NCBI RefSeq assembly: GCF_002160525.1 | Contig: NZ_NFKT01000016.1 | Coordinates: forward strand, 1-64,000 | Origin: Lachnoclostridium sp. An169 | Lineage (GTDB): Bacteria; Bacillota; Clostridia; Lachnospirales; Lachnospiraceae | Direction of reading: 5' to 3' | DNA length: 64,000 nucleotides | Shown here: piece by piece, positions 1-64,000 of the stretch | Numbering within the stretch: position 1 is the stretch's first letter | How the letters are laid out: the number at the start of each line of letters is the position of its first letter | Program-made: the position numbers and the translations under genes | Notes under the pieces: generated by a model | Seen by the model: the letters and a program-made list of their open reading frames with translations, nothing else | Told to the model about the DNA's origin: nothing | Database searches by the model: none

Positions 1-419
1 ATTACCAGAAGCAGAAGCGTAAAGTGGCAAGACGCCATGAAAAGGTCAGAAACCAGAGGAAGGATTATCTTCACAAGCTCAGCTTCAGACTGGCAGAGGA
101 ATATGATGCTATAGCAGTGGAGAATCTGAATCTGAAAGCAATGAGCCGGAGCCTGAACTTCGGGAAAAGTGTGTTGGATAATGGATACGGGAGCTTTCTG
201 AACATGCTGTCCTATAAGCTGGAAGAACGGGGAAAGGTACTCGTAAAGACAGACCGGTTCTATCCCTCTAGCAAGAAGTGCAGCAAATGCGGGAAGGTGA
301 AAGAAAGACTGGAATTATCCGAGCGGACCTATCATTGCAGCTGTGGAAATCATATGGACAGGGATGTAAACGCGGCAATCAATATCCGGGAGGAAGGAAA
401 GCGGTTATTATGCGCATAA
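1..419 (+). CDS. tnpB: IS200/IS605-family TnpB, 3' end only (partial)
   Basis: The reading frame is open from the left window edge, so the start lies outside. About 139 C-terminal residues of an RNA-guided nuclease of the TnpB (OrfB) family are visible. Seen in sequence: VENLNLKAM, where the Glu fits the second RuvC acidic residue; a zinc ribbon CSKCGKVK followed by CSCGNH; and MDRDVNAAINI, where an Asp fits the third RuvC residue. These are the usual C-terminal landmarks of the family. No disruption is seen in the visible part. A structured tail follows directly and reads as the right end of the element. No tnpA is visible in the window. Confidence 0.93.
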   Translation, partial: YQKQKRKVARRHEKVRNQRKDYLHKLSFRLAEEYDAIAVENLNLKAMSRSLNFGKSVLDNGYGSFLNMLSYKLEERGKVLVKTDRFYPSSKKCSKCGKVKERLELSERTYHCSCGNHMDRDVNAAINIREEGKRLLCA

Positions 420-560
420 CTGCGCGGAAAAAGATGTCTGTATCCGGACAATAAAAGAACCGCCGGGCCGGCGGGGATAGCCTGTTGATACTTAGCCCGT
501 TGGGGCTAATGAGCAGGAAGCTCCCACTTCAAACCGTCAGGTTAAGTGGCGGGAGGAGGT
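420..560 (+). ncRNA. Right end of the IS605-type element; candidate omega RNA scaffold
   Basis: Directly downstream of tnpB lie several strong stem-loops on the same strand: CCGCCG/CGGCGG at 460-474, TTAGCCC/GGGCTAA at 492-509, and a long imperfect hairpin at 521-555 (CTCCCACTT pairing with AAGTGGCGGGAG, extended inside by AACC/GGTT). In this transposon family the right end is transcribed with the 3' part of tnpB as the guide (omega) RNA, and the guide is the flanking DNA just past the end. The end must lie near 555-564, because homology to the next gene begins at about 565. The exact boundary and the transcript are inferred. Confidence 0.62.
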
Positions 561-564
561 CACA

Positions 565-1787
565 GTGGGAAACATGGAAGTGAAGAACCGCATCGGTATG
601 TCACCCATGGGAACAAACTCCGCTTTTACAAACGGAAGGAAAGACGCACAGGGGATCGATTATTTTATTGAGAGGGCGAAAGGCGGCGCAGGCATCATTT
701 TCATGGGATGCCAGATGCTCAACGAGAAGATCGCCCAGGAATCTATGGAGGGCTACCTGGATTCCTATACGGTACTCCCGTTTCTGACTTCGGTTTGTGA
801 CGGCATGCACAGATATGGGACGAAGATCGTCTGTCAGGTGAGCCCGGGAACCGGAAGAAATGCTTTCCCGGATACTTGATCGACCAGTTCATGTCCCCGG
901 TATGGAACTTAAGGACAGACGAGTACGGCGGAAGCCCGGAGAACTGTGCAAGGTTCCCGGTGGAGATTGTCCAGGCGATCAAGAGCGTGGTCGGAAATTC
1001 CATGCCGGTTATCTTCCGTATTTCCCTGGATCACCGCTTCCCGGGCGGACGGACAATGGAGGACAGCCTGAAGCTTCTGAAGATCCTGGAAGCGGCAGGC
1101 GTGGATGCATTTGACGTGGATGCGGGCTGTTATGAGACGCTAGATTACATATTGACAAAATGGTATACCGTACAGCTTGAGAAGCTGAATGTGGATGTGC
1201 GGCTGAATACGGCAATTACCGGAGACGAGGATATTCTTGCAGAGTGCGACAGGATTATTGTGGGCTGCGGAGCAGTTCCGGTGATGCCCGCCATCCCGGG
1301 AATTGACGGGGAGAATGTCATCTCTGTTTTGGATGCGCATAGGGATCTTGACAGGATCAAAGGCGACAATATCGTGGTCTGCGGCGGCGGTGCGTCGGGG
1401 TTGGACTGCGCCCTGGAACTGGCGTCCGAGATGGGCAGAAAGGTGACGGTTGTGGAGATGCTTCCACAGTGCGGAAAAGATGTATTCTTCATCAACCAGA
1501 TCACACTGTTCCGGAAACTGGAGGAGTCAGGCGTCACACTGATGACGGACACGAAAGTCGTGGCGATGGACGAGAGCGGCCTCACAGTGGAAGGAAAAGA
1601 CGGAGAACAGAAGAAGATTGCGGCGGATACGATTATCGCGGCATTCGGCATGCGCCAGGATCTGTCTGTGGTAGATAAGATCAAGGAAAAATATCACATC
1701 AAGACGAGAGTCGTGGGAGACAGCGCACGGATCGGCAAGATCGGCGAGGCTGTGAGAGACGGATTCTACGCGGCGACAAGTCTGTGA
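565..1787 (+). pseudogene. Old Yellow Enzyme-type NADH:flavin/2,4-dienoyl-CoA-like reductase, decayed
   Basis: Remains of a two-part OYE reductase (FMN barrel, 4Fe-4S site, then FAD/NAD domain), a family of about 650 residues. Homology starts at VGNMEVKNRIGMSP, so the first dozen or so residues are lost at the IS right end. An AGGAGG plus GTG at 565 sits at that junction. The first frame stops at 879 after RNAFPDT. The next barrel piece (YLIDQFMSPVWN, EYGGSPENCARF) continues in another frame from about 873. A second, in-frame gap lies after AGCYETLDYI near 1150: the iron-sulfur cysteines and first FAD motif are missing and the text resumes at VQLEKLNVDVRLN. The NAD part (VVCGGGASGLDCALEL) runs to the end. 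A working enzyme is very unlikely. Confidence 0.9.
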
Positions 1788-1880
1788 GAGAGACAAGCCT
1801 GTAAACTGTAAAAAAGAGGTTACTGGAGAATACAAAAAACGGTCAATGAACATTGCTTTTACATGGAACCGGGAGCAGGG

Positions 1881-1928
1881 CAGCCCGCAGGAGGAGAAAA
1901 AACCTTCTGCGGGCTGTGAGTTATTTTT
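1881..1928. terminator. Intrinsic terminator, probably bidirectional
   Basis: CAGCCCGCAG at 1881 pairs with CTGCGGGCTG ending at 1916, extended by a GAGG/CCTTC pairing around an A-rich loop, followed by TTATTTTT. The A-rich loop and both flanks suit termination between two converging units: the decayed reductase (plus) and the CPBP protease (minus). Confidence 0.75.
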
Positions 1929-2002
1929 CGATACTTTGGCACTTTAAAAATCGGTGATTTGGCACTATTTTTTTTCGGAAGCTTTGCAGAAATCAGTCTG
2001 CT

Positions 2003-2968
2003 TCATACAATCTGTTTTGCTTCCGACTTTTCTTCCGGATCGTCATCTTCCGCCTTTCTCCTTCCTCTCATCATCAAAACTGCCGCCAGAATAAAAATAC
2101 CATACCCGGCAACCGCAAATGCAGACGCCTCCACGCCGAAATCTCCTCCCGTGACCAGAAAATCCCGGCTGGTTAAGACATAATTGAAAATATACAGGTC
2201 ATTTTTCTCCGTACCGATGTAGAATATCCCTCCGACCAGAAGGATATTCCACACCGCATGCATAAGTGCGCTGTTCCAGATACTTCTGCTCTCCAGCGTA
2301 ACAAGAGAAAACAGGATCCCGGTCAGGCTTCCGGCGATGAGAAGCTGGAGGATACTGGGAAGATCCAGATAGGCACCGATTACATGGGAAAGTGCAAAGA
2401 TTACAGATGGAACAAGAACGGCAGCGACTTTATTCCAACGCTTTTCCAGAGCAGTCATGATGATTCCCCGGAAAGTGATCTCTTCCACGATCCCCACTGC
2501 GATCCCGTAAAACAGTACTGCGTCTGCAACTGTATAGATCAATTCTCCCATATTCATGTCAGTTATAATCCATCTGCCGGAAGTCTGAGTGACCATCAGG
2601 ATGACGAGAAGAGGCATGACCGCTGACGAGACTGCCCATATTGGTCTGACGGATACCGGGAAAGTGATCCGACAGCCCGAAAGAGAAGTTTTTAATATTT
2701 TTTTGCTGATAAGATTTATGAAGATCAATGCCGCTGCCACATAAAGGATGGCGGAGATAACACTGGATATGATAGAACCGGTTATGGTCCCCGCCACAGA
2801 CTCTGCTGCAGTTCCTGCCGTAGTTCCCAACACAGTGCTGACTGCATTTCCCGCAGCCTGCCCCGCCAGAAGTGCGAGAAGCTGTGCGGCAATCAGGGCA
2901 AAAAAAGACAAAATGCACCCGCCCACAGCTCGTGCTGTAGTAATCTGTTTCTGATTTTCTGTTTTCAT
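2003..2968 (-). CDS. CPBP (CAAX-like) intramembrane metalloprotease
   Basis: 321-residue integral membrane protein of the CPBP/ABI family. Visible catalytic signature: EE-x3-R at residues 162-167 (VEEITFRG) and F-x3-H at 192-196 (FALSH). Several hydrophobic segments lie before and after these motifs; the early part contains an unusual Ala/Gly/Thr-rich stretch (residues 35-70). Family members include CAAX-type prenyl proteases and bacteriocin self-immunity proteins. It is the last gene of the minus-strand run with an ABC exporter and two-component system, 89 bp after the kinase, which favours an immunity or envelope-stress role. The substrate is unknown. Confidence 0.85.
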   Translation of the reverse strand: MKTENQKQITTARAVGGCILSFFALIAAQLLALLAGQAAGNAVSTVLGTTAGTAAESVAGTITGSIISSVISAILYVAAALIFINLISKKILKTSLSGCRITFPVSVRPIWAVSSAVMPLLVILMVTQTSGRWIITDMNMGELIYTVADAVLFYGIAVGIVEEITFRGIIMTALEKRWNKVAAVLVPSVIFALSHVIGAYLDLPSILQLLIAGSLTGILFSLVTLESRSIWNSALMHAVWNILLVGGIFYIGTEKNDLYIFNYVLTSRDFLVTGGDFGVEASAFAVAGYGIFILAAVLMMRGRRKAEDDDPEEKSEAKQIV

Positions 2969-3057
2969 TTCTTTTATTCTCCGTATTTTTTGATAAATTT
3001 TCTGAAATATAGACGATGCCTGCCCAACGCAGCAGAGCAGGCAATATGCTGAAAAGC

Positions 3058-3975
3058 TTATGACGGATTCTGCTGCGGTCGCTCCAAAGGAAAACGGATT
3101 TCAACCATAAAGGTATTCCCTTCAAGATCTGCATGGATCTCCCCGCCCATTCTTTCGACGAGTCCTCCGGCAATAGAGAGACCAAGTCCGGCAGACGTGT
3201 GTGTCCGGGCAGAATCAGCTTTGTAAAACCGGGTAAATACCTGTGATATATCGATCTCCTCCGGATGTTCTGTATTGTTGGAACAGCGGAAGAAGGCGAT
3301 TCCGTCTTTTTCTCCCAGGGTGAGCGAGATGGAGGAACTGCCGTGTACCAGGGCATTTTTAATCATATTCTGCATGGCGCGGCGTATGGCTTCCGCATTT
3401 CCGAGGATAAAGAGATGACCTTCACAGAAATCGATCTGCGGTTCGATTCCTTTCTTCTGAAATTCATCGTAGAAGGAAAAGGTTGTGTCGAACGCGCAGC
3501 CGGCAAAGTCAGTTCTCTCCAGATCCATCTCATACCCGGCGTCCTGAAGCCGGGCGTAGGTGAAGAGCTCTTCCAGCATATCCTTCAGACTTGCGATACG
3601 GGACTGGATGATGGCAGTATATTTCCGGTGTTCTTCCTCCGACCCGCTTGTGCTCAGGAGCTGAAAATATCCGTCCAGGGAGGTCAGGGGAGTGCGGATA
3701 TCGTGGGAGAGATTGGTGACGGTTTCCCGAAGCTGCGCCTCTTCCTTCTGCGTCTCCCTGCGGTTCTCTTTTTCACGGTCCAGTACGTCGTTGACCGAAT
3801 CGATCAGATCGTTGAATTCCGGGAGGGGCAGATCTGAGGTGAGCCGCAGATTGGTCTGATTGTTTTTCAGAAAATCCAGCTGCCGGATGATTTTGCGGAT
3901 CTGCCTGCGGCAGAGGATTAAAAGGATAATGGAAATAATCGCCGCTGCAGTTGCGGCCAGCGCCCAGATCAGCAT
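3058..3975 (-). CDS. Sensor histidine kinase (VanS/BceS-like size)
   Basis: Start placed at the ATG preceded by AGGAGGGA (305 residues); an upstream in-frame ATG lacks such a site. One N-terminal membrane helix (residues 3-22) and almost no extracellular part, then a HAMP-like linker, HisKA with the phospho-acceptor H91 (NLSHDIRTPLTSLDGY), and an HATPase domain (QNMIKNALVHG, SAGLGLSIAGGLVERMGG). The absence of a sensor domain is typical of kinases that sense through an adjacent ABC transporter. Its partner is the OmpR-type regulator at 5955-6644, with the ABC genes between them in the same run. Confidence 0.9.
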   Translation of the reverse strand: MLIWALAATAAAIISIILLILCRRQIRKIIRQLDFLKNNQTNLRLTSDLPLPEFNDLIDSVNDVLDREKENRRETQKEEAQLRETVTNLSHDIRTPLTSLDGYFQLLSTSGSEEEHRKYTAIIQSRIASLKDMLEELFTYARLQDAGYEMDLERTDFAGCAFDTTFSFYDEFQKKGIEPQIDFCEGHLFILGNAEAIRRAMQNMIKNALVHGSSSISLTLGEKDGIAFFRCSNNTEHPEEIDISQVFTRFYKADSARTHTSAGLGLSIAGGLVERMGGEIHADLEGNTFMVEIRFPLERPQQNPS

Positions 3976-4021
3976 AGAAGTCCCTCCTGTATGTTTCGTG
4001 TTCTGCAAGATAATTTCTTAG

Positions 4022-4044
4022 ATCCGTGGATGAATTCCACGGAT
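4022..4044 (-). other. Intercistronic hairpin between permease and kinase genes
   Basis: A perfect 8-bp stem, ATCCGTGG/CCACGGAT with a 7-nt loop, lies in the 113-bp gap between the ABC permease and the kinase. No U-tract follows on the minus strand, so it reads better as an mRNA stability, processing or weak attenuation element than as a full terminator. Confidence 0.45.
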
Positions 4045-4088
4045 AAATTTTGTGGCTGCATACCGCAGATACTTCTGAAAAAAGGGCT

Positions 4089-4961
4089 TTAACGTACATC
4101 CCTTTTCTGCATGACAGTCATGGCCGCTGCCGCTGATACAATGAGGAAAACTAATCCCACTGCCACGGCGCGCAGCATGGTTCCGGCCGGTGCGCCGATC
4201 CCTGCCATCTGAATATTCCCTTCCAGCATATAAAGGCTGAGGTTGAAATCTTTCCCGGGCAGGATGCTGCTGATTCCCCGGCTGATCAGGGCGTAGACAG
4301 AAAACAGCACGCCGAGGACCATGAGGATCCCCGCTGTCATACCGAAGGCGGAGCTTCTGGTCAGAGTACACAGAAGGAGAATCAGCGCGCAGAACCCCAT
4401 GTTCAGCAGGTACTGCGTTCCCAGGCAGGCAAGAAGGTCTGAGAAAGAGCCTGCGACAATCCGCCCATGCCAGAAGATCTCTCCGGAGAGCAGAGTTGAC
4501 AGGATAAATACTGCCATGATAAACAGCACCTGGACCGCGCACGCAGCAAGCTTGGATAATATAAGAATTCCGCGGTTGGACAGCTGTCCGGCGATGTTTT
4601 TGACGTAGCCGTTTCTCTGTTCTGCGTTTACGAATACTGCGGTGAAAATGATGCACAGAAGCGCCAGAATTCCGCTCTGTATCTGTGTGCCTACCAGCTC
4701 TCCGGCGTCGATGTCTCCATTTACCCAGTTCGGGTCTGTCACGGAATAGAGTCCGATCTGCAGATCCTCCGGGGCGCTTTCGGCAGCGGGGGCTTCATCA
4801 AACATTTCCTCCAGGTAGGCAGGATCCTCCGCCATGGATTCTATATCGATGTTTACCATGGAAACGCAGAAAAGCGCGGCTCCCGCGGTAAACAGCAGGA
4901 CGATCCAGGTTGAGAGGGAGTGAAACATGCGGTAGAGATCCATTTTTATCAGATTAAGCAT
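4089..4961 (-). CDS. ABC-2-type transporter permease
   Basis: About 290-residue permease with six predicted hydrophobic segments: one near the N-terminus (TWIVLLFTAGAALFCVSMV), a soluble acidic loop, then five more helices. Start chosen at the ATG eight bases after AGGAGG (MLNLIKMDLYRMF); a GTG three codons earlier would overlap that ribosome site. It overlaps the ATPase gene upstream by 8 bp, suggesting translational coupling. The family exports or expels peptides and drugs from the membrane (BcrB or LanE/G-like). Specificity cannot be read from sequence. Confidence 0.85.
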   Translation of the reverse strand: MLNLIKMDLYRMFHSLSTWIVLLFTAGAALFCVSMVNIDIESMAEDPAYLEEMFDEAPAAESAPEDLQIGLYSVTDPNWVNGDIDAGELVGTQIQSGILALLCIIFTAVFVNAEQRNGYVKNIAGQLSNRGILILSKLAACAVQVLFIMAVFILSTLLSGEIFWHGRIVAGSFSDLLACLGTQYLLNMGFCALILLLCTLTRSSAFGMTAGILMVLGVLFSVYALISRGISSILPGKDFNLSLYMLEGNIQMAGIGAPAGTMLRAVAVGLVFLIVSAAAAMTVMQKRDVR

Positions 4962-5871
4962 TGCGGTCACCTCCTGTGAGATTTAAGTAGTAGTCTTCCA
5001 GAGCTTCATTTTTCACGGTAATGCCCATGGTGCGGATCTGATTTTCCGCCAGTGCCATGGTAATTTCACCGCTGTCACCCAGCCGCTCGAAGATGTGGAT
5101 GGTATCCGGGTCCACGACTTTGTACCGGGTGATTCCCATCCGTTCCAGCACGGTGCAGGCTTTCCGGGTATCGTCTGTCTTTAACTCGATCCGCTCACTG
5201 CATCTTTCCAGCAGTTCCTCGCGCGTGAGCTCCTGGAGCAGCACACCGTCGTGGATGATGCCGTAGCGGGTGGCGATCTTTGAAAGTTCCTCCAGAATAT
5301 GACTGGAGATAATCAGGGTGATATTCCGCTCACGGTTGAGGCAGGACAGAGTGTCGCGGATCTCCGCGATCCCCTGGGGGTCAAGTCCGTTGATGGGCTC
5401 ATCCAGGACGACCAGGTCCGGATCTCCCACAAGAGCCAGGGCGATACCGAGGCGCTGCTTCATACCGAGGGAGAAGTTCTTTACTTTTTTCTTTCCCGTA
5501 TCTGCAAGTCCTGCGATATGGAGAAGCTCCTCCACCTCATTTTTCCTGCGGACGCCCATTGCCAGACATTTCAGGCGGAGATTGTCAGCCGCGGACATAT
5601 TCGGATAGACGCCGGGAGACTCGATCAGAGTTCCCACGCGGGAGAGATATCTGCAGGCTTCTTTTCCGCGCGCGCCGAACAGAGTAAAATCCCCCTCCGT
5701 CGGGGACGCCAGCCCGCTGATCAGCCTGAGGAGCGTGGTCTTTCCCGCTCCGTTGCGGCCGATCAGCCCGTAGATGTCGCCCTGACGGATGTGGATATTC
5801 ACGGAATTTACCGCTTTATGCCTGCCGTACTGTTTGGTCAGGCTGTTTGTACTTAACAAGTATTCCATCAT
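4954..5871 (-). CDS. ABC transporter ATP-binding protein (BcrA/LanF-like)
   Basis: About 305-residue ATPase. Walker A GRNGAGKT (residues 38-45), signature FSLGMKQRLG, Walker B VVLDEPINGLDP and switch ISSHILEEL are all present. The C-terminal tail after the core is typical of bacitracin or lantibiotic-protection exporters. AAAGGAGG lies just before the start. An 83-bp gap separates it from the response regulator and contains TTGACA on the minus strand (5907-5912), so a separate regulated promoter is possible, though I see no good -10 with it. Pairs with the overlapping permease. Confidence 0.92.
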   Translation of the reverse strand: MMEYLLSTNSLTKQYGRHKAVNSVNIHIRQGDIYGLIGRNGAGKTTLLRLISGLASPTEGDFTLFGARGKEACRYLSRVGTLIESPGVYPNMSAADNLRLKCLAMGVRRKNEVEELLHIAGLADTGKKKVKNFSLGMKQRLGIALALVGDPDLVVLDEPINGLDPQGIAEIRDTLSCLNRERNITLIISSHILEELSKIATRYGIIHDGVLLQELTREELLERCSERIELKTDDTRKACTVLERMGITRYKVVDPDTIHIFERLGDSGEITMALAENQIRTMGITVKNEALEDYYLNLTGGDRNA

Positions 5872-5954
5872 GTATGCCTCCTTTGCTTTACGTTCTTTAT
5901 CTTATCTGTCAACCTCTAAAAAAGCGCAAAGCAAAGTTTAAGAAATGTTAAAGA

Positions 5955-6644
5955 TCATTTCTTCAGCCGGAAGCCGATCCCCCATACGGTTTCAATATAT
6001 TCTTCTTCCGTAACCGCCTTCAGCTTTTTCCGGATATTGCTGATATGTACGTTTATGGTCTTATCTTCACCGATGTAAATATCATCCCAGGCATAGTCGT
6101 AAATGTCCTGTTTGGAAAATACTTTGTTCGGGTGGAGCAGGAGAAGTTCCAGGATCTTGAACTCCTGCCTTGTCAGGTCGAGCGGTTTCCCGCAGACCGA
6201 TACAGAATAGGAATCCATATGAAGTTCCATTTCCTTAAAGGTGAGGACATCCGCCTCCGGTGAACCGCTCCCGGATAAATCTCTGGCAAAGCGCCGGATC
6301 TGCACTCCCACCCGGGCGATGAGCTCCTGGATGTCAAAGGGTTTCGTGAGATAGTCTTCCGCCCCGGAAGTCAGAAGGTTCACCTTGCTGTCAATGCTGT
6401 CCTTTGCGGAAATCACAATAACAGGAATGTCCTGCTTTGCCCGGATCTTCGGGAGCAGATCCTCGCCGTTTAATCCCGGAAGCATGAGATCCATGATCAC
6501 CAGGGAAAAGGGCTCTCTCTCAATATACAGAAGTCCTTCCGTGCCGGAAAACGCCTGGGTGGATTCATACCCTGCTTTTTTCAGGGCTTCGGCTGTCATG
6601 TTGTTGATGTCGGTGTCATCTTCGATGATTAAGATTTTATTCAA
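5955..6644 (-). CDS. OmpR/PhoB-family response regulator
   Basis: 229 residues: receiver domain with acidic pair ED at 8-9, phospho-acceptor D52 (VIMDLMLPG) and conserved Lys (YLTKPFD), then a winged-helix domain (LTRQEFKILELLLLHPNKVFS, KTINVHISNIRKKL). The start is a TTG seven bases after AAGGAGA; no closer ATG exists. It begins 18 bp after the dehydrogenase stop, so both are probably on one transcript. It presumably controls the downstream ABC/kinase/protease genes. Confidence 0.92.
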   Translation of the reverse strand: MNKILIIEDDTDINNMTAEALKKAGYESTQAFSGTEGLLYIEREPFSLVIMDLMLPGLNGEDLLPKIRAKQDIPVIVISAKDSIDSKVNLLTSGAEDYLTKPFDIQELIARVGVQIRRFARDLSGSGSPEADVLTFKEMELHMDSYSVSVCGKPLDLTRQEFKILELLLLHPNKVFSKQDIYDYAWDDIYIGEDKTINVHISNIRKKLKAVTEEEYIETVWGIGFRLKK

Positions 6645-6662
6645 TGGGGAGTCTCCTTCCGG

Positions 6663-7625
6663 TTACAGTTTCCCGTGCATTTTCAGCAGCTGAATCAGCA
6701 TCTTATCCCGGTATTCTTCCAGAGATTCCCGGGTGTTTCCGGTCTCGGGAGCCCGGTTTTTCAGCTCCTCGTTCACTCCGTCCTGCGCTACCTGCGCCCA
6801 CTCCTTCGGAAATTCCTTCCAGTCAGCCATGTCGTTGAGCCAGAGGGTGATAGAGTCGTTCAGGTGGTTCATCAGACCGGATACGCCGCCTTTGCCGCCG
6901 CCCAGTTCAAACACAAGAGAGGGTCCCATGATCCCCCAACGGATACCCGGACCGAAAGTGACCGCTTTATCCGCATCCTCCACTGTGCAGACTCCGTTCA
7001 TCACCAGATTGCACACTTCACGGTAGAGCGCCATCTGCAGCCGGTTGCAGATGAATCCGAGGGCTTCTTTCTGCAGGACCACAGGCTCATTTCCGATTTC
7101 CTTATAAAATGCCTTCGCTCTTTCCACTGCGCTGTCACAGGTCTTATCGCCCTTCGTGATTTCAACAAGGGGAATGAGGTGAGGCGGATTGTAGGGGTGG
7201 CCGCCGACGAAACGCTCCGGATGTTCTGCATATTTTGCAATCTCTGTGACAAGCAGACCCGAGGTGGAACTTGCGATTACCGTATCTGCAGGAGCGTACT
7301 TCTCGATCTCCTTTACGAGCTCGTGCTTTACCTCATAATGTTCTGCTGAAGATTCCTGGATAAACGCCGCGTCCCGGACTGTTTCCTCAATGGAGGTCGT
7401 GTAGTGGATGCGTTCCCTTACTTTCTGTGCATCCTCTTCTGTGAGCACTTCGTTTTTTATCAGTGATTTCAGGCTTTCCTCCACGTTGGCTCTGGCGCCT
7501 TCCGAGGATGCTTCACTGCGGTTCCATGCGTAGGTCTCATAGCCCGCCATGGCGAATTTGAGCGCCCAGCTGTAGCCGATAACGCCGCAGCCCACGGAAG
7601 CGGCTTTCTTTGTGTCAGTTGACAT
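6663..7625 (-). CDS. 3-hydroxyacyl-CoA dehydrogenase-family NAD oxidoreductase (gulonate/carnitine dehydrogenase-like)
   Basis: Start at the ATG after GAAAGAAGGG (MSTDTKKAASVGCGVIG, 320 residues); upstream in-frame sequence is not conserved-looking. N-terminal Rossmann fold with GCGVIG, then ASSTSGLL and GGHPYNPPHLIPLVEI, where the His is the catalytic residue of the family, and a helical C-terminal domain (GFICNRLQMALYREV). The HPxNPPxLIPLVE pattern is typical of the L-gulonate 3-dehydrogenase and carnitine 3-dehydrogenase branches rather than fatty-acid beta-oxidation. It sits 18 bp upstream of the response-regulator gene, an odd partner. Substrate unassigned. Confidence 0.85.
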   Translation of the reverse strand: MSTDTKKAASVGCGVIGYSWALKFAMAGYETYAWNRSEASSEGARANVEESLKSLIKNEVLTEEDAQKVRERIHYTTSIEETVRDAAFIQESSAEHYEVKHELVKEIEKYAPADTVIASSTSGLLVTEIAKYAEHPERFVGGHPYNPPHLIPLVEITKGDKTCDSAVERAKAFYKEIGNEPVVLQKEALGFICNRLQMALYREVCNLVMNGVCTVEDADKAVTFGPGIRWGIMGPSLVFELGGGKGGVSGLMNHLNDSITLWLNDMADWKEFPKEWAQVAQDGVNEELKNRAPETGNTRESLEEYRDKMLIQLLKMHGKL

Positions 7626-7724
7626 ATGTATCCCTTCTTTCCTGTAATTGGGGCGTGATGTACGGAAAGATCTGTGTACATTACGTTCCAGGGATATTGT
7701 AGCGCGGGGGTGAGGGGATGGCAA

Positions 7725-7772
7725 GGAAAATAAGAGGGGCCGGCGTGATTTACGACTTATCACGCCGGCCCC
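7725..7772 (-). terminator. Strong intrinsic terminator reading on the minus strand
   Basis: A 14-bp GC-rich stem (GGGGCCGGCGTGAT and its exact complement, 7736-7772) followed, on the minus strand, by TCTTATTTT. It sits directly after the small decayed reading frames at 7781-7944 and upstream of the dehydrogenase gene, so it would end a minus-strand transcript coming from about 7950. Confidence 0.72.
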
Positions 7773-7780
7773 TGTGGGAT

Positions 7781-7944
7781 TTACATTTCTGGAGCATAAT
7801 CTGCGGCAATATTTTCTTTCATATCATCCTCCGTAGAATGTTCCTGCACCGGTGCCTGGCTTATGGCAAGCGTATGAAGCCGGTGGCGTCATCCAATTCC
7901 ATCTCCGCCACAGCGATCCGTTTATGCATCAGGGTACACTTCAA
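7781..7944 (-). pseudogene. Gene remnant, possibly a HipA-family-associated N-terminal domain
   Basis: On the minus strand a TTG start at 7944 follows AGGTGA and encodes 27 residues, LKCTLMHKRIAVAEMELDDA and a short tail, ending at a TAA at 7861. From memory this resembles the opening of HipA-like kinase proteins common in Clostridia, which continue for hundreds of residues. A second short frame with its own GGAGG (7822 down to 7781, MKENIAADYAPEM) lies before the terminator. Together they look like the two ends of a deleted gene that kept its ribosome site and terminator. The family guess is weak. Confidence 0.4.
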
Positions 7945-8097
7945 GCTGTTCACCTCATTTCAAAAGGAGTATATCCTTGTTAACTTCCTTTTGTCGAAAA
8001 ATTTTTATCCATCCTGACTTTTTGCCCTCCTCAGTTGTTATACTCGATAGAAAGGGATAAACGTTTTGAACTTCAACAGACGGGAAAGGAGGATTTT

Positions 8098-8631
8098 GTG
8101 GATATTGATTTTCTTTTGATCAGAAAGATGAAGCAGGGCGACGATGAAGCTTTTGATACATTTGTCCGAAAATATTACGGAGATATCCTGAAATACTGCG
8201 GATATCACTGCTCCGATGCGGAGTATGCCGAAGATCTGACGCAGGAGACTTTCGCCAGCTTCTTCACAAAATTGTCTGATTATCGTCATAAAGGAAAAAC
8301 AAAAAATTATCTGTACACCATAGCAGGAAATCTGTGTAAAAACTATTATAAGCAGCAGAAACCGGCTTCCATTGATGATGAAAAAATGTCAGAAATAGAG
8401 GCCTCCGGAGACCAGGAGAAGAAGATCACGGACAAGGTTACGCTGGAATGGGCGCTGGAGCAGCTCCCGGCTGAATTCCGGGAAGTGATTGAGCTGTACT
8501 ATTTTCAGGAAATGAAACTGACGGAGATCGCAGAACTTCTGGGAATCGGGCTGTCACTGGTAAAATACCGGCTGACGCAGGCCAGAAGCCGCCTGCAGGA
8601 TTTGCTGGGAAAGGAGGAGACGGAAGAATGA
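8098..8631 (+). CDS. ECF-type RNA polymerase sigma factor
   Basis: GTG start chosen because AAAGGAGG lies five bases before it; residues from an earlier in-frame ATG (8035) do not belong to the family. 177 residues: sigma-2 region (DDEAFDTFVRKYYGDILKYC, DLTQETFASFF) and sigma-4 region (LPAEFREVIELYYFQEMKLTEIAELLGI, LVKYRLTQARSRL). The next gene begins in the ATGA overlap and encodes a membrane protein, the usual place for an anti-sigma factor. Probably controls this exporter operon. Confidence 0.92.
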   Translation: MDIDFLLIRKMKQGDDEAFDTFVRKYYGDILKYCGYHCSDAEYAEDLTQETFASFFTKLSDYRHKGKTKNYLYTIAGNLCKNYYKQQKPASIDDEKMSEIEASGDQEKKITDKVTLEWALEQLPAEFREVIELYYFQEMKLTEIAELLGIGLSLVKYRLTQARSRLQDLLGKEETEE

Positions 8632-9392
8632 ATCTGGATGAACAGCTCAGGGAGTATAAAGGGAAAAAAGAAATGAATCCCAGAGAAGAGAAGATAAGGG
8701 AAACGGTTGAGACTTCGAAGGAAAACTTCCTTCATGCCGAAGCGGAGAAAATATTGTCTTACCGCTCTTTCCTGTATATACAGTTCCGGATGATAAAGAA
8801 AAGATGGTGGCTCTTCCAGATCCTGGTTCTGGTCGCTTTATGGGCGGTGTTCCCTCTTGCAGACGACGCCCTGTATGCATACAGAAGTATGGGAGTCGCG
8901 GCGGCGCTGTTTATTATTCTGATCATTCCGGAACTCTGGAAAAACAGGACAAATCAGTGCATGGAGATCGAATCTGCCACCTATTATTCGCTCCGCCAGG
9001 TTTACTCTGCGAGAATGCTGCTGTTTGGCATTGCAGATGTTGCCATTCTCACGGTATTCTGTGCGGCGGCATCCGTCTCGCTGAAATTATCCTTAACGGA
9101 TCTTCTGATACAGTTTCTGTTTCCCATGGTGGTCACCGCCTGCATCTGTTTTGGCATTTTGTGCAGCAGACGGGCGTTCAACGAAGTGATCGCCATCGGA
9201 ATGTGTATGATCTGGAGCGCTCTCTGGTGGTTTGTCCTGCTGGATGAAAAGCTCTACGCTGCCATCACGATTCCTGTATGGGTCACACTTTTTGGTATTG
9301 CTCTGATATTTATGGTATTTACTGCATACCGGTCCGTCCGTCAGTGCAGTAAGATATGGGAGGAAAACACAGATGGAACTGAAAATGATTAA
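8628..9392 (+). CDS. Membrane protein, possible anti-sigma factor
   Basis: 254 residues. A charged N-terminal cytoplasmic segment of about 60 residues (LREYKGKKEMNPREEKIRET) is followed by about six hydrophobic helices. I recognise no characterised family signature. The ATGA overlap with the sigma gene and the soluble N-terminus before the helices are the arrangement seen for membrane anti-sigma factors; it could equally be an extra subunit of the ABC exporter that follows. Overlaps the ATPase gene by 20 bp. Confidence 0.7.
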   Translation: MNLDEQLREYKGKKEMNPREEKIRETVETSKENFLHAEAEKILSYRSFLYIQFRMIKKRWWLFQILVLVALWAVFPLADDALYAYRSMGVAAALFIILIIPELWKNRTNQCMEIESATYYSLRQVYSARMLLFGIADVAILTVFCAAASVSLKLSLTDLLIQFLFPMVVTACICFGILCSRRAFNEVIAIGMCMIWSALWWFVLLDEKLYAAITIPVWVTLFGIALIFMVFTAYRSVRQCSKIWEENTDGTEND

Positions 9393-10260
9393 TCTCACGA
9401 AACAATTCGGCGATTTTACGGCAGTCGACCATATGAATCTCACCATGACAAACGGGGTCTATGGTCTGCTCGGTGTAAACGGCGCCGGAAAAACGACTCT
9501 TATGAGGATGATCTGCACGCTGCTGCAGCCTACCGGAGGGAGGATCATCTGCAACGGGAAAGATGTTTTTAAAATGGGGGCAGATTACCGCAGGCTGCTG
9601 GGATATCTGCCTCAGGATTTCGGATTTTATCCGGAGTTTACGGTGAAAGATTATCTCCTTTACATTGCGGCATTGAAAGGGCTCCGGCCGGCGGTGGCAA
9701 AAAGGCGCGTGCGGGAACTGACTGCAAAGGTCGGTCTTTCCAAAGCGGCGAACAAAAAAATGAAAAAGCTGTCCGGCGGAATGAAGCGCAGGGCGGGAAT
9801 CGCACAGGCGATGCTGAACGACCCGAAGATCCTGATTCTGGACGAACCTACGGCAGGTCTGGATCCAAATGAAAGAATCCGTTTTCGGAATCTGATCAGC
9901 GAACTTTCCGAGGACCGGCTGGTGCTGCTTTCCACACATATTGTGTCTGATGTGGAGTATATCGCCAACGAGATCTGGCTGATGAAGGACGGACGGCTTC
10001 TTCATCAGGGCACATCCGATGAACTGATCGGTTCCATGGAGGAAAATGTGTGGAAGTGTTATGCGGCAAAATCGGATGTTCCGGCGTTGATGAAGCGGTA
10101 TAAGATTTCCAATATCAAATCCGAAGCCCATGGCGTGGAATTAAGGATTATCTCCGGAGAAAAGCCCCTGCCGGATGCGGTTATGGAGGAGGCAAATCTG
10201 GAGGATGTATTTCTGTATTATTTCGGAGAAAAGGCGGGTGTTCATGATGCTGTTATTTGA
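9373..10260 (+). CDS. ABC transporter ATP-binding protein
   Basis: 295 residues. Walker A GVNGAGKT (34-41), Q-loop YLPQDFGFYPEFTV, signature LSGGMKRRAG, Walker B ILILDEPTAGLDP, switch STHIVSD. GGGAGG nine bases before ATG sets the start inside the preceding gene. Belongs with the permease that overlaps its 3' end. This is a different system from the minus-strand exporter at 4.1-5.9 kb: the proteins are clearly distinct and this one is under an ECF sigma rather than a two-component system. Confidence 0.93.
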   Translation: MELKMINLTKQFGDFTAVDHMNLTMTNGVYGLLGVNGAGKTTLMRMICTLLQPTGGRIICNGKDVFKMGADYRRLLGYLPQDFGFYPEFTVKDYLLYIAALKGLRPAVAKRRVRELTAKVGLSKAANKKMKKLSGGMKRRAGIAQAMLNDPKILILDEPTAGLDPNERIRFRNLISELSEDRLVLLSTHIVSDVEYIANEIWLMKDGRLLHQGTSDELIGSMEENVWKCYAAKSDVPALMKRYKISNIKSEAHGVELRIISGEKPLPDAVMEEANLEDVFLYYFGEKAGVHDAVI

Positions 10261-11476
10261 AATAAAAAAAGTTCTTTCAAAACCTTTAAATAAAGCTGCC
10301 CTTCTGATCCTGGCGGCAGTTCTGATCATAGGGAGTATTCTGACTATAAGAGATGTGAAGTATATTGATGCGGACGGAAATTCATCCGCAGGCATATCGG
10401 CGGCCAGAAGTCTGCGGGCAGAAAAGAATCAGTACAAAGGATATCTGACTGAGGATGTCATAAGGCAGGTCATTGAGGAAAATGCGGCGGTTTCCGCTTC
10501 CCCGGAAGCGCAGTCGGAAGATGCGCAGGAGAACAATAAGGCTGCTGCAGAGGCGCAGGGATTTGCCGATATCCGGGAGATGATCAACCTTGCCTTTGGA
10601 GAAATGGAAAATTATGACTACTACAGAATCAACAGTGTATCGGAGGACGAGGCGGGGAGCTTTTATGAGCAGAGAATTGCCGGGCTGAAAGACTATCTGA
10701 ACAGCGATGATGTAACAGACAGTTTCACGGAAGAAGAAAAAGAATGGCTGATTAATAAGTATGAGAGTCTGGATACACCTCTGTACTATGAGTATGCGGA
10801 TGGATGGAAGGCGCTGATGGATTCCCAGTATCTTCCCACACTGATGATGATTACGGTTCTGATTACCGGATTTCTGGTATCCGGAATCTTCTCCGATGAA
10901 TTTGCCTGGAAAGCAGACTCGATTTTCTTTTCCGCAAGACTGGGGAGGGGAAAGGCCATTCTCTCCAAAATGGGCGCGGGTTTTCTGATCACAACTGTCC
11001 TGTACTGGAGCACGGTGTTCCTGTTTGGCTTTATCGTACTGGCTGTACTGGGATTTGGCGGGGGAAACTGTGCGGTGCAGACCGGGGTGAGCAACTGGAA
11101 CAGTATCTACAATATTACGTATTTTCAGGATTATCTGCTCAGTACCGCCGGCGGATACGTGGGAAGCCTGTTTATTACAACACTCGCCATGCTGGTCTCC
11201 GCAAAAACCCGTTCCACGGTATTTGCAATCACGGTCCCGTTTATACTGACCTGCGTTCCGCCTTTTGTGGGACGGCTGGAAGCCTTTGCACGGATCATGA
11301 CACTGTTTCCGGACCAGCTTCTGTCCATCAATAAAAATCTGGAAGATTTCAGCCTCTACCATATCGGCGGCGGTATATTCGGCGGGGTAACAGTCATCAT
11401 CCCGCTGTACCTGATCCTGTTCTGCCTGGTATTTCCGGTTCTGTTCCTTGTATACCGGAGAACGCAGATCAGGTAG
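10244..11476 (+). CDS. ABC-2-type transporter permease with large extracellular loop
   Basis: Start at the ATG pair MMLLFEIKKV, which lies inside the ATPase gene (17-bp overlap). About 410 residues: one N-terminal helix (AALLILAAVLIIGSIL), a roughly 165-residue hydrophilic and acidic loop (residues 40-200), then five more helices (TLMMITVLITGFLV through YLILFCLVFPVLFLV). This architecture is usual for ABC-2 permeases that act on membrane-associated peptides or lipids. The substrate is unknown. It ends the operon. Confidence 0.85.
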   Translation: MMLLFEIKKVLSKPLNKAALLILAAVLIIGSILTIRDVKYIDADGNSSAGISAARSLRAEKNQYKGYLTEDVIRQVIEENAAVSASPEAQSEDAQENNKAAAEAQGFADIREMINLAFGEMENYDYYRINSVSEDEAGSFYEQRIAGLKDYLNSDDVTDSFTEEEKEWLINKYESLDTPLYYEYADGWKALMDSQYLPTLMMITVLITGFLVSGIFSDEFAWKADSIFFSARLGRGKAILSKMGAGFLITTVLYWSTVFLFGFIVLAVLGFGGGNCAVQTGVSNWNSIYNITYFQDYLLSTAGGYVGSLFITTLAMLVSAKTRSTVFAITVPFILTCVPPFVGRLEAFARIMTLFPDQLLSINKNLEDFSLYHIGGGIFGGVTVIIPLYLILFCLVFPVLFLVYRRTQIR

Positions 11477-11491
11477 CAGGAGATATCCGTT

Positions 11492-13513
11492 CTACACTTC
11501 TTTTTCTGTAAAACCTTCTGCAAAGGGTCCCGGAAGGGCGTTCAATCCGCGGGGATCACCAAAGTAATCTCTGTTGAAGATGATCGCTCTTCCGTCCGGC
11601 TCTTCGAAGCGCTGCTCCGGTTCAAAGGCTTTCCCGAGAGTATCGCTGTCGATTATGCCGGTGGTCCAGTTTTTCAGGAGTTCGTAGACATTTGTCTCAA
11701 TATAATACTTCCCGTTCTTTTCTGTGAGCTTTACACAGGCTTTCACATCATCGGAAGCGATAAATTTTTCTTTTTCGTTCTTCCAGTTCACTGCACCGTT
11801 GAAATATGCGTTCCCGTTGATCCATACAGGAAGCTTTCCGAAATGATAGTCCTGCATCGCGCCCATATCAGGCTGGGGATTCTCCAGTTCAAAGGGGACG
11901 ATCCACTCGTCGTAGGTCGGGTAATCGTCAAATACCCCTGTTCCCTGCACTTTGGTGTCATACTTGACGAATCCCATATCTTCTGTTTCTTCCGCCGGTT
12001 TTACCGGCCAGTTCTGGATAAAGATATTGTTGTATATACGGTCGTCGCCGTGGAGGATCGTCATCATTCCCGCAACCTCTGTCCTGTGGCGGATGTGATA
12101 AGGCGTATATCTGGGAGTCATGGTTCCGTCTTTCAAAGCCATGTCCGTACCGCTTCCGATCGAATTCATTGCGCCGAGGGACAGGTTGTGGACCAGTGCG
12201 CAGCCCTGGGTGGCGAGTTGGAATGACACCCTGGAAAGAGAGATATTATTGTCAATCAGAGTCGGACCGTGGCTGACTTCCACGAATACATCACAGCTTG
12301 ACATTCCGCCCGGGACAAGGGGAATCTTTTCATCCGGGGCATGGTTGTCGTGGAAGAGGTTCTGGGAGATCCGTGTTCCCTGTGCCTGCCAGTCGCACCA
12401 GACCCCGATCGTCGAATGATGGATGTGGTTCCTCCGGATCGTGACATCGATCGCCGCGTGGAGCTTGATCCCTGCCACCTCGGCCCCGGCCAGCTCCTGC
12501 ATACAGTTGATATGGTGGATATGGTTGTCTTCTATGGTGGAGAAAACTCCGCCCATCCTTCCCACAATTCCTGTCTGCTCACAGTGGTGGATATGGCACC
12601 GGCGCACGATGTGGCTTCCGATGCGCTCTTTCGTCCAGCCGTGATACTGCCCCCTGCACACGGCGTCCCGCTCCATCTGTGTCGGACTTTTTACATGTTT
12701 TCTTGTGAAATAGTGATCATTTTCCGGGTCATAATATTTCCCCAGGGAGATGCCGCAGCATCTGCTGTTGCTGATCTCGCAGTCTTCGATGATCCAGCCC
12801 TTCGACCAGTGGGGACCGATCATGCCGTCCTGGTACGCCGCAGGCGGAGCCCATGTGGTTGCGGCCTTATTGATGTTAAAACCGCTTACCGTGATATATC
12901 CGATCTCTGTCCTGGAAGGCATGAAGCAGTTGCGCCGGACATTGATCTCCACATCTTCCTCATTTGGATTCTTTCCCTGGAAGTTTGCGTAGATCACGGT
13001 TCTGTTCTCTTCTGTGTCCTGTTCGGTATACCATTTGTATACAGACCATTCCGGCTCCCAGGAGTGGATATAGGTCTCGCCTTTTATGCACTCCTCCAGT
13101 GTCTGCGTCTCATAGAACTGGCGCCCGTTCAGGTAGACTGCGCCCGTGTGCCTTACAAACGGTCCGAAATACCAATCCCCCATGATCAGTGTGGTGTAAG
13201 GGTTATATGCGCCGAATATCCCGTTGTCCACACAGAGCATCCATACATTACCCTGAAAGTGCTGCCAGCCTTCCGCCTTTTCCGCTCCTGTGATGACAGC
13301 TCCCAGAGGGATCTCGCTTCTGTATGTGATCCTTGCATCCTCACGTCCGGCATTTCGCGGGTCTACATATTCGCGGTAGACGCCGGGGGCAACGACTACT
13401 TCATCGCCGGGGCATGCAGCCCGGGCTGCGTCGTTTATATGCTTATAAGGATACTCCCTGCTTCCGTTCCCGTCTTTTCCTGCGTTGACATCTACATAGA
13501 TAACCATGGACAT
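11492..13513 (-). CDS. GH120 beta-xylosidase (right-handed beta-helix)
   Basis: 673 residues, no signal peptide, AAGGAGG before the start. The sequence follows the GH120 pattern of Thermoanaerobacterium XylC throughout: TWAPPAAYQDGMIGPHWSKG, GIKLHAAIDVTIRRNHIHH, GVWCDWQAQGTRISQNLFH and DVFVEVSHGP. The two catalytic acids map to D374 (nucleophile, in WCDWQ) and E412 (acid/base, in FVEVS). GH120 enzymes release xylose from xylo-oligosaccharides. The cytoplasmic location implies imported substrate. Divergently transcribed from an AraC regulator 146 bp away. Confidence 0.9.
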   Translation of the reverse strand: MSMVIYVDVNAGKDGNGSREYPYKHINDAARAACPGDEVVVAPGVYREYVDPRNAGREDARITYRSEIPLGAVITGAEKAEGWQHFQGNVWMLCVDNGIFGAYNPYTTLIMGDWYFGPFVRHTGAVYLNGRQFYETQTLEECIKGETYIHSWEPEWSVYKWYTEQDTEENRTVIYANFQGKNPNEEDVEINVRRNCFMPSRTEIGYITVSGFNINKAATTWAPPAAYQDGMIGPHWSKGWIIEDCEISNSRCCGISLGKYYDPENDHYFTRKHVKSPTQMERDAVCRGQYHGWTKERIGSHIVRRCHIHHCEQTGIVGRMGGVFSTIEDNHIHHINCMQELAGAEVAGIKLHAAIDVTIRRNHIHHSTIGVWCDWQAQGTRISQNLFHDNHAPDEKIPLVPGGMSSCDVFVEVSHGPTLIDNNISLSRVSFQLATQGCALVHNLSLGAMNSIGSGTDMALKDGTMTPRYTPYHIRHRTEVAGMMTILHGDDRIYNNIFIQNWPVKPAEETEDMGFVKYDTKVQGTGVFDDYPTYDEWIVPFELENPQPDMGAMQDYHFGKLPVWINGNAYFNGAVNWKNEKEKFIASDDVKACVKLTEKNGKYYIETNVYELLKNWTTGIIDSDTLGKAFEPEQRFEEPDGRAIIFNRDYFGDPRGLNALPGPFAEGFTEKEV

Positions 13514-13659
13514 TTTCCTCCTTGTTCTTCGTATTTTTCCTGCTGTTTCATGTCAGGGATAAAACAGTCAGGGCTAAACGCGCTTGATGTGCCTTCGGGC
13601 TTATTATATAATCGTGATATAAGTTAAATAATATCGGAAATAGAAAAGGAATACATAAA

Positions 13660-14766
13660 ATGTATCTGAAATCGACTTTTACCAAAGAGGAAAACACCAG
13701 GGAGCAGGATGATATCTCCGGGAGAAGGATCATCCGGGCAGACGACATGAATTATACGCATCTGATCCTTCACGATGAGGATGGCTCCGTATATCAGTCC
13801 TTTGATATAAACATGCCCTATCTTATTCTGTACAAATCTGTGGATGTGAGAGCGGATACTTATGTTTATCAGGAATTCAGTGAAAACTCCAAGGTACTGA
13901 CAGGATCGTCATATGCAGAATTCATAGCTGCCACGGAGACGGAAAAACAGCATTTTCACAATTTTTATGAGCTGACTTTCGTACTTTCCGGAGAACTGAC
14001 GATGAAGATCGAGGACGAATTTGTCGTCTATCATCAGGGAGACTGCTGTCTGTGCAACAAAAATATCCATCATCTCGAGTTTATGGAAAAAAATGCGGAG
14101 ATCTTGCTAGTCCTGATGAAAGAAGAGTACATCCATGACGTCTTTGACAGAAATTACTATTATGACCGTCTGGGCAATCCGCATCCGATCAGGACGGTAT
14201 TTGATGTGTTCTTCTCAAACAACCGGAAAAATCCGATGTACGACGCAAAAGTGTATGCAGATTACAGATGTAAAAATGCGGAATTTTTAGAGTCTGCTCT
14301 GGGGATCGTCAATCAGATGATCACGGAGATCGCGGGGACGGGATCCGGCAAATGCCACATGATGAAAGCTCTGCTGTGCCGTTTTTTTGAGATGCTGGAG
14401 GACAGCCGCATCTACCGCGGGGAAGTACACCGGGCAAAGCTTTCAAACGAGGAACAGGTCATCTGGAAGATCACCGAGGCGTACAGAAAAAAAGACGGAC
14501 TATTTTCCCGGGGAGAGATCGAGCAGATCACCGGCTATCACGGAGATTACGTGGAGAGGATCGTAAAGAAGCTTACCGGAAAGACCCTTCTTGCGTTCGG
14601 AAGAGAGTTCCTCGTCCAGAAAGCCGCAGTGCTGTTAAAAGACACGGATCTGAGCATTGAAGAGATATGCGGAAAGATGGGCTACTCCAACCGTTACTAT
14701 TTCAACCGCATATTCGCAGAAAAATATGGCATGACCCCATCCGAATTCCGGCGCCATTCTGCATAG
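13660..14766 (+). CDS. AraC-family regulator (cupin sensor), probable GH120 regulator
   Basis: 368 residues. N-terminal cupin-like sensor (HFHNFYELTFVLSGELTMKI, GDCCLC) and C-terminal double helix-turn-helix (SIEEICGKMGYSNRYYFNRIF, KYGMTPSEFRRHSA). Divergent from the GH120 gene; the shared 146-bp region contains AT-rich imperfect palindromic DNA (TTATATAATCGTGATATAA at about 13602) that could hold both promoters and an operator. A role in controlling the xylosidase is inferred from position only. Confidence 0.88.
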   Translation: MYLKSTFTKEENTREQDDISGRRIIRADDMNYTHLILHDEDGSVYQSFDINMPYLILYKSVDVRADTYVYQEFSENSKVLTGSSYAEFIAATETEKQHFHNFYELTFVLSGELTMKIEDEFVVYHQGDCCLCNKNIHHLEFMEKNAEILLVLMKEEYIHDVFDRNYYYDRLGNPHPIRTVFDVFFSNNRKNPMYDAKVYADYRCKNAEFLESALGIVNQMITEIAGTGSGKCHMMKALLCRFFEMLEDSRIYRGEVHRAKLSNEEQVIWKITEAYRKKDGLFSRGEIEQITGYHGDYVERIVKKLTGKTLLAFGREFLVQKAAVLLKDTDLSIEEICGKMGYSNRYYFNRIFAEKYGMTPSEFRRHSA

Positions 14767-14795
14767 TTATAAAAAGAAAAAATAAAGAAGAGAAC

Positions 14796-14824
14796 TTGCA
14801 TTTTTATTTATAATTGCATATAAT
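14796..14824 (+). promoter_or_regulatory. Sigma-A-type promoter of the toxin-antitoxin operon
   Basis: TTGCAT (14796-14801), a 17-bp spacer and a perfect TATAAT (14819-14824), followed 24 bp later by the antitoxin start. Such operons are usually autorepressed by the antitoxin; the AT-rich TTATAAT-like repeats overlapping the spacer could be the operator. Confidence 0.75.
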
Positions 14825-14848
14825 ATAGATGTGAAAGGAGTGTTGGAT

Positions 14849-15112
14849 ATGGCACAGACAGTAAACGTGAATTTTAAACTGGATTCTGATGTAAAAAAGA
14901 GCATGGAACAGGTTTGCTCTGAATTGGGGCTTTCCATGAGTGCAGCATTTACGATATTTGCGAAAAAAGTCGGAAGAGAGAAACGGATTCCCTTTGAGGT
15001 TTCAGTCGACCCGTTCTATTCAGAAAGCAATATTCGTTATCTGGAACAGAAAATGGCAGACTATAAAGCCGGACGGTTAAAGTTGGCGGAGCATGAACTG
15101 ATAGAGGAGTAG
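14849..15112 (+). CDS. RelB/DinJ-type antitoxin
   Basis: 87 residues from the ATG eight bases after AAAGGAG; an upstream in-frame GTG overlaps the ribosome site. The N-terminus (AQTVNVNFKLDSDVKKSMEQ) is the ribbon-helix-helix DNA-binding part of RelB/DinJ antitoxins, with LGLSMSAAFTIFAKKV as the following helices. The C-terminal half, YLEQKMADYKAGRLKLAEHE, is the toxin-binding part. The toxin gene follows after 7 bp. Confidence 0.92.
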   Translation: MAQTVNVNFKLDSDVKKSMEQVCSELGLSMSAAFTIFAKKVGREKRIPFEVSVDPFYSESNIRYLEQKMADYKAGRLKLAEHELIEE

Positions 15113-15119
15113 TCTGCAG

Positions 15120-15383
15120 ATGAAGAAATTGCAATGGGATTTTGATGCATGGGAGGATTATATTTATTGGCAGGCGCAGGACAAGAAAATTCTGAAAAGG
15201 ATAAATCAACTAATAAAAGATGTTGTGCGTAGTCCGTTTGAAGGAATAGGCAAGCCGGAACCGTTGAAGGGGAAGCTTTCCGGCTTTTGGAGCAGACGTA
15301 TCGATGGAGAACACAGACTGGTTTATGTGGTGGAAGATCATGCGGTTTTGATAATCTCATGCCGAGGACACTACGACGATTAG
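15120..15383 (+). CDS. yoeB: YoeB/Txe-family mRNA interferase toxin
   Basis: 87 residues, full length for YoeB. Conserved pieces: WEDYIYWQAQDKKILKRIN, PFEGIGKPEPLKGKLSGFWS, RRIDGEHRLVY and CRGHY. The catalytic set known for YoeB is present: E47, R60, R66, H84 and Y85. The family cleaves mRNA on the ribosome. Probably functional, as antitoxin and toxin are both intact. A terminator begins at its stop codon. Confidence 0.94.
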   Translation: MKKLQWDFDAWEDYIYWQAQDKKILKRINQLIKDVVRSPFEGIGKPEPLKGKLSGFWSRRIDGEHRLVYVVEDHAVLIISCRGHYDD

Positions 15384-15408
15384 AGGACGGCTATCCGTCC
15401 TCTTTCCA
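15382..15408 (+). terminator. Terminator of the toxin-antitoxin operon
   Basis: A 9-bp perfect stem AGAGGACGG/CCGTCCTCT with a four-base loop starts in the toxin stop codon and is followed by a short T/C tract (TTTCC). Confidence 0.7.
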
Positions 15409-15453
15409 TCTTGTAAATATCCGGTTTCTTTTCCTATCTGCGCCGTTGCCCAG

Positions 15454-15591
15454 GCAGAAGAGCCCCATGCTGCCATGAAGGCCCGTAGTGGAGCGCCGGT
15501 CCTTGGACCGCGTCCTTTGCGGTCCTATGTACCGCTGCGCTCCGCTCCCGAGCGAAAGCGCGGCCGCCGTGGCAGTATGGGGCTCTTCTGC
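15454..15591. repeat. 138-bp inverted-repeat element with structured GC-rich core
   Basis: Two 22-bp arms, starting GCAGAAGAGCCCCAT at 15454-15475 and ending ATGGGGCTCTTCTGC at 15570-15591, are complementary with one mismatch. The roughly 94-bp interior is much richer in GC than its surroundings and holds further stems (GGACCGC/GCGGTCC; GAGCGC/GCGCTC). It contains no credible gene. It may be a MITE-like insertion, a REP/BIME-type repeat or a structured RNA. It lies in the 347-bp gap between the toxin gene and phosphoglucomutase; the rest of that gap is a promoter and leader. Confidence 0.75.
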
Positions 15592-15639
15592 CGGAAACTT
15601 CGCACAGTTGTGAAAAGTGACCGGATTTCCCCTTTTTCA

Positions 15640-15668
15640 TTGCCCATCCGCTTCAAACATGGTATATT
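15640..15668 (+). promoter_or_regulatory. Putative promoter of phosphoglucomutase
   Basis: TTGCCC (15640-15645), 17-bp spacer, TATATT (15663-15668), 62 bp before the start codon. Good match and spacing; no test of function. Confidence 0.6.
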
Positions 15669-15730
15669 AATAGCAGGTGTTGTATTATTTACACAAAAAA
15701 TATAAAAAGAAAGTAGTAGGAGTGGTTAAA

Positions 15731-17413
15731 ATGTATCAGGAAGATTATAAGCGCTGGATGGAAGCAGACCTGGAAGACCCGGATCTGAACCCGGAATTAT
15801 CCCGGATCGAAGGAAATGACGATGAGATCAAAGAGCGTTTTGCTGTGGCGCTGAAATTCGGAACAGCAGGACTCAGAGGCGTTCTTGGAGCAGGTACGAA
15901 CCGGATGAACATCTATGTTGTGCGCCAGGCTACACAGGGACTTGCAAACTGGGTAAAGACCCAGGGCGGTACACAGACGGTGGCGATCAGCTATGACAGC
16001 CGTATCAAGAGTGATGTATTTGCAAAGAACGCGGCGGGCGTTCTGGCGGCAAACGGGATCAAGGTAAGGATCTACGATGCACTGATGCCTGTTCCGGCAC
16101 TTTCTTTTGCAACCCGTTACTATAACTGCAATGCAGGAGTTATGGTGACAGCTTCCCATAACCCGGCAAAATACAACGGATATAAAGCATACGGACCGGA
16201 CGGATGCCAGATGACGGACGACGCGGCAGCGATCGTTTACGATGAGATCCAGAAGACGGACGTGCTGACAGGTGCAAAATACATGTCATTCGCACAGGGC
16301 GTTGAGGAAGGTCTGATCCGCTTTGTGGGCGACGACTGCAAGAGAGCGCTTTATGATGCCATCGAGTCCAGACAGGTTCGTCCGGGTCTCTGCAGGACTG
16401 CAGGGCTGAAGCTTGTTTACAGCCCGCTCAACGGTTCCGGTCTCGTGCCTGTGACACAGGTATTAAAAGACATCGGCATCACGGATATCACGATCGTTCC
16501 GGATCAGGAGTATCCGAACGGCTACTTTACAACATGCAGTTACCCGAACCCGGAGATCTTCGCAGCTCTGGAGCAGGGACTGAATCTGGCAAAAGAGACA
16601 GGCGCGGACCTGATGCTCGCCACAGACCCGGATGCAGACCGTGTGGGTATCGCCATGAAGTGCCCGGACGGCTCCTATGAGCTGGTGAGCGGAAATGAGG
16701 TTGGAGTTCTTCTTCTCGATTACATCTGCGCAGGAAGGATCGAGAAAGGTACCATGCCGGAGAATGCGGTGGCAGTGAAATCCATCGTTTCCACTCCGCT
16801 TGCAGATGCGATCGCAGAGCACTACGGAGTAGAGCTCAGAAGTGTGCTGACCGGATTCAAATGGATCGGAGATCAGATCGCACAGCTGGAAGAGGCCGGA
16901 GAGGTTGACCGTTTTATCTTCGGATTCGAGGAGAGCTACGGATACCTTGCAGGGCCGTATGTACGCGACAAAGACGCTGTCATCGGCTCCATGCTGATCT
17001 GCGAGATGGCGGCTTACTACAGAAGTATCGGAAGTTCTCTGAAACAGAGAATGGAAGAGATCTACGCAGAGTACGGACGTTATCTCAACAAGGTTGACAG
17101 CTTTGAATTCCCGGGACTCAGTGGAATGGACACGATGGCAGGCATCATGCAGAAACTGCGTGAGGAACCGCTGACAGAGATCGCAGGATACAAGGTAGTA
17201 TCTGTGACAGACTACACGAAGCCGGAGGAGACAGGTCTTCCGTCGGCAAATGTCCTGATCTACAAGCTGGAGAATAAAGAGACGGTTATCGTCCGCCCGT
17301 CCGGAACAGAGCCGAAGATCAAGATCTACTACACGACTCTCGGAAAAGATCTGGATGAGGCGCAGGCTGAGAAGGACAAGCTGGCAGAGGCTATGAAGCC
17401 GATCATGGCGTAG
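15731..17413 (+). CDS. pgcA: Alpha-phosphoglucomutase / phosphomannomutase
   Basis: 560 residues from the ATG after AGGAG. Phosphohexomutase superfamily with all key sites: phosphoserine loop VTASHNP (S142), metal-binding DPDADR (299-304), sugar-binding FEESYGY, and phosphate-binding RPSGTEPK near the C-terminus. Length and motifs match the PgcA type of Firmicutes, which interconverts glucose 1- and 6-phosphate. It stands alone, with its own promoter and terminator. Its codon use looks smoother than that of its neighbours, suggesting a core housekeeping gene. Specificity for glucose over mannose is by family. Confidence 0.93.
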   Translation: MYQEDYKRWMEADLEDPDLNPELSRIEGNDDEIKERFAVALKFGTAGLRGVLGAGTNRMNIYVVRQATQGLANWVKTQGGTQTVAISYDSRIKSDVFAKNAAGVLAANGIKVRIYDALMPVPALSFATRYYNCNAGVMVTASHNPAKYNGYKAYGPDGCQMTDDAAAIVYDEIQKTDVLTGAKYMSFAQGVEEGLIRFVGDDCKRALYDAIESRQVRPGLCRTAGLKLVYSPLNGSGLVPVTQVLKDIGITDITIVPDQEYPNGYFTTCSYPNPEIFAALEQGLNLAKETGADLMLATDPDADRVGIAMKCPDGSYELVSGNEVGVLLLDYICAGRIEKGTMPENAVAVKSIVSTPLADAIAEHYGVELRSVLTGFKWIGDQIAQLEEAGEVDRFIFGFEESYGYLAGPYVRDKDAVIGSMLICEMAAYYRSIGSSLKQRMEEIYAEYGRYLNKVDSFEFPGLSGMDTMAGIMQKLREEPLTEIAGYKVVSVTDYTKPEETGLPSANVLIYKLENKETVIVRPSGTEPKIKIYYTTLGKDLDEAQAEKDKLAEAMKPIMA

Positions 17414-17499
17414 GGATACTGTAGAAGCAGGAATGTTGAAGAAGCGGTCTGGAAACAGGCGAAAGTTTTCATAGAAAAGGACAGAAGAAAGAATAAGAC

Positions 17500-17542
17500 C
17501 GGGGAGCGTACGGGAATGTCAGATAGTGCGCTCCCCGTTTTT
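17500..17542 (+). terminator. Terminator after phosphoglucomutase
   Basis: CGGGGAGCG (17500-17508) pairs with CGCTCCCCG (17529-17537), followed by five T. It lies 87 bp past the stop. Confidence 0.85.
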
Positions 17543-17611
17543 ACTTGTATGAAATCCTTATGGATCGGACGGTAAAAAGCTATAACAGTACCGGGAAGGG
17601 AATGATCACAA

Positions 17612-18808
17612 ATGGATAGTGTATTTCTGGAAAAGTTGTATGAGTTATTTCAAGTTCCAGTCTCTATTTATGAATTTGGAGAAGAGTATATACAGATGGT
17701 AAGACCCAGGCGGTGTCAGGTATCTGTCAGATCAGACCCGTCTTTTGCCGACGGAATTGTAAGTGCAGTAAAGAGCCAGAAATGGCCGGTTTTATTTCTG
17801 GAGGAAGAGTTTATTTTCTACGGACTTTTTAAGCAGGAAAAAACCTGTTGTATCTTCGGGCCGGCTGCCAGAAAAACGATCGAACAGGAAAAGATCAGAT
17901 CATATAAGTACAGGCATCCTGTATTTGCACAGACGGATATTTCATACATCAGTGTAGAGAAGCTTTCCAAACTGCTGGTCATGGCATTTTATCACTTTAC
18001 GGGGGAAGATGTGGAGTACTATCATTTGCCGCTGGTCACGAAAAACGGGGAGTTCAGCAGATGGACGCCGGAAAGTGATGTGGAGAATTATCAGCTTGAG
18101 CAGTCCGAATTTGACAGGGGGCATAACAGTATTGAAACGGAGAACCAGATTCGCCGGATCGTGATGGAAGGCGATATGGAATCTATGAAGAAAATCCTGA
18201 GTGCCGATGGATTTGATATGAATAATGTCGGGGCGGTAGCGGAAAATAATGCAAAGCAGTGGGAGTACATGATCGTATCTATGATCGTGCTGTTGTCCCG
18301 CGCGGCAATAGAGGGCGGATTGAATCCGGAATTGTCTTATGAGATGTCGGATGTGTACCTGCGGAAGCTGGAAAAGTGTAAGAGCATAGAGGATATGATG
18401 CTTCTGGGAATGAAGGCACAATATGAATATACGGAAAAGGTACATGAGGCGAAAGAGCAGCTGAGCCACCTTACCTATATTGAGGAATGTAAGGATTACA
18501 TTGCAAAAAATCTGAGGAAGCCGTTTAAGGTCGGGGATATCGCGCCGGCGATCGGAGTGAGCAGAAGCTATCTTGCAAGAAAGTTTTCGGAAAGCGAAGG
18601 GATGACGATCCAGCAGTATGTGATGAAGGAACGCTGTAAACATGCCGCAAACCTGTTGAAATATTCAAAATATCCGATCTCTATCATATCAGAATATTTT
18701 TGCTTCTCCTCTCAAAGCCATTTTGGAAAGCAGTTCAGACATTTTTACGGGATGACCCCGAATGAGTATCGGACACAGAACAGGTACATAGAAAGCTACA
18801 GTAAATAG
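17612..18808 (+). CDS. AraC-family regulator of the GH3/GH2/sulfatase locus
   Basis: 398 residues. A long N-terminal half of about 280 residues with no obvious cupin (possibly a PocR/YesN-like sensing module: PVSIYEFGEEYIQMVRP, FGPAA) is followed by a double helix-turn-helix (RKPFKVGDIAPAIGVSRSYLARKF, FCFSSQSHFGKQFRHFYGMTP). It precedes the large plus-strand hydrolase/redox run and is closed by its own terminator, so it is probably the local activator. The inducer is unknown. Confidence 0.88.
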   Translation: MDSVFLEKLYELFQVPVSIYEFGEEYIQMVRPRRCQVSVRSDPSFADGIVSAVKSQKWPVLFLEEEFIFYGLFKQEKTCCIFGPAARKTIEQEKIRSYKYRHPVFAQTDISYISVEKLSKLLVMAFYHFTGEDVEYYHLPLVTKNGEFSRWTPESDVENYQLEQSEFDRGHNSIETENQIRRIVMEGDMESMKKILSADGFDMNNVGAVAENNAKQWEYMIVSMIVLLSRAAIEGGLNPELSYEMSDVYLRKLEKCKSIEDMMLLGMKAQYEYTEKVHEAKEQLSHLTYIEECKDYIAKNLRKPFKVGDIAPAIGVSRSYLARKFSESEGMTIQQYVMKERCKHAANLLKYSKYPISIISEYFCFSSQSHFGKQFRHFYGMTPNEYRTQNRYIESYSK

Positions 18809-18826
18809 AAGTAAAATTGGTGATAG

Positions 18827-18867
18827 AATACGAACATTCGTAATATATGGATGCTCGTATTTTTTTT
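18827..18867 (+). terminator. Terminator after the AraC gene
   Basis: AATACGAACAT (18827-18837) pairs with ATGCTCGTATT (18851-18861), one mismatch, then a run of T to 18867. The loop contains part of a 13-base sequence, ACATTCGTAATAT, that recurs before the GH43-like gene (24030), so a regulatory role for the same DNA is possible. Confidence 0.7.
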
Positions 18868-18928
18868 ATGCTTCCGTTATCAGGTCTTTTATTTATCAAA
18901 AAACAGATACAAAAAGGAGAACGTGACA

Positions 18929-21565
18929 ATGGGTATGGAAGATTTTTTTGCAAGTCTGCCGACAGGAAAAGAAGATAAGCCGTTATTATTTGGGATTGGG
19001 CCGCTTACATATGATTTTCATGATGTGGATGGTCTGTACTACATGCTGGACAGAAGACTGTCCGGATGCATGATCATGATGTGGTCCAAGCAGATGAATC
19101 CTGAGATCAGAGGGAAGGTCACACTGGACGGAAAAGAAATCCGGGGATCCGTCCTGACATCTATGCAGCAGATGAACTATATGTGGATCCTCGGGATTCC
19201 TCTGAGAGGGCATATCGCGGAATGTGGAAAGGAATATGCGCTTCATGTAGAAGGATATGAGGACACAGACGGAAATCAGATGAATCCGCAGGATTTTGTG
19301 ATTCAGTCGGCTGCCTGGACAGACGCGGAGGAGAAATATGCCGGGCATGAACAGATCGCCTACCAGGCGGCGGTGGAAGGGACTGTTTTGCTGGAAAACA
19401 AAAACCACGTGCTTCCGTTAAAAGAAGGCACGGTCTGCAATCTTTTCGGGAAAGGGATCCATCAGTTCAGAAATGGGGCGGTCGGAGCCGGCAAGATCAA
19501 TCCGCGCTACAGCCGGAACCTGGCAGAGGCACTCAGGATGAGCGATGTGTTTACTTTGAATGAGGAGCTTGTGGAGTTTTACAGTTGTGACGAGGATGAG
19601 ATTCCGCCAGAGCACATCATGGAAAATGCAAAAAAAGCGTCCGATACAGCGATCATGCTTATTACGCGGGCAGCCGGGGAAAACATGGATAATTCCACCG
19701 CAAAAGGAGAGTATTATTTATCCGATAAAGAAGAAGCGCTTATTCAAACGCTCTCGCAGGAGTTCGCCCACGTCGTTGTCATTCTTAACGTCGGCTATCC
19801 GATCAGTATGTCTTTTGTAAAAAAATACGGTATCGAGGCAGTGCTGTACACAGGTTTCGGAGGAATGCTGGGAGGACCGGCAGTTGTGGATCTTTTGTCA
19901 GGCAGGCAGTATCCTTCGGGAAAACTTCCGGATACCTGGGCGGAGGATTATTTTGATATCCCGGCGAGCAGAAATTTCTACGACTGTGTGGACAAACCCA
20001 GGCTGGATGCAGAACAGGATGTATATGTGGACACGGTGTACGAAGAGGATATTTATGTAGGATACCGCTATTTTGACACTTTTGGAAAACCTGTGGCTTA
20101 TCCGTTCGGATATGGACTCAGCTACACCGAGTTTTCCATGAAAACAGAAGAAGTGGATTTTGATGGTGAGAATCTGTCCCTGAAAGTGATCGTGAAAAAT
20201 ACGGGAGACAGAGCGGGCAGGGAAGTGGTTCAGGTCTATGCCGGAAAACCGGAGGTTGAACTGGAAAAACCAAAAAAAGAACTTGTATTCTTTGAAAAGA
20301 CGAAAGAACTTCTTCCGGATGAAGAACAGAAGATGGAAATTGTCATCCCGAAAGCGCATCTGAGTTCCTACAGCGAAAAAGACGCGGCCTATATTCTGGA
20401 GAAGGGAGAGTACCTGGTGTATGTGGGAAACAGTGTGGAAGCAGACGCGTGCGGAAGTTTTACTCTGAGTGAGAAACAAATTACCAGGCAGGCGGTCAAC
20501 CGGATGGTCCCGCAGACCGCATTCACCCGCCTTTCCAAATACAATAGTGAAAGTTATCCAACAGGAAAACCGTCGGGGGTAAAGGAAGAAAAACATACTT
20601 TTGAGCCGTATGCGCCAAGAGAAAAGTTCAAAGCAGAATTCAAGGGAGAAAAGCCGTCAGAGAAACTGACTTTTGCTGATGTCAGAGAGGATCTGTCCAA
20701 AGCGGAAGCATATGTGGCACAGTTTTCTCTTGAAGAACTGGCCAGGATCTCGGTATGTGCCCAGGCAGGCTGGGGGATGGAAGGCGTAGGCGAAGCCGGA
20801 AGCATGTATCAGATGGAAGGATTTGATATTCCAAGGTTCCCGGTTTCCGATGGAAACTGTGGAGTCAATCTGCGGATCCCGAATATCGGAATGCCTTCAA
20901 GCGTAACAGTCTGTGCAACATTTAACAAACAGCTTGCCGAGCAGGCGGGGCGGGTGATCGGAGAAGAAGCGAAAGAACTCGGCATGCCGATGATCCTGGC
21001 GCCCGCCATGAATATCCACAGGAATCCGCTGAATGGACGTCAGCCGGAATATTTTTCTGAAGATCCATATCTGGCCGGTGTTATGTCCGGATGTTTCAGC
21101 AGAGGGCTTGAGAATGCCGGAGTCGGCGCCTGTATCAAACATCTTATAGCCAATAACTGTGAATCCAGCAGAAAGCGGAATCAGAGTATCGTCAGCGAGA
21201 GGGCGCTTCGGGAAATTTATTTCAAGGCCTTTGAATATTCGATGGAGGAGCATATGCCTGCAGCGGTAATGACCGCCTATAACGCCTGCAACGGACAGCC
21301 TGCTTCTACAGACGCAGAGCTTATTCTGGGAATGCTCCGGGAAGAGTGCGGATTCGACGGTTTTGTGATGACGGACTGGACTTCCTATGATACAGCGGAT
21401 GTGGCTTGTATGATCGAAGCAGGCAACTGCTGGATCACTCCGGGATCTACCGATGATACTTTCACCAGCCGGATCATCGCCGGGGTAAATGAGGGAAGGA
21501 TCCAGCTTGCACGCCTGCAGCAGAATGTAGTGTCTATGATCAGAACGATGGCAAGATTCAGTTAG
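18929..21565 (+). CDS. GH3 glycosidase with permuted domain order
   Basis: 878 residues from the ATG after AAAGGAG. No signal peptide. The family's C-terminal domain comes first (EGTVLLENKNHVLPLK, GFGGMLGGPAVVDLLSGRQYPSGKL, YPFGYGLSYTEF), then a fibronectin III-like part (REVVQVYAGKP), and last the TIM barrel (LAPAMNIHRNPLNGR, EDPYLAGV, IKHLIANN, GFDGFVMTDW) with nucleophile D816. This reversed order is known in ruminal and gut Clostridia beta-glucosidases such as those of Ruminococcus albus. Substrate beta-glucoside or beta-xyloside; not resolvable here. First gene of the hydrolase run. Confidence 0.92.
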   Translation: MGMEDFFASLPTGKEDKPLLFGIGPLTYDFHDVDGLYYMLDRRLSGCMIMMWSKQMNPEIRGKVTLDGKEIRGSVLTSMQQMNYMWILGIPLRGHIAECGKEYALHVEGYEDTDGNQMNPQDFVIQSAAWTDAEEKYAGHEQIAYQAAVEGTVLLENKNHVLPLKEGTVCNLFGKGIHQFRNGAVGAGKINPRYSRNLAEALRMSDVFTLNEELVEFYSCDEDEIPPEHIMENAKKASDTAIMLITRAAGENMDNSTAKGEYYLSDKEEALIQTLSQEFAHVVVILNVGYPISMSFVKKYGIEAVLYTGFGGMLGGPAVVDLLSGRQYPSGKLPDTWAEDYFDIPASRNFYDCVDKPRLDAEQDVYVDTVYEEDIYVGYRYFDTFGKPVAYPFGYGLSYTEFSMKTEEVDFDGENLSLKVIVKNTGDRAGREVVQVYAGKPEVELEKPKKELVFFEKTKELLPDEEQKMEIVIPKAHLSSYSEKDAAYILEKGEYLVYVGNSVEADACGSFTLSEKQITRQAVNRMVPQTAFTRLSKYNSESYPTGKPSGVKEEKHTFEPYAPREKFKAEFKGEKPSEKLTFADVREDLSKAEAYVAQFSLEELARISVCAQAGWGMEGVGEAGSMYQMEGFDIPRFPVSDGNCGVNLRIPNIGMPSSVTVCATFNKQLAEQAGRVIGEEAKELGMPMILAPAMNIHRNPLNGRQPEYFSEDPYLAGVMSGCFSRGLENAGVGACIKHLIANNCESSRKRNQSIVSERALREIYFKAFEYSMEEHMPAAVMTAYNACNGQPASTDAELILGMLREECGFDGFVMTDWTSYDTADVACMIEAGNCWITPGSTDDTFTSRIIAGVNEGRIQLARLQQNVVSMIRTMARFS

Positions 21566-21597
21566 GGAGGCTGTGCCATACAGAGTGAGGGAATTTC

Positions 21598-23991
21598 ATG
21601 AGAAGAGAAGATTTTAATACGGGATGGAAATACAGGAATGTGAATGACAGGCAATGGAGGGAGATTACACTGCCTCACGATGCAATGCTGTTTGAAAAAA
21701 GGAGAGAGGATGCACCGGGCACGAACGCTGTCGGGTATTTTGAAGGCGGGCGCTACATATATGAGAAGACCTTTCTTATTCCCAAAGAGTGGGAAGGGGA
21801 TTATTTAGCGGTTGAATTTGAGGGCGTCTATCAGCATGCAAAAGTGTATTTAAATGACACATTGGTGAAGGTCTGCGAATACGGATACATTCCGTTTCGG
21901 GCAGAACTCATGGGCGCGGCTGTCTATGGGGAAAAGAATGTGATCCGGGTAGAGGCGGATAACTCGGATCAGCCCAACAGCCGCTGGTATTCCGGCAGCG
22001 GGATCTACAGACCGGTACATCTGATCCATGCCGGCAGTACGCATATCGACTGGCAGGGAGTCAGGATAAAAACCCTCTCTTACGAACCGGCAAAAATACA
22101 GATTCGGACATCAGTCACCGCAGAGACGGAGGTAAAGATCATCCTCCATGTTACAGAGGCGGGCAGCGATACTGTGATCGCAAAGGCAGAAGGAACGGAG
22201 GCAGAAATAGAGATACCCGGCGCGAAACTCTGGGATGAGGAGCATCCGCATCTGTACCGGTGCAGAGTTCTGCTTATGGAAAATGATACTGTGCTGGATG
22301 AAGCGGAAGAAGAATTCGGGATCCGGCTGGTTGAATGGACGGAAAAAGGACTGTTTATCAATGGAAAAGAGACGCTTCTTAAGGGGGCATGCGTTCATCA
22401 TGACAATGGGGTGCTGGGAGCAGCCACTTATGATAAATCCGAAGAGAGAAGAGTCCGGCTGTTGAAAAAATATGGATTCAATGCGATCCGGAGTTCCCAT
22501 AATCCGGCAGCAGAGGGGATGCTCCGCGCCTGCGATAAACTTGGCGTATACGTCATGGATGAAACCTGGGACATGTGGTATGGACATAAAAACAAGTATG
22601 ATTATGCCGATGCATTTATGGAAAATTATCATTCTGATATCAATGCAATGGTGGAACGTGATTACAATCATCCCAGTGTCATCATGTACTCTATAGGAAA
22701 TGAAGTCTCTGAGCCAAAAGATGAAAAAGGTGTTCAGCTTGGCAGAGAGATCGTGGAGTATGTTCACAAAGCAGATGATACAAGACCGGTGACTGCCGGG
22801 ATCAATTTAATGGTCATTGATATGGCGAGCAGAGGAAAAGGAGTCTATAAGGAGGAGGGCGGACGTTCGGATCAGGAAAAAGCAAAGAAGAGGAAAGCGA
22901 AAAAAACGAAAGCTTCCGGAAGTCTTTTCTTTAACATGATGACATCCATGATCGGAACGAACATGAATAAGATGGCAAATTCCAGGCATGCGGATGAGGT
23001 GACATCGCCAATCCTCGATGCACTGGATATCGCCGGTTATAACTATGCATCGGGAAGATATCCGCTGGAAGAAAAAGCCCATCCGGGGCGTCTGATCATC
23101 GGTACGGAAACGTTCCCTATGGATATTGCCAGAAACTGGGAAATGGTAAAGAAGTACCCCTATCTTCTGGGAGATTTCATGTGGACGGGATGGGACTATC
23201 TGGGGGAGGCCGGGATCGGAGCCTGGACTTATACGGCAGACGGGGCCTCGTTTGACAAACCGTATCCATGGCTTCTGGCGGACGTGGGTGCACTGGATAT
23301 TCTTGGAGATGCGAATGGAGAAGCTTATTATGCCAAAACAGTCTGGGGACTTTCCGACAAACCCTATATCGGCGTAAGACCTGTGAACCACCCGGGGATC
23401 AGGGTACGGACAGCAACATGGAGAGGAACGAACTGTTTCGCGAGCTGGAGCTGGAGCGGATGCACGGGAAACAAGGCGGAGATAGAAGTGTATGCCGACG
23501 CTGCCCGGATCGAACTGCTGTTAAACGGAAAATCCCTTGGGAAAAAGAAAGTGAAAGCATATAAAACATTGTTCCGCGCAAAATACCGGCCCGGAAAGCT
23601 GGAAGCGGTCGCATATGACGCTTCGGGAAGAGAGACAGGAAGAAATACCCTCGTATCTGCCCGGGAAGATCTCAGAGTATCTGTGCTCCCGGAGGAAGAA
23701 AAGGTGAAAGCGGGAGATATTATCTATATACCCGTGTGCATTACGGATCAAAATGGGATCGTGGAATCCAATATGGACAAAAAAATATCCGTATCGGTCG
23801 AAGGAGGAACACTGCTTGGATTTGGCAGTGCCAGGCCATGCACACTGGAATCTTTTGTAACGGGAGAATATACCACATATTGTGGACGGGCATTGGCTGT
23901 TGTGAAAGCCGGAGAAGGAGATAAAGTTAGGGTTTATGTTCAGGCGGAAGATTTGGGAAGCGCAGAACACTGGATCGATATTGTTCAGTAA
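21598..23991 (+). CDS. GH2 glycosidase (beta-galactosidase-like)
   Basis: 797 residues, no signal peptide, 32 bp after the GH3 gene. Domain order is usual: jelly-roll (FNTGWKYRNVNDRQWREITL, NSRWYSGSGIYRPVHL), immunoglobulin-like, TIM barrel with acid/base E369 (SIGNEV) and nucleophile E504 (IGTETF), then two C-terminal beta domains (IELLLNGKSLGKKKVK). A Lys-rich insertion (about residues 420-450, DQEKAKKRKAKKTKASG) sits inside the barrel and is unusual. Galactosidase, glucuronidase and mannosidase are all possible within GH2; the short form with a C-terminal Big-like domain most resembles beta-galactosidases. Confidence 0.9.
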   Translation: MRREDFNTGWKYRNVNDRQWREITLPHDAMLFEKRREDAPGTNAVGYFEGGRYIYEKTFLIPKEWEGDYLAVEFEGVYQHAKVYLNDTLVKVCEYGYIPFRAELMGAAVYGEKNVIRVEADNSDQPNSRWYSGSGIYRPVHLIHAGSTHIDWQGVRIKTLSYEPAKIQIRTSVTAETEVKIILHVTEAGSDTVIAKAEGTEAEIEIPGAKLWDEEHPHLYRCRVLLMENDTVLDEAEEEFGIRLVEWTEKGLFINGKETLLKGACVHHDNGVLGAATYDKSEERRVRLLKKYGFNAIRSSHNPAAEGMLRACDKLGVYVMDETWDMWYGHKNKYDYADAFMENYHSDINAMVERDYNHPSVIMYSIGNEVSEPKDEKGVQLGREIVEYVHKADDTRPVTAGINLMVIDMASRGKGVYKEEGGRSDQEKAKKRKAKKTKASGSLFFNMMTSMIGTNMNKMANSRHADEVTSPILDALDIAGYNYASGRYPLEEKAHPGRLIIGTETFPMDIARNWEMVKKYPYLLGDFMWTGWDYLGEAGIGAWTYTADGASFDKPYPWLLADVGALDILGDANGEAYYAKTVWGLSDKPYIGVRPVNHPGIRVRTATWRGTNCFASWSWSGCTGNKAEIEVYADAARIELLLNGKSLGKKKVKAYKTLFRAKYRPGKLEAVAYDASGRETGRNTLVSAREDLRVSVLPEEEKVKAGDIIYIPVCITDQNGIVESNMDKKISVSVEGGTLLGFGSARPCTLESFVTGEYTTYCGRALAVVKAGEGDKVRVYVQAEDLGSAEHWIDIVQ

Positions 23992-24006
23992 TTAATATTT
24001 GCGATT

Positions 24007-24068
24007 GTAATATTCGTGATAAAAATAAAACATTCGTAATATTGGGAAGAATATCCGGATCATATAAT
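24007..24068 (+). promoter_or_regulatory. Candidate activator-dependent promoter before the GH43-like gene
   Basis: A perfect TATAAT (24063-24068) has no good -35. Just upstream are two related half-sites, TAATATTCGTGAT (about 24008) and ACATTCGTAATATT (24030). The 13-mer ACATTCGTAATAT also occurs at 18834, before the GH3 gene. A poor -35 with repeated motifs fits an AraC-activated promoter. The 106-bp gap shows that this gene may start a second transcript. Confidence 0.5.
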
Positions 24069-24097
24069 ACAGTCAATAAAGAAAAAGGAGGCTGGCT

Positions 24098-25939
24098 ATG
24101 AAACATTATTGTAACCCCATGAACCTGGAATACCGTTATCAGTTTTACCGCAAGGTAAATGCAGCGGAAAAACCTGAGCCGTTTAAAGTTTACAGAGAGG
24201 CGGCAGATCCTTCGCTTATCCTGTTTAAAGATACATATTTTCTGTTCCCGTCCATGACAGCAGGTTTCTTTACAAGCGATGATCTGTATAACTGGGAGTT
24301 CCATGAGTTCAGAGGAAAGATTCCGATCTATGATTATGCGCCGGATGTGAGGGTGATGGGAGACTATATGTATTTTTCTGCTTCACATATGGGAGAGGCG
24401 TGTGATTTTTATCGTACCAGGGACCCCAGAACAGAGGAATTTGAGAAAATTCCAGGTACATTTGCATTCTGGGATCCGAATCTGTTTATTGACGATGATG
24501 GAAGAGTGTATTTTTACTGGGGATGCTCCAATCAGGAACCGATCTATGGAGTCGAGCTGGATCCGGAAACGATGGTGCCGACAGGAGAGAAACAGGTGAT
24601 GTTCGATACGGATCCGGAACATCGGGGATATGAGCGCTTCGGGAATGAGCACATCCCCCCGAAAACGCAGGAACAGATCGAGGCTGAGGTGGATCAGATG
24701 TATCAGGGCCTTCTGGCACAGTCTGCAGCAGAAGGCCGGGATATGGGGATGAATGAAGAAGAACTAAGGAACATGCTGCGCGGATACTTTGGAAACAAGC
24801 CATATATTGAAGGGGCATGGATGACAAAACATGACGGCAGATACTATCTGCAGTACGCGGTTCCCGGTACAGAATATAATGTGTATGGAGACGGGGTATA
24901 TGTAAGTGATCAGCCGCTCGGACCGTTTAAGCCTGCAGAGAATAATCCGTATTCATATAATCCGGGAGGGTTTATGACAGGGGCAGGCCATGGATCTACA
25001 TTAGAGGACAGGCAGGGGAATATCTGGCATACAGCGTCTATGAGAATCAGCCATAATGAGAATTTTGAAAGAAGGCTCGGACTTTGGAAAGCGGGATTTG
25101 ACGAGGATGGAGAATTGTATTGTGATCAGCGGTTTGCGTGCTGGCCGATCGCAATGGATGCAAAACCGTTCGATCTGCCGGACTGGATGCTTCTTTCCTA
25201 CCGCAAACCGGTAAAGGTCTCAAGCGGTACAGGGGCTGAGAATATCACGGATGAAAATATTCAGACATTCTGGAAAGCAGCGTCAGATCAGCCGGGAGAG
25301 TATGCGGTCGTTGATCTGGGAGAGGAGATGCGTGTCTCTGCAATCCAGATCAATTTCGCAGATGACGGTATGAGAAAAGAACTTCCGGATACGCTGGAAA
25401 TGCTGCGCCTGCCCTATGAAGAACGATGGATCGATACGGAAAAACAGAGTACAAACTGGCTGCTGGAAGGTTCGGCTGACGGAATAAAGTATTTTGTTAT
25501 TGCCGACAAACGGGCAACAGATACAGATTATGCGCATGATTTTATTGAACTGGCGCAGGAGACCAGGATCCGTTTTGTAAAACTGACAGTGGAAAAGCTT
25601 CCTTATGGACAGTGCGCAGCTGTTTCCGGCATCCGTATATTTGGAAAAGGAAACGGCGAATCTCCGCACAGAGCAGAAGGGGTTCAGGCTGACTATGACG
25701 GCGCCATGGATATGGACGTCAGCTGGAGAGCAGAGGATGCAATCGGAGCAGTGATCCTCTGGGGACATGCTCCGGAAAAACTCTACCACAGCCGGATGGT
25801 CTATGGCAGAGAGGAAGGACATGTCGGCGCGCTCGTAACCGGGCAGTCTGTTTATGTCAGAATCGATACGTTCAATGAGAACGGAATAACGGAAGGCGAG
25901 GTGATCACAGTCTATGAAGGCGATCATGGTGATGTATGA
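24098..25939 (+). CDS. GH43-like glycosidase with C-terminal discoidin-like domain
   Basis: 613 residues, AAGGAGG before ATG, no signal peptide. The five-bladed propeller of clan GH-F is recognisable by its three acids: D37 (EAADPSLI), D126 (FWDPNLFIDDDGR) and E238 (YIEGAWMTKHDGRYYLQYA). A charged helical insertion (about residues 185-232) separates the last two. Residues from about 380 on (VKVSSGTGAENITDENIQTFW, YAVVDLGEEMRVSAIQI) look like an F5/8-type carbohydrate-binding domain, then a short fibronectin-like tail. Members cleave arabinose, xylose or galactose. Specificity is open. Confidence 0.87.
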   Translation: MKHYCNPMNLEYRYQFYRKVNAAEKPEPFKVYREAADPSLILFKDTYFLFPSMTAGFFTSDDLYNWEFHEFRGKIPIYDYAPDVRVMGDYMYFSASHMGEACDFYRTRDPRTEEFEKIPGTFAFWDPNLFIDDDGRVYFYWGCSNQEPIYGVELDPETMVPTGEKQVMFDTDPEHRGYERFGNEHIPPKTQEQIEAEVDQMYQGLLAQSAAEGRDMGMNEEELRNMLRGYFGNKPYIEGAWMTKHDGRYYLQYAVPGTEYNVYGDGVYVSDQPLGPFKPAENNPYSYNPGGFMTGAGHGSTLEDRQGNIWHTASMRISHNENFERRLGLWKAGFDEDGELYCDQRFACWPIAMDAKPFDLPDWMLLSYRKPVKVSSGTGAENITDENIQTFWKAASDQPGEYAVVDLGEEMRVSAIQINFADDGMRKELPDTLEMLRLPYEERWIDTEKQSTNWLLEGSADGIKYFVIADKRATDTDYAHDFIELAQETRIRFVKLTVEKLPYGQCAAVSGIRIFGKGNGESPHRAEGVQADYDGAMDMDVSWRAEDAIGAVILWGHAPEKLYHSRMVYGREEGHVGALVTGQSVYVRIDTFNENGITEGEVITVYEGDHGDV

Positions 25940-27671
25940 TTCCCTGAACCGGAATATGCTGGAACCGTATGGCTGCGACTGGATCCGGACCCCGAATTTT
26001 ATTCGGCTTGCAGAGAGATGTGTGACATTTGACTGTAATTATGCGGGAAGTCTGCCATGCATGCCCGCGCGGCGGGAAATCCACACAGGAAGATATAATT
26101 TTGAACATCGAAGCTGGGGGCCGATCGAACCTTTCGATGACTCAATGCCGGAGATACTGAAAAACAACGGGATCTATACCCATCTGGTGACAGATCACGA
26201 TCACTACTGGGAAGACGGTGGAGCGACCTATCACTCCAGATATTCTTCCTTTGTATTCAGCAGGGGGCAGGAGGGAGACCACTGGAAGGTCAACTGTGAT
26301 CTGATCCGCGCGGTGCATGAGAGGAATCTGTACAGCGGGAAAAACTATTATGACCTTGCCAACAGGGAGTATATGGACCGGGAGGAGCGGATGCCGCAGG
26401 CGGTCACGTTTTCAGCGGGATTGGATTTCCTGGAGAAAAACCATGCTGAGGACAACTGGTTCCTTCAGATCGAGACGTTCGATCCCCATGAGCCTTTCTT
26501 TACCCAGAAGGCATATAAAGAAGCGTTTGCTCATGATTATGACGGGGATATGGGAGACTGGCCGCCTTATTATTTCGTGACGGAAGGCGGGGACGCCGTC
26601 CGTCATGTGCGGATGGAATATGCGGCGCTTGTCACTATGTGTGACCATTATCTGGGACTGGTGCTGGATAAGATGGACGAATATGATCTGTGGAAGGACA
26701 CGATGCTGATCATCAATACGGATCATGGTTTCCTTCTGGGAGAACATGGCTGGTGGAGCAAAACCGTCATGCCTGTCTATGAGGAGATCTGTCATACGCC
26801 GCTTTTCATTTATGATCCCCGCAGCGGCGTGCATGGGGAGCGCAGGAGCGCCCTGACACAGACCATCGATCTTGCGCCTACGATACTGGAACATTTCGGA
26901 CAAAAGATCCCGCAGAATATGCAGGGGAAACCACTGCAGTCTGTGATAAGACATGGCGGAAAGATCCGGGACTATGCAATGTTCGGCTATCACGAGGGTC
27001 ACTGCAATATCACTGACGGAAGGTATGTGTATATGAAAGCGCCTCTCGAAGGAACGGAATTTTACGAATACACCCTGATGCCGACCCATATGCAGCGCCG
27101 GTTCGGAACAGAGGAACTTCAGGATATTCATCTGCAGGAACCCTTCTCCTTCACGAAAGGCTGCCGGACCATGAAGATCCGGGCAAATGAGGGGATGAAC
27201 CATCTGGCGAATTTCGGAACAAGACTCTTTGATCTGCAGGATGATCCCAGGCAGGAGCATCCGGCTGACAATATTGAGAAAGAGACGGAACTCGCCAATG
27301 CCATGATCCGGATGATGCATGAGGACGAGTGTCCGGCAGAGCGTTTCGGGCGTTTTGGATTCCCGGAAGAAGGAGAAGTCACTCCGGAGGATATCAGAAG
27401 GCTGCATGAGAAGGAAAAACAGGTCCGTATTCCGGACAGATTCTCCGATATGGAGTGGGAGGAAGGCGCGGCAAATATGTGCCAGGTGATCGCACGTTTC
27501 CTTCCGGAAGAGGCAGCAGAGCAGGCAGTTGAGAGAATCTGCCGCAGGAAAGAGGACAGCGGAGGCAGAGTAACGGCGGACCGGATGCTCGAAGTGATCA
27601 AAGAAGCGGTCCCGCAGGAACAGCAGCCGATTGTGTACTATTTCGGCATGCTGGCGGCCCGTACCGTGTGA
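25914..27671 (+). CDS. Type I sulfatase (formylglycine-dependent, Cys type)
   Basis: 585 residues, no signal peptide. Alkaline phosphatase-fold sulfatase: first metal Asp in IMVMYDSLNR (D9), maturation motif C49-M-P-A-R53 followed by REIHTGR, and second metal site NTDHGFLLGEHG. C49 must be converted to formylglycine; no anaerobic maturase gene is in the window. The start overlaps the GH43-like gene by 26 bp, implying coupling. Because it is cytoplasmic it should desulfate an imported saccharide or aryl sulfate. The C-terminal 120 residues (SDMEWEEGAANMCQVIARFL) are helical and specific to this subgroup. Confidence 0.9.
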   Translation: MKAIMVMYDSLNRNMLEPYGCDWIRTPNFIRLAERCVTFDCNYAGSLPCMPARREIHTGRYNFEHRSWGPIEPFDDSMPEILKNNGIYTHLVTDHDHYWEDGGATYHSRYSSFVFSRGQEGDHWKVNCDLIRAVHERNLYSGKNYYDLANREYMDREERMPQAVTFSAGLDFLEKNHAEDNWFLQIETFDPHEPFFTQKAYKEAFAHDYDGDMGDWPPYYFVTEGGDAVRHVRMEYAALVTMCDHYLGLVLDKMDEYDLWKDTMLIINTDHGFLLGEHGWWSKTVMPVYEEICHTPLFIYDPRSGVHGERRSALTQTIDLAPTILEHFGQKIPQNMQGKPLQSVIRHGGKIRDYAMFGYHEGHCNITDGRYVYMKAPLEGTEFYEYTLMPTHMQRRFGTEELQDIHLQEPFSFTKGCRTMKIRANEGMNHLANFGTRLFDLQDDPRQEHPADNIEKETELANAMIRMMHEDECPAERFGRFGFPEEGEVTPEDIRRLHEKEKQVRIPDRFSDMEWEEGAANMCQVIARFLPEEAAEQAVERICRRKEDSGGRVTADRMLEVIKEAVPQEQQPIVYYFGMLAARTV

Positions 27672-27687
27672 TGTGTGCGGATATAGG

Positions 27688-27733
27688 GAGATAACGGAAA
27701 TCACGTATAAAGAGAGATAACAGAAATCACGTA
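27688..27733 (+). repeat. Two 20-bp direct repeats between sulfatase and transporter genes
   Basis: GAGATAACGGAAATCACGTA (27688-27707) and GAGATAACAGAAATCACGTA (27714-27733) differ at one base and are spaced by 26 bp in register. They fill most of the 78-bp gap. Could be a tandem duplication, a regulator site pair, or an mRNA feature. Confidence 0.8.
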
Positions 27734-27749
27734 GTGAAAGGAGAAACAA

Positions 27750-29090
27750 ATGGAAAAGAAAGATAAAATGGGAATCGGTAAGTTCTGGGGATGGCAGGCA
27801 AGGGCAGTTTCTATGGGATGTATGGTCATTATCCTGGGGTATCTTAACATTTACTGCACAGATACTCTGATGCTTTCATCCGCAGTAGTGGGAATACTGC
27901 TTCTCGTATCAAAGATCACAGACGGTATTACCGATCTGATCGCGGGATATATTATTGACAATACACATACGAAATGGGGAAAGGCAAGACCTTATGAGGT
28001 GTTTATTATCGCTCTGTGGATCTGTACATGGCTTTTGTTCAGCTGTCCGGCGGAGTGGTCTGATGTTTTGAAATATATATGGGTATTTATCATGTATACG
28101 CTGGTCAATTCCATATTCGCAACTTTCCTGTATTCTAACCAGACTCCATATATGCTGCGGGCGTTTGGTTCACAGCAGCAGATCGTCAAAGTAAATTCTT
28201 ACGGCGGTATTGTAGTAACGCTGGGCTGTGCAGTAGTTTCCATGCTGTTCCCGCAGATGATGGCGACAATGGCGACCTCTGCGTCAGGATGGTCGAGAAT
28301 GGTGGGGATGTTCGCAATCCCGCTTTGCGCGATCGGTCTGCTGCGTTTTCTGCTTGTAAAAGAGACGGTTGAGATCGACAATGGTGAGACCGAACGTGTA
28401 ACACTGAAAGATATGCTGGGGGCGCTCAAAAGCAACAAATATATCTTTATGGCGGCAGGGATTTCACTGTTGTACAATCTCGTTCAGGGAATGAACGCTT
28501 ATACATATTATTTTACATATATCGGAGGGGGGATTGATAAATATACTTCACTCGCAGCGCTTTCCATGCCGCTTCTGATCGTCATGTTTATCTTTCCGCA
28601 GGTGATGAAAAGAGGAATCACCACTTCCAGGATCATCCTGTTCGGCGCGATATGCGGTGTTGTCGGATGGGGGCTTAATTTCTTCGCGGGAGACAATATG
28701 GCCATTCTGATGATCGCAGCAGTCCTTTATACTTTTGCAGGACTTCCGATTGCGTATATCAGCGGACTTCTGCTTCTGGACTGTTCGGAGTATAATGTGT
28801 TGACCGGGAAAAAGAGGATGGAGACAACGATGAGTGCCGTGAGCAGCTTCGGCACAAAGATCGGTCAGGGCGTAGGCAATGCGCTGTTGGGAATTATGCT
28901 TGCCGTATTCGGATATAATGGGGCAGCAGAGGTGCAGACGGCAGACGCAGTGATGGGGATCAGATGCCTGTACAGCGTGATCCCGGCTGTGATCTATCTG
29001 CTGATCGTCATTATTTGTATGAAATATGATCTGGAGAAGATTCTTCCCGGACTGCGCGAAAAGGCAAAGGCAGGAAAACGGGCGGAATAA
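27750..29090 (+). CDS. GPH-family (glycoside-pentoside-hexuronide) cation symporter
   Basis: 446 residues with about 12 hydrophobic helices. N-terminal GKFWGWQARAVSMGC and the loop DGITDLIAGYIIDNTHTKWGKARPY are the family hallmarks (as in MelB and XynB/UidB types). Start after AAAGGAG. It lies between the sulfatase and the redox genes and is likely to import the sulfated or glycosylated substrate. A related protein is encoded at 62.2 kb. Confidence 0.92.
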   Translation: MEKKDKMGIGKFWGWQARAVSMGCMVIILGYLNIYCTDTLMLSSAVVGILLLVSKITDGITDLIAGYIIDNTHTKWGKARPYEVFIIALWICTWLLFSCPAEWSDVLKYIWVFIMYTLVNSIFATFLYSNQTPYMLRAFGSQQQIVKVNSYGGIVVTLGCAVVSMLFPQMMATMATSASGWSRMVGMFAIPLCAIGLLRFLLVKETVEIDNGETERVTLKDMLGALKSNKYIFMAAGISLLYNLVQGMNAYTYYFTYIGGGIDKYTSLAALSMPLLIVMFIFPQVMKRGITTSRIILFGAICGVVGWGLNFFAGDNMAILMIAAVLYTFAGLPIAYISGLLLLDCSEYNVLTGKKRMETTMSAVSSFGTKIGQGVGNALLGIMLAVFGYNGAAEVQTADAVMGIRCLYSVIPAVIYLLIVIICMKYDLEKILPGLREKAKAGKRAE

Positions 29091-29128
29091 AGAAAATTCC
29101 AATTGATGGAGCAGGAGGAAACGGTAAG

Positions 29129-30988
29129 ATGCCAAATTCAAGAAGAGATTTTATGCGGGGAACTGCAAATGAAAAACCGGAGTACAGTGAAAAACGCAGA
29201 CCTGTCCAGGTGCATGAATGTGATGTACTTGTGATCGGCGGAGGAATTGCCGGCATGGAAGCAGCACTGCGTGTTGTGAGCAGAGGGAAAACGGCGATTA
29301 TTGTTGACAAAGGGGTATTCGGGCATTCGGGAACATCCGGCATGAACTGGGGGCATACTTATCAGAGCATGGAGTTCAGTCCGGATGATGACGCAGCAAT
29401 AGCAGGCACTATCGCAGTAATGGATATGGTATGTGAGGGACTGTTAAACCAGCCGTATTTCTATAATCTCCTTAAGGCGCATAAAGAGGAAAAGATTATT
29501 CAGAATGGCTTGAAATATGGAAGTATTCCTTTATACAACGAGGACGGAACTGTTCTCAGCAGAAATGAAGTGAATCCTCAGTTCCCGGTGACGCATGATC
29601 AGGGATTCTGGCCGAGGATGATGGCGCAGTGGTGTCAGAGAAATGGTAATGTAACGGAGATCATAGATAATACTTATGTTGTAGATATTCTTCTGTCGGA
29701 TGACGGGCATGCTGCGGGCGCAGTAGCCATTGACATGGTGAACGGTATTCCGCATGTGTTCCGGTCCAGGGCAACCATTATGGCAACGGGAAGCTACTGC
29801 TGGATTACCGGATGGAACGGCATGGGGGCAGAGTCCATGGCCGGAAAGGAGAATACCGGGGACGGAACTGCCATTCTTCTGAGGCATGGCATCCCCATGG
29901 CTGACATGGAGCAGTACTGCGGCGATGCTTCGCAATGGACGCCTGCGGGTACGAGACAGACTATGGGGAACTTTAACTTTGATGCAAGTCAGACACCAAA
30001 GAATATGATTTACGATAAGGACATGATTTCCTGGGCGGAGATGCTGGGAGATAAACATCCGATGATAAATATGGGCGGAACCATGAGGATCTTCTATGGT
30101 CTGAGACTGCATGGAAGAACGACGGAAAACGGAGGCTGCTATCTGGATAAAGCGTCAGCACCGGTCAGCCCGCGTTATTTCAGGCGGGTAGAAGAGAGGC
30201 AGAAAGCTTTGATGGACTATGAACTGCCGCAGTATGTGGAGGTTGTGCCTGAGACATGGGACAGTGCCGGATGTCCGCGTGAATTGTCAGAAACTTCAGA
30301 AACGGTCATACCGGGATTGTTCTTTGCGGGAGCGGCGCCGGGAGCAGTCGGAGGCATGACACAGATCGCAGCCCAGTCCGGCGGATGGATCGCGGCAAAC
30401 GGAGCGGTCGAGATCGCTTCAAAGATCAGTATGCCGGCAGTGGATAAAGAGCAGGTGGACAGGATCATTGAACGGGCATTCCACTATATTGAAAAAGAAC
30501 CGGAGAATCCGATCAGGCCGAATAAGGTGATGCGCAGGATTCAGCAGACCTACTGGGACAGAGAGAACGGGCCTCTGAAGGATGAAAAGAAGATTAAGGA
30601 TATCATCCGGGAACTCACAAGGATCAAGGAGGAAGATATCCCAAGAATGTGGACTTCAGACAGATCTTATCACATGAACTGCGAATGGAGAGACTGTTTT
30701 GAGGCGGAAAACATGCTCTACTGTGCGCTGGGAGCGTCATATGCAGGATTGATCCGGAGAGAGACAAGGGGATTCAATATGCGTACGGATTATCCGAATC
30801 TCGACAACAGTACCGGACTGAAAAATACAGTGGTAAAACTGGAGAAAGATGGGACATGGCATTCGGAGTTCGCTCCGAAATACGATCAGATTATTCCGTC
30901 AGCGGTTGTAGCTCAGATGGTTCCGACAGATATCGGACTTGATACATTTGCAAAAGGAGAAAAGGATGACGCAAAGGAGAACAGATAA
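29129..30988 (+). CDS. FrdA/AprA-like FAD-binding oxidoreductase subunit
   Basis: 619 residues. FAD-binding VLVIGGGIAGMEAALRV near residues 33-50 and C-terminal GLFFAGAAPGAVGGMTQIAAQSGGW place it in the succinate dehydrogenase/fumarate reductase flavoprotein superfamily. I do not see the canonical QFHPTG or HYTMGG motifs that bind dicarboxylates. The N-terminus reads NSRRDFMRGT, a twin-arginine-like motif, but no hydrophobic stretch follows, so export is doubtful. AGGAGG precedes the ATG. The stop shares TAATG with the next gene. With the three genes downstream it forms a soluble electron-transfer complex; the substrate is unknown. Confidence 0.85.
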   Translation: MPNSRRDFMRGTANEKPEYSEKRRPVQVHECDVLVIGGGIAGMEAALRVVSRGKTAIIVDKGVFGHSGTSGMNWGHTYQSMEFSPDDDAAIAGTIAVMDMVCEGLLNQPYFYNLLKAHKEEKIIQNGLKYGSIPLYNEDGTVLSRNEVNPQFPVTHDQGFWPRMMAQWCQRNGNVTEIIDNTYVVDILLSDDGHAAGAVAIDMVNGIPHVFRSRATIMATGSYCWITGWNGMGAESMAGKENTGDGTAILLRHGIPMADMEQYCGDASQWTPAGTRQTMGNFNFDASQTPKNMIYDKDMISWAEMLGDKHPMINMGGTMRIFYGLRLHGRTTENGGCYLDKASAPVSPRYFRRVEERQKALMDYELPQYVEVVPETWDSAGCPRELSETSETVIPGLFFAGAAPGAVGGMTQIAAQSGGWIAANGAVEIASKISMPAVDKEQVDRIIERAFHYIEKEPENPIRPNKVMRRIQQTYWDRENGPLKDEKKIKDIIRELTRIKEEDIPRMWTSDRSYHMNCEWRDCFEAENMLYCALGASYAGLIRRETRGFNMRTDYPNLDNSTGLKNTVVKLEKDGTWHSEFAPKYDQIIPSAVVAQMVPTDIGLDTFAKGEKDDAKENR

Positions 30989-31734
30989 TGGAAAAGAAGA
31001 TTACTGCAAAAGTGTTCAGGTATGATCCTTCTGTGGATGAAAAGCCATATTATAAAGAATATGAAGTCCCATGGCAGGAAGATAAGAGCGGATTTATGAC
31101 AGGCCTGCAGGTACTGCACTATATTTACGAAAATATCGAACCGATCGCATATGATTATAACTGCAGAGGAAGCATATGCGGAAGATGTTCCATGGTGATT
31201 GACGGCAAGCCCGGCCTGGCATGTTATACAAAGCTGACACCGGGGCGTCATACGTTTGAACCGCTGGAGGGTCAGCCCATTATCCGGGATCTGATCATAG
31301 ACAGGAAACCGGTCATGCAGAAATTTGTTGAAACGCAGGTGGCAAAGAAAACACTGAATCCGGTAGAAAAATCAGAGAATATTGATTATGACCTTTACTG
31401 GAATACTCTGGAAAGGTTAAATAACTGCCGGGAGTGCATGCTCTGCTACGATGTATGTGCCGCTTTAAAAGTGAATGACTGGGATTATATAGGACCGGGG
31501 GCAATGATGCAGGTCGCGTTCCGGCATCTGGATCCTCACGATGAGGCTGACCGTGTAGAGCAGGCGGTCCATTCGGGATTATGGAAATGCGTGATGTGCG
31601 GAAGCTGTGAGCTCGTCTGTCCTGCTCAGATCCCACATTTATCACTCCTTAAGAGACTGCGGGACGACGCTGAGAAACGGGGCCTGAAACCGGAAGGCTG
31701 CGATGACCACAATTTCTGGAAGAACAGTCAATAA
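30988..31734 (+). CDS. FrdB/TfrB-like iron-sulfur subunit
   Basis: 248 residues. Plant-type 2Fe-2S site C59, C64, C67, C79 (NCRGSICGRCSMVIDGKPGLAC), then two ferredoxin-type motifs C147-x2-C-x2-C-x3-C157 and C201-x2-C-x2-C-x3-C211 followed by Pro. This is the fumarate reductase iron-sulfur subunit plan. There is no membrane-anchor gene nearby, so the complex appears soluble. TAATG coupling to the flavoprotein gene supports a stoichiometric pair. Confidence 0.9.
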   Translation: MEKKITAKVFRYDPSVDEKPYYKEYEVPWQEDKSGFMTGLQVLHYIYENIEPIAYDYNCRGSICGRCSMVIDGKPGLACYTKLTPGRHTFEPLEGQPIIRDLIIDRKPVMQKFVETQVAKKTLNPVEKSENIDYDLYWNTLERLNNCRECMLCYDVCAALKVNDWDYIGPGAMMQVAFRHLDPHDEADRVEQAVHSGLWKCVMCGSCELVCPAQIPHLSLLKRLRDDAEKRGLKPEGCDDHNFWKNSQ

Positions 31735-31763
31735 GTACGATAAAGTGTGAAAGGAATACAGTT

Positions 31764-33566
31764 ATGAGTTCGGTCAAATTTAGTGAGAGCGTGATTCAGA
31801 ATGCGGATAAGATCGTTCATGAATGCATGGGACATGAAGATGCCTTCTGTATGAGCAGATGTCCGATGAGTACGGATGTAAAAGCGTATATCGGCCTGAT
31901 CGCAGAACGCAGATATGAGGAAGCGCTGAAAGTGATCCGGGAGAAACTGTTCTTACCGAATACTTTGGGGAGGATCTGCGCGCATCCCTGCGAAAATGCA
32001 TGCAGAAGAGAGATGGAATTTCACCAGCCCATGGCGATCGCTGCGCTGAAACGGTTCGCGGCAGAGCAGGCAGATGATGAGTCCCTGTGGGATCTGGAAA
32101 CAGGAGCAGATACCGGCAAACGTATAGCGATCGTAGGTTCCGGGCCGGCCGGGGCACAGGCTGCGATCGACTTGAGAAAAGCAGGACATGAAGTAACGAT
32201 CTACGAAAAAATGGATAAGGCAGGCGGAATGCTCCGGATTGGAATTCCTGTTTACCGACTGCCCAGAGAGATCATCGATCATGAGTATCGTTATCTGGAT
32301 AAACTTGGCATAAAATTCAGATTTGGCGTCCAGGTAGGCAGAGACTGCTCATTTCAGGAGTTAAGAGAACAATACGACGCTGTATTGATCGCGGCAGGCG
32401 CACAAAAGGGTAATGTGATCAAAGTGCCCGGTTATGATGCAGAAGGAGTATTTACTGCAGTTGAATTTTTGAGAGAAGTAAATGAGACAAAAGATTTCAA
32501 GGCTGCGGGAAGAAGGATCATGGTGATCGGCGGCGGAGATGTGGCTATGGACTGCGCGCGTTCAGCAGTCCGGTTAGGAAATCGTGAAGTATATCAATGC
32601 TCGCTGGAGAACCTGGAGATTCTGCCGGCTTCTGATGAGGAGAGGGATGAGGCGCTGGAAGAAGGCGTTCAATGCAATTTCGGATGGGGACCGGCACAGA
32701 TACTGGAAGAAAACGGAGCGGTGAAAGGAATCGTTATTCAGGAAGTCACCTCTGTATACGATGCAGAAGGAAGATTTGCTCCTCAATATGGAGAGAAAAC
32801 GAAGACCATTGAAGTAGATACTGTTATTATGGCAACGGGACAGATCGTGGAAGATATTACAGACGGAGCTGTAAAGCAGATCGGAGGAGGAAGATATCAG
32901 GTCGATCCGGATACACTTGCCACGGAAATCCAGGGCGTATTTGCAGCAGGTGATGCGGCAGGCGGAAAGATCGTGGTAGAGGCCATGGCCCTGGGCCGTA
33001 AGGCGGCTGTCAGTATTGATCGGTTTGTCTGCGGCAGAGATCTGAAGGAAGACAGAGATCTGAAGAAAGAATGGGCATATGAAACAAAATTAAACGTTCC
33101 GCTTCCGGAAGGAACGAAAGATGAGCCGAGAGTACATAAGAATCTCAGACCGGTCAGTGAACGCATCCGGGATTTTGAACCGATTGACGCCGGATTCAGT
33201 GAGGAAGATGCGGTAAAAGAAGCATCCAGATGTCTGAAATGTGAATGCAGATTATGCATGAAAGAATGTGTCATGATGAATGAGTACGGCAGCTGCCCGG
33301 AAGATATTTTCGGCCAGCTCGCTTCTGAAGGAAAAATGGAGGCAGTGGTATCATATTCATGCAATGATTGTGACGGATGTACCAGAGTATGTCCGCTCGA
33401 GCTTCCGATCAAAGAGATATTCATGGAAGCGCGCAGAGATTTTGTGAAAGCAAACTACGGACAATCTCCGATGAAAGGCCACCGGGCGGTAAACATACAC
33501 CAGGAACTGGGATTTTATTCCATGTATACAGCAAAAGCCTGTGGAGGTGAGAACGATGATCGATAA
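31764..33566 (+). CDS. GltD/NfnL-like NAD(P)H:acceptor oxidoreductase with extra Fe-S domain
   Basis: 600 residues. The N-terminal cysteine domain (FCMSRCP, RICAHPCENACRRE) and the FAD (IVGSGPAGAQAAIDLRKAGHEV) and NADPH (VIGGGDVAMDCARSAVRLG) sites match the small subunit of glutamate synthase and NfnL/DsrL-like proteins. After the core a second cysteine-rich region follows: RCLKCECRLCMKECVMM and CNDCDGCTRVCPLEL. This added ferredoxin-like tail suits passing electrons from NAD(P)H to partner proteins. No glutamate synthase large subunit is present. It overlaps the next gene by 11 bp. Confidence 0.88.
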   Translation: MSSVKFSESVIQNADKIVHECMGHEDAFCMSRCPMSTDVKAYIGLIAERRYEEALKVIREKLFLPNTLGRICAHPCENACRREMEFHQPMAIAALKRFAAEQADDESLWDLETGADTGKRIAIVGSGPAGAQAAIDLRKAGHEVTIYEKMDKAGGMLRIGIPVYRLPREIIDHEYRYLDKLGIKFRFGVQVGRDCSFQELREQYDAVLIAAGAQKGNVIKVPGYDAEGVFTAVEFLREVNETKDFKAAGRRIMVIGGGDVAMDCARSAVRLGNREVYQCSLENLEILPASDEERDEALEEGVQCNFGWGPAQILEENGAVKGIVIQEVTSVYDAEGRFAPQYGEKTKTIEVDTVIMATGQIVEDITDGAVKQIGGGRYQVDPDTLATEIQGVFAAGDAAGGKIVVEAMALGRKAAVSIDRFVCGRDLKEDRDLKKEWAYETKLNVPLPEGTKDEPRVHKNLRPVSERIRDFEPIDAGFSEEDAVKEASRCLKCECRLCMKECVMMNEYGSCPEDIFGQLASEGKMEAVVSYSCNDCDGCTRVCPLELPIKEIFMEARRDFVKANYGQSPMKGHRAVNIHQELGFYSMYTAKACGGENDDR

Positions 33567-34332
33567 GGCAAAACATTATGGATTTATGCCGGGATGCAGT
33601 CTGGCTTCTTATAATCCGGAGGCTGTTGCAAAGACAACGGCATATCTGAAAAGCTGCCTGCCCAAATTCTCAGCGGTATTAAAGTGCTGTGGGAAACCGA
33701 CAAAAGATATCGGACAGTACGAGCTTTTTCGGGAAAGATTTGCCGGACTGGAGCAGGATCTGGAAGAGGTACATGTAGAAGAACTGATTCTTGCCTGTCC
33801 AAACTGTAAAGCGGTATTTGAGAAGGAAAGCAATACGAAGGTGCGTTCTTTATGGGAGATTCTCCCGAAGACAGGACTTCCAGAAGAAGTCAGGGGAAAA
33901 GCAAAAGACAGTGATATGATTTTTACGATTCACGATTCCTGCTCCGCACGTTATGATAAGGAGGCGCAGGAAGGGATCCGCTGGATATTGAAGGAATTGG
34001 GATATCAGTATGTCGAATCTGAATACTCAGGTGAAAAGACGAAATGCTGCGGATTTGGCGGGCAGGTCAATCCGGCCAATCCGGATATGACGCGAAAAGT
34101 CATGCGGCGCCGTATCGAAACACTGGAGGATTATCCGGTTGTAGTATATTGCTCGACCTGTCGTTCTGCTTTCATGCAGAATCATGTTAAGGCATGGCAT
34201 ATATTAGATCTGATCTGGGGACCTGTTGTGCATATGGGAGATGAACCGGGATGTGATGTCCTGGAAAAACCGGACAATGTATGGCATAATCGTTTTGAGA
34301 CAAGAAAACAGATGATGAAATGTTTTGAGTGA
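33556..34332 (+). CDS. HdrB-like CCG-domain protein
   Basis: 258 residues from the ATG after GGAGGTGAG. Two complete cysteine-rich CCG repeats are visible: C14...C44-C45-G...C81-x2-C84 and C129...C164-C165-G...C199-x2-C202. In HdrB such repeats hold noncubane 4Fe-4S clusters at the active site; in thiol:fumarate reductase the same domain is fused to the TfrB iron-sulfur subunit. Here it is a separate gene, last in the redox run and followed by a terminator. Confidence 0.9.
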   Translation: MIDKAKHYGFMPGCSLASYNPEAVAKTTAYLKSCLPKFSAVLKCCGKPTKDIGQYELFRERFAGLEQDLEEVHVEELILACPNCKAVFEKESNTKVRSLWEILPKTGLPEEVRGKAKDSDMIFTIHDSCSARYDKEAQEGIRWILKELGYQYVESEYSGEKTKCCGFGGQVNPANPDMTRKVMRRRIETLEDYPVVVYCSTCRSAFMQNHVKAWHILDLIWGPVVHMGDEPGCDVLEKPDNVWHNRFETRKQMMKCFE

Positions 34333-34358
34333 AAGTGTGTGATATGGAAGAGAAGATG

Positions 34359-34393
34359 GGGATGTCTGTCGGGAAGAGCAGACATCCCTTTTT
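34359..34393 (+). terminator. Terminator at the end of the hydrolase/redox run
   Basis: GGGATGTCTG (34359-34368) pairs exactly with CAGACATCCC (34379-34388), followed by five T. It may also serve the Rpn-family gene arriving from the other side. Confidence 0.85.
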
Positions 34394-34401
34394 CCCTTCC
34401 T

Positions 34402-35283
34402 TTACTTTTGGCTCCACTTAGAAAGAGCGTCAGCGTCTGTGACAGCTTCTCCTGCCAGTTCCATAACTTCATCTGTATCTAATTCAAGAAATTCGGCAAT
34501 GGCTTCCGGGGACATGCCTTTATCCAGCTTTTTTCGGATCAGTTCTTTTAAAGCGGCACGCTTGCCCCGCCGTTCTGCGCTGTTCATCTGCGTATTATAA
34601 TCATGAAGCGCCCGCTCCCTTGCTTCATACTCCAGGCGTTTCTGCTCATCCAGACTCAGTTTTTTCAGTTCGTTGTATGCTTCTTCAATATATTCATCTT
34701 TCTTTGCCATATCCTCGAACTCCTTCTTGGTCTTCCCACTTAAGAAGCGCATCCAGCGGATCACACCTTCCTCGTTCTGGTCTTCCTCAGGCAGTTTTTT
34801 CAACTCCAGGATATGCAGTTCCATAAGGTTTGTATACTGCTTTCCGGTTTCAACATCACAGAATGCGATCTTTCTGTAACAACGCTTATCCTCTGGAAAA
34901 TGGATGAAATCAAGAATACTTACATGAATACAGGGTTTTAATGTTTCGTAAGGCTCACCCCTTTTGATCTGGCTGGTGTATACTTTGCATTCATAAAACA
35001 GGACCCGGTTTGTCCAGAATTCAAAATACGGTACCTGCATTTCCATGTTCAGTTTTGATCCGTCATCCAGCTCCACCATCACATCCAGGATTCCAAGCTT
35101 GTCGTCAGAGGATTCTCTGCGCAGTTCCGAGGGAATCAGGATCGTATTCCGGATTGATACTGGATCTTTCCCGAGGACTGCCGCGATGAAACCTTTCCTG
35201 ACCTTGGGATTTTGCATCAGTTCTTTAAAACAGAAGTCCACTGTGGGAAGCATGATAAAGTTGTCATGTTCATTTTTACACAT
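34402..35283 (-). CDS. Rpn/PD-(D/E)XK nuclease-transposase family protein, copy 1
   Basis: 293 residues, GGGAGG before the start. The N-terminal nuclease core is visible: FCFKELMQNP, GILDVMVELDDGSKLNMEMQV (Asp ... E-x-Q) and NRVLFYECKVYTSQ. Then a conserved helical region (LSGKTKKEFEDMAKKDEYIEEAYNEL) and a C-terminus with a Lys-rich helix and GMSPEAIAEFLELD. Members of this family promote recombination or spread as dispersed genes in Clostridia. Copies 2 (52.5 kb) and 3 (59.6 kb) lie in the same window. Copy 1 and copy 3 share their upstream leader (GTTTCCTCCCTTATCTTA). Confidence 0.88.
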   Translation of the reverse strand: MCKNEHDNFIMLPTVDFCFKELMQNPKVRKGFIAAVLGKDPVSIRNTILIPSELRRESSDDKLGILDVMVELDDGSKLNMEMQVPYFEFWTNRVLFYECKVYTSQIKRGEPYETLKPCIHVSILDFIHFPEDKRCYRKIAFCDVETGKQYTNLMELHILELKKLPEEDQNEEGVIRWMRFLSGKTKKEFEDMAKKDEYIEEAYNELKKLSLDEQKRLEYEARERALHDYNTQMNSAERRGKRAALKELIRKKLDKGMSPEAIAEFLELDTDEVMELAGEAVTDADALSKWSQK

Positions 35284-35620
35284 ATCGTTTCCTCCCTTAT
35301 CTTACCACGTTCTATATGAAAACACCACCGTTAATGTTTCGTCTCTTCTTTGGAGTAGGCCAACCATACCACGCTGGAAAGATTCTTTCAATAGCTGAAG
35401 CATAAAAAAACGAGTTATCAACAAACTTACAGGAGATAGAAAAAGTTTTCCGCAGCATGAGGATTCTTATAATGAGTTTCTGACAGAAGAGCCCATTAAA
35501 TAAACCGAAATATGATATGTCCGATCAGGCTCTGGATTTTCACAATACAGAATGATACAATGAAAAAATAACGGAAAAGTTATTTGATTAAGCGGAAAAT
35601 TTATGCAAAAAGGTGAAAAT
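35284..35620. other. 337-bp non-coding gap with Rpn leader and kinase promoter region
   Basis: The left part is the leader of Rpn copy 1. At 35414-35431 is GTTATCAACAAACTTACA, shared with the sequences upstream of copies 2 and 3. The right part is AT-rich, with TACAAT (about 35554) as a possible -10 for the sensor kinase but no clear -35. No gene is seen. Confidence 0.6.
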
Positions 35621-37321
35621 ATGGGAGTGAAAATGAAGAAATTGTTGAGACAGCTGGATAAGCGCCTGATGTTCTTTATCTGTCTTACGGTGATTCCGGT
35701 TAATATCCTGGCAATTTTTCTCAGCTATGTGGCAATCAGGGAAGCCAGGGAGCGGATCGCCGTTTCTTACAGGACGGAATTTGAGATATTTATGGAAGGA
35801 CAGCTTGGCAGTCTGGAAACTATTGACAGATGGTATGCAGGGCTGATTTCAGAAAATCAGCAGGAATTTATGGGAGCCGCAGAAGTGAATGAGGTAGCAA
35901 GTATTGTACTGGCAAATGAGGCACGCGAAGCGCTGAATTTGTATGGTATCAGCGGCTTTTTTTATCTGGAGGAGAAAAAAGAGAACGGGAAGATATATAT
36001 GAGCTCTTCTTCTAAACTTGCAAATCCAGACGACATCCAGATGATGAAAACAGAACTGCAGATGAAGGAAAAAGAAGCAGGCAGTATGGGAAAATGGAAA
36101 ATTACATGCCTTCAGGAAAGGTATTTTTTCCTTTCTTTTACCACATACCGTAATTACAATGTATGCATCGGTCTGGACTTTAATACAGAGGCTGAACAGT
36201 GGCTGATGTCAGATCATATGGAACAGTGCGGCATACTTTATTCAGATTCTGTGAACCAGATCTTCCTTCAACCGGGGAAAAACATAGAAATGTTCCCGGA
36301 AGATGCAGAAACCGGCAATAGCATGGGAAAAGAAAGATGGGAATCGGTGAGCCGCATCTCAAACGAAGGCTCCAGAATATACGCTGAGCTCTTCCATTAT
36401 GGCAGATGGACTGCGACGCCTGCCGCTTATCTGATCCTTCAGTTTATTGCATGGCTGGGAATAGCAATACTGGCGCTTTTGTGGATACTGATCCGCAGAC
36501 AGGCAGTTCATCCTATGAAGGTACTGGAGAACGGCCTCCAACAGTTAGAACAGCGCAATTGGGCTTTCAGGATAAATGAACGTGCGGCGACGGAGGATTA
36601 CGATTATATTTATTGTAAGTTTAATGAGATGGCAGAAGATATCCAGATGGCCAGAGAACAGGAAAAAATGCTGTACGAGACTCAGCTTAATAATCTGAAG
36701 CTTCAGGTAAATCCGCATCTTCTTTTGAATTCCCTGAACATGATCTATTCCCTGGCGCAGACCAAACAGTATGAAGTAATCCAGAAATATACGATGAATC
36801 TGGTAGAATATTTCCGATACTGTCTGAGGGAAAATAACGATCTCGTTACAGTTAAGGCAGAAATGCGCTTTGTTGAAAATTATCTTGATATTCAGAAGAT
36901 ACGGTATCCGGGAGAAATATCAAGTGTATATTATATGGAAGAGGGTATTGAGAATGCTTTGATACCGTCACTCCTTATCCAGAATTTTGTGGAAAATGCA
37001 GTGAAATATGCACGAAAATCAGATGAAGCGATTGAGATACTCATCTATATGCGAAAAGAAGAGGATAAACTCTGCATTTCTGTAAATGATACAGGTGAGG
37101 GAATGGAATCGGATCTGGCGGAATGTCTGAATGAGGGAAAAATGTATATTGATAAAAACGGAGACAGGCACATAGGGGTATATAACTGCCGGAAACGTCT
37201 GGAGGCCTTTTACGGCGACAAAACAGAACTTCACATCAGCAGTACGGCGGGAGAAGGCACGCAGGTATGGATCACGCTGCCATTTACGGTGAGCAAAGAT
37301 GAGATGTCCGATTTGTGTTAG
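35621..37321 (+). CDS. YesM/LytS-type sensor histidine kinase
   Basis: Start at the ATG after AAAAGGTGA (566 residues). Two membrane helices (about residues 15-37 and 268-290) flank an extracellular sensor of about 230 residues, followed by a HAMP-like linker, the His_kinase domain with QVNPHLLLNSLNMIYSLAQ (His in NPH) and an HATPase (LIQNFVENAVKYA, NDTGEGM). In this family the usual motif is NPHFLYN; here it reads NPHLLLN. It should phosphorylate the AraC-type response regulator at 41693, separated from it by two genes. Confidence 0.92.
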   Translation: MGVKMKKLLRQLDKRLMFFICLTVIPVNILAIFLSYVAIREARERIAVSYRTEFEIFMEGQLGSLETIDRWYAGLISENQQEFMGAAEVNEVASIVLANEAREALNLYGISGFFYLEEKKENGKIYMSSSSKLANPDDIQMMKTELQMKEKEAGSMGKWKITCLQERYFFLSFTTYRNYNVCIGLDFNTEAEQWLMSDHMEQCGILYSDSVNQIFLQPGKNIEMFPEDAETGNSMGKERWESVSRISNEGSRIYAELFHYGRWTATPAAYLILQFIAWLGIAILALLWILIRRQAVHPMKVLENGLQQLEQRNWAFRINERAATEDYDYIYCKFNEMAEDIQMAREQEKMLYETQLNNLKLQVNPHLLLNSLNMIYSLAQTKQYEVIQKYTMNLVEYFRYCLRENNDLVTVKAEMRFVENYLDIQKIRYPGEISSVYYMEEGIENALIPSLLIQNFVENAVKYARKSDEAIEILIYMRKEEDKLCISVNDTGEGMESDLAECLNEGKMYIDKNGDRHIGVYNCRKRLEAFYGDKTELHISSTAGEGTQVWITLPFTVSKDEMSDLC

Positions 37322-37408
37322 TTTATGCCCGATTTATATCCATACAATTTTAAGTGGAAAAGAGATAATAAGCTTACCAAATACAAGGAAAGCAAAGGAG
37401 GAAATTGT

Positions 37409-38908
37409 ATGAGAAAACAGTTCAAAAAGGCAGCGGCGGTCCTGCTGTGCACAGCAACGGCCTTGTCTGTTTTGGCAGGATGCAGTACGCAGACAGAACC
37501 GGAGCAGAGTGGCAGTGAGAAGGAAAACACCAGTGAGACGGATCACATTGTGGTGACTTACCTGACGCTGGGGCAGACTCCTGCAGATCTGCAGGAGGTG
37601 CAGGATGCTCTGAATGAGCGTTCGGTCAAAGATATCGGGGTGGAAGTCGAATTTAAGCCGGTATCGGCATATGATGCCATGTCCCAGTTCACAACATGGC
37701 TTGCCACAGGGGAACGATACGATTTGATGATGCCTCTTCTGCAGGATCTGAACACATATAAAGAGCAGGGGCTTATCCAACCGCTGACTGACCTGATAGC
37801 CGAGAACGCACCATATATCCAGCAGATGACAGATGAGGGCTGGACCTATGCGAGCAACAACACTATGGACGGGGAAATCTGGTCGGTAATGGCCGTGCCG
37901 AATGTGACAGGATCTGGCGGCGGCTTTGTGGTAAAGAAGCAGTATGTAGATGAGACGGACTGGGCTTACGATGAGAATAAAGTATATACTCTCGATGAAC
38001 TCGGAGAACTGTTCGCAGCAATCAAGGAAAATCATCCGGATATGTATCCGTGTGGACAGACAGGCGCCACTGCAAGCTACGGATATGTAGGAATGTTTGA
38101 TGCGATGGGCGGCGATCAGGCGACAGGAGTTCTGATGGATACGGAAAGTACGGAGATCGTTAATCTTTATGAGACAGATGAGTACAGAGATTATCTGCAG
38201 CATATGCGGGACTGGAATCTGGCGGGATATATTTATCCGGATGCTGCCGTGACGGATTCCAGCCAGGAAGAACTGGTGGATTCCGGGGTCGCAGCAGGCT
38301 ATTTTATGGTAAGTGCCCCGGTACAGGCAGATGATTCAGAGTATATGATCCGTTTGACAGAGGTTTTCCAACCGACTCAGGCTATGGGAGGATGGGTTGT
38401 ACCAAATACGGCGGAAGAACCGGAAGCGGCAGTGCGTTTTCTGAACTATGTATGGGAGAATCCGGACATAGCAAATCTGATCCAGTGGGGAATTGAGGGC
38501 GAACATTATGTAGTATTGGATGAAGAAAAAAATCTGATCGGTTTTCCTGAGGGAAAAGATGCTACAAACAGCGGATACTACAACACACTGGGGCTCTGGG
38601 GAGATACCAGGGAGGTATATGTATGGAGCGAGAGCCAGTCTCAGGAAAAGAATGATGCATATACGGAAGAAGCAATGAATAATCCCATGAAAGATATAGG
38701 AGTGCTTTACAGTCCATCGGCAGAAGCTTCGACGAAGATCGCAGCGATAACAGCGGTTGTTGAACAGTATGAGCCGTCTCTGGAGACCGGGAGCGTAGAT
38801 CTTGATCAGTATTATGAAGAGTTCATCAATGCACTTAAGGCAGCCGGAGTGGACGACGTGATCGCTGAGAAACAGGAACAGCTTGACGCTTTCCTGAAAG
38901 GAAAATAA
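37409..38908 (+). CDS. Sugar ABC transporter substrate-binding lipoprotein
   Basis: 499 residues from the ATG after AAGGAGG. Lipoprotein signal with basic n-region, hydrophobic core and lipobox LAGC (Cys25), then a Ser/Glu-rich linker. The body (VVTYLTLGQTPADLQEVQDALNE, YDLMMPLLQDLNTYKEQG) matches large LplA/YtcQ-type binding proteins for oligosaccharides. It works with the two permeases at 42.5-44.3 kb; no ATPase is encoded here, so a shared MsmK/UgpC-type ATPase elsewhere is likely. It is the only clearly exported protein of the locus. Confidence 0.92.
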   Translation: MRKQFKKAAAVLLCTATALSVLAGCSTQTEPEQSGSEKENTSETDHIVVTYLTLGQTPADLQEVQDALNERSVKDIGVEVEFKPVSAYDAMSQFTTWLATGERYDLMMPLLQDLNTYKEQGLIQPLTDLIAENAPYIQQMTDEGWTYASNNTMDGEIWSVMAVPNVTGSGGGFVVKKQYVDETDWAYDENKVYTLDELGELFAAIKENHPDMYPCGQTGATASYGYVGMFDAMGGDQATGVLMDTESTEIVNLYETDEYRDYLQHMRDWNLAGYIYPDAAVTDSSQEELVDSGVAAGYFMVSAPVQADDSEYMIRLTEVFQPTQAMGGWVVPNTAEEPEAAVRFLNYVWENPDIANLIQWGIEGEHYVVLDEEKNLIGFPEGKDATNSGYYNTLGLWGDTREVYVWSESQSQEKNDAYTEEAMNNPMKDIGVLYSPSAEASTKIAAITAVVEQYEPSLETGSVDLDQYYEEFINALKAAGVDDVIAEKQEQLDAFLKGK

Positions 38909-39010
38909 ACCAATACAGACAGGAGATTCAGAAGAAGCGCTGTACAGAAAAATGAGGCAAAGAAATCATTTGAGGTGCGGCGCTTCTTTGCTATACGGAG
39001 GGAAAAGGCA

Positions 39011-41674
39011 GTGAGGAGAGAGAAAAGTCCGGAGATTCAGCCGTTCCTGAATATCTGGGATACAGATACTGAGGATGAGATCCGCAGCAGACTTCAGGAA
39101 CTGAAAAAGATGGGGATCAGTTCCTTTGTGATTCAGTACGCAGCCAGAGAAAACGACGGACAGAAAAATTGGGGCATCAGCCCTTTTGACGAGAGATATT
39201 TTTCGGTACTTGGAAAGATATCGAATATATGCCGGGAAATGCAGATGACATATTGGACGCAGGATGCGGCGCCTTTTCCTACAGGAGCTGCAAACGGGGC
39301 GTTTCGACAGGAGGAATATTTTCAAAGAGGAAAGCTTTATATAGAAGAACGTCATACAAATGTGCGGGGACCGTTAAAAAGTGCCCGGATTGCAGCAGAC
39401 CGGTTTAACGGACTGCTCACAGGCGGAATGGAAAATATTATTGCAGGAATGAAAAAGACCGGTCCGGAGAAAAACAGCCGGGCACGACTTCTTGGAGTGA
39501 CAGCAATGCCGGAGACAGAGGAAAATGAATATGATGCAGGAAAGGCGATCAGCCTTACGGAATACCTGAATGAAGAAAGCGGCATACTTCAGTTTGATCT
39601 TCCGGCAGGTATATGGCGCATATTTTTTATCTTTGAGACACATATCGGAAACGGCAGGAAGTTTTACATGAACCTGTTGGATAAAGAATCCGTAAAAGTA
39701 CAGATAGAAAAGGTTCATGAACTGCACTACAGCAGATTAAAAGATGAGCTTGGAATTACGTGGGAGGGATTTTTCTATGATGAGCCTGAAGTAGGAAATG
39801 TAGGAGGATATGATTTCAACTGTCTTCCGGGGGATGTGAAGGGGAGAACGCCGGCAGCTATGCCATGGAGCAGAGGGATGCCTGAAGCCATGAAGAAAAG
39901 GCTGGGAGAAAAATGGCTGGAGCTTCTTCCGGGATTGTGGTATGAATGTGGCGAAACAAGCCGGATAGTAAGATATCATTATATGGATGCGGTAACAAGA
40001 GCAATTCAGGAAAATTATAATGGTCAGGTTTTTTCATGGTGTCGTGACAGAGGTATCCGCTATATCGGTCATGTTGTAGAGGATGAGAATTCCCATACGA
40101 GGCTTGGGTGCGGAACCGGACATTTTTTCCGAACACAGCGGCATCAGGACATGGCGGGGGTGGATCTGATCGGAGGTCAGCTGCGGCCGGGGATGGATAT
40201 GAAGGGGGTGTGCTGGTACGGATGCGCGGATGGAGACGGAGAATTTTACCATTATGGGCTGTGCAGGCTTGCCGCATCGGAAGCGCATATTAATCCGGAA
40301 AAGCAAGGAGGCAGCTTCTGTGAAATAAATGCGGTGTACCAGGAACTATCGAATGGGAAGTTTTATAAATTCCTTTTAGACCATTTATTTGTTAATGGGA
40401 TTGACCATCTTGTGCCGGTGATCAGAAAAGCGCTTCTTCCGGAAGAAGGCGCGGTACTTTTCCGCTATGCCGGAAAGATATGCAGAATGCTGTCCGGAGG
40501 AAAGGCAGTGATACCGGCTGCAGTCCTGTACCATGCAGAGGCTGAATGGAGCGGGAGCTGCATGTATTTCCAGAAGGCAGGGGCAGTGCTGCAAAAGGAA
40601 CAGATCGCTTATGATGTAATTCCTGGAGATGTATTTGTAGAGAGGGAGTATTATCATACCATGATTATGCCGGGCAGATTCTCGGTAAACGGACAGGAGT
40701 ACAGGGCACTGATCATTCCGAAATGCAGTTATATCCGGGAAGATGTTCTGAAAGGCGTTCTGGAGCTGCATGAGAATGGGACAGAGATCATGTTTATCGA
40801 CTCCCTGCCGGTCGGCTACTGTGAAAGGGCAGGGAATATCGAGTGGAAAAATAAAAATTTTTCTCCGGTACCGCTGCAAAAGACGGCGGTGAGACTTAAG
40901 GAAAAAGGAATATATGATGTCCGCGTTATAGGATCGGCCCCCTGGCTGCGGTATGCTCATTGGAAAAAGGAGGAAAGAGATTATTACCTGTTTCTGAATG
41001 AGGATGACAGAAATGGCCTTCAGACAAAAATCATTTTTCCCGGATCGGAACACAGGTATATAAGAAGGGTAGATGCAGAGGAAAATTGGATTGAGACAAC
41101 TGGTGCCGGAATGGTGGATTTGTCTCTGGGCTGTCTAGGGAGTGCTCTGTATATTATCGGGGAACCTCTCCGGGAAGAAAAAGAACAGAACCATGTACCG
41201 GAGGGGACTTTGTCAGGCAGACTTCCGAAGATCGGGTGGTCTCGGGGAAAATGGACGGCAGAGTACGAAAAAGAAGGAACAAAGCAGATTCGGGAACTGG
41301 CGGAACCGGAAGATCTGGAAATGCAACAGGATATGATAAGATTCACCGGTGAGCTGGTATACAGGACGAAAGCTGTTTTTATCGGACTGCTTCCCGATTT
41401 CCTTAACCTGGGGGAAGTTTGTGACAGCGCTCATGTGTATATAAACGGGATAGATGCAGGATACCGGATTGCGGCACCGTACATATTTGATGTTTCTTCA
41501 GTGGTAAAAGAAGGAAGCAATGCTGTAGAGATACACATACAGCCTTCCCCTGCAAGAGGAATACCGGATATAAGAGATCAGGATATGGAATCTATTGTGA
41601 GTCCGTGCGCATATGTATGTATGCCACGGTTGGGGCTGATCGGACCGGTATGCTGGCAGAAGGCGGCAGAATAA
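39011..41674 (+). CDS. Large glycoside hydrolase-like protein, GH106-related
   Basis: About 887 residues using the GTG eight bases after CGGAGGG; a GTG at 38975 is a weaker alternative. No signal peptide. Recognisable pieces are FFYDEPEVGN, IGHVVEDENSHTRLGCGTGHFF, RHQDMAGVDLIGGQLRPGM and YGLCRLAASEAHINP, typical of uncharacterised bacterial proteins related to GH106 alpha-L-rhamnosidases. A C-terminal beta-sandwich (SAHVYINGIDAGYRIAAPYIFDVS) resembles a GH2 sugar-binding domain. The neighbouring GH78 gene makes rhamnose release plausible. Catalytic residues cannot be named with confidence. Confidence 0.72.
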   Translation: MRREKSPEIQPFLNIWDTDTEDEIRSRLQELKKMGISSFVIQYAARENDGQKNWGISPFDERYFSVLGKISNICREMQMTYWTQDAAPFPTGAANGAFRQEEYFQRGKLYIEERHTNVRGPLKSARIAADRFNGLLTGGMENIIAGMKKTGPEKNSRARLLGVTAMPETEENEYDAGKAISLTEYLNEESGILQFDLPAGIWRIFFIFETHIGNGRKFYMNLLDKESVKVQIEKVHELHYSRLKDELGITWEGFFYDEPEVGNVGGYDFNCLPGDVKGRTPAAMPWSRGMPEAMKKRLGEKWLELLPGLWYECGETSRIVRYHYMDAVTRAIQENYNGQVFSWCRDRGIRYIGHVVEDENSHTRLGCGTGHFFRTQRHQDMAGVDLIGGQLRPGMDMKGVCWYGCADGDGEFYHYGLCRLAASEAHINPEKQGGSFCEINAVYQELSNGKFYKFLLDHLFVNGIDHLVPVIRKALLPEEGAVLFRYAGKICRMLSGGKAVIPAAVLYHAEAEWSGSCMYFQKAGAVLQKEQIAYDVIPGDVFVEREYYHTMIMPGRFSVNGQEYRALIIPKCSYIREDVLKGVLELHENGTEIMFIDSLPVGYCERAGNIEWKNKNFSPVPLQKTAVRLKEKGIYDVRVIGSAPWLRYAHWKKEERDYYLFLNEDDRNGLQTKIIFPGSEHRYIRRVDAEENWIETTGAGMVDLSLGCLGSALYIIGEPLREEKEQNHVPEGTLSGRLPKIGWSRGKWTAEYEKEGTKQIRELAEPEDLEMQQDMIRFTGELVYRTKAVFIGLLPDFLNLGEVCDSAHVYINGIDAGYRIAAPYIFDVSSVVKEGSNAVEIHIQPSPARGIPDIRDQDMESIVSPCAYVCMPRLGLIGPVCWQKAAE

Positions 41675-41692
41675 AAAAGAGGTGATATGATC

Positions 41693-42505
41693 ATGAATCT
41701 ACTGATCGTTGATGATGAACAGCAGATCATTCAGGGAATTATGCAGGGAGTACAGTGGGATCAGCTGAAGTTTGACAGGGTATTTACCGCAAAGGGATAC
41801 GATAAAGCTGTGCAGATTTTTGAATCCACGCAGGTGGACATTCTGCTTTCCGATATCGAATTAGACAGAAAAAGCGGTCTGGATCTTATTGAGTGGGTGA
41901 ATGAACATTCGCCAGAGACAGCCTGCCTGATCTTATCCTGTCATGAAAACTTTAATTTTGCCCGCAGGGCAGTGAAACTAAAGTGTCTGGAATATATCCT
42001 GAAACCGGTTCCTTATGGACAGCTGACAGAAATTCTGCTGCGCACAAAAGCTCAGGTACAGTCTCAGCAGAATGCGGTATTACTGGAAAATTATGGGAAG
42101 ACATATATAAAGCAGATGAAAGAAACTGCTGCACCGGAAGCAGGGGGGAATGCCGTAGAGGAGGCAGCAGAATATATTCATGATCATATTTCGGAGAATA
42201 TAACGGTAGAATTTCTTGCGGCAAGGTCACATGTGAGCATAAGGCATCTGAACCGTCTGTTTCAGAGAGAGTTCGGGCAGTCTGTCGGAGATTATATGTC
42301 CAAACAAAGGATGATTTTGGCAGGAGAGCTCCTTAAGGATTCCGGAATGTCTGTAACGATGATCTCGGACAGGGTAGGCTATGGAAACTATTCCTATTTT
42401 ACAAAGCAGTTTAAAAAATTTTACGGCATGACGCCAAGGGAATACAAAATGAAAGAGTCAGGCAACAGGAGAGGAGAAAACGATGAAAAGGAAAGAAAAG
42501 TATAA
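41693..42505 (+). CDS. YesN-type AraC response regulator
   Basis: Start at the second ATG (MNLLIVDDEQQ), because AGAGG lies 10 bases before it and only 4 before the first. Receiver with DDE near residue 8, phospho-acceptor Asp in ILLSDIELDRKSGLDL and Lys in YILKPV, then a double helix-turn-helix (ITVEFLAARSHVSIRHLNRLFQ, RVGYGNYSYFTKQFKKFYGMTP). The linker is short (about 270 residues in all, against roughly 370-530 for many YesN proteins). Partner of the kinase at 35.6 kb; overlaps the permease gene by 23 bp. Confidence 0.92.
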   Translation: MNLLIVDDEQQIIQGIMQGVQWDQLKFDRVFTAKGYDKAVQIFESTQVDILLSDIELDRKSGLDLIEWVNEHSPETACLILSCHENFNFARRAVKLKCLEYILKPVPYGQLTEILLRTKAQVQSQQNAVLLENYGKTYIKQMKETAAPEAGGNAVEEAAEYIHDHISENITVEFLAARSHVSIRHLNRLFQREFGQSVGDYMSKQRMILAGELLKDSGMSVTMISDRVGYGNYSYFTKQFKKFYGMTPREYKMKESGNRRGENDEKERKV

Positions 42506-43412
42506 GAAGATACGATGGAAGTGGATGGTGCCGTTCTACATTATGATGATCCCGGGACTGGTCTATTTCCTGATTAATAATTATATGCCTATGGCGGGGA
42601 TTGTAATGGCATTTAAGAAAATTGACTACAGCAAAGGAATCTTCGGGAGCGACTGGAATGGTTTGGCAAATTTTGAGTTTCTGTTTGCTTCCGGACAGTT
42701 CGGGACAATGGTAAGAAATACAATCTTGTATAACGGAGTTTTTATCATATTTAATACGGTGCTGGGAATCACAGTTGCAATACTGCTCAACGAAATCCGC
42801 GCTAAAATTGCAAACAGAATTTACCAGACGGTCATTCTTCTTCCATATCTGATGAGCTGGGTTGTAGTCAGCTATCTTGCCTTTGCCTTCCTGAGCAATG
42901 AGACCGGATTTATTAATAATGGTATTCTGGAAAAACTCGGACTTACCCAGATTAATTTCTATCAGGAACCGAAATACTGGCCCTGGATTCTCCTTTTTGT
43001 AAACGAGTGGAAAAATATCGGGTTCTCTATGATCATATATCTTGCCGCTATTGTCGGGATAAGCAAAGATTATTATGAAGCGGCAAGCGTTGATGGGGCG
43101 ACAAGATGGCAGCAGATCACAAGGATCACACTGCCCTGTCTGAAGCCCACAATTATCACGATGTTTATACTGAGTGTCAGCAAAATGTTCTATTCGGACT
43201 TCGGATTGTTTTTTCAGGTTCCGAAAAATTCAGGGATTCTGTATCCGACAACTATGACGATTGATACATATGTATATAACGCGCTGATGAAGCAGAACAA
43301 TCCGGGAATGTCGGCTGCGGCAGGTTTTCTTCAGGCAATCGTGGGATTTGTTCTGGTAATCGGTGCAAATGCACTGATCCGTAAGATCAGCAGAGAAGAT
43401 GCGATATTTTAA
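42483..43412 (+). CDS. Sugar ABC permease 1 (LplB-like)
   Basis: 309 residues, six hydrophobic helices, with the EAA loop EAASVDGATRWQQITRITLP that docks the ATPase. The N-terminus YFLINNYMPMAGIVMAFKK is typical of LplB/YteP-type permeases for pectin- or xylan-derived oligosaccharides. The start lies inside the response-regulator gene. Confidence 0.93.
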   Translation: MKRKEKYKKIRWKWMVPFYIMMIPGLVYFLINNYMPMAGIVMAFKKIDYSKGIFGSDWNGLANFEFLFASGQFGTMVRNTILYNGVFIIFNTVLGITVAILLNEIRAKIANRIYQTVILLPYLMSWVVVSYLAFAFLSNETGFINNGILEKLGLTQINFYQEPKYWPWILLFVNEWKNIGFSMIIYLAAIVGISKDYYEAASVDGATRWQQITRITLPCLKPTIITMFILSVSKMFYSDFGLFFQVPKNSGILYPTTMTIDTYVYNALMKQNNPGMSAAAGFLQAIVGFVLVIGANALIRKISREDAIF

Positions 43413-43427
43413 AAGGAGGAGCGGATT

Positions 43428-44324
43428 ATGAGTGATGTTATGTCAAAACAGGGAAAGATCATGCAGATTTGTTCACATATAATACTCGCGGCGATGTCAG
43501 TTATGGCTGTTGTGCCGTTCTGGCTTCTGATTGCAGCGTCCTTTTCAGATACCAATTATGCTGTGGCGGAAGGATATCAGTTTTTCCCGGAGGTGTTAAG
43601 TCTTGATGCCTATGAATATATTCTCCGTCAGTGGGCGCAGATCGGGAGGGCATATCTTGTGACTATTGTGGTGACCGTAGCAGGAACGGCGGCGTCTCTT
43701 ATTATTGTTTCCATGCTTGCATACGGGCTGGCACAGGAAAAACTGCCGGGCGGGAAAGTGATATTTGCGCTTATACTGATCACTATGCTGTTTAATGGCG
43801 GGATTGTCCCACAATATATGATATATAACAATTTCTTTCATTTGAAAAATACAATCTTCGGGCTGATTATACCGAATCTTCTTTTAAATGGTTTTACGGT
43901 GGTGCTTGTCCGAAATTATTTCAGATCCAGTATACCGGGAGAACTTTCGGAAGCTATGCGGATCGATGGGGCGGGAACGTTCTACATATACAGACATCTG
44001 ATCCTCCCGCTGTCAAAACCGATCCTTGCGACAATAGGGCTTATGGAAGCTGTGTCGTATTGGAATGACTGGAATAATGGTCTGTATTATATTACGGACA
44101 GTAATCTGTACAGTATGCAGCAGCTTCTGAACGAGATAAATAACAATGTAAATTTTCTTGCCAATAACAGTTCTATGCTTGGAGGTGTAGATCCGGGAGC
44201 TCTGCCCACGGCAACGATGCGACTTGCCATAGCAGTTATTGCGATTCTGCCGGTGTTGGCTGTTTATCCGTTTTTCCAGAAATATTTTGCAAAAGGAATT
44301 ACTATGGGTGCAGTGAAAGGATAG
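43428..44324 (+). CDS. Sugar ABC permease 2 (YtcP/LplC-like)
   Basis: 298 residues, six helices, EAA loop EAMRIDGAGTFYIYRHLILP, C-terminal QKYFAKGITMGAVKG typical of YtcP proteins. AAAGGAGG before ATG. Forms the membrane channel with permease 1. Confidence 0.93.
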   Translation: MSDVMSKQGKIMQICSHIILAAMSVMAVVPFWLLIAASFSDTNYAVAEGYQFFPEVLSLDAYEYILRQWAQIGRAYLVTIVVTVAGTAASLIIVSMLAYGLAQEKLPGGKVIFALILITMLFNGGIVPQYMIYNNFFHLKNTIFGLIIPNLLLNGFTVVLVRNYFRSSIPGELSEAMRIDGAGTFYIYRHLILPLSKPILATIGLMEAVSYWNDWNNGLYYITDSNLYSMQQLLNEINNNVNFLANNSSMLGGVDPGALPTATMRLAIAVIAILPVLAVYPFFQKYFAKGITMGAVKG

Positions 44325-44327
44325 AAA

Positions 44328-45146
44328 ATGAATAAGGATAAATTTATGGTGAAGGAGTTTCCGGAAGAGGTTTTTTCCGTCAGCGCACCTGTATGGATGA
44401 CCCGTGGAAAAAAAGGTGGTGCAATTATGCAGACATGGGCCGTATGTGGAAGCCGGTGCGTGCTCGCTGTAGACTCGCCGGCACCGGAAATCCCGGGACT
44501 GAGGGAATATATAGAAGATATTTTTCAAAAGCCTGCCATAATGATAAATACCCATGGTCATATTGACCATATCGGATGTAACAGACAGTTTTCTGAGGTA
44601 TATATGTCCAGAAAAGACTGGAACCTGGCAGCGGGCGGCGGGATATTCCGCAGTGGGAAAACAGATACGGCGGGAGGGCTCCCTTATAAGCTGAACGACA
44701 TGCCGGAAGGAAAAAGATTTTCCCTTGGAGACCGGAGCTTTACGGCAGTCAGTGTGCCGGGACACACAGCAGGAAGCATGGTTTTATATGAACAGGAGAC
44801 GGGAATACTGTTCGGAGGTGATGCTATTGCAAGGCGGATACTGTACGGACTGTCTGACTGGACGCCTTTGGAACAATATAAATCAGGATTAAGAAAAATT
44901 GCCGGACTGCATATAACAAAGGTCTGTTCCGCACATGACGATTTCCCGCTTCCGGGGAATATGGCGGAAAGAATTCTGGAAAATATAGATAAATATCTGC
45001 CCTATACGGAGAAAGTATGGACATCTCCTGTAGACGGACGGATTTTTAAACAGATCGTGACAGAAGCGGGAGAAGAAAGCATAGACTATTTCAGTTTTGT
45101 GATCCCGGCAGACAGATGTGAGGAGAAAGAAAATGAAAGTATATGA
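44328..45146 (+). CDS. MBL-fold metallo-hydrolase
   Basis: 272 residues. Metal-binding HGHIDH (in INTHGHIDHIGC), a second His in VPGHTAGSMVLY and Asp in FGGDAIA are present, so a two-metal site is likely. Starts 3 bp after permease 2 and overlaps the GH78 gene by 14 bp, so it is part of the same mRNA. Metallo-hydrolases of this type can be lactonases, thioesterases or esterases; a sugar lactone or an acyl substituent is a reasonable guess in this setting, but nothing in the sequence decides it. Confidence 0.85.
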   Translation: MNKDKFMVKEFPEEVFSVSAPVWMTRGKKGGAIMQTWAVCGSRCVLAVDSPAPEIPGLREYIEDIFQKPAIMINTHGHIDHIGCNRQFSEVYMSRKDWNLAAGGGIFRSGKTDTAGGLPYKLNDMPEGKRFSLGDRSFTAVSVPGHTAGSMVLYEQETGILFGGDAIARRILYGLSDWTPLEQYKSGLRKIAGLHITKVCSAHDDFPLPGNMAERILENIDKYLPYTEKVWTSPVDGRIFKQIVTEAGEESIDYFSFVIPADRCEEKENESI

Positions 45147-47706
45147 CCTGAAAACATTACATATGACAAATGCCTTTGGAATTGATCAGATTCCAGAGTT
45201 TTCCTGGAAGCTTTCAAGTGACAGAAAAAATGTGATCCAGACGGCATACCGGATTACGGTGAAAAAAGGCAGAGAAACAGTCTGGGATAGTGGAAAGAAA
45301 GAGAGCAGGGAACAGTCCTTTGTGGAGTATGAGGGAGAAAAACTGGAATCCGGGACAGTCTATACATGGAGGGCAGAAGTCTGGAATAATTATGGAGAGC
45401 AGGCGTGCGCAGAAAGTTCTTTTGAGACGGCGCTGCTTTGTAAAGAGGACTGGAAGGCATCCTGGATTGCCTCTACAGTTGAGAGAAAGCCGGTAACACA
45501 GTATAAATATGGAGATACTTATGCGCCGGTGATGTTCCGCAGAAATTTCCGGTTGGAGCAGAAAAAAATAGCGTCCGCCAGGATGTACGCATCTTCCTAT
45601 GGAAATTACCGTCTGTACATAAATGGAGAGAGACCGGATGACCGGGAATTTGCCCCCGAGTTTACTGTCTATAATAAATTACTTTATTATCAGACTTACG
45701 ACGTTACAGAACTGCTTCGAAGCGGCGATAATAAGATTGCCATGTACGTGGGGGATGGATGGTATTTCAGTGGTCAGACCGGTCCTTCTGAAAAGAAAGT
45801 GAAAGAGCCTTCTGTGATTTACCAGCTTGAGATTCGATATGAGGACGGCAGCAGGGAGAGAATCATGTCTGATGGTACCGAGCAGTGTGGGACGGCTTAT
45901 ATTTTATACTCAGATCTTTTTCAGGGAGAGAAGCAGGATCTCGGAAAGAGCGGGACGGAAGAGACGGCCTTTCCGGTCAGGACAGAAGATTATGGACATG
46001 AAATGCTCTGCGCCCAGCCCATGCCCCCGGTCCGGCCGGCTGCACTGATCCCGGCGGCAGAAGTGTTCCGGACACCGAAAGGAGAGACTGTCGTTGACTT
46101 TGGACAGGTACTGTGCGGAAGAGCCCGGATAATGATCAGCGCGCCGGAGGGAAGCGAGATCACTTTTGATTATTTTGAGATCCTTGATGAGAATGGAAAT
46201 TACATTAATACCATGTTTGCTCCTCAGAGAGACATTGTGACTGCTGGAAAGACACCGATGGTGCATGAGGCGTTATTTACCTTTCACGGGTTCCGGTATA
46301 TCCGGGTAAGCGGTATAGAGAATGTGAAAAAAGAAGATTTTACAGCAGTTGCGCTGTCCACGGAAAAAGAAAACTCCGGGGAGTTTGAGTGCTCGGATGA
46401 GCGTCTCAATCGGCTGTATAAAAATATCCGCTGGTCACAGCAAAATAATATGATGTCCATCCCCACGGACTGTCCCTCACGGGAAAAAGCAGGGTGGACA
46501 GGCGATATCCTGATCTACGCAAAGACCGCACTTATGAATGAAAATATGACGCCATTTTTAACCAGCTGGCTGAAAAATGTAGCTGCGGACCAGCAGGACG
46601 ACGGAACAGTAATGATCACAACTCCGTTTGCCAATCTGTATTCCGGACTGGTGAAGGCACAGTGTGCTGCATTTGGAGACGACAGGCCGACAGGAGTAGC
46701 CGGCTGGAGCGATGCGGTTGTCTGGGTGCCCTATATGATGTATCAGGTGACGGGAAACAGGCGGATCCTGCAGGAGATGTACAAACCGATGGTAAAGTGG
46801 TGCGATTATATTATCCGCACTGCAAGGGAAAAGCGGGGATATCAGGACTTCCCGGAGGAATATGACCGGTATCTGTGGAACACGGGATTCCACTTTGGCG
46901 AGTGGCTGATCCCGGGTAAGGAAGACGGCGGGAATTTTGAGGACTGTAAGAAATCCTCCTACTATATCGCCCCATTTTTCGGATACAGGACGTTGACTAT
47001 GATGGCAGAAATCGCCGGAATTCTGAAAGATAAGGAAAAAGAGGCGATTTACAGTGCCACGGCAGAAAAAATGAAACATGCGATCCGGATGACACTGTTT
47101 GCGGAAGACAGGATGCCGGAGAATCTGATGGGGGCGTATGTGCTTGCCTTTGCATTTGATCTGGTGCCGGAGCATCTGACCGGAACATATAAAGAAAGAC
47201 TGATCCGTCTGATCCATGAGAACGGAGACTGCCTGGGAACAGGATTCCTTGCCACGCCGTTCCTGATGGATGTACTGGAAAAGCTGGATGAAAAAGAGAT
47301 GGCCCATGACCTTCTGTGGCAGACGAATAGACCGTCATGGCTGTATGAAGTAGAACACGGAGCAACCTGTATCTGGGAAGCCTGGGATGCGGATGATGCA
47401 GAAAGAACAGGACGTTTTGTCAGTTTTGACCACTATGCCTTTGGCTGTGTGGACGACTGGATCTGTCGGAGACTCTGCGGTATCGATTCAGATACTCCGG
47501 GCTTCTCGCATATCATCATAGCTCCGGAAGATGATCGGAGACTTTCATACTGCCACAGGGTTTTTGAAAGCGAAAAAGGAAAGGTTGAAGTGACATGGAC
47601 AGACAGATCCTTGAAGATCACTGTACCATGCAACGCATCGGCCACGGTGATTTGGAAAGGAAAACAGTTTGAGACAGGCAGCGGGGACTATTTATGGGAA
47701 ATATAA
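45133..47706 (+). CDS. GH78 alpha-L-rhamnosidase
   Basis: 857 residues from the ATG after GAGGAG. N-terminal beta domains (EFSWKLSSDRKNVIQTAYRI, YTWRAEVWNNYG), then the rhamnosidase beta domain (ASARMYASSYGNYRLYINGE) and an alpha/alpha barrel. Active-site signature DCPSREKAGWTGD begins at D446, with the later Glu in ATCIWEAWD at E749. No signal peptide, hence cytoplasmic. Family members cleave terminal alpha-rhamnose from rhamnogalacturonan fragments or flavonoid glycosides. It overlaps both neighbours, suggesting tight co-translation. Confidence 0.93.
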   Translation: MKVYDLKTLHMTNAFGIDQIPEFSWKLSSDRKNVIQTAYRITVKKGRETVWDSGKKESREQSFVEYEGEKLESGTVYTWRAEVWNNYGEQACAESSFETALLCKEDWKASWIASTVERKPVTQYKYGDTYAPVMFRRNFRLEQKKIASARMYASSYGNYRLYINGERPDDREFAPEFTVYNKLLYYQTYDVTELLRSGDNKIAMYVGDGWYFSGQTGPSEKKVKEPSVIYQLEIRYEDGSRERIMSDGTEQCGTAYILYSDLFQGEKQDLGKSGTEETAFPVRTEDYGHEMLCAQPMPPVRPAALIPAAEVFRTPKGETVVDFGQVLCGRARIMISAPEGSEITFDYFEILDENGNYINTMFAPQRDIVTAGKTPMVHEALFTFHGFRYIRVSGIENVKKEDFTAVALSTEKENSGEFECSDERLNRLYKNIRWSQQNNMMSIPTDCPSREKAGWTGDILIYAKTALMNENMTPFLTSWLKNVAADQQDDGTVMITTPFANLYSGLVKAQCAAFGDDRPTGVAGWSDAVVWVPYMMYQVTGNRRILQEMYKPMVKWCDYIIRTAREKRGYQDFPEEYDRYLWNTGFHFGEWLIPGKEDGGNFEDCKKSSYYIAPFFGYRTLTMMAEIAGILKDKEKEAIYSATAEKMKHAIRMTLFAEDRMPENLMGAYVLAFAFDLVPEHLTGTYKERLIRLIHENGDCLGTGFLATPFLMDVLEKLDEKEMAHDLLWQTNRPSWLYEVEHGATCIWEAWDADDAERTGRFVSFDHYAFGCVDDWICRRLCGIDSDTPGFSHIIIAPEDDRRLSYCHRVFESEKGKVEVTWTDRSLKITVPCNASATVIWKGKQFETGSGDYLWEI

Positions 47707-49871
47707 CAGAGAATACAACTTTATATGAATTGAATCAGGATGAAAGTCTTATACAGGTCAGAGATAAACTGATCGGCGGAGGCAGGCAGATGTTTTACGG
47801 AGAAATGGGCAATATGACACTTGCCCAGCTGTATGAAAAACAGCCAACCTGGTATGTGAATGATATTATCTATGGGATGAAGCGACTGCAGAAAGTCGCA
47901 AAGTCTGCAGAGCAGTGCGTTTTTTGTCCGGCTTCCGGAAAGGAAGAAAATGTTCATCTGATCTATATGCCGGCAGAGGAGCGGAAAACAGACTGTTTTG
48001 TTATCCTGAATGCCGGCGGCGGATACGGAGCAGTGTGCAGTATGGTGGAGGCCATTCCCGTCGCGGCACGTCTCAATGAAATGGGGATCGACTGTTTCTG
48101 CCTGAATTATACAACGGCAGATGAAGAGAGCATGAAGACGGGGCTGATGCCTGCTCCTCTTGACGATCTTGCATCGGCGTGGAAATTTATCCGGGACAAC
48201 CGGGAGAAGTTCCGGGTAGATCCTGAAAATTACTATGTGGCAGGTTTCTCTGCGGGAGGCCATCTCGCCGGTATGTGGGGGACCGCACTGGGTGCTGCCA
48301 GATACGGGATCCCTCAGGCGAAGGGCCTTATCCTGGTCTATCCCCTGATCTCTGCCAGCGCATTGGAGGGGGAATTTAAGGATATTTTGCAGAAAGGGCT
48401 CACCGGAGAAAACAGTTCATCTGTGGATGTGGATGCATACAGCATCGAAAAAAATGTTGAGTCGGACTATCCGGCAACCTATCTGATCCAGTGCGAGGAT
48501 GACGATGCGGTTCCGATCAGCCATTCATATATAATGGAAGACGCTCTGAACCGGGCTCATGTTAAAAACCTGGTTGAGAGACATGAAAAAGGTGGTCATG
48601 GCTTCGGACTCGGCTCCCGGATCGGAGACGGAAACTGGGTTAATAATGCAGTAGAGTTCCTGCAGATCCTGAAATTTGATATCGATGAGCAGATGAACCA
48701 TTATCTCCGGAATCAGGAAACATCGGGGGCAGCGCTGATAGTAAGGAAAAGAGGAGATGTCGTTTTTCAGGGAACATGGGGATACCGTTCGCTGGAGACA
48801 GGAGAGAAGGCGGAATATGATACGATTTACCGGATGATGTCAATGACAAAGTTGATCACGACGACAGCGGTACTGCAGCAGATCGATGCCGGAACGATAC
48901 AGCTGGATGACCCGGTGGAAAAGTTCCTGCCGGAATTTGCAGATAAGCGGGTGGCGGACGATCCGCGCTATGTGCTGGATGATCCGGATAACATGTTGAA
49001 AGTATTAGAATGGAGCAGAGATTTTGATGTTTCTGCTGTAAAAACCGTTCCATGTGAGAGACTGCTGACGATCCGGGATCTTCTTTCCCACTGTTCCGGT
49101 ATTGATGAGGGAGTGATCGGCGTCCTTCTTCTTTTCACCAGGAAAGGAACGGACGTTTCACTTCAGGAGCGTGTGAGCAGATATGCAGAGTATCCGCTGG
49201 GATTCCAGCCGGGGAGCGCGACGGGATATTCCGCAGTCGGCAGCTGGAATATCCTCGGGCGGATCGTAGAGATTGTTTCCGGATGCCGATTTGAAGACTA
49301 TATCCAGGAACATATCTGCAGACCGCTGGGGATGAAGGATACCACTTTTTTCCTTTCGGACAGTCAGAAAAAGCGCCTGGCTGATCTGTATAAGAGAGAG
49401 GATGGAACGCTGAAAAATATTACCGGGACAGAAGAAGATCTGTATGGATTCCTTTCAATGGAGCCGGAATCTTTTGAGGAGCCCTGTGGCGGCATTTATT
49501 CTACGGTGAAGGATTTTGAGAAATTTGCGGCTATGCTGGCAGCAGGCGGTGTCTTTGAGGGAAAACGGATCCTCTCTGAGAAGATCGTTCAGCGGATGCA
49601 TCAGGAAGGTCCGGATAAGCACATAGAATTCCAGCCGGGAATGGTCTGGGGCCTGGGTGTTTTGATACGCCAGGATCCGGTGAAAGGGGACAGTTATGCT
49701 TCACAGGGGGCTTATGGATGGAGCGGAGCATTCGGCACACATATGGTTGTCAGCCCGGCAGACGGACTTGATTTTGTCTTTGTGACAAACCGTGCAGATC
49801 TGAACGGCTCGGGAAGTTATATCAGCAGAGAAGTGGAAAGAATGGTGTTCGGAAACTGGCGAGATTCATAG
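47694..49871 (+). CDS. Fusion of alpha/beta-hydrolase esterase and beta-lactamase-fold serine hydrolase
   Basis: 725 residues with two different serine-hydrolase domains. Residues about 60-335: alpha/beta hydrolase of the acetyl-xylan/feruloyl esterase-like type, nucleophile S186 in GFSAGGH, oxyanion region NAGGGYG, His in GGHGFG. Residues about 345-725: class C beta-lactamase/EstB-like domain with S383-M-T-K386 and Y512 in GYSAV. No frame break is seen. There is no signal peptide, so it is cytoplasmic and unlikely to be an antibiotic resistance enzyme. Probably removes acyl decorations from imported saccharides. Overlaps the GH78 gene by 13 bp. Confidence 0.88.
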   Translation: MGNITENTTLYELNQDESLIQVRDKLIGGGRQMFYGEMGNMTLAQLYEKQPTWYVNDIIYGMKRLQKVAKSAEQCVFCPASGKEENVHLIYMPAEERKTDCFVILNAGGGYGAVCSMVEAIPVAARLNEMGIDCFCLNYTTADEESMKTGLMPAPLDDLASAWKFIRDNREKFRVDPENYYVAGFSAGGHLAGMWGTALGAARYGIPQAKGLILVYPLISASALEGEFKDILQKGLTGENSSSVDVDAYSIEKNVESDYPATYLIQCEDDDAVPISHSYIMEDALNRAHVKNLVERHEKGGHGFGLGSRIGDGNWVNNAVEFLQILKFDIDEQMNHYLRNQETSGAALIVRKRGDVVFQGTWGYRSLETGEKAEYDTIYRMMSMTKLITTTAVLQQIDAGTIQLDDPVEKFLPEFADKRVADDPRYVLDDPDNMLKVLEWSRDFDVSAVKTVPCERLLTIRDLLSHCSGIDEGVIGVLLLFTRKGTDVSLQERVSRYAEYPLGFQPGSATGYSAVGSWNILGRIVEIVSGCRFEDYIQEHICRPLGMKDTTFFLSDSQKKRLADLYKREDGTLKNITGTEEDLYGFLSMEPESFEEPCGGIYSTVKDFEKFAAMLAAGGVFEGKRILSEKIVQRMHQEGPDKHIEFQPGMVWGLGVLIRQDPVKGDSYASQGAYGWSGAFGTHMVVSPADGLDFVFVTNRADLNGSGSYISREVERMVFGNWRDS

Positions 49872-49908
49872 TGGTGCAAGAGAAAACAGCAGCGAAAGGA
49901 TAAATAAA

Positions 49909-52371
49909 ATGACAGTGAAAAATCATCAGGAATTTCTCCGGAAGATAGCGCCGGAGTGTATGGTTCTGCTGAAGTCAGATGGTTCCTTTCCTTTAAGCGG
50001 TCCGCAGAGCATCGCTCTGTATGGAAATGGAGCCAGGTATACGAAAAAGGGCGGAACCGGTTCGGGGGACGTTAATGTAAAGCAGTTTTTAAATATAGAA
50101 ACAGCTTTGAAAAAAGCGGGTTTCGAGATCACAACAACAGAATGGCTGGACAGTTATGATGCGGCTTACGAAAAGGCCTGGAGAAAATTCCGGAATTCTC
50201 TGCGCAGGCAGATCGCGGAACAGGGACTTTCCGCATTTCTCTCCTGTATGGGGGCGGCCATGCCGGAGATGGAGTATGATTTCCCAATGGAAGCGGGCGG
50301 AGATGTATGTCTGTACGTTCTTTCAAGAAACAGCGGAGAGGGAACAGACAGAGAGGTGAAAAAAGGAGATTTCCTCCTCACAGACACAGAAATCCGGGAT
50401 ATCAGAAAGGCAGGGGAAAAATATGAAAGATTTCTGCTCGTCCTGAATGTGGGAGGAGTGATTGACATTTCGCCTGTAGTGGATGCGGCACCGAATATTC
50501 TTCTTCTGTCGCAGACGGGGATGATGACAAGTGAAGTCCTGTGCGATGTAATCCTTGGAAAAAGTTATCCCTCCGGAAAGCTTGCGTCTACATGGGCTGC
50601 ATGGGAGGATTACTGCCACGAGGGAGATTTCGGAAAACAGGATGACACAAGATATCGGGAAGGTATTTATGTGGGATACCGGTACTTTGACACTGTATGT
50701 AAAAATCCCCTGTTCCCTTTCGGTTTTGGACTTGGTTACACTTCATTTCAGACAGAACTGCTTGGACTGGAGAAAGAAGCTGCCAGGATCCGCGTAAAAG
50801 TATCCGTGACAAACTGCGGAGAAAGAAACGGGAAAGAGGTTGTTCAGGCTTATGTCTCAGTTCCGGAGGGAAAGCTTGATCAGCCGTATCAGGTGCTCGC
50901 GGCGTTTGAAAAGACGGACGAATTAAAGCCGGGGGAGTCTCAGGTTATTTCCCTGGAATTCAATCTGAAAGACCTGGCCTCCTACTGCCGGGAAATCTCT
51001 GCGCGGATCCTGGAAAAGGGAAGCTACCGGATCTATATCGGGAATTCGAGCCGAGAAACAGTACCTGCGGGCACGGTTATATTGAATGAAGATATTATTA
51101 CAGAAAAAGTCACGTCAATTGCAGACCAGCCGGATTTTATGGATTACCGTCCGGAGAAGAAATGCCAGTCCGGGCAGGCACAGGAAGAAGAACGCCGGGA
51201 GACGCTGTATATCACCAGGGAGGATTTTGCATCCTGTGAAGATATGAGGCAGATTTGCCCGAAAAAGACCGATGATGAAATTCTTGCAGTGATGGAAACA
51301 ATGGATAACTGTGAACTTGCATACCTCTGTGTCGGTAATTTTCAGGACGAGGGAAATAAAAGTGTAATCGGGAATGCCGGAACCGTTGTGGTCGGAGCAG
51401 CAGGGGAGACTACCCGAATTTTTCAGGAGAGAGGAATCTCTTCAATTGTTATGGCAGATGGTCCGGCAGGCATCCGGATCGCGCCGAAATATGGAAGAGA
51501 CGAAGAAGGCGTCTATAGTGTAGACGGCGGGAATCTGGAGGAATTGGCAGATATTCTTCCGGATGAGATGAGAAGATTATTCCTCCAGAAAGACAGGACA
51601 GAAAAGCGGAAGGGTGAAATCTTTGAGCAGTACTGCTCTGCAATTCCCGTGGGAACCGCCATAGCCCAGAGCTTCAGCAGAAAAGCTGCAGAACAGTGTG
51701 GAGAACTTGTTGCGGAAGAAATGGAGCAGTATGGTATTTCGCTCTGGCTCGCTCCGGCATTGAATATTCACCGGAATCCGCTGTGCGGACGAAATTTTGA
51801 ATATTATTCAGAGGATCCCCTCGTAAGCGGGTGCATGGCGGCAGCAGTTACGCGGGGAGTCCAGAGCCGGAGCGGGTGTGGCGTAACTTTGAAACATTTC
51901 GCCTGCAATAATCAGGAACAAAACCGGATGCATTCCAACAGTATTGTTAGTGAGAGGGCGCTGCGGGATCTGTATCTGCGCGGATTTGAGATCGCTGTAA
52001 AAGATTCTTCGCCGGCTGCCGTCATGACTTCCTACAATCTGCTCAATGGCGAACACACTTCTTCCAGAAAAGATCTTTTAACCGGAATCTTGCGGGACGA
52101 ATGGGGCTTTGACGGCCTCGTCATGTCTGACTGGGTTGTCACAGGCGTGGTGAGTGGAAAAAAGTATAAATATCCTTCGGCATCTGCTTCGGCCGCAGTT
52201 CGTGCCGGGAATGATCTCTTTATGCCGGGAGGAAAAGCGGATTATGAAGATATCATCAGAGCAACAGAACAGCCGGATGCTTTATATCCGGTTACAAGAA
52301 AAGATTTGATGACAAGTGCTTACCGGGTTTTAAAAACAGTGAAAAGGCTTGCACAGAAAAAAAGTGAATAA
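49909..52371 (+). CDS. GH3 glycosidase with permuted domain order, second copy
   Basis: 820 residues, no signal peptide. As in the gene at 18.9 kb, the usual C-terminal domain leads (ECMVLLKSDGSFPL, GKSYPSGKLASTWA, PFGFGLGYTSF), followed by a fibronectin III-like part (GKEVVQAYVSVPEG) and then the TIM barrel (LAPALNIHRNPLCGR, LKHFACNN, GFDGLVMSDW) with nucleophile D741. The two proteins are clearly divergent, so this is not a recent duplication. Last gene of the rhamnoside run and closed by a terminator. Confidence 0.91.
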   Translation: MTVKNHQEFLRKIAPECMVLLKSDGSFPLSGPQSIALYGNGARYTKKGGTGSGDVNVKQFLNIETALKKAGFEITTTEWLDSYDAAYEKAWRKFRNSLRRQIAEQGLSAFLSCMGAAMPEMEYDFPMEAGGDVCLYVLSRNSGEGTDREVKKGDFLLTDTEIRDIRKAGEKYERFLLVLNVGGVIDISPVVDAAPNILLLSQTGMMTSEVLCDVILGKSYPSGKLASTWAAWEDYCHEGDFGKQDDTRYREGIYVGYRYFDTVCKNPLFPFGFGLGYTSFQTELLGLEKEAARIRVKVSVTNCGERNGKEVVQAYVSVPEGKLDQPYQVLAAFEKTDELKPGESQVISLEFNLKDLASYCREISARILEKGSYRIYIGNSSRETVPAGTVILNEDIITEKVTSIADQPDFMDYRPEKKCQSGQAQEEERRETLYITREDFASCEDMRQICPKKTDDEILAVMETMDNCELAYLCVGNFQDEGNKSVIGNAGTVVVGAAGETTRIFQERGISSIVMADGPAGIRIAPKYGRDEEGVYSVDGGNLEELADILPDEMRRLFLQKDRTEKRKGEIFEQYCSAIPVGTAIAQSFSRKAAEQCGELVAEEMEQYGISLWLAPALNIHRNPLCGRNFEYYSEDPLVSGCMAAAVTRGVQSRSGCGVTLKHFACNNQEQNRMHSNSIVSERALRDLYLRGFEIAVKDSSPAAVMTSYNLLNGEHTSSRKDLLTGILRDEWGFDGLVMSDWVVTGVVSGKKYKYPSASASAAVRAGNDLFMPGGKADYEDIIRATEQPDALYPVTRKDLMTSAYRVLKTVKRLAQKKSE

Positions 52372-52386
52372 TGTGAATAAGAAGTG

Positions 52387-52442
52387 GGGCATTGCCATAA
52401 CTGTAATATCTGAACACGGTTAAGGCAATGCCCTGATTTTTA
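52387..52442 (+). terminator. Terminator after GH3; also end hairpin of Rpn copy 2
   Basis: GGGCATTGCC (52387-52396) pairs exactly with GGCAATGCCC (52424-52433), then TGATTTTTA. The loop contains GTAATATCTGAA, which also occurs in the hairpin beside Rpn copy 3 (59493-59552). Confidence 0.7.
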
Positions 52443-52532
52443 AAGGGCAATGGACATTCGAAGTGATCGGTTATCCCCATTAGTTTATGGACATGAGCTG
52501 AGAGAGTGATCTGATTATCTGACAGAAGGAAA

Positions 52533-52919
52533 TCAGTGGGGCAGATTTTCTGCGTTTGCGACGGGTTCACCTGCCAGCTCCAAGATCACGCTTGTATCTA
52601 ATTCAAGGAATTCGGCAATATCTTCCGGGGACATGCCCTTATCCAGCTTTTTTCGGATCAACTCTTTTAAAGCGGCACGTTTGCCCCGCCGTTCTGCACT
52701 GTTCATTTGCGTATTATAATCATGAAGCGCCCGCTCCCTTGCCTCATACTCCAGGCGTTTCTGCTCATCCAGGCTCAGCCTCTTCAGTTCGTTGTATGCT
52801 TCTTCAATATATTCGTCTTTCTTTGCCATATCCTCGAACTCCTTTCGGGTCTTCCCACTTAAGAAGCGCATCCGGTGGATCACACCTTCCTCGTTCTGGT
52901 CTTCCAGTGCATCTACCAT
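52533..52919 (-). pseudogene. Rpn/PD-(D/E)XK family, copy 2, 5'-deleted
   Basis: Only the C-terminal 125 residues remain (EDQNEEGVIHRMRFLSGKTR through GMSPEDIAEFLELD). The nuclease core with its Asp and E-x-Q is missing. The frame now opens with ATG from unrelated upstream DNA (MVDAL). The join lies at about 52907: to its right is the 111-bp leader shared with copy 3, to its left the middle of the gene. This is an internal deletion of a once complete element. The C-terminus matches copy 1, not copy 3. Confidence 0.88.
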
Positions 52920-53017
52920 ATCACGACGAGTTTGATATTACAACAGCTGTTTTGGAAAAAACAGGGTTATCAACAAACTTACATGAGTTATAAAAAGTTA
53001 TCTGCGTTGTGTTAATA
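52907..53017. repeat. 111-bp repeat, copy A (beside Rpn copy 2)
   Basis: Aligns without gaps to 60706-60816 beside Rpn copy 3, with about 14 differences counted by eye. Conserved blocks include GTGCATCTACCATATCACGA, ATATTACAAC, CAGGGTTATCAACAAACTTA and GTGTTAATA. A shorter core, GTTATCAACAAACTTACA, is also beside Rpn copy 1 (35414-35431). It seems to be the outer end of the Rpn element. Confidence 0.82.
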
Positions 53018-53021
53018 TTTT

Positions 53022-53888
53022 TCAAGATTTTCTGCGTCTGACCTGATTGGGAGTACACAGATATTTCTCTTTAAATTTTTGGACAAACATTGCATAGCTT
53101 GCAAATCCGTTTTTCTCTGCAACATAGTTTATCGAATAATCCGTGGTAAGCAGATCGGTGTAGGCGTGCTCCAGACGGACACTGCTGATATATGAGGTCA
53201 GAGTGGTACCGGTTTCCTGCCGGAAGAATTTCGACAGATAGGACGGGGCAACAGATACCATATCCGCAAGTTTTTCAAGAGAAAGCGATTCGCTGTAATG
53301 CTCATTGATGTACGTTGTAAGAAACGAAAGACGTTCATAGTGTTTCATATTCTGTCTCCGGGATGCCGGCTGAAAAACAGAGAAAGAATGAAACAGAATA
53401 TATAAAATCCGGTAAATATTATTCATGATCAGAATCTGATAAAACTCCGGTCTGCGGGACTGCAGTTCATAACACGTAAGGATCAGCTCTTTTAAATGGC
53501 TGATCTGAGCCGAAGCATCACAGGAAAGTGTCCCGGAAGAAACGGCGGGAACCTCAAATACAGACGTCTCTCCGGAAGGATAATAAGGTTGAAAAAGCCC
53601 ATGAGGAATCTGAAGGACATACGCTGTAGTGTCGGATACTTCCGAAAGCGTGGAATGGATCTCGTTTGAGTTAAACAGCAGGAGATCTCCTGGAAAAAAA
53701 GTGCGCCGTTTATATCCGGAAGAAACAGTCAGACTTCCGGACAGGAGATATATCATTTCAATATCCTCATGAAAATGGGGCGGGACATAGGAAGGCCTCC
53801 GGTCATTGCTGAAGAAGATGCGGACCGGCACATTCTTCTCCGGCGAAACAATCTCATGATAATATTTTCCGTCTTTGTCTGAAAACAT
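53022..53888 (-). CDS. AraC-family regulator, divergent from the large GH78
   Basis: Start at the ATG ten bases after GAGGAGGG (288 residues); a farther in-frame ATG lacks a site. N-terminal cupin (PPHFHEDIEMIYLLSGSLTV, FFPGDLLLFNSNEIH) and C-terminal double helix-turn-helix (LSLEKLADMVSVAPSYLSKFF, KNGFASYAMFVQKFKEKY). The 220-bp shared upstream region holds the GH78 promoter. Likely controls that gene; the inducer may be rhamnose or a rhamnoside. Confidence 0.9.
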   Translation of the reverse strand: MFSDKDGKYYHEIVSPEKNVPVRIFFSNDRRPSYVPPHFHEDIEMIYLLSGSLTVSSGYKRRTFFPGDLLLFNSNEIHSTLSEVSDTTAYVLQIPHGLFQPYYPSGETSVFEVPAVSSGTLSCDASAQISHLKELILTCYELQSRRPEFYQILIMNNIYRILYILFHSFSVFQPASRRQNMKHYERLSFLTTYINEHYSESLSLEKLADMVSVAPSYLSKFFRQETGTTLTSYISSVRLEHAYTDLLTTDYSINYVAEKNGFASYAMFVQKFKEKYLCTPNQVRRRKS

Positions 53889-54054
53889 TTTGCAGTATCC
53901 CTCCTCTCTTGCAGGATCCGGGCAGGCAATCCGGTGCAAATGTCTGTGGAATGCTGTGCCCCTGTTTCTGTAAGTTAAATTCTAAATACAGAAAAGGAAA
54001 AAAACAATAGATTTTTGATAAAAAAACTATCTGTGTGGACAGACGGAGCGATGA

Positions 54055-54060
54055 TATAAT
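54055..54060 (+). promoter_or_regulatory. -10 box of the large GH78 gene
   Basis: A perfect TATAAT with no good -35 at 16-18 bp, 49 bp before the start codon. Together with the divergent AraC gene this fits an activator-dependent promoter. The region 53970-54030 is A/T-rich. Confidence 0.5.
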
Positions 54061-54108
54061 GACAGCAAAGCAGCGGAAACGGATGCAGATGAAAGTGAGG
54101 AGCAGAGT

Positions 54109-57100
54109 ATGGGACTGGAGATAACGAAGATATTAACAGAAGATATGGACAATCCTCTGGGGCTGGACTGTGAGAAGCCTCAGTTTGCCTGGATACTGGC
54201 GTCCGACCGGGAGAACACGTTCCAGGAGGCTTGCCGGATCCGGGTGTTTACAGAAGAAGTTCAGATGCCGGTGTGGGATTCAGGGAGGATGGAGACGGAC
54301 TGTTCGCTTGGGATTTCATACGATGGAGAAAAACTGGCAGCATGTACCCGCTATCGGGTCAATGTGGAAGTATGGGACAATTACGGAAGAAAAGCGGAGC
54401 AGGAGAGCTGGTTTGAGACCGGATTTCTCTGTCCGGATATAGAAGCGTGGGATGGCGCAGAATGGATCAGCGCGCCCCGGTTTCACGTGCAGGCGGATAC
54501 AAGAGGTGTGTTTGTGATCGAGAGCACATTCCGGATGGAGAAAGGAACCAGCAGAGCGGGGATCGTGTTTGGTGCAGAAGATTACCGCCTCAAGAGCAGT
54601 CATCTGAACGAATATGGTCTGGAGGGGGAGAACTATATCCGCTATGAGCTCTGTATCCGCCAAGAGGAAGCATATCTGGATATTTACCGTGCGGGGTATA
54701 CGGAGGATGACCGTGCAGATGTACCGTTTGCTTCTGTATTTCTGCGACAGTATGGTGTGCCGGACGGACCATGCCTGATCACAGAGGAGAACAGATACGA
54801 GTTCCACACTTTGAAGATCGAGGTGCAGGGGAATTCTGCGCTGGCGTATATAGATGGAATCCTCGTGGATGCGGTCCCGGATCAGCTCCTTCACACCATT
54901 GCGGGCAGGACGCTCAATCCCCGCGGGTTTAATGACGTCCCGACGTATCCGAGGATCAACGAGATCGGTTTTTTTGCGGAGGAGCAGGGGACGGCATATT
55001 TCAAAGATATTACAGTCAGAAATTTAAGAGAGCCGGGACGCGTCGTGATAAAAGAGACGCCCCGGGGAAATCTGTATGGCGAAGAGTCGATCTTTTACGA
55101 TGTGTTAAACGAAGCGGATGGATGCTTTAAAGTAGAAGGAGAGCAGGTGACGCGGGATCCTTCCGGAGGAGGGATGCCGATGTTCCGGAGAGCATTTGTG
55201 CTGAAAAATGAAAAGATCCGTTCCGCAAGGCTGTATATAACTGCCCGGGGAATCTATGACTGCCGCGTGAACGGGGAATCGGTCACAGACATCCGGCTTA
55301 CGCCGGGGCTGACCCAGTATGATAAACGCATCAATTACCAGACCTATGACATTACAGACAAACTGATGCCTGGGAAAAACGCGGTGGGGGTGACTCTGGG
55401 CTCCGGATGGTGGTGTGACGCACAGACATTTGTGGTGAAAAATTATAATTATTTCTGGGATAAAGAAGCGCTGCTGGCGAAGATCTGTATCCGTTATGAG
55501 AACGGAGAAAAGGAGACGATCGTGACCGATACATCCGCTTGGAAATATTCGGATCAGGGACCGTACCGCTACGGCGGACTGTTCCAGGGAGAACATTTCG
55601 ACGCATGCAGGCGGGAAATCTATGAGAATTATTCCAGGGGAGAGTTTGACGACAGCGGATGGGAAAGTCCGGTTGCGGAGACGATAGGCAGGATCGGCGC
55701 GACAAGGACCATGCCGGAAGGATTCGGGCGGAGCTGGCCCGAGATAAATGTCACAGAACCAAGGTATGAAGGGGGATATGATGCCCCGGTGAGGATCGTG
55801 AGAACCCGTCAGGCGCAGGAACGCAGGAAACTGGAAAAGAACGTGTGGCTCTATGATTTCGGGCAGGAAATGGCCGGAGTGCCGAGGATCCATGTCCATG
55901 AAAAGAAGGGAACAAAGCTGATCCTGAGGTACTGTGAAGTGCTCTATCCGGATATGGAAGAGTACCGGAAGAACAAAGAGCATCCCAATACCGGGCGCCC
56001 CATGGTGGAAAATTACCGCGATGCTTCAAGTACGGATATTTATATCTGCCGGGGCGATAAAGAGGGAGAAGTGTATCAGCCGAAGTTTACGTTTCACGGC
56101 TTCCGCTATCTGGAGATCACAGGGACAGAAAATCCGCCGGAACTTACGGAAGTGGAAGCCCTGCAGTACTCCTCGGTGGAGAGGCTGGACGGAAATTTTG
56201 CAAGCTCCGAGCCGCTGTTGGACCGGTTTGCGGAAAATGTTGCCTGGTCTCAGCTGTGCAACTTTATCAGTATCCCCACAGACTGTCCCCAGAGAAATGA
56301 GAGGATGGGGTGGGCAGGAGACACCCACGTATTCTGCCATACAGCTCTGCAGAACAGTAATCTGAAAAAGTTCTACGAGCGGAATCTGCAGGCAATGTCC
56401 GACCTGCAGACGGAAGAGGGGAGATATCCGGAGATCGCTCCCATAGGAGGAGGCTTCGGAGGGATCACTTACGAGTGCGCATCCATATTCATGGCGTGGG
56501 AACTGTATCAGCAGTACGGGGATATCAGGATTATGGAACGATTCTACCCCGGCATGGACAAGTACATGGTTTATATGGAGGACAAAGGTCTGCCGGGGCA
56601 GGGAGATCCGGCGAAGATCGGACCGCTCGGCGACTGGCTGGCACCGGAGGAGACGGACCTGCAGCTTCTGTGGAACGCATTTTATTACCGGGAAGCAGAT
56701 ACAATGGGGAAAATCGCAGCAGTCCTGGGGAAGAATGCAGATCGGGAAAAATATGAAAAACTGGCAGAGGCGTGCAGAAAATACTGGAACGATACATTTG
56801 TCGATCCCGTTGACGGGAAGACAAGAGGCGCGGACGGAAAGCTCTGTGACAGCCAGTGTTCCTATGTGATCGGGCTGGAGTACGGACTGATCGAAGATCG
56901 CGGCCGTGCGGCAGAGAATCTGAAGAGAAAGACCAGGGAGCTGGACTATACGGTGGGAACCGGCTTCTTCGGAACCGGGCTTCTCAATCAGGCTCTCACA
57001 GATACAGAAAATGATGCGGACGCATACCGGCTGATGCTTCAGACAAAATGTCCTTCCTGGCTGTATCCTGTGACCCAGGGAGCTACGACAATCTGGGAAC

Positions 57101-57471
57101 GGTGGGATTCCTACACACCGGAGAAAGGATTTGGCGGGAACAACACCATGAACTCCTTTAATCACTATTCTCTCGGCAGTGTCCTCTCCTGGATGTACAG
57201 CTATATTCTTGGTATACAGAGACTGGAGGAGTACCCCGGATACAGCCGGTTTGTGCTCTGCCCGGGAATTGACGGACCGCTTTCGGAAGCACGGGGAAGC
57301 GTGTCCACGCCTTACGGTCCGGTTCAGAGCGGATGGAAAAAGGAAAAGGACGGCGTGATTTATGAGTGTGAGATTCCGGTAAACACCCGGGCAATGGTGA
57401 AGCTGCCGGGAAGAGAGCCGGAGTGGATCGGATCCGGGAAGCATGAGTTCCGGGTGGAGAAGGGAAGGTAA
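54109..57471 (+). CDS. GH78 alpha-L-rhamnosidase with inserted lectin-like domain
   Basis: 1120 residues, about 250 more than the GH78 at 45.1 kb. Ig-like N-terminus (PQFAWILASDRENTFQEACR), then at about residues 130-320 an inserted beta-sandwich resembling concanavalin-type/DUF1080 domains (RAGIVFGAEDYRL, FHTLKIEVQGNSALAYIDG, INEIGFFAEEQGTAYFKDI). The rhamnosidase core follows (KIRSARLYITARGIYDCRVNGE), with signature DCPQRNERMGWAGD from D725 and the catalytic Glu E997 in GATTIWERWD. No signal peptide. The two GH78 proteins probably act on different rhamnosides. Confidence 0.92.
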   Translation: MGLEITKILTEDMDNPLGLDCEKPQFAWILASDRENTFQEACRIRVFTEEVQMPVWDSGRMETDCSLGISYDGEKLAACTRYRVNVEVWDNYGRKAEQESWFETGFLCPDIEAWDGAEWISAPRFHVQADTRGVFVIESTFRMEKGTSRAGIVFGAEDYRLKSSHLNEYGLEGENYIRYELCIRQEEAYLDIYRAGYTEDDRADVPFASVFLRQYGVPDGPCLITEENRYEFHTLKIEVQGNSALAYIDGILVDAVPDQLLHTIAGRTLNPRGFNDVPTYPRINEIGFFAEEQGTAYFKDITVRNLREPGRVVIKETPRGNLYGEESIFYDVLNEADGCFKVEGEQVTRDPSGGGMPMFRRAFVLKNEKIRSARLYITARGIYDCRVNGESVTDIRLTPGLTQYDKRINYQTYDITDKLMPGKNAVGVTLGSGWWCDAQTFVVKNYNYFWDKEALLAKICIRYENGEKETIVTDTSAWKYSDQGPYRYGGLFQGEHFDACRREIYENYSRGEFDDSGWESPVAETIGRIGATRTMPEGFGRSWPEINVTEPRYEGGYDAPVRIVRTRQAQERRKLEKNVWLYDFGQEMAGVPRIHVHEKKGTKLILRYCEVLYPDMEEYRKNKEHPNTGRPMVENYRDASSTDIYICRGDKEGEVYQPKFTFHGFRYLEITGTENPPELTEVEALQYSSVERLDGNFASSEPLLDRFAENVAWSQLCNFISIPTDCPQRNERMGWAGDTHVFCHTALQNSNLKKFYERNLQAMSDLQTEEGRYPEIAPIGGGFGGITYECASIFMAWELYQQYGDIRIMERFYPGMDKYMVYMEDKGLPGQGDPAKIGPLGDWLAPEETDLQLLWNAFYYREADTMGKIAAVLGKNADREKYEKLAEACRKYWNDTFVDPVDGKTRGADGKLCDSQCSYVIGLEYGLIEDRGRAAENLKRKTRELDYTVGTGFFGTGLLNQALTDTENDADAYRLMLQTKCPSWLYPVTQGATTIWERWDSYTPEKGFGGNNTMNSFNHYSLGSVLSWMYSYILGIQRLEEYPGYSRFVLCPGIDGPLSEARGSVSTPYGPVQSGWKKEKDGVIYECEIPVNTRAMVKLPGREPEWIGSGKHEFRVEKGR

Positions 57472-57493
57472 GGCGGTTAAACAGGTAAAAGAA

Positions 57494-57536
57494 AAGGGCA
57501 GAATCCCAAAGATATGGTTCTGCCCTTAAATTTTTA
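57494..57536. terminator. Bidirectional terminator between GH78 and glycerol dehydrogenase
   Basis: AAGGGCAGAA (57494-57503) pairs exactly with TTCTGCCCTT (57518-57527), T-rich on the plus side and A-rich before the stem, so it can serve both converging genes. Confidence 0.85.
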
Positions 57537-57537
57537 T

Positions 57538-58635
57538 CTACTCTCCCAGGAAATATCTTCCATATGCGTCCGCTGCCTTGATCGCCGCGCATACGGTTTC
57601 CGGTGTTACCTCAAATGGCATGTTGTGGAGAGTATCTGTGGGTGCGCATGCCGCTTCTGCCACAGCCATAAGTTTTTCATCTGTCGGATTCTCAATTCCC
57701 AGTTCTTTGAGCGTGACCGGAAGTCCCAGTTCGATACACCAGTCGATGATATCTTCCAGTTCTTCGGCGTCAACATTTTCCAGGACAAGCTGTGTGATTG
57801 TTCCGAAGGCAACTTTTTCTCCGTGGTACATGTGGTGGCACTCATCCAGAATGGTAAATCCATTGTGGATCGCGTGTGCGCCTGCCAGACCGCCGCTCTC
57901 AAAACCAATGCCGCTGAGGAGCGTGTTGGCCTCGATGATCTTCTCGACTGCCGGAGTGCATGCGCCTGCTTCCAGGGCGAGTTTCGCCTTTACGCCTTCC
58001 TCCATCAGTGTGTTGAAGCACAGCTCTGCCAGCGCCATTGCCGCGGATGTCACCTTGCCGCCTGCGCAGGTCGTAGCGCCGCTTGCCTGGCATGCGCGGG
58101 CCTCAAAGTATGTAGCCAGCGCATCTCCCATACCGGAAACGGTGAGGCGGACCGGGGATTTGGAGATGATGTTCGTGTCCATCAGGACCATGTTCGGGTT
58201 TGCCGGAAGGAACAGGTATTCCTCAAATACTCCTTCGTCTGTATAAATAACGGAGAGTGCGCTGCAGGGGGCGTCAGTTGATGCGATCGTCGGGCATACA
58301 AGAACCGGAACGGATCTGTAATAAGCGACTGCTTTTGCGGTATCCAGGATCTTTCCGCCGCCGATACCGATCACGAGATCGCAGCCTTCTTTCTCCATGA
58401 TTGCGGTAAGCCGGTTAATCTCCGTCTTGCTGCATTCACCGTTGAAATAGTCGAAAACGATTTCCGTGCTGCTGTTTTTGAATCCCTCTTCTACAATGCC
58501 GCCGCATCTTTTGTAACCGGAAGCGGTGATAAGGATGAGGGCTTTTTTGCCGTATTTTTCAGCATACTCTCCCAGTTTTCCAAGTTCGCCTGCGCCCTGC
58601 ACATATTTGCCCGGGCTGATCAGAATGTTTGCCAT
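57538..58635 (-). CDS. gldA: Glycerol dehydrogenase
   Basis: 365 residues, AAGGAGG before ATG. Family III metal-dependent alcohol dehydrogenase of the GldA type: NAD site IGIGGGKILDTAKAVA, TIASTDAPCSALSVIY, metal-binding Asp in GMGDALATYFEA and His residues in GAHAIHNGF and MYHGEKVAFG. It oxidises glycerol to dihydroxyacetone or reduces dihydroxyacetone or related hydroxyketones. Monocistronic; a 20-bp palindrome lies just upstream. Confidence 0.94.
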   Translation of the reverse strand: MANILISPGKYVQGAGELGKLGEYAEKYGKKALILITASGYKRCGGIVEEGFKNSSTEIVFDYFNGECSKTEINRLTAIMEKEGCDLVIGIGGGKILDTAKAVAYYRSVPVLVCPTIASTDAPCSALSVIYTDEGVFEEYLFLPANPNMVLMDTNIISKSPVRLTVSGMGDALATYFEARACQASGATTCAGGKVTSAAMALAELCFNTLMEEGVKAKLALEAGACTPAVEKIIEANTLLSGIGFESGGLAGAHAIHNGFTILDECHHMYHGEKVAFGTITQLVLENVDAEELEDIIDWCIELGLPVTLKELGIENPTDEKLMAVAEAACAPTDTLHNMPFEVTPETVCAAIKAADAYGRYFLGE

Positions 58636-58667
58636 GATGATAACCTCCTTGAAGTTCGTTGATACAA

Positions 58668-58687
58668 ATTGTTATATTTATAACAAT
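58668..58687. promoter_or_regulatory. Palindromic operator candidate before gldA
   Basis: ATTGTTATATTTATAACAAT: two perfect 9-bp arms around two central bases, 33 bp upstream of the gldA start. The position suits a repressor that blocks initiation. No regulator gene for it is obvious in the window. Confidence 0.6.
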
Positions 58688-58789
58688 ACAGATATATTTT
58701 AGTCTGCACGGAAAGACAAGTCAATGAAGATTATGTTAAAAGAAGTGCTGTTTCCCGTGGCTTTTAATTTTAGACGGAATCAATTTTAA

Positions 58790-58834
58790 AAAATGTCAAA
58801 AACTCTTGACATTTTGGATGTCATCCGTTATTCT
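58790..58834 (+). promoter_or_regulatory. Promoter with overlapping inverted repeat, for the membrane/XRE pair
   Basis: TTGACA (58806-58811), 17-bp spacer, TATTCT (58829-58834). An exact inverted repeat AAAATGTCAA-N6-TTGACATTTT (58790-58815) overlaps the -35, and a second small palindrome GGATGTCATCC lies in the spacer. Likely autoregulation by the XRE protein encoded 410 bp downstream. Together with the palindrome at 58668 this explains most of the 316-bp gap. Confidence 0.65.
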
Positions 58835-58951
58835 GAAAATGTAAAAAGTTTTTGATAATTCCGGCACATGGAACAGAGCAGTTTTCCCGGGAATGTCCGG
58901 TGACGGATAAGGAAAAAAACCTGTACTTATATCATGGAGGATGTGTAAGAT

Positions 58952-59242
58952 ATGGAAAATCTGATTCTTGTATTGTTTGGTATTTTTCTTGTTGTGATGA
59001 TCTGCCTGGATATCGGGATGATTATTTCTCTGGCGAGGGGAGGTGACGAGCGGAGAATGATAATCGTCTGGAAGTCCAGCACATATACTCTGCTCGGTTC
59101 AGCCGGAGCGCTGGTTATCAATATTATCGAGTGCCTGGTGCGTGCTCAGGAGATGAGTGTGAATCCGTTTACACAGCTTTGTACCATGGCAATTATTTAT
59201 TTTATTCTGATTTTGTTTTTCAGAAGAAAGTATGGTGGCTGA
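58952..59242 (+). CDS. Small membrane protein cotranscribed with XRE regulator
   Basis: 96 residues with three hydrophobic helices (about 3-27, 44-64, 76-90) and Arg/Lys at the cytoplasmic turns (ARGGDERR, FFRRKYGG). GGAGG precedes it. I recognise no characterised function. Small multi-helix proteins paired with a short XRE regulator are common in Firmicutes, and the membrane partner may control the regulator. The next gene starts 1 bp after the stop. Confidence 0.75.
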   Translation: MENLILVLFGIFLVVMICLDIGMIISLARGGDERRMIIVWKSSTYTLLGSAGALVINIIECLVRAQEMSVNPFTQLCTMAIIYFILILFFRRKYGG

Positions 59243-59243
59243 T

Positions 59244-59435
59244 ATGAGGAATATGATCCGGGAGAGAAGGAAAGAGTTGGGGCTGTCACAGGAAGAGCTG
59301 GCCAGAAAGTGCGGCGTGACCCGGCAGACAGTCAATGCAATCGAGAATAACAAGTACAATCCCACGCTGGCACTGGCGTTTGATCTGGCGCGGGAGCTGC
59401 GGATTACGGTGGATGAGCTGTTTATGCCGGAGTGA
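59244..59435 (+). CDS. Small XRE-family DNA-binding regulator
   Basis: 63 residues, almost only a helix-turn-helix: RERRKELGLSQEELARKCGVTRQTVNAIENNKYNPTLALAF, ending with a dimerisation-like tail ITVDELFMPE. Start at the ATG directly after the membrane-protein stop; GGTGG upstream is a modest ribosome site. Confidence 0.9.
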   Translation: MRNMIRERRKELGLSQEELARKCGVTRQTVNAIENNKYNPTLALAFDLARELRITVDELFMPE

Positions 59436-59492
59436 AGGAAAAAGAGGGTGAGCGGGTCCACTGGGCATGGCATATTTATTTGAATAGGAGAA

Positions 59493-59552
59493 CAGTGCAT
59501 TGCATCTTCTTAAAAACAGTAATATCTGAAAGAAGTTGTATGCAATGCACTG
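59493..59552. repeat. End hairpin of Rpn copy 3
   Basis: CAGTGCATTGCA (59493-59504) and TGCAATGCACTG (59541-59552) are exact complements, with extra pairing of TCTTCTT with AAGAAG inside. The loop holds GTAATATCTGAA. The hairpin beside copy 2 (52387-52433) shares GCATTGC/GCAATGC and the same loop sequence, so this is a conserved end of the element. No U-tract follows, so it is not a clear terminator. Confidence 0.65.
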
Positions 59553-59569
59553 CTGCTTAACCTGATCGT

Positions 59570-60460
59570 TTATTTTTTACTATTTACTTTTCCGGCAAGC
59601 TCCGCCGCCGTATCCCGATCTATCCCGAGGAAGGATGCAATCGTATCCAGATCCAGGCCTTTTTGGAGATTTTCACTGATCAGCTGAACCAGTGTCTCTT
59701 GCTTTCCAAGCTTGATCCCTTCCTGCTTCCCAATCTCAATGCCCCGCCTCTCTGCGCTGCTCATCTGGGTATTATAGTCATGAAGAGCCCGCTCTCTCGC
59801 CTCATATTCCAGGCGTTTCTGCTCATCCAGGCTCAGCTTTTTCAGTTCGTTATATGCCTCTTCAATATATTCGTCTTTCTTTGCCATATTCTCGAACTCC
59901 TTTCGGGTCTTCCCACTCAGGAAGCGCATCCAGCGGATCACTCCTTCTTCGTTCTGATCCTCTTCCGGAAGTTTTTTCAGTTCCAGAATGTGCAGTTCCA
60001 TCAGGTCGGTATACTGCTCACCGGTTTCCACGTCACAGAGTGCGATCTTCCGATAACAGCGGTTATCCTTTGGAAAATGAATGAAATCAAGAATACTTAC
60101 ATGGACACAGGGCTTTAATGTCTCGTAAGATTCCCCCTTTTTGATCTGACCGGTGTATACTTTGCACACATAAAACAGCACCCGGTTTGTCCAGAATTCA
60201 AAATACGGCACCTGCATTTCCATGTTCAGTTTCGATCCGTCATCCAACTCCACCATCACGTCCAGGATCCCAAGCTTGTCATCCGGGGACTCTCTGCGCA
60301 GTTCTGTAGAAACCAGGACGGTCTTACGGATTGATTTCGGATCTCGCCCGAGAACCGCCGCGATGAATCCCAACCGGACTTTGTCATTGCGCATCAGCTC
60401 CTTAAAACAGAAGTCTATTATGGGAAGCATGATAAAGTTGTCAGTTTCAGTTTTACACAT
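59570..60460 (-). CDS. Rpn/PD-(D/E)XK nuclease-transposase family protein, copy 3
   Basis: 296 residues, intact. The nuclease core (GILDVMVELDDGSKLNMEMQV, NRVLFYVCKVYTGQ) and middle helical region closely match copy 1. The last 60 residues differ: RRGIEIGKQEGIKLGKQETLVQLISENLQKG and LDTIASFLGIDRDTAAEL replace the Lys-rich helix of copies 1 and 2. The switch is sharp, after AERRG, and suggests domain exchange by recombination. The gene lies between an end hairpin and a 111-bp outer repeat. Confidence 0.9.
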   Translation of the reverse strand: MCKTETDNFIMLPIIDFCFKELMRNDKVRLGFIAAVLGRDPKSIRKTVLVSTELRRESPDDKLGILDVMVELDDGSKLNMEMQVPYFEFWTNRVLFYVCKVYTGQIKKGESYETLKPCVHVSILDFIHFPKDNRCYRKIALCDVETGEQYTDLMELHILELKKLPEEDQNEEGVIRWMRFLSGKTRKEFENMAKKDEYIEEAYNELKKLSLDEQKRLEYEARERALHDYNTQMSSAERRGIEIGKQEGIKLGKQETLVQLISENLQKGLDLDTIASFLGIDRDTAAELAGKVNSKK

Positions 60461-60661
60461 ATTGTTTCCTCCCTTATCTTATCACGTTCCACTAGAAAAC
60501 ACCATCCCCGCGGCTTTTCTTCCCCGCGGTAATTTTTCCAAACTTTGAACGGTATCCGTTTTCACCGTAAAATCAGATCATCATCCTCTGGAAATACAGG
60601 CGATTTGCCCGGGAGTTTTGACTGCTTTATGAGATTTATCAGATTACTTGAAAAGTTTGAA

Positions 60662-60816
60662 TGCACCCGGTGATCTGACCTGCAAAAGGCAGGAGTGATC
60701 TCCGGGTGCATCTACCATATCACGAAGCGCTTAATATTACAACGGCTGTTTTGAAAAAAACAGGGTTATCAACAAACTTACATCATTTATACAATTTTAT
60801 CCGCACTGTGTTAATA
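60662..60816. repeat. Hairpin plus 111-bp repeat copy B (outer end of Rpn copy 3)
   Basis: TGCACCCGG (60662-60670) pairs with CCGGGTGCA (60702-60710) around an inner CCTGC/GCAGG stem. The 111-bp repeat 60706-60816 starts in the right arm and matches 52907-53017. In copy 2 only the tail of this hairpin is kept. The rest of the 434-bp gap (60461-60894) is an A/T-rich leader with GCGG hairpins near 60505-60525; I see no gene. Confidence 0.78.
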
Positions 60817-60831
60817 ATGTGGGGCGAATTC

Positions 60832-60860
60832 TTGCCATAACTTTTTCCCCATGATAGAAT
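60832..60860 (+). promoter_or_regulatory. Putative promoter of the hydroxy-acid oxidase gene
   Basis: TTGCCA (60832-60837), 17-bp spacer, TAGAAT (60855-60860), 34 bp before the start codon. Confidence 0.6.
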
Positions 60861-60894
60861 TGCCTTATATAAAACGTGAAAAGAGGTAATCAGA

Positions 60895-61794
60895 ATGGAA
60901 CTGCAGAAAACAGACCCGAGAACAGTAACCCGTGAATATTTTGACAGCCTTCTTTTAGAGCAGCGTCTTGTAGGCGCGGTGGAGCCGGATACGGAGACGG
61001 TGATCTACGGACACCGCTTTGCCACGCCGATCATGACGGCGGCACTGTCCCACTTAAAGACGTTTAATCCGGATGCCGGCGCGCCTATGGAAGCGTATGC
61101 CAAAGGAGCGGCAGATGCGGATGCGGTCCACTGGATCGGCATGACGGAGACGGCGGAATTCTATTCTGTGATGAACTGCGGGGCGAAGACCATCCGGATT
61201 GTAAAGCCTTATGCGGATAAGGACAAGATTTTCGCACAGCTCAAAGAGGCGGAAGAGGCGGGAGCTCTGGCTGTGGGGATGGATATAGACCACACGTTTG
61301 ACAGGACCGGAAGCCCGGATCTCTGTATGAATGAGCAGATGGCAGTTTATGATGTTCCCGCATGGAAAGAGTTTATCAGTGCCACAAAGCTGCCTTTTAT
61401 CGTGAAGGGTGTGCTTGGTGTTCGGGACGCTGTCCGGTGCGCGCAGATGGGTGCGCAGGGGATTGTTGTCTCCCACCACGGCGGGCGGATGCCGTCGGCA
61501 GTTCCGCCGCTGATGGTACTGCCGGAGATACGCAAAGAGCTGGGAAAAGACTTCCCGATCTTTGTTGACTGCGGGATCGCTTCCGGGGTGGATGCATACA
61601 AGGCAATGGCGCTTGGAGCTACGGCAGTGAGCGTGGGCGGACACCTGATGAAGATCGTCCTCCAGGAAGGCGCGGAGGGTGTGACGGCCCGGATCAGGCA
61701 GATGACAGAGGAACTCAAAGGCGTGATGGCTTTTACCGGAGTGAAGGATACTTCCTCCTTTGATCCGACGGTGGTGCATCTGAGAAATTTTTAG
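60895..61794 (+). CDS. FMN-dependent alpha-hydroxy-acid oxidase/dehydrogenase family protein
   Basis: 299 residues, AGAGGT before ATG. TIM barrel of the LldD/glycolate-oxidase family: early FATPIMTAALSHL, Lys in PFIVKGVLG (K171), catalytic HGGR with H195 and R198 (VVSHHGGRMP) and the FMN-phosphate part FVDCGIASGVDAYKAMALGA. It is shorter than LldD (about 380) and lacks the long loop and N-terminus of the oxygen-using enzymes, like other anaerobe homologues. Substrate probably lactate or another 2-hydroxy acid; unproven. Confidence 0.88.
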   Translation: MELQKTDPRTVTREYFDSLLLEQRLVGAVEPDTETVIYGHRFATPIMTAALSHLKTFNPDAGAPMEAYAKGAADADAVHWIGMTETAEFYSVMNCGAKTIRIVKPYADKDKIFAQLKEAEEAGALAVGMDIDHTFDRTGSPDLCMNEQMAVYDVPAWKEFISATKLPFIVKGVLGVRDAVRCAQMGAQGIVVSHHGGRMPSAVPPLMVLPEIRKELGKDFPIFVDCGIASGVDAYKAMALGATAVSVGGHLMKIVLQEGAEGVTARIRQMTEELKGVMAFTGVKDTSSFDPTVVHLRNF

Positions 61795-61838
61795 ACATGC
61801 GGCGGAAACAACAATAGAAAACAGGCAAATTTTATCAC

Positions 61839-61879
61839 AGAGACGCAAATCTGGACATACAGATCGGCGTCTCTTTTTC
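61839..61879 (+). terminator. Terminator after the hydroxy-acid oxidase gene
   Basis: AGAGACGC (61839-61846) pairs exactly with GCGTCTCT (61867-61874), followed by TTTTC. Confidence 0.8.
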
Positions 61880-61950
61880 ATTATAATAAAACCACAGGAT
61901 AAATAATCACAGAATTACTGCAGTGATCGAAGAGAAAACGGAGGTATGGG

Positions 61951-62187
61951 ATGAAATTTAAGAAAGATGTTGATTTTGGAGAATTCTTTAAGAAAGTGAA
62001 ACAATGTAAGCAGGATGTCCTGTTTTACTCTCTGGAGGGCGACCAGTTGAATCTGTCTTCCACGATTTCAAGGTTCATCTTCTCGGCCGTGAACTGCCAC
62101 GAGGGGATCATAAGCAGCGGGAACGTCGTGTGCGGCTGTGAAGAAGACAAGGAACTTTTGAAAGAATTTTTTGAGAAAGAGGAATGA
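61951..62187 (+). CDS. Small hypothetical protein
   Basis: 78 residues with CGGAGG six bases before ATG, so it is probably translated. FGEFFKKVKQCKQDVLFYSLEGDQLNLSS resembles short conserved proteins of Clostridia (sometimes labelled polyA polymerase without basis) with alternating helix and strand; four cysteines (CKQD, NCHEG, VCGC) are present but not in a classic metal motif. It ends 10 bp before the transporter start, so it may be in the same operon. No function assigned. Confidence 0.7.
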   Translation: MKFKKDVDFGEFFKKVKQCKQDVLFYSLEGDQLNLSSTISRFIFSAVNCHEGIISSGNVVCGCEEDKELLKEFFEKEE

Positions 62188-62197
62188 GGTATTACAT

Positions 62198-63583
62198 ATG
62201 TTCGGAAAAAAACGAAAAGAAAATCCGGCCAGGATCGGCGTGGGGAAATTCTGGGCATGGGGCTCAAGAGAAGTATCGGAGACGACAAATGTTCTGATCC
62301 AGGGGTATCTGATGTTCTACTGTACGAACACGCTTCACCTGAATCCGGGAATCGTAGGTATCCTTCTTGCTGTCAGCAAGGCGATTGACGGGGCTACCGA
62401 CCTGGTCGCAGGCTATATTGTAGATAAGACGAAGAGCAGACTTGGAAAAGGGAGACCTTATGAGCTGTGCATATTCGGAACATGGATCTGTACATTCCTG
62501 ATGTACAGCTGCCCGGAGGGCTGGGGAGACATAATGAAATATGTATGGGTTCTCTCCATGTATATTCTTGTAAACGCGCTGTTTAATACGTTCCTGAATG
62601 CAGGTGAGACGGTATATATGGTGCGCTCGTTCCGGTCGGAACAGCTGGTAAGGATCAATTCGTATACAGGACTTATTTCTTCCGGAGTCGGATTTATCGT
62701 AAATATTATTACACCGCAGCTGGTAGAAAGATATTCCTCTGTGCACGGAGGATGGTCACGGATTATCCTGACCCTTGGAATCCCGGTTCTGATTATCGGA
62801 ATTATGCGTTTTGTATTTATTGAAGAAAAATATGATCTGGATATTTTTCAGAAGACGGAGACGATCCGCCTCAAAGATACGCTGCACATGCTGAGAAAAA
62901 ACAAATATGTGTGGATTATCGTAATCATGACGTTTATCACACAGCTTGGCTCCCAGGTGGGACTTGGAACTTACTATTTCCAGGAAGTATTCGGAAGCAT
63001 CGGACTTCAGAGTCTTACCTCAGCAGTCACGATTCTTGCTCTTCCGTTGGTATTCGTGTTCCCGAAGAGCATTAAGAAGTGGAATGTGCGTGACGTAATG
63101 TTGGTCGGCTCCATATGCTCCGTGGTGGGTTCTGTGGTCTGCTTTATCTCGAATACCAATGTGGCAATGTACATGGTCGGGTGGCTGATCGTCGGGATCG
63201 GTTCGCTTCCGGGCACTTATCTGATCAAGCTGATGATCTTCGACAGCGCTTCTTACAATGAATGGAAGAAGATGCACAGAATGGAGGGAACCATCGGAGC
63301 TGTACAGGGATTTGCAAAACGTGTGGGAGGAGCTCTTGCGGCGGCGCTTGGCGGCCTGATTCTTATGGCGGTAGGATATGATGCTGAAGCTGTTACAGAG
63401 ACGGCAGTTATGGGAATCCGCGTGGGACAGACGCTCCTTCCGGCATTCTCATCCATTATCGGTATTATCTGCCTGCTGTTCTACGACCTGGATCATAAGA
63501 TGCCGCAGATCAATGCAGACAATGAAAAGGCAAGAAAAGAGGCCCTGGAGGCACAGAACAGTGCAAAGACGTCAGAGAACTGA
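62198..63583 (+). CDS. GPH-family cation symporter, second copy
   Basis: 461 residues from the ATG after GAGG; about 12 helices. Hallmarks GVGKFWAWGSREVSETTNVL and DGATDLVAGYIVDKTKSRLGKGRPYE match the transporter at 27.7 kb, but identity is moderate, so it is a paralogue with perhaps another substrate. The C-terminus is a short charged tail (NEKARKEALEAQNSAKTSE). Followed by the start of an AraC gene. Confidence 0.91.
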   Translation: MFGKKRKENPARIGVGKFWAWGSREVSETTNVLIQGYLMFYCTNTLHLNPGIVGILLAVSKAIDGATDLVAGYIVDKTKSRLGKGRPYELCIFGTWICTFLMYSCPEGWGDIMKYVWVLSMYILVNALFNTFLNAGETVYMVRSFRSEQLVRINSYTGLISSGVGFIVNIITPQLVERYSSVHGGWSRIILTLGIPVLIIGIMRFVFIEEKYDLDIFQKTETIRLKDTLHMLRKNKYVWIIVIMTFITQLGSQVGLGTYYFQEVFGSIGLQSLTSAVTILALPLVFVFPKSIKKWNVRDVMLVGSICSVVGSVVCFISNTNVAMYMVGWLIVGIGSLPGTYLIKLMIFDSASYNEWKKMHRMEGTIGAVQGFAKRVGGALAAALGGLILMAVGYDAEAVTETAVMGIRVGQTLLPAFSSIIGIICLLFYDLDHKMPQINADNEKARKEALEAQNSAKTSEN

Positions 63584-63639
63584 TTGACATGGGCGCGGAA
63601 ATGAGGGATGATAGAAAAAAAGAAAAGGAGAATCAGACG

Positions 63640-64000
63640 ATGGCACTGTCGGATGTATCAGTACCGGAACGGCTCTGGTACTATATGGGGATGGTCTACA
63701 GCGGAAACGGCGTCTGGGTCTGGTGCTATTCGGAAAATGGGGAACTCTATTACAGCAGTTCCCCATATGAGAAAGAACTGGATATGTTTTTTACTGCCGG
63801 CGGGTGCAGAGCCTACGCAATGGAAACGGGAAAAACATTGAACGGGCCTTTCATGATGAGCAGCTCTGTGGGAATGGTATGGCTTGGAGAATTTGCAGCC
63901 ATAGGAGACGAGAGGAGGCTTATCCTGATCGGTCCTGTTTTTTTCGGAACCGCTTCATCCCGCTCCGTGGAAAATGCACTGACGAACATGAATCTGTCTG
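63640..64000 (+). CDS. Probable AraC-family regulator, N-terminal part (runs off the window)
   Basis: Open reading frame from the ATG nine bases after AAAGGAG to the right edge, with no stop. An in-frame ATG at 63601 has no ribosome site. The visible 120 residues include VPERLWYYMGMVYSGNGVWVWC, GGCRAYAMETGKTLNGPFMM, WLGEFAAIGDERR and LILIGPVFFGTASSRSVENAL. The LIGPVFFG-type phrase is reminiscent of the sensor half of large Lachnospiraceae AraC regulators such as that at 17.6 kb (CIFGPAAR). The DNA-binding part lies outside, so the call is tentative. Confidence 0.6.
   Translation, partial: MALSDVSVPERLWYYMGMVYSGNGVWVWCYSENGELYYSSSPYEKELDMFFTAGGCRAYAMETGKTLNGPFMMSSSVGMVWLGEFAAIGDERRLILIGPVFFGTASSRSVENALTNMNLS

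Follow-up and report, generated by a model that had tools for sequence, protein, structure and literature searches.

FrdAB-, GltD- and HdrB-like genes at the end of a glycosidase–sulfatase gene run in Lachnoclostridium sp. An169

Operons for glycan use are commonly interpreted as serving hydrolysis and transport. What, then, might the genes of a multi-subunit redox set be doing at the end of one? We addressed this in Lachnoclostridium sp. An169 (GCF_002160525.1), in positions 1–64,000 of the forward strand of contig NZ_NFKT01000016.1 (the window, meaning the whole stretch of 64,000 nucleotides analysed). Four adjoining plus-strand genes at 29129–34332, here A, B, C and D, had been described in an earlier note on this DNA as encoding FrdA-, FrdB-, GltD/NfnL- and HdrB-like modules, and domain searches agree with that description.

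The gene run and its last four genes

The run lies on the plus strand and is headed by an AraC-type regulator (17612–18808), 46% identical to a regulator that adjoins a GH3 gene in a locus of F. faecalis. The window's own GH3 gene (18851–21565) encodes its C-terminal domain first, a permuted order, and has an orthologue of 69% identity in that F. faecalis locus. It is followed by a GH2 gene with a GalB-like profile (21598–23991), a GH43 gene with an F5/8 type C domain (24098–25939), a sulfatase gene whose product has no hydrophobic N-terminal stretch by hydropathy (25914–27671; orthologues of 66–69% in two relatives, L034 and L035) and a sugar:cation symporter of the MFS_2/GPH family (27750–29090). 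Domain and profile searches thus confirmed the hydrolases, sulfatase and sugar carrier upstream of A–D, which close the run. The gene set considered here (GH78, GH43, GH39, GH2, GH3 and sulfatases) resembles ulvan loci as published. Ulvan was not adopted as the glycan, as there was no lyase among the genes typed; the five GH88/105 matches in the genome were all on other contigs.

By open reading frame and domain search, A (29129–30988, 619 aa) is an FrdA-like flavoprotein, B (30988–31734, 248 aa) an FrdB/TfrB-like iron-sulfur protein, C (31764–33566, 600 aa) a GltD/NfnL-like FAD and NAD(P)H protein, and D (33556–34332) an HdrB/SdhE-like protein. A and B share the stop-start TAATG at 30988. The D reading frame as listed opens at GTG 33541; ATG 33556, which has the ribosome-binding site GGAGGTG ahead of it, is the likely start judging from the sequence, and with it the 11-base C/D overlap of the earlier note holds. 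A terminator-like hairpin of 12 pairs with a T-run (34358–34389) stands 25 bases 3' of D. The gene overlaps and this hairpin were counted in support of a single complex. Domain search found no membrane anchor domain in A–D, and the adjoining genes are a PDDEXK_2 reading frame and the GPH carrier. None of the four proteins has a hydrophobic N-terminal stretch by hydropathy, so a cytoplasmic complex, as proposed earlier, is plausible.

Domains, active-site residues and known systems

A combines FAD_binding_2 and Succ_DH_flav_C domains and has an intact FAD Rossmann motif. Its best NCBIfam profile is TfrA, at 125 bits against a cut-off of 718; it reached 66 bits against the cut-off of 1100 of the MFR flavoprotein model NF042982, and it was far under the cut-off for all 25 models listed of the 47 matched. 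We compared A with E. coli FrdA at the covalent-FAD His and four substrate-site residues, H233, R288, H356 and R391 (numbering counts Met), using MAFFT, HHalign and a third alignment, to SdhA chains, that spans the H233, H356 and R391 positions. None of the five was kept in any of the four known members of the set. H233, H356 and R391 have no His or Arg counterpart in the four members covering them. R288 lies opposite a gap (MAFFT, HHalign), with an invariant Arg of A, R320, six columns beyond it, so that the column of the catalytic Arg is uncertain; a distant homologue, L083, has Arg in the R288 column. The position of the covalent-FAD His (in RSHT) is Gly in 4/4 members (Gly68 in A) by two alignments and a gap by HHalign. 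A therefore seems to have a rebuilt active site from which the fumarate site has seemingly been lost, and it is unlikely to be an ordinary reductase of fumarate or a dicarboxylate.

A Tat-like SRRDFM/L motif (SRRDFM in the window) occurs in A of three of the four members with no hydrophobic stretch (the start in L036 is uncertain); the best 15-residue hydropathy values were −1.51, −0.44 and −0.6, whereas the L083 control reached +1.6. By these features A was not scored as Tat-exported and looks cytoplasmic. An AlphaFold2 model of A from a four-row alignment had a mean pLDDT of 37.9, and a search of plasmids with A gave no match at 1e-15.

B has Fer2_3 and 4Fe-4S dicluster domains, with one [2Fe-2S] motif and two four-Cys motifs of [4Fe-4S] type. 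Its last cluster motif reads CVMCGSCELVCP, against CTFVGYCSEVCP in E. coli FrdB; this second four-Cys motif is common to B of the window, L035 and L083, whereas E. coli FrdB has Val. The best NCBIfam profile of B is TfrB, at 151 bits below its cut-off of 385. C consists of a Fer4_20 N-terminus, Pyr_redox_2 and a Fer4_17 dicluster tail. It reads SLE where GltD reads YRR; by eye, the corresponding residues of PreT, which is annotated NAD(+), are ARE. Because Glu takes the place of the second Arg, as it does in the NAD-linked PreT, C looks NADH-type rather than NADPH-type, which narrows the NAD(P)H linkage of the earlier note; several of its better-scoring models in the profile search are named NADPH-dependent, which counts against that preference. 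D carries two full motifs, CX29CCGX34CXXC and CX34CCGX32CXXC, seen as two CCG stretches by PF02754. D also scores 46 bits against the TfrB model, and sequence searches of the PDB with D gave nothing reliable.

The earlier note had likened the set to the thiol:fumarate reductase of methanogens. That likeness held in so far as TfrA and TfrB are the best NCBIfam profiles of A and B; unlike in TfrAB, both proteins fall far under the cut-offs, the CCG part is a separate gene (D), an NAD(P)H module is present and the fumarate-site residues are not kept. Type-E complexes (SdhABE/MFR) are a closer architectural match than TFR alone. Their family includes the 8-methylmenaquinol:fumarate reductase of Wolinella, and from the description in PMC2680327 the set shares with it an FrdA-like subunit that bears a twin-arginine motif and lacks the covalent-FAD His, a second [4Fe-4S] motif in B in place of [3Fe-4S], and a CCG-type third subunit with two cysteine motifs, here D. 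It differs in that A lacks both a hydrophobic signal region and the fumarate-site residues, and in that the NAD(P)H protein C replaces the quinone route. C resembles the GltD/NfnL/StnC modules in its Fer4_20 N-terminus and FAD and NAD(P)H domains, and departs from them in its extra dicluster tail and in the Glu for the second Arg of YRR; such modules, StnC for example, are described as electron inlets of other complexes (PMC10482914). A divergent active site in an FrdA-like catalytic unit is also a feature of Tat-exported gut reductases such as Cgr2, which, as PMC5953540 describes it, has divergent predicted active-site residues and reduces an unsaturated lactone. Unlike reductases of that type as described there, A looks cytoplasmic from its sequence and its neighbourhood suggests a link to NADH, and there is no haem partner in A–D. 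Adenylylsulfate reductase (AprAB), considered for the sulfatases, was rejected: A scored 33 bits against the AprA cut-off of 642, and B carries a 2Fe-2S domain and is not a ferredoxin-type AprB. Among the publication titles listed, none named an FrdAB, GltD and HdrB complex, and we do not claim its absence from print.

Relatives of the set and of its halves

The four-gene set is rare and was found in a few related bacteria. Besides the window, a scan for relatives gave three close loci (L034, L035 and L036), all adjoining glycosidase genes, with several sulfatases near the set in both relatives whose loci are long enough; the tie to hydrolases put forward earlier was borne out in these. The order and close spacing of A–D are kept in L034 and L035, the two whose contigs continue (B is frameshifted in L034, a MAG), and in L036 A and B are kept until the contig ends inside B. 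The hydrolase linkage is drawn from few loci, and joint transfer may partly explain it. The four frames have 66–87% amino-acid identity in other genomes and are therefore not chance. Between window and relatives, dN was 0.10–0.25 over eight A–D gene pairs; dS was saturated and not computable in six of these, and 3.27 and 2.11 in the other two.

Wider searches with A added, among the matches listed, one distant homologue, L083 (29%, 180 bits), and otherwise returned the window's own genome and one whose contig number and coordinates match those of the F. faecalis genome already found; in three of these searches at most three candidates per genome were scored among the matches listed. The earlier note would have given up its reading had the genes stood mostly apart from each other or from hydrolases. 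Every close relative of A that was found stands by glycosidases and, where the contig permits, by B–D. On the other side, the distant A–B homologue (L083/L084, 27–29%) stands without C–D, the 19.9 kb of L084 holding A–B type genes with neither C nor D (E 1e-5), and homologues of C–D occur elsewhere without A–B, in 13/13 other family-level loci (E 1e-10) and 13/13 other class-level loci read (E 1e-5).

Elsewhere C and D are mostly fused into one protein, and the fused gene adjoins one of molybdopterin oxidoreductase type in 19 of 20 loci read (8/8 class-level, 11/12 family-level); hence C–D looks like a portable electron module. Two of these neighbours were typed as molybdopterin aldehyde oxidoreductase type. 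That the usual Mo partner is an oxidising enzyme type was counted against a reductive direction. C–D also aligns full-length, except for one domain, with the NF045663 dicluster protein, whose partner is the molybdopterin aldehyde oxidoreductase NF045668. Unlike that protein, C–D is two genes here, keeps the NAD(P)H-binding domain and has an FrdAB-like partner, not a Mo enzyme. The NF045663 cut-off of 530 applies to one chain and was missed by the separate C (256 bits) and D (215 bits). The NAD(P)H domain is missing in five of the six fused proteins aligned, two of the five being over the NF045663 cut-off, so fused proteins alone give no support for NADH use; the sixth, L061, is under the cut-off and keeps the domain.

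Proposed function and alternatives

We give about an even chance to A–D forming a soluble, cytoplasmic, NADH-linked oxidoreductase of type-E-like build with a rebuilt A pocket, most likely reducing a product of the hydrolases; complex formation, NADH preference and reductive direction are what we infer. NADH would reduce the FAD of C, whose iron-sulfur clusters and HdrC-like tail would lead the electrons on to two non-cubane-type sites in D; B would relay them by way of its three clusters to the FAD of A. The A pocket, which would no longer bind fumarate, would then most likely reduce a C=C or C=O of a released product, candidates being an unsaturated or keto sugar, or an aglycone, freed by the neighbouring hydrolases. 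For the cell the outcome would be an NADH sink. The narrower proposal, NADH-driven reduction of a sugar that is unsaturated or oxidised (such as a 4,5-unsaturated uronosyl sugar or a keto sugar) in a sulfated-glycan locus, is tentative; to our knowledge such sugar reduction has not been described for the FrdA fold. The presence of a conserved redox set of several subunits at the end of a glycan run would mean that in some bacteria the released product undergoes a redox step, and, were the substrate a glycan fragment, the glycan would double as electron acceptor. The set also illustrates recombination of FrdAB-like with GltD/HdrBC-like parts, and four genes are a target small enough for expression and assay.

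The same complex might run in reverse, C handing to NAD+ the electrons that A gains by oxidising a sugar, uronate or aglycone. We rate this somewhat unlikely. FrdA-fold enzymes include dehydrogenases, and the usual neighbour of fused C–D, of molybdopterin aldehyde oxidoreductase type where typed (two loci), is an oxidising one. Yet for a fermenting bacterium an NADH sink is the commoner need, and fused modules that mostly lack the NAD(P)H domain provide no model for NAD+ reduction. That A–B and C–D are two enzymes merely sharing an operon is unlikely: each half does occur without the other, C–D at both taxonomic levels and A–B in L084, but in the relatives the four genes stay closely spaced and in the same order, and no anchor-type gene accompanies A–B, from which B would need a soluble electron partner.

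A thiol- or disulfide-linked enzyme working like TFR or Hdr, with the CCG sites of D making or breaking a disulfide, is improbable. The two full CCG motifs, the dicluster tail of C and the Tfr profiles of A and B speak for it, as do a pyridine nucleotide-disulfide oxidoreductase one small reading frame away from a split D in L110 and a rhodanese-domain gene adjoining C–D in L059 and L060. Against it, SdhE, LdhH and GlcF are examples of CCG proteins that transfer electrons with no disulfide chemistry, the genes typed in the run included none recognised as serving thiol biosynthesis, and C–D modules mostly adjoin a Mo hydroxylase-type gene, whose substrates, judged by neighbourhood, would not be thiols. 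The disulfide or thiol sink offered in the earlier note has become less likely, since C–D occurs elsewhere without A–B, mostly fused and beside that type of gene. Least probable is an ordinary soluble fumarate reductase or succinate dehydrogenase. A does match FrdA/SdhA profiles and Succ_DH_flav_C, and B passes the cut-off of the SdhB/FrdB subfamily TIGR00384 (148.5 against 88 bits), but the five FrdA residues are gone from every member and A lies far under the cut-offs of the models listed.

The four-gene set and its rarity

Four adjoining genes claimed by the earlier note were all found at its coordinates: window 29129-30988 (A, FrdA-like flavoprotein), 30988-31734 (B, FrdB/TfrB-like Fe-S protein), 31764-33566 (C, GltD-like NAD(P)H protein with dicluster tail) and 33556-34332 (D, HdrB/SdhE-like CCG protein). 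A and B share TAATG as described there, and the claimed 11-bp C/D overlap holds if D starts at the ATG at 33556 behind GGAGGTG. Pfam domains agreed with the proposed modules: FAD_binding_2 and Succ_DH_flav_C in A, Fer2_3 and a 4Fe-4S dicluster in B, Fer4_20, Pyr_redox_2 and Fer4_17 in C, and two CCG stretches in D. The GH3, GH2, GH43, sulfatase and sugar carrier genes said to precede A are all present, in the order AraC regulator, GH3, GH2, GH43, sulfatase, GPH symporter, separated by short gaps; from this spacing, we infer that A-D are co-transcribed with the upstream genes. The listed GH3 ORF opens with a hydrophobic stretch (+1.65) that is missing from an internal Met start, and its true start is uncertain. 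A terminator-like hairpin lies 25 bases 3' of D; since 23 sites of this kind were counted where shuffles predict 14.1, it is distinguished only by its place and 12-pair stem. Promoter-like sites in the same scan were no more frequent than by chance (24, with 27.4 expected).

The A-B-C-D set is rare and patchy. Scanning a collection of 84,980 species for exact peptide patterns, whose reach is limited to close relatives, returned three loci with relatives of A, L034 and L036 (both MAGs) and L035 (Faecalicatena faecalis), with best segments 77-80% identical to A; with the window these make up the four known members of the close A family. In the relatives sample 44 of 99 matched A at E 0.001, the best match outside the window genome reaching 47 bits over 240 residues, and a full-length match was absent from all 57 other genomes of the genus in that sample. 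The only match in the phylum sample (398 genomes, 1e-40) and the order sample (392 genomes, 1e-35) was the window genome itself. The family sample (1e-25) gave 3/397: the window genome, G1131 (180 bits) and G915, which has the same contig number and coordinates as the F. faecalis genome already found.

Neighbourhoods and possible substrate

The neighbourhood search proposed in the earlier note linked the set to hydrolases, as a glycosidase adjoins A in 3/3 close relatives; sulfatases lie beside A in two of the three, the L036 locus being just 4.9 kb. L034 comprises four sulfatase-like ORFs, GH2, A-B-C-D, a SASA esterase and a distant GPH-type carrier. L035 has three sulfatase-like ORFs, GH78, GH43, a GPH carrier, a GDSL esterase, A-B-C-D, a second GPH carrier and an esterase resembling the SASA one of L034, and L036 has GH39, A and B before the contig end. 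Profiles typed GH2 and SASA (L034), GH78 (L035), GH39 (L036), the GDSL gene and one sulfatase each in L034 and L035; the remaining sulfatases that matched, the carriers and GH43 were typed by likeness to window genes, and two were judged by eye alone, namely the incomplete sulfatase ORF that comes first in L034 and the SASA-like gene of L035. The window sulfatase has 66-69% identical copies in L034 and L035 and another (57%) in L077. Window GH43 is matched in L035 (71%) and L078 (51%), the GPH carrier in L035 (59%), GH3 in L080 (69%) and GH2 in L034 and L080 (~39%); GH78 relatives (33-46%) occur in L035, L078 and L080.

Beyond the hairpin the window holds two GH78 genes and an 899-aa ORF (38975-41674, plus strand). 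Pfam at 1e-6 gave nothing for this ORF; it weakly matched, C-terminally only, a GH2-like glycosidase structure that we take to be a GH106 rhamnosidase. Together with GH43, GH3, GH2 and the sulfatase in the run and GH39 in L036, the GH78 genes and this match suggest that the target is a glycan or glycoside that carries sulfate and contains rhamnose.

Other features were noted in the window, L034 and L035. An OYE/BaiCD-type enoate-reductase-like ORF (window 876-1787, plus strand) is without the start of the profiles; its best matches cover different ends and it looks incomplete or rearranged. In the L034 MAG a frameshift (11908-12649), either error or decay, splits B, and a NifS-like cysteine desulfurase (7897-9036; 457 bits, cut-off 531), possibly of use for cluster loading, lies two genes upstream of A. 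PDDEXK_2/Rpn transposase-like ORFs occur near the cluster at window 34402-35283 and 59570-60460 and at L035 20254-21228 (all minus strand; 57% identical between window and L035; 59570 typed by likeness only), and mobility of the region is possible.

Subunit features

The FAD motif of A is invariant in the four members. Five FrdA residues were checked in three alignments with E. coli FrdA/SdhA, and none is kept in A in any of them. The covalent-FAD His falls opposite Gly (two alignments) or a gap (third), H233 opposite Asp266 (two) or Thr271 (third), H356 opposite Trp377 (SdhA chain 7d6v) or a gap just before it (two), and R391 opposite Gln412 in all three. R288, the weakest of the five, meets a gap in two and is outside the third; an invariant Arg320 lies six columns past that gap in one alignment, and L083, a distant A-B homologue, carries Arg in the column.

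The three members with a sure start begin with SRRDFM/L, and no hydrophobic stretch was found at the A N-terminus (best 15-residue hydropathy -1.51 to -0.44, against +1.6 in the control L083, which by eye has a full Tat lipoprotein-like signal and has a B-type partner). Judging from this one homologue, A may descend from an exported reductase since retained inside the cell. Around the L083 pair (1243-3168 and 3202-3900; FrdA-like protein 29% identical to A), the 19.9 kb of L084 gave no match to C or D at 1e-5; a second FrdA-like ORF with a Tat-like start, seen by eye, lies upstream.

B scores above the general SdhB/FrdB subfamily cut-off. The four Cys of its last motif, against three in E. coli FrdB, follow the pattern of type-E (SdhABE/MFR-like) complexes (PMC2680327). 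Both Rossmann motifs are present in C. At the GltD YRR loop, C and its two relatives read SLE and three further C-like proteins CLE, neither triplet being present in a GltD-like protein encoded elsewhere in the window genome. In E. coli PreT, which is annotated NAD(+), the corresponding residues by eye are ARE, so SLE hints that C may use NADH; several models matched by C carry NADPH-dependent names. The D motifs are CX29CCGX34CXXC and CX34CCGX32CXXC.

Relative to the window, dN was lowest for B (0.10), followed by A (0.13-0.15), and higher for C (0.21-0.23), D (0.21-0.25) and the sulfatase (0.23-0.27); dS was saturated and not computable for most pairs (2.1-3.9 in the three computable). A and B are the slowest-changing of the genes compared.

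The C-D module elsewhere and a candidate electron path

Of 291 class genomes, 17 had a match at 1e-60 to NF045663, a model of fused C-D proteins, and in 11 the score exceeded the model's cut-off. We read the flanks of one copy in eight of the 11 (leaving out G154, G208, G280 and second copies), and a molybdopterin hydroxylase-type gene adjoined the fusion in all eight; in L065 it is divided between two ORFs, and in L071 the contig ends within it. Around C-D in the five other non-window class genomes below the cut-off, neither A nor B was found at 1e-5. D homologues occur in 15/397 family genomes, and all 13 loci besides the window genome and G915 were read. Twelve have long frames (735-804 aa) that were treated as fused C-D, three of these matching only D (1e-10), and L110 has a split D; none of the 13 has A or B at 1e-10. 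The molybdopterin-type gene, recognised by likeness to one query, adjoins 11 of the 12; two copies were typed, and both score above the NCBIfam threshold for molybdopterin-dependent aldehyde oxidoreductase. Five of six fused proteins aligned have no NAD(P)H Rossmann domain; the sixth (L061, below the NF045663 cut-off) keeps it, as does window C, which is split from D. Because fused C-D mostly lies beside the molybdopterin-type gene and without A or B, C-D appears to be a transferable electron module, which in the window retains its NAD(P)H domain and stands next to FrdAB-like genes.

The most economical reading, in which we place middling confidence and which associates A-B-C-D by gene adjacency, is a cytoplasmic complex on a type-E-like frame with a rebuilt fumarate pocket, where electrons would pass from NADH through C, D and B to A and the substrate. 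We judge this direction preferable since fermenting bacteria more commonly have to dispose of NADH; for the same reason the opposite flow seems unlikely, although the aldehyde oxidoreductase beside the fused C-D module favours it. The uncertain Arg column and the NAD(P)H domain of L061 slightly weaken the NADH-to-A reading and slightly strengthen two others, that A-B and C-D are separate enzymes in one operon, which is distinctly improbable, and that the complex is a plain fumarate reductase, which we would hardly credit.

Two further observations concern C-D loci. The fused frame at L117:5634-7970 is the sole one of the 12 with no recognised molybdopterin hydroxylase-type gene in the 14 kb around it. 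A rhodanese-domain gene adjoins C-D in L059 and L060 (by Pfam for L060) and lies ~5 kb away in L062.
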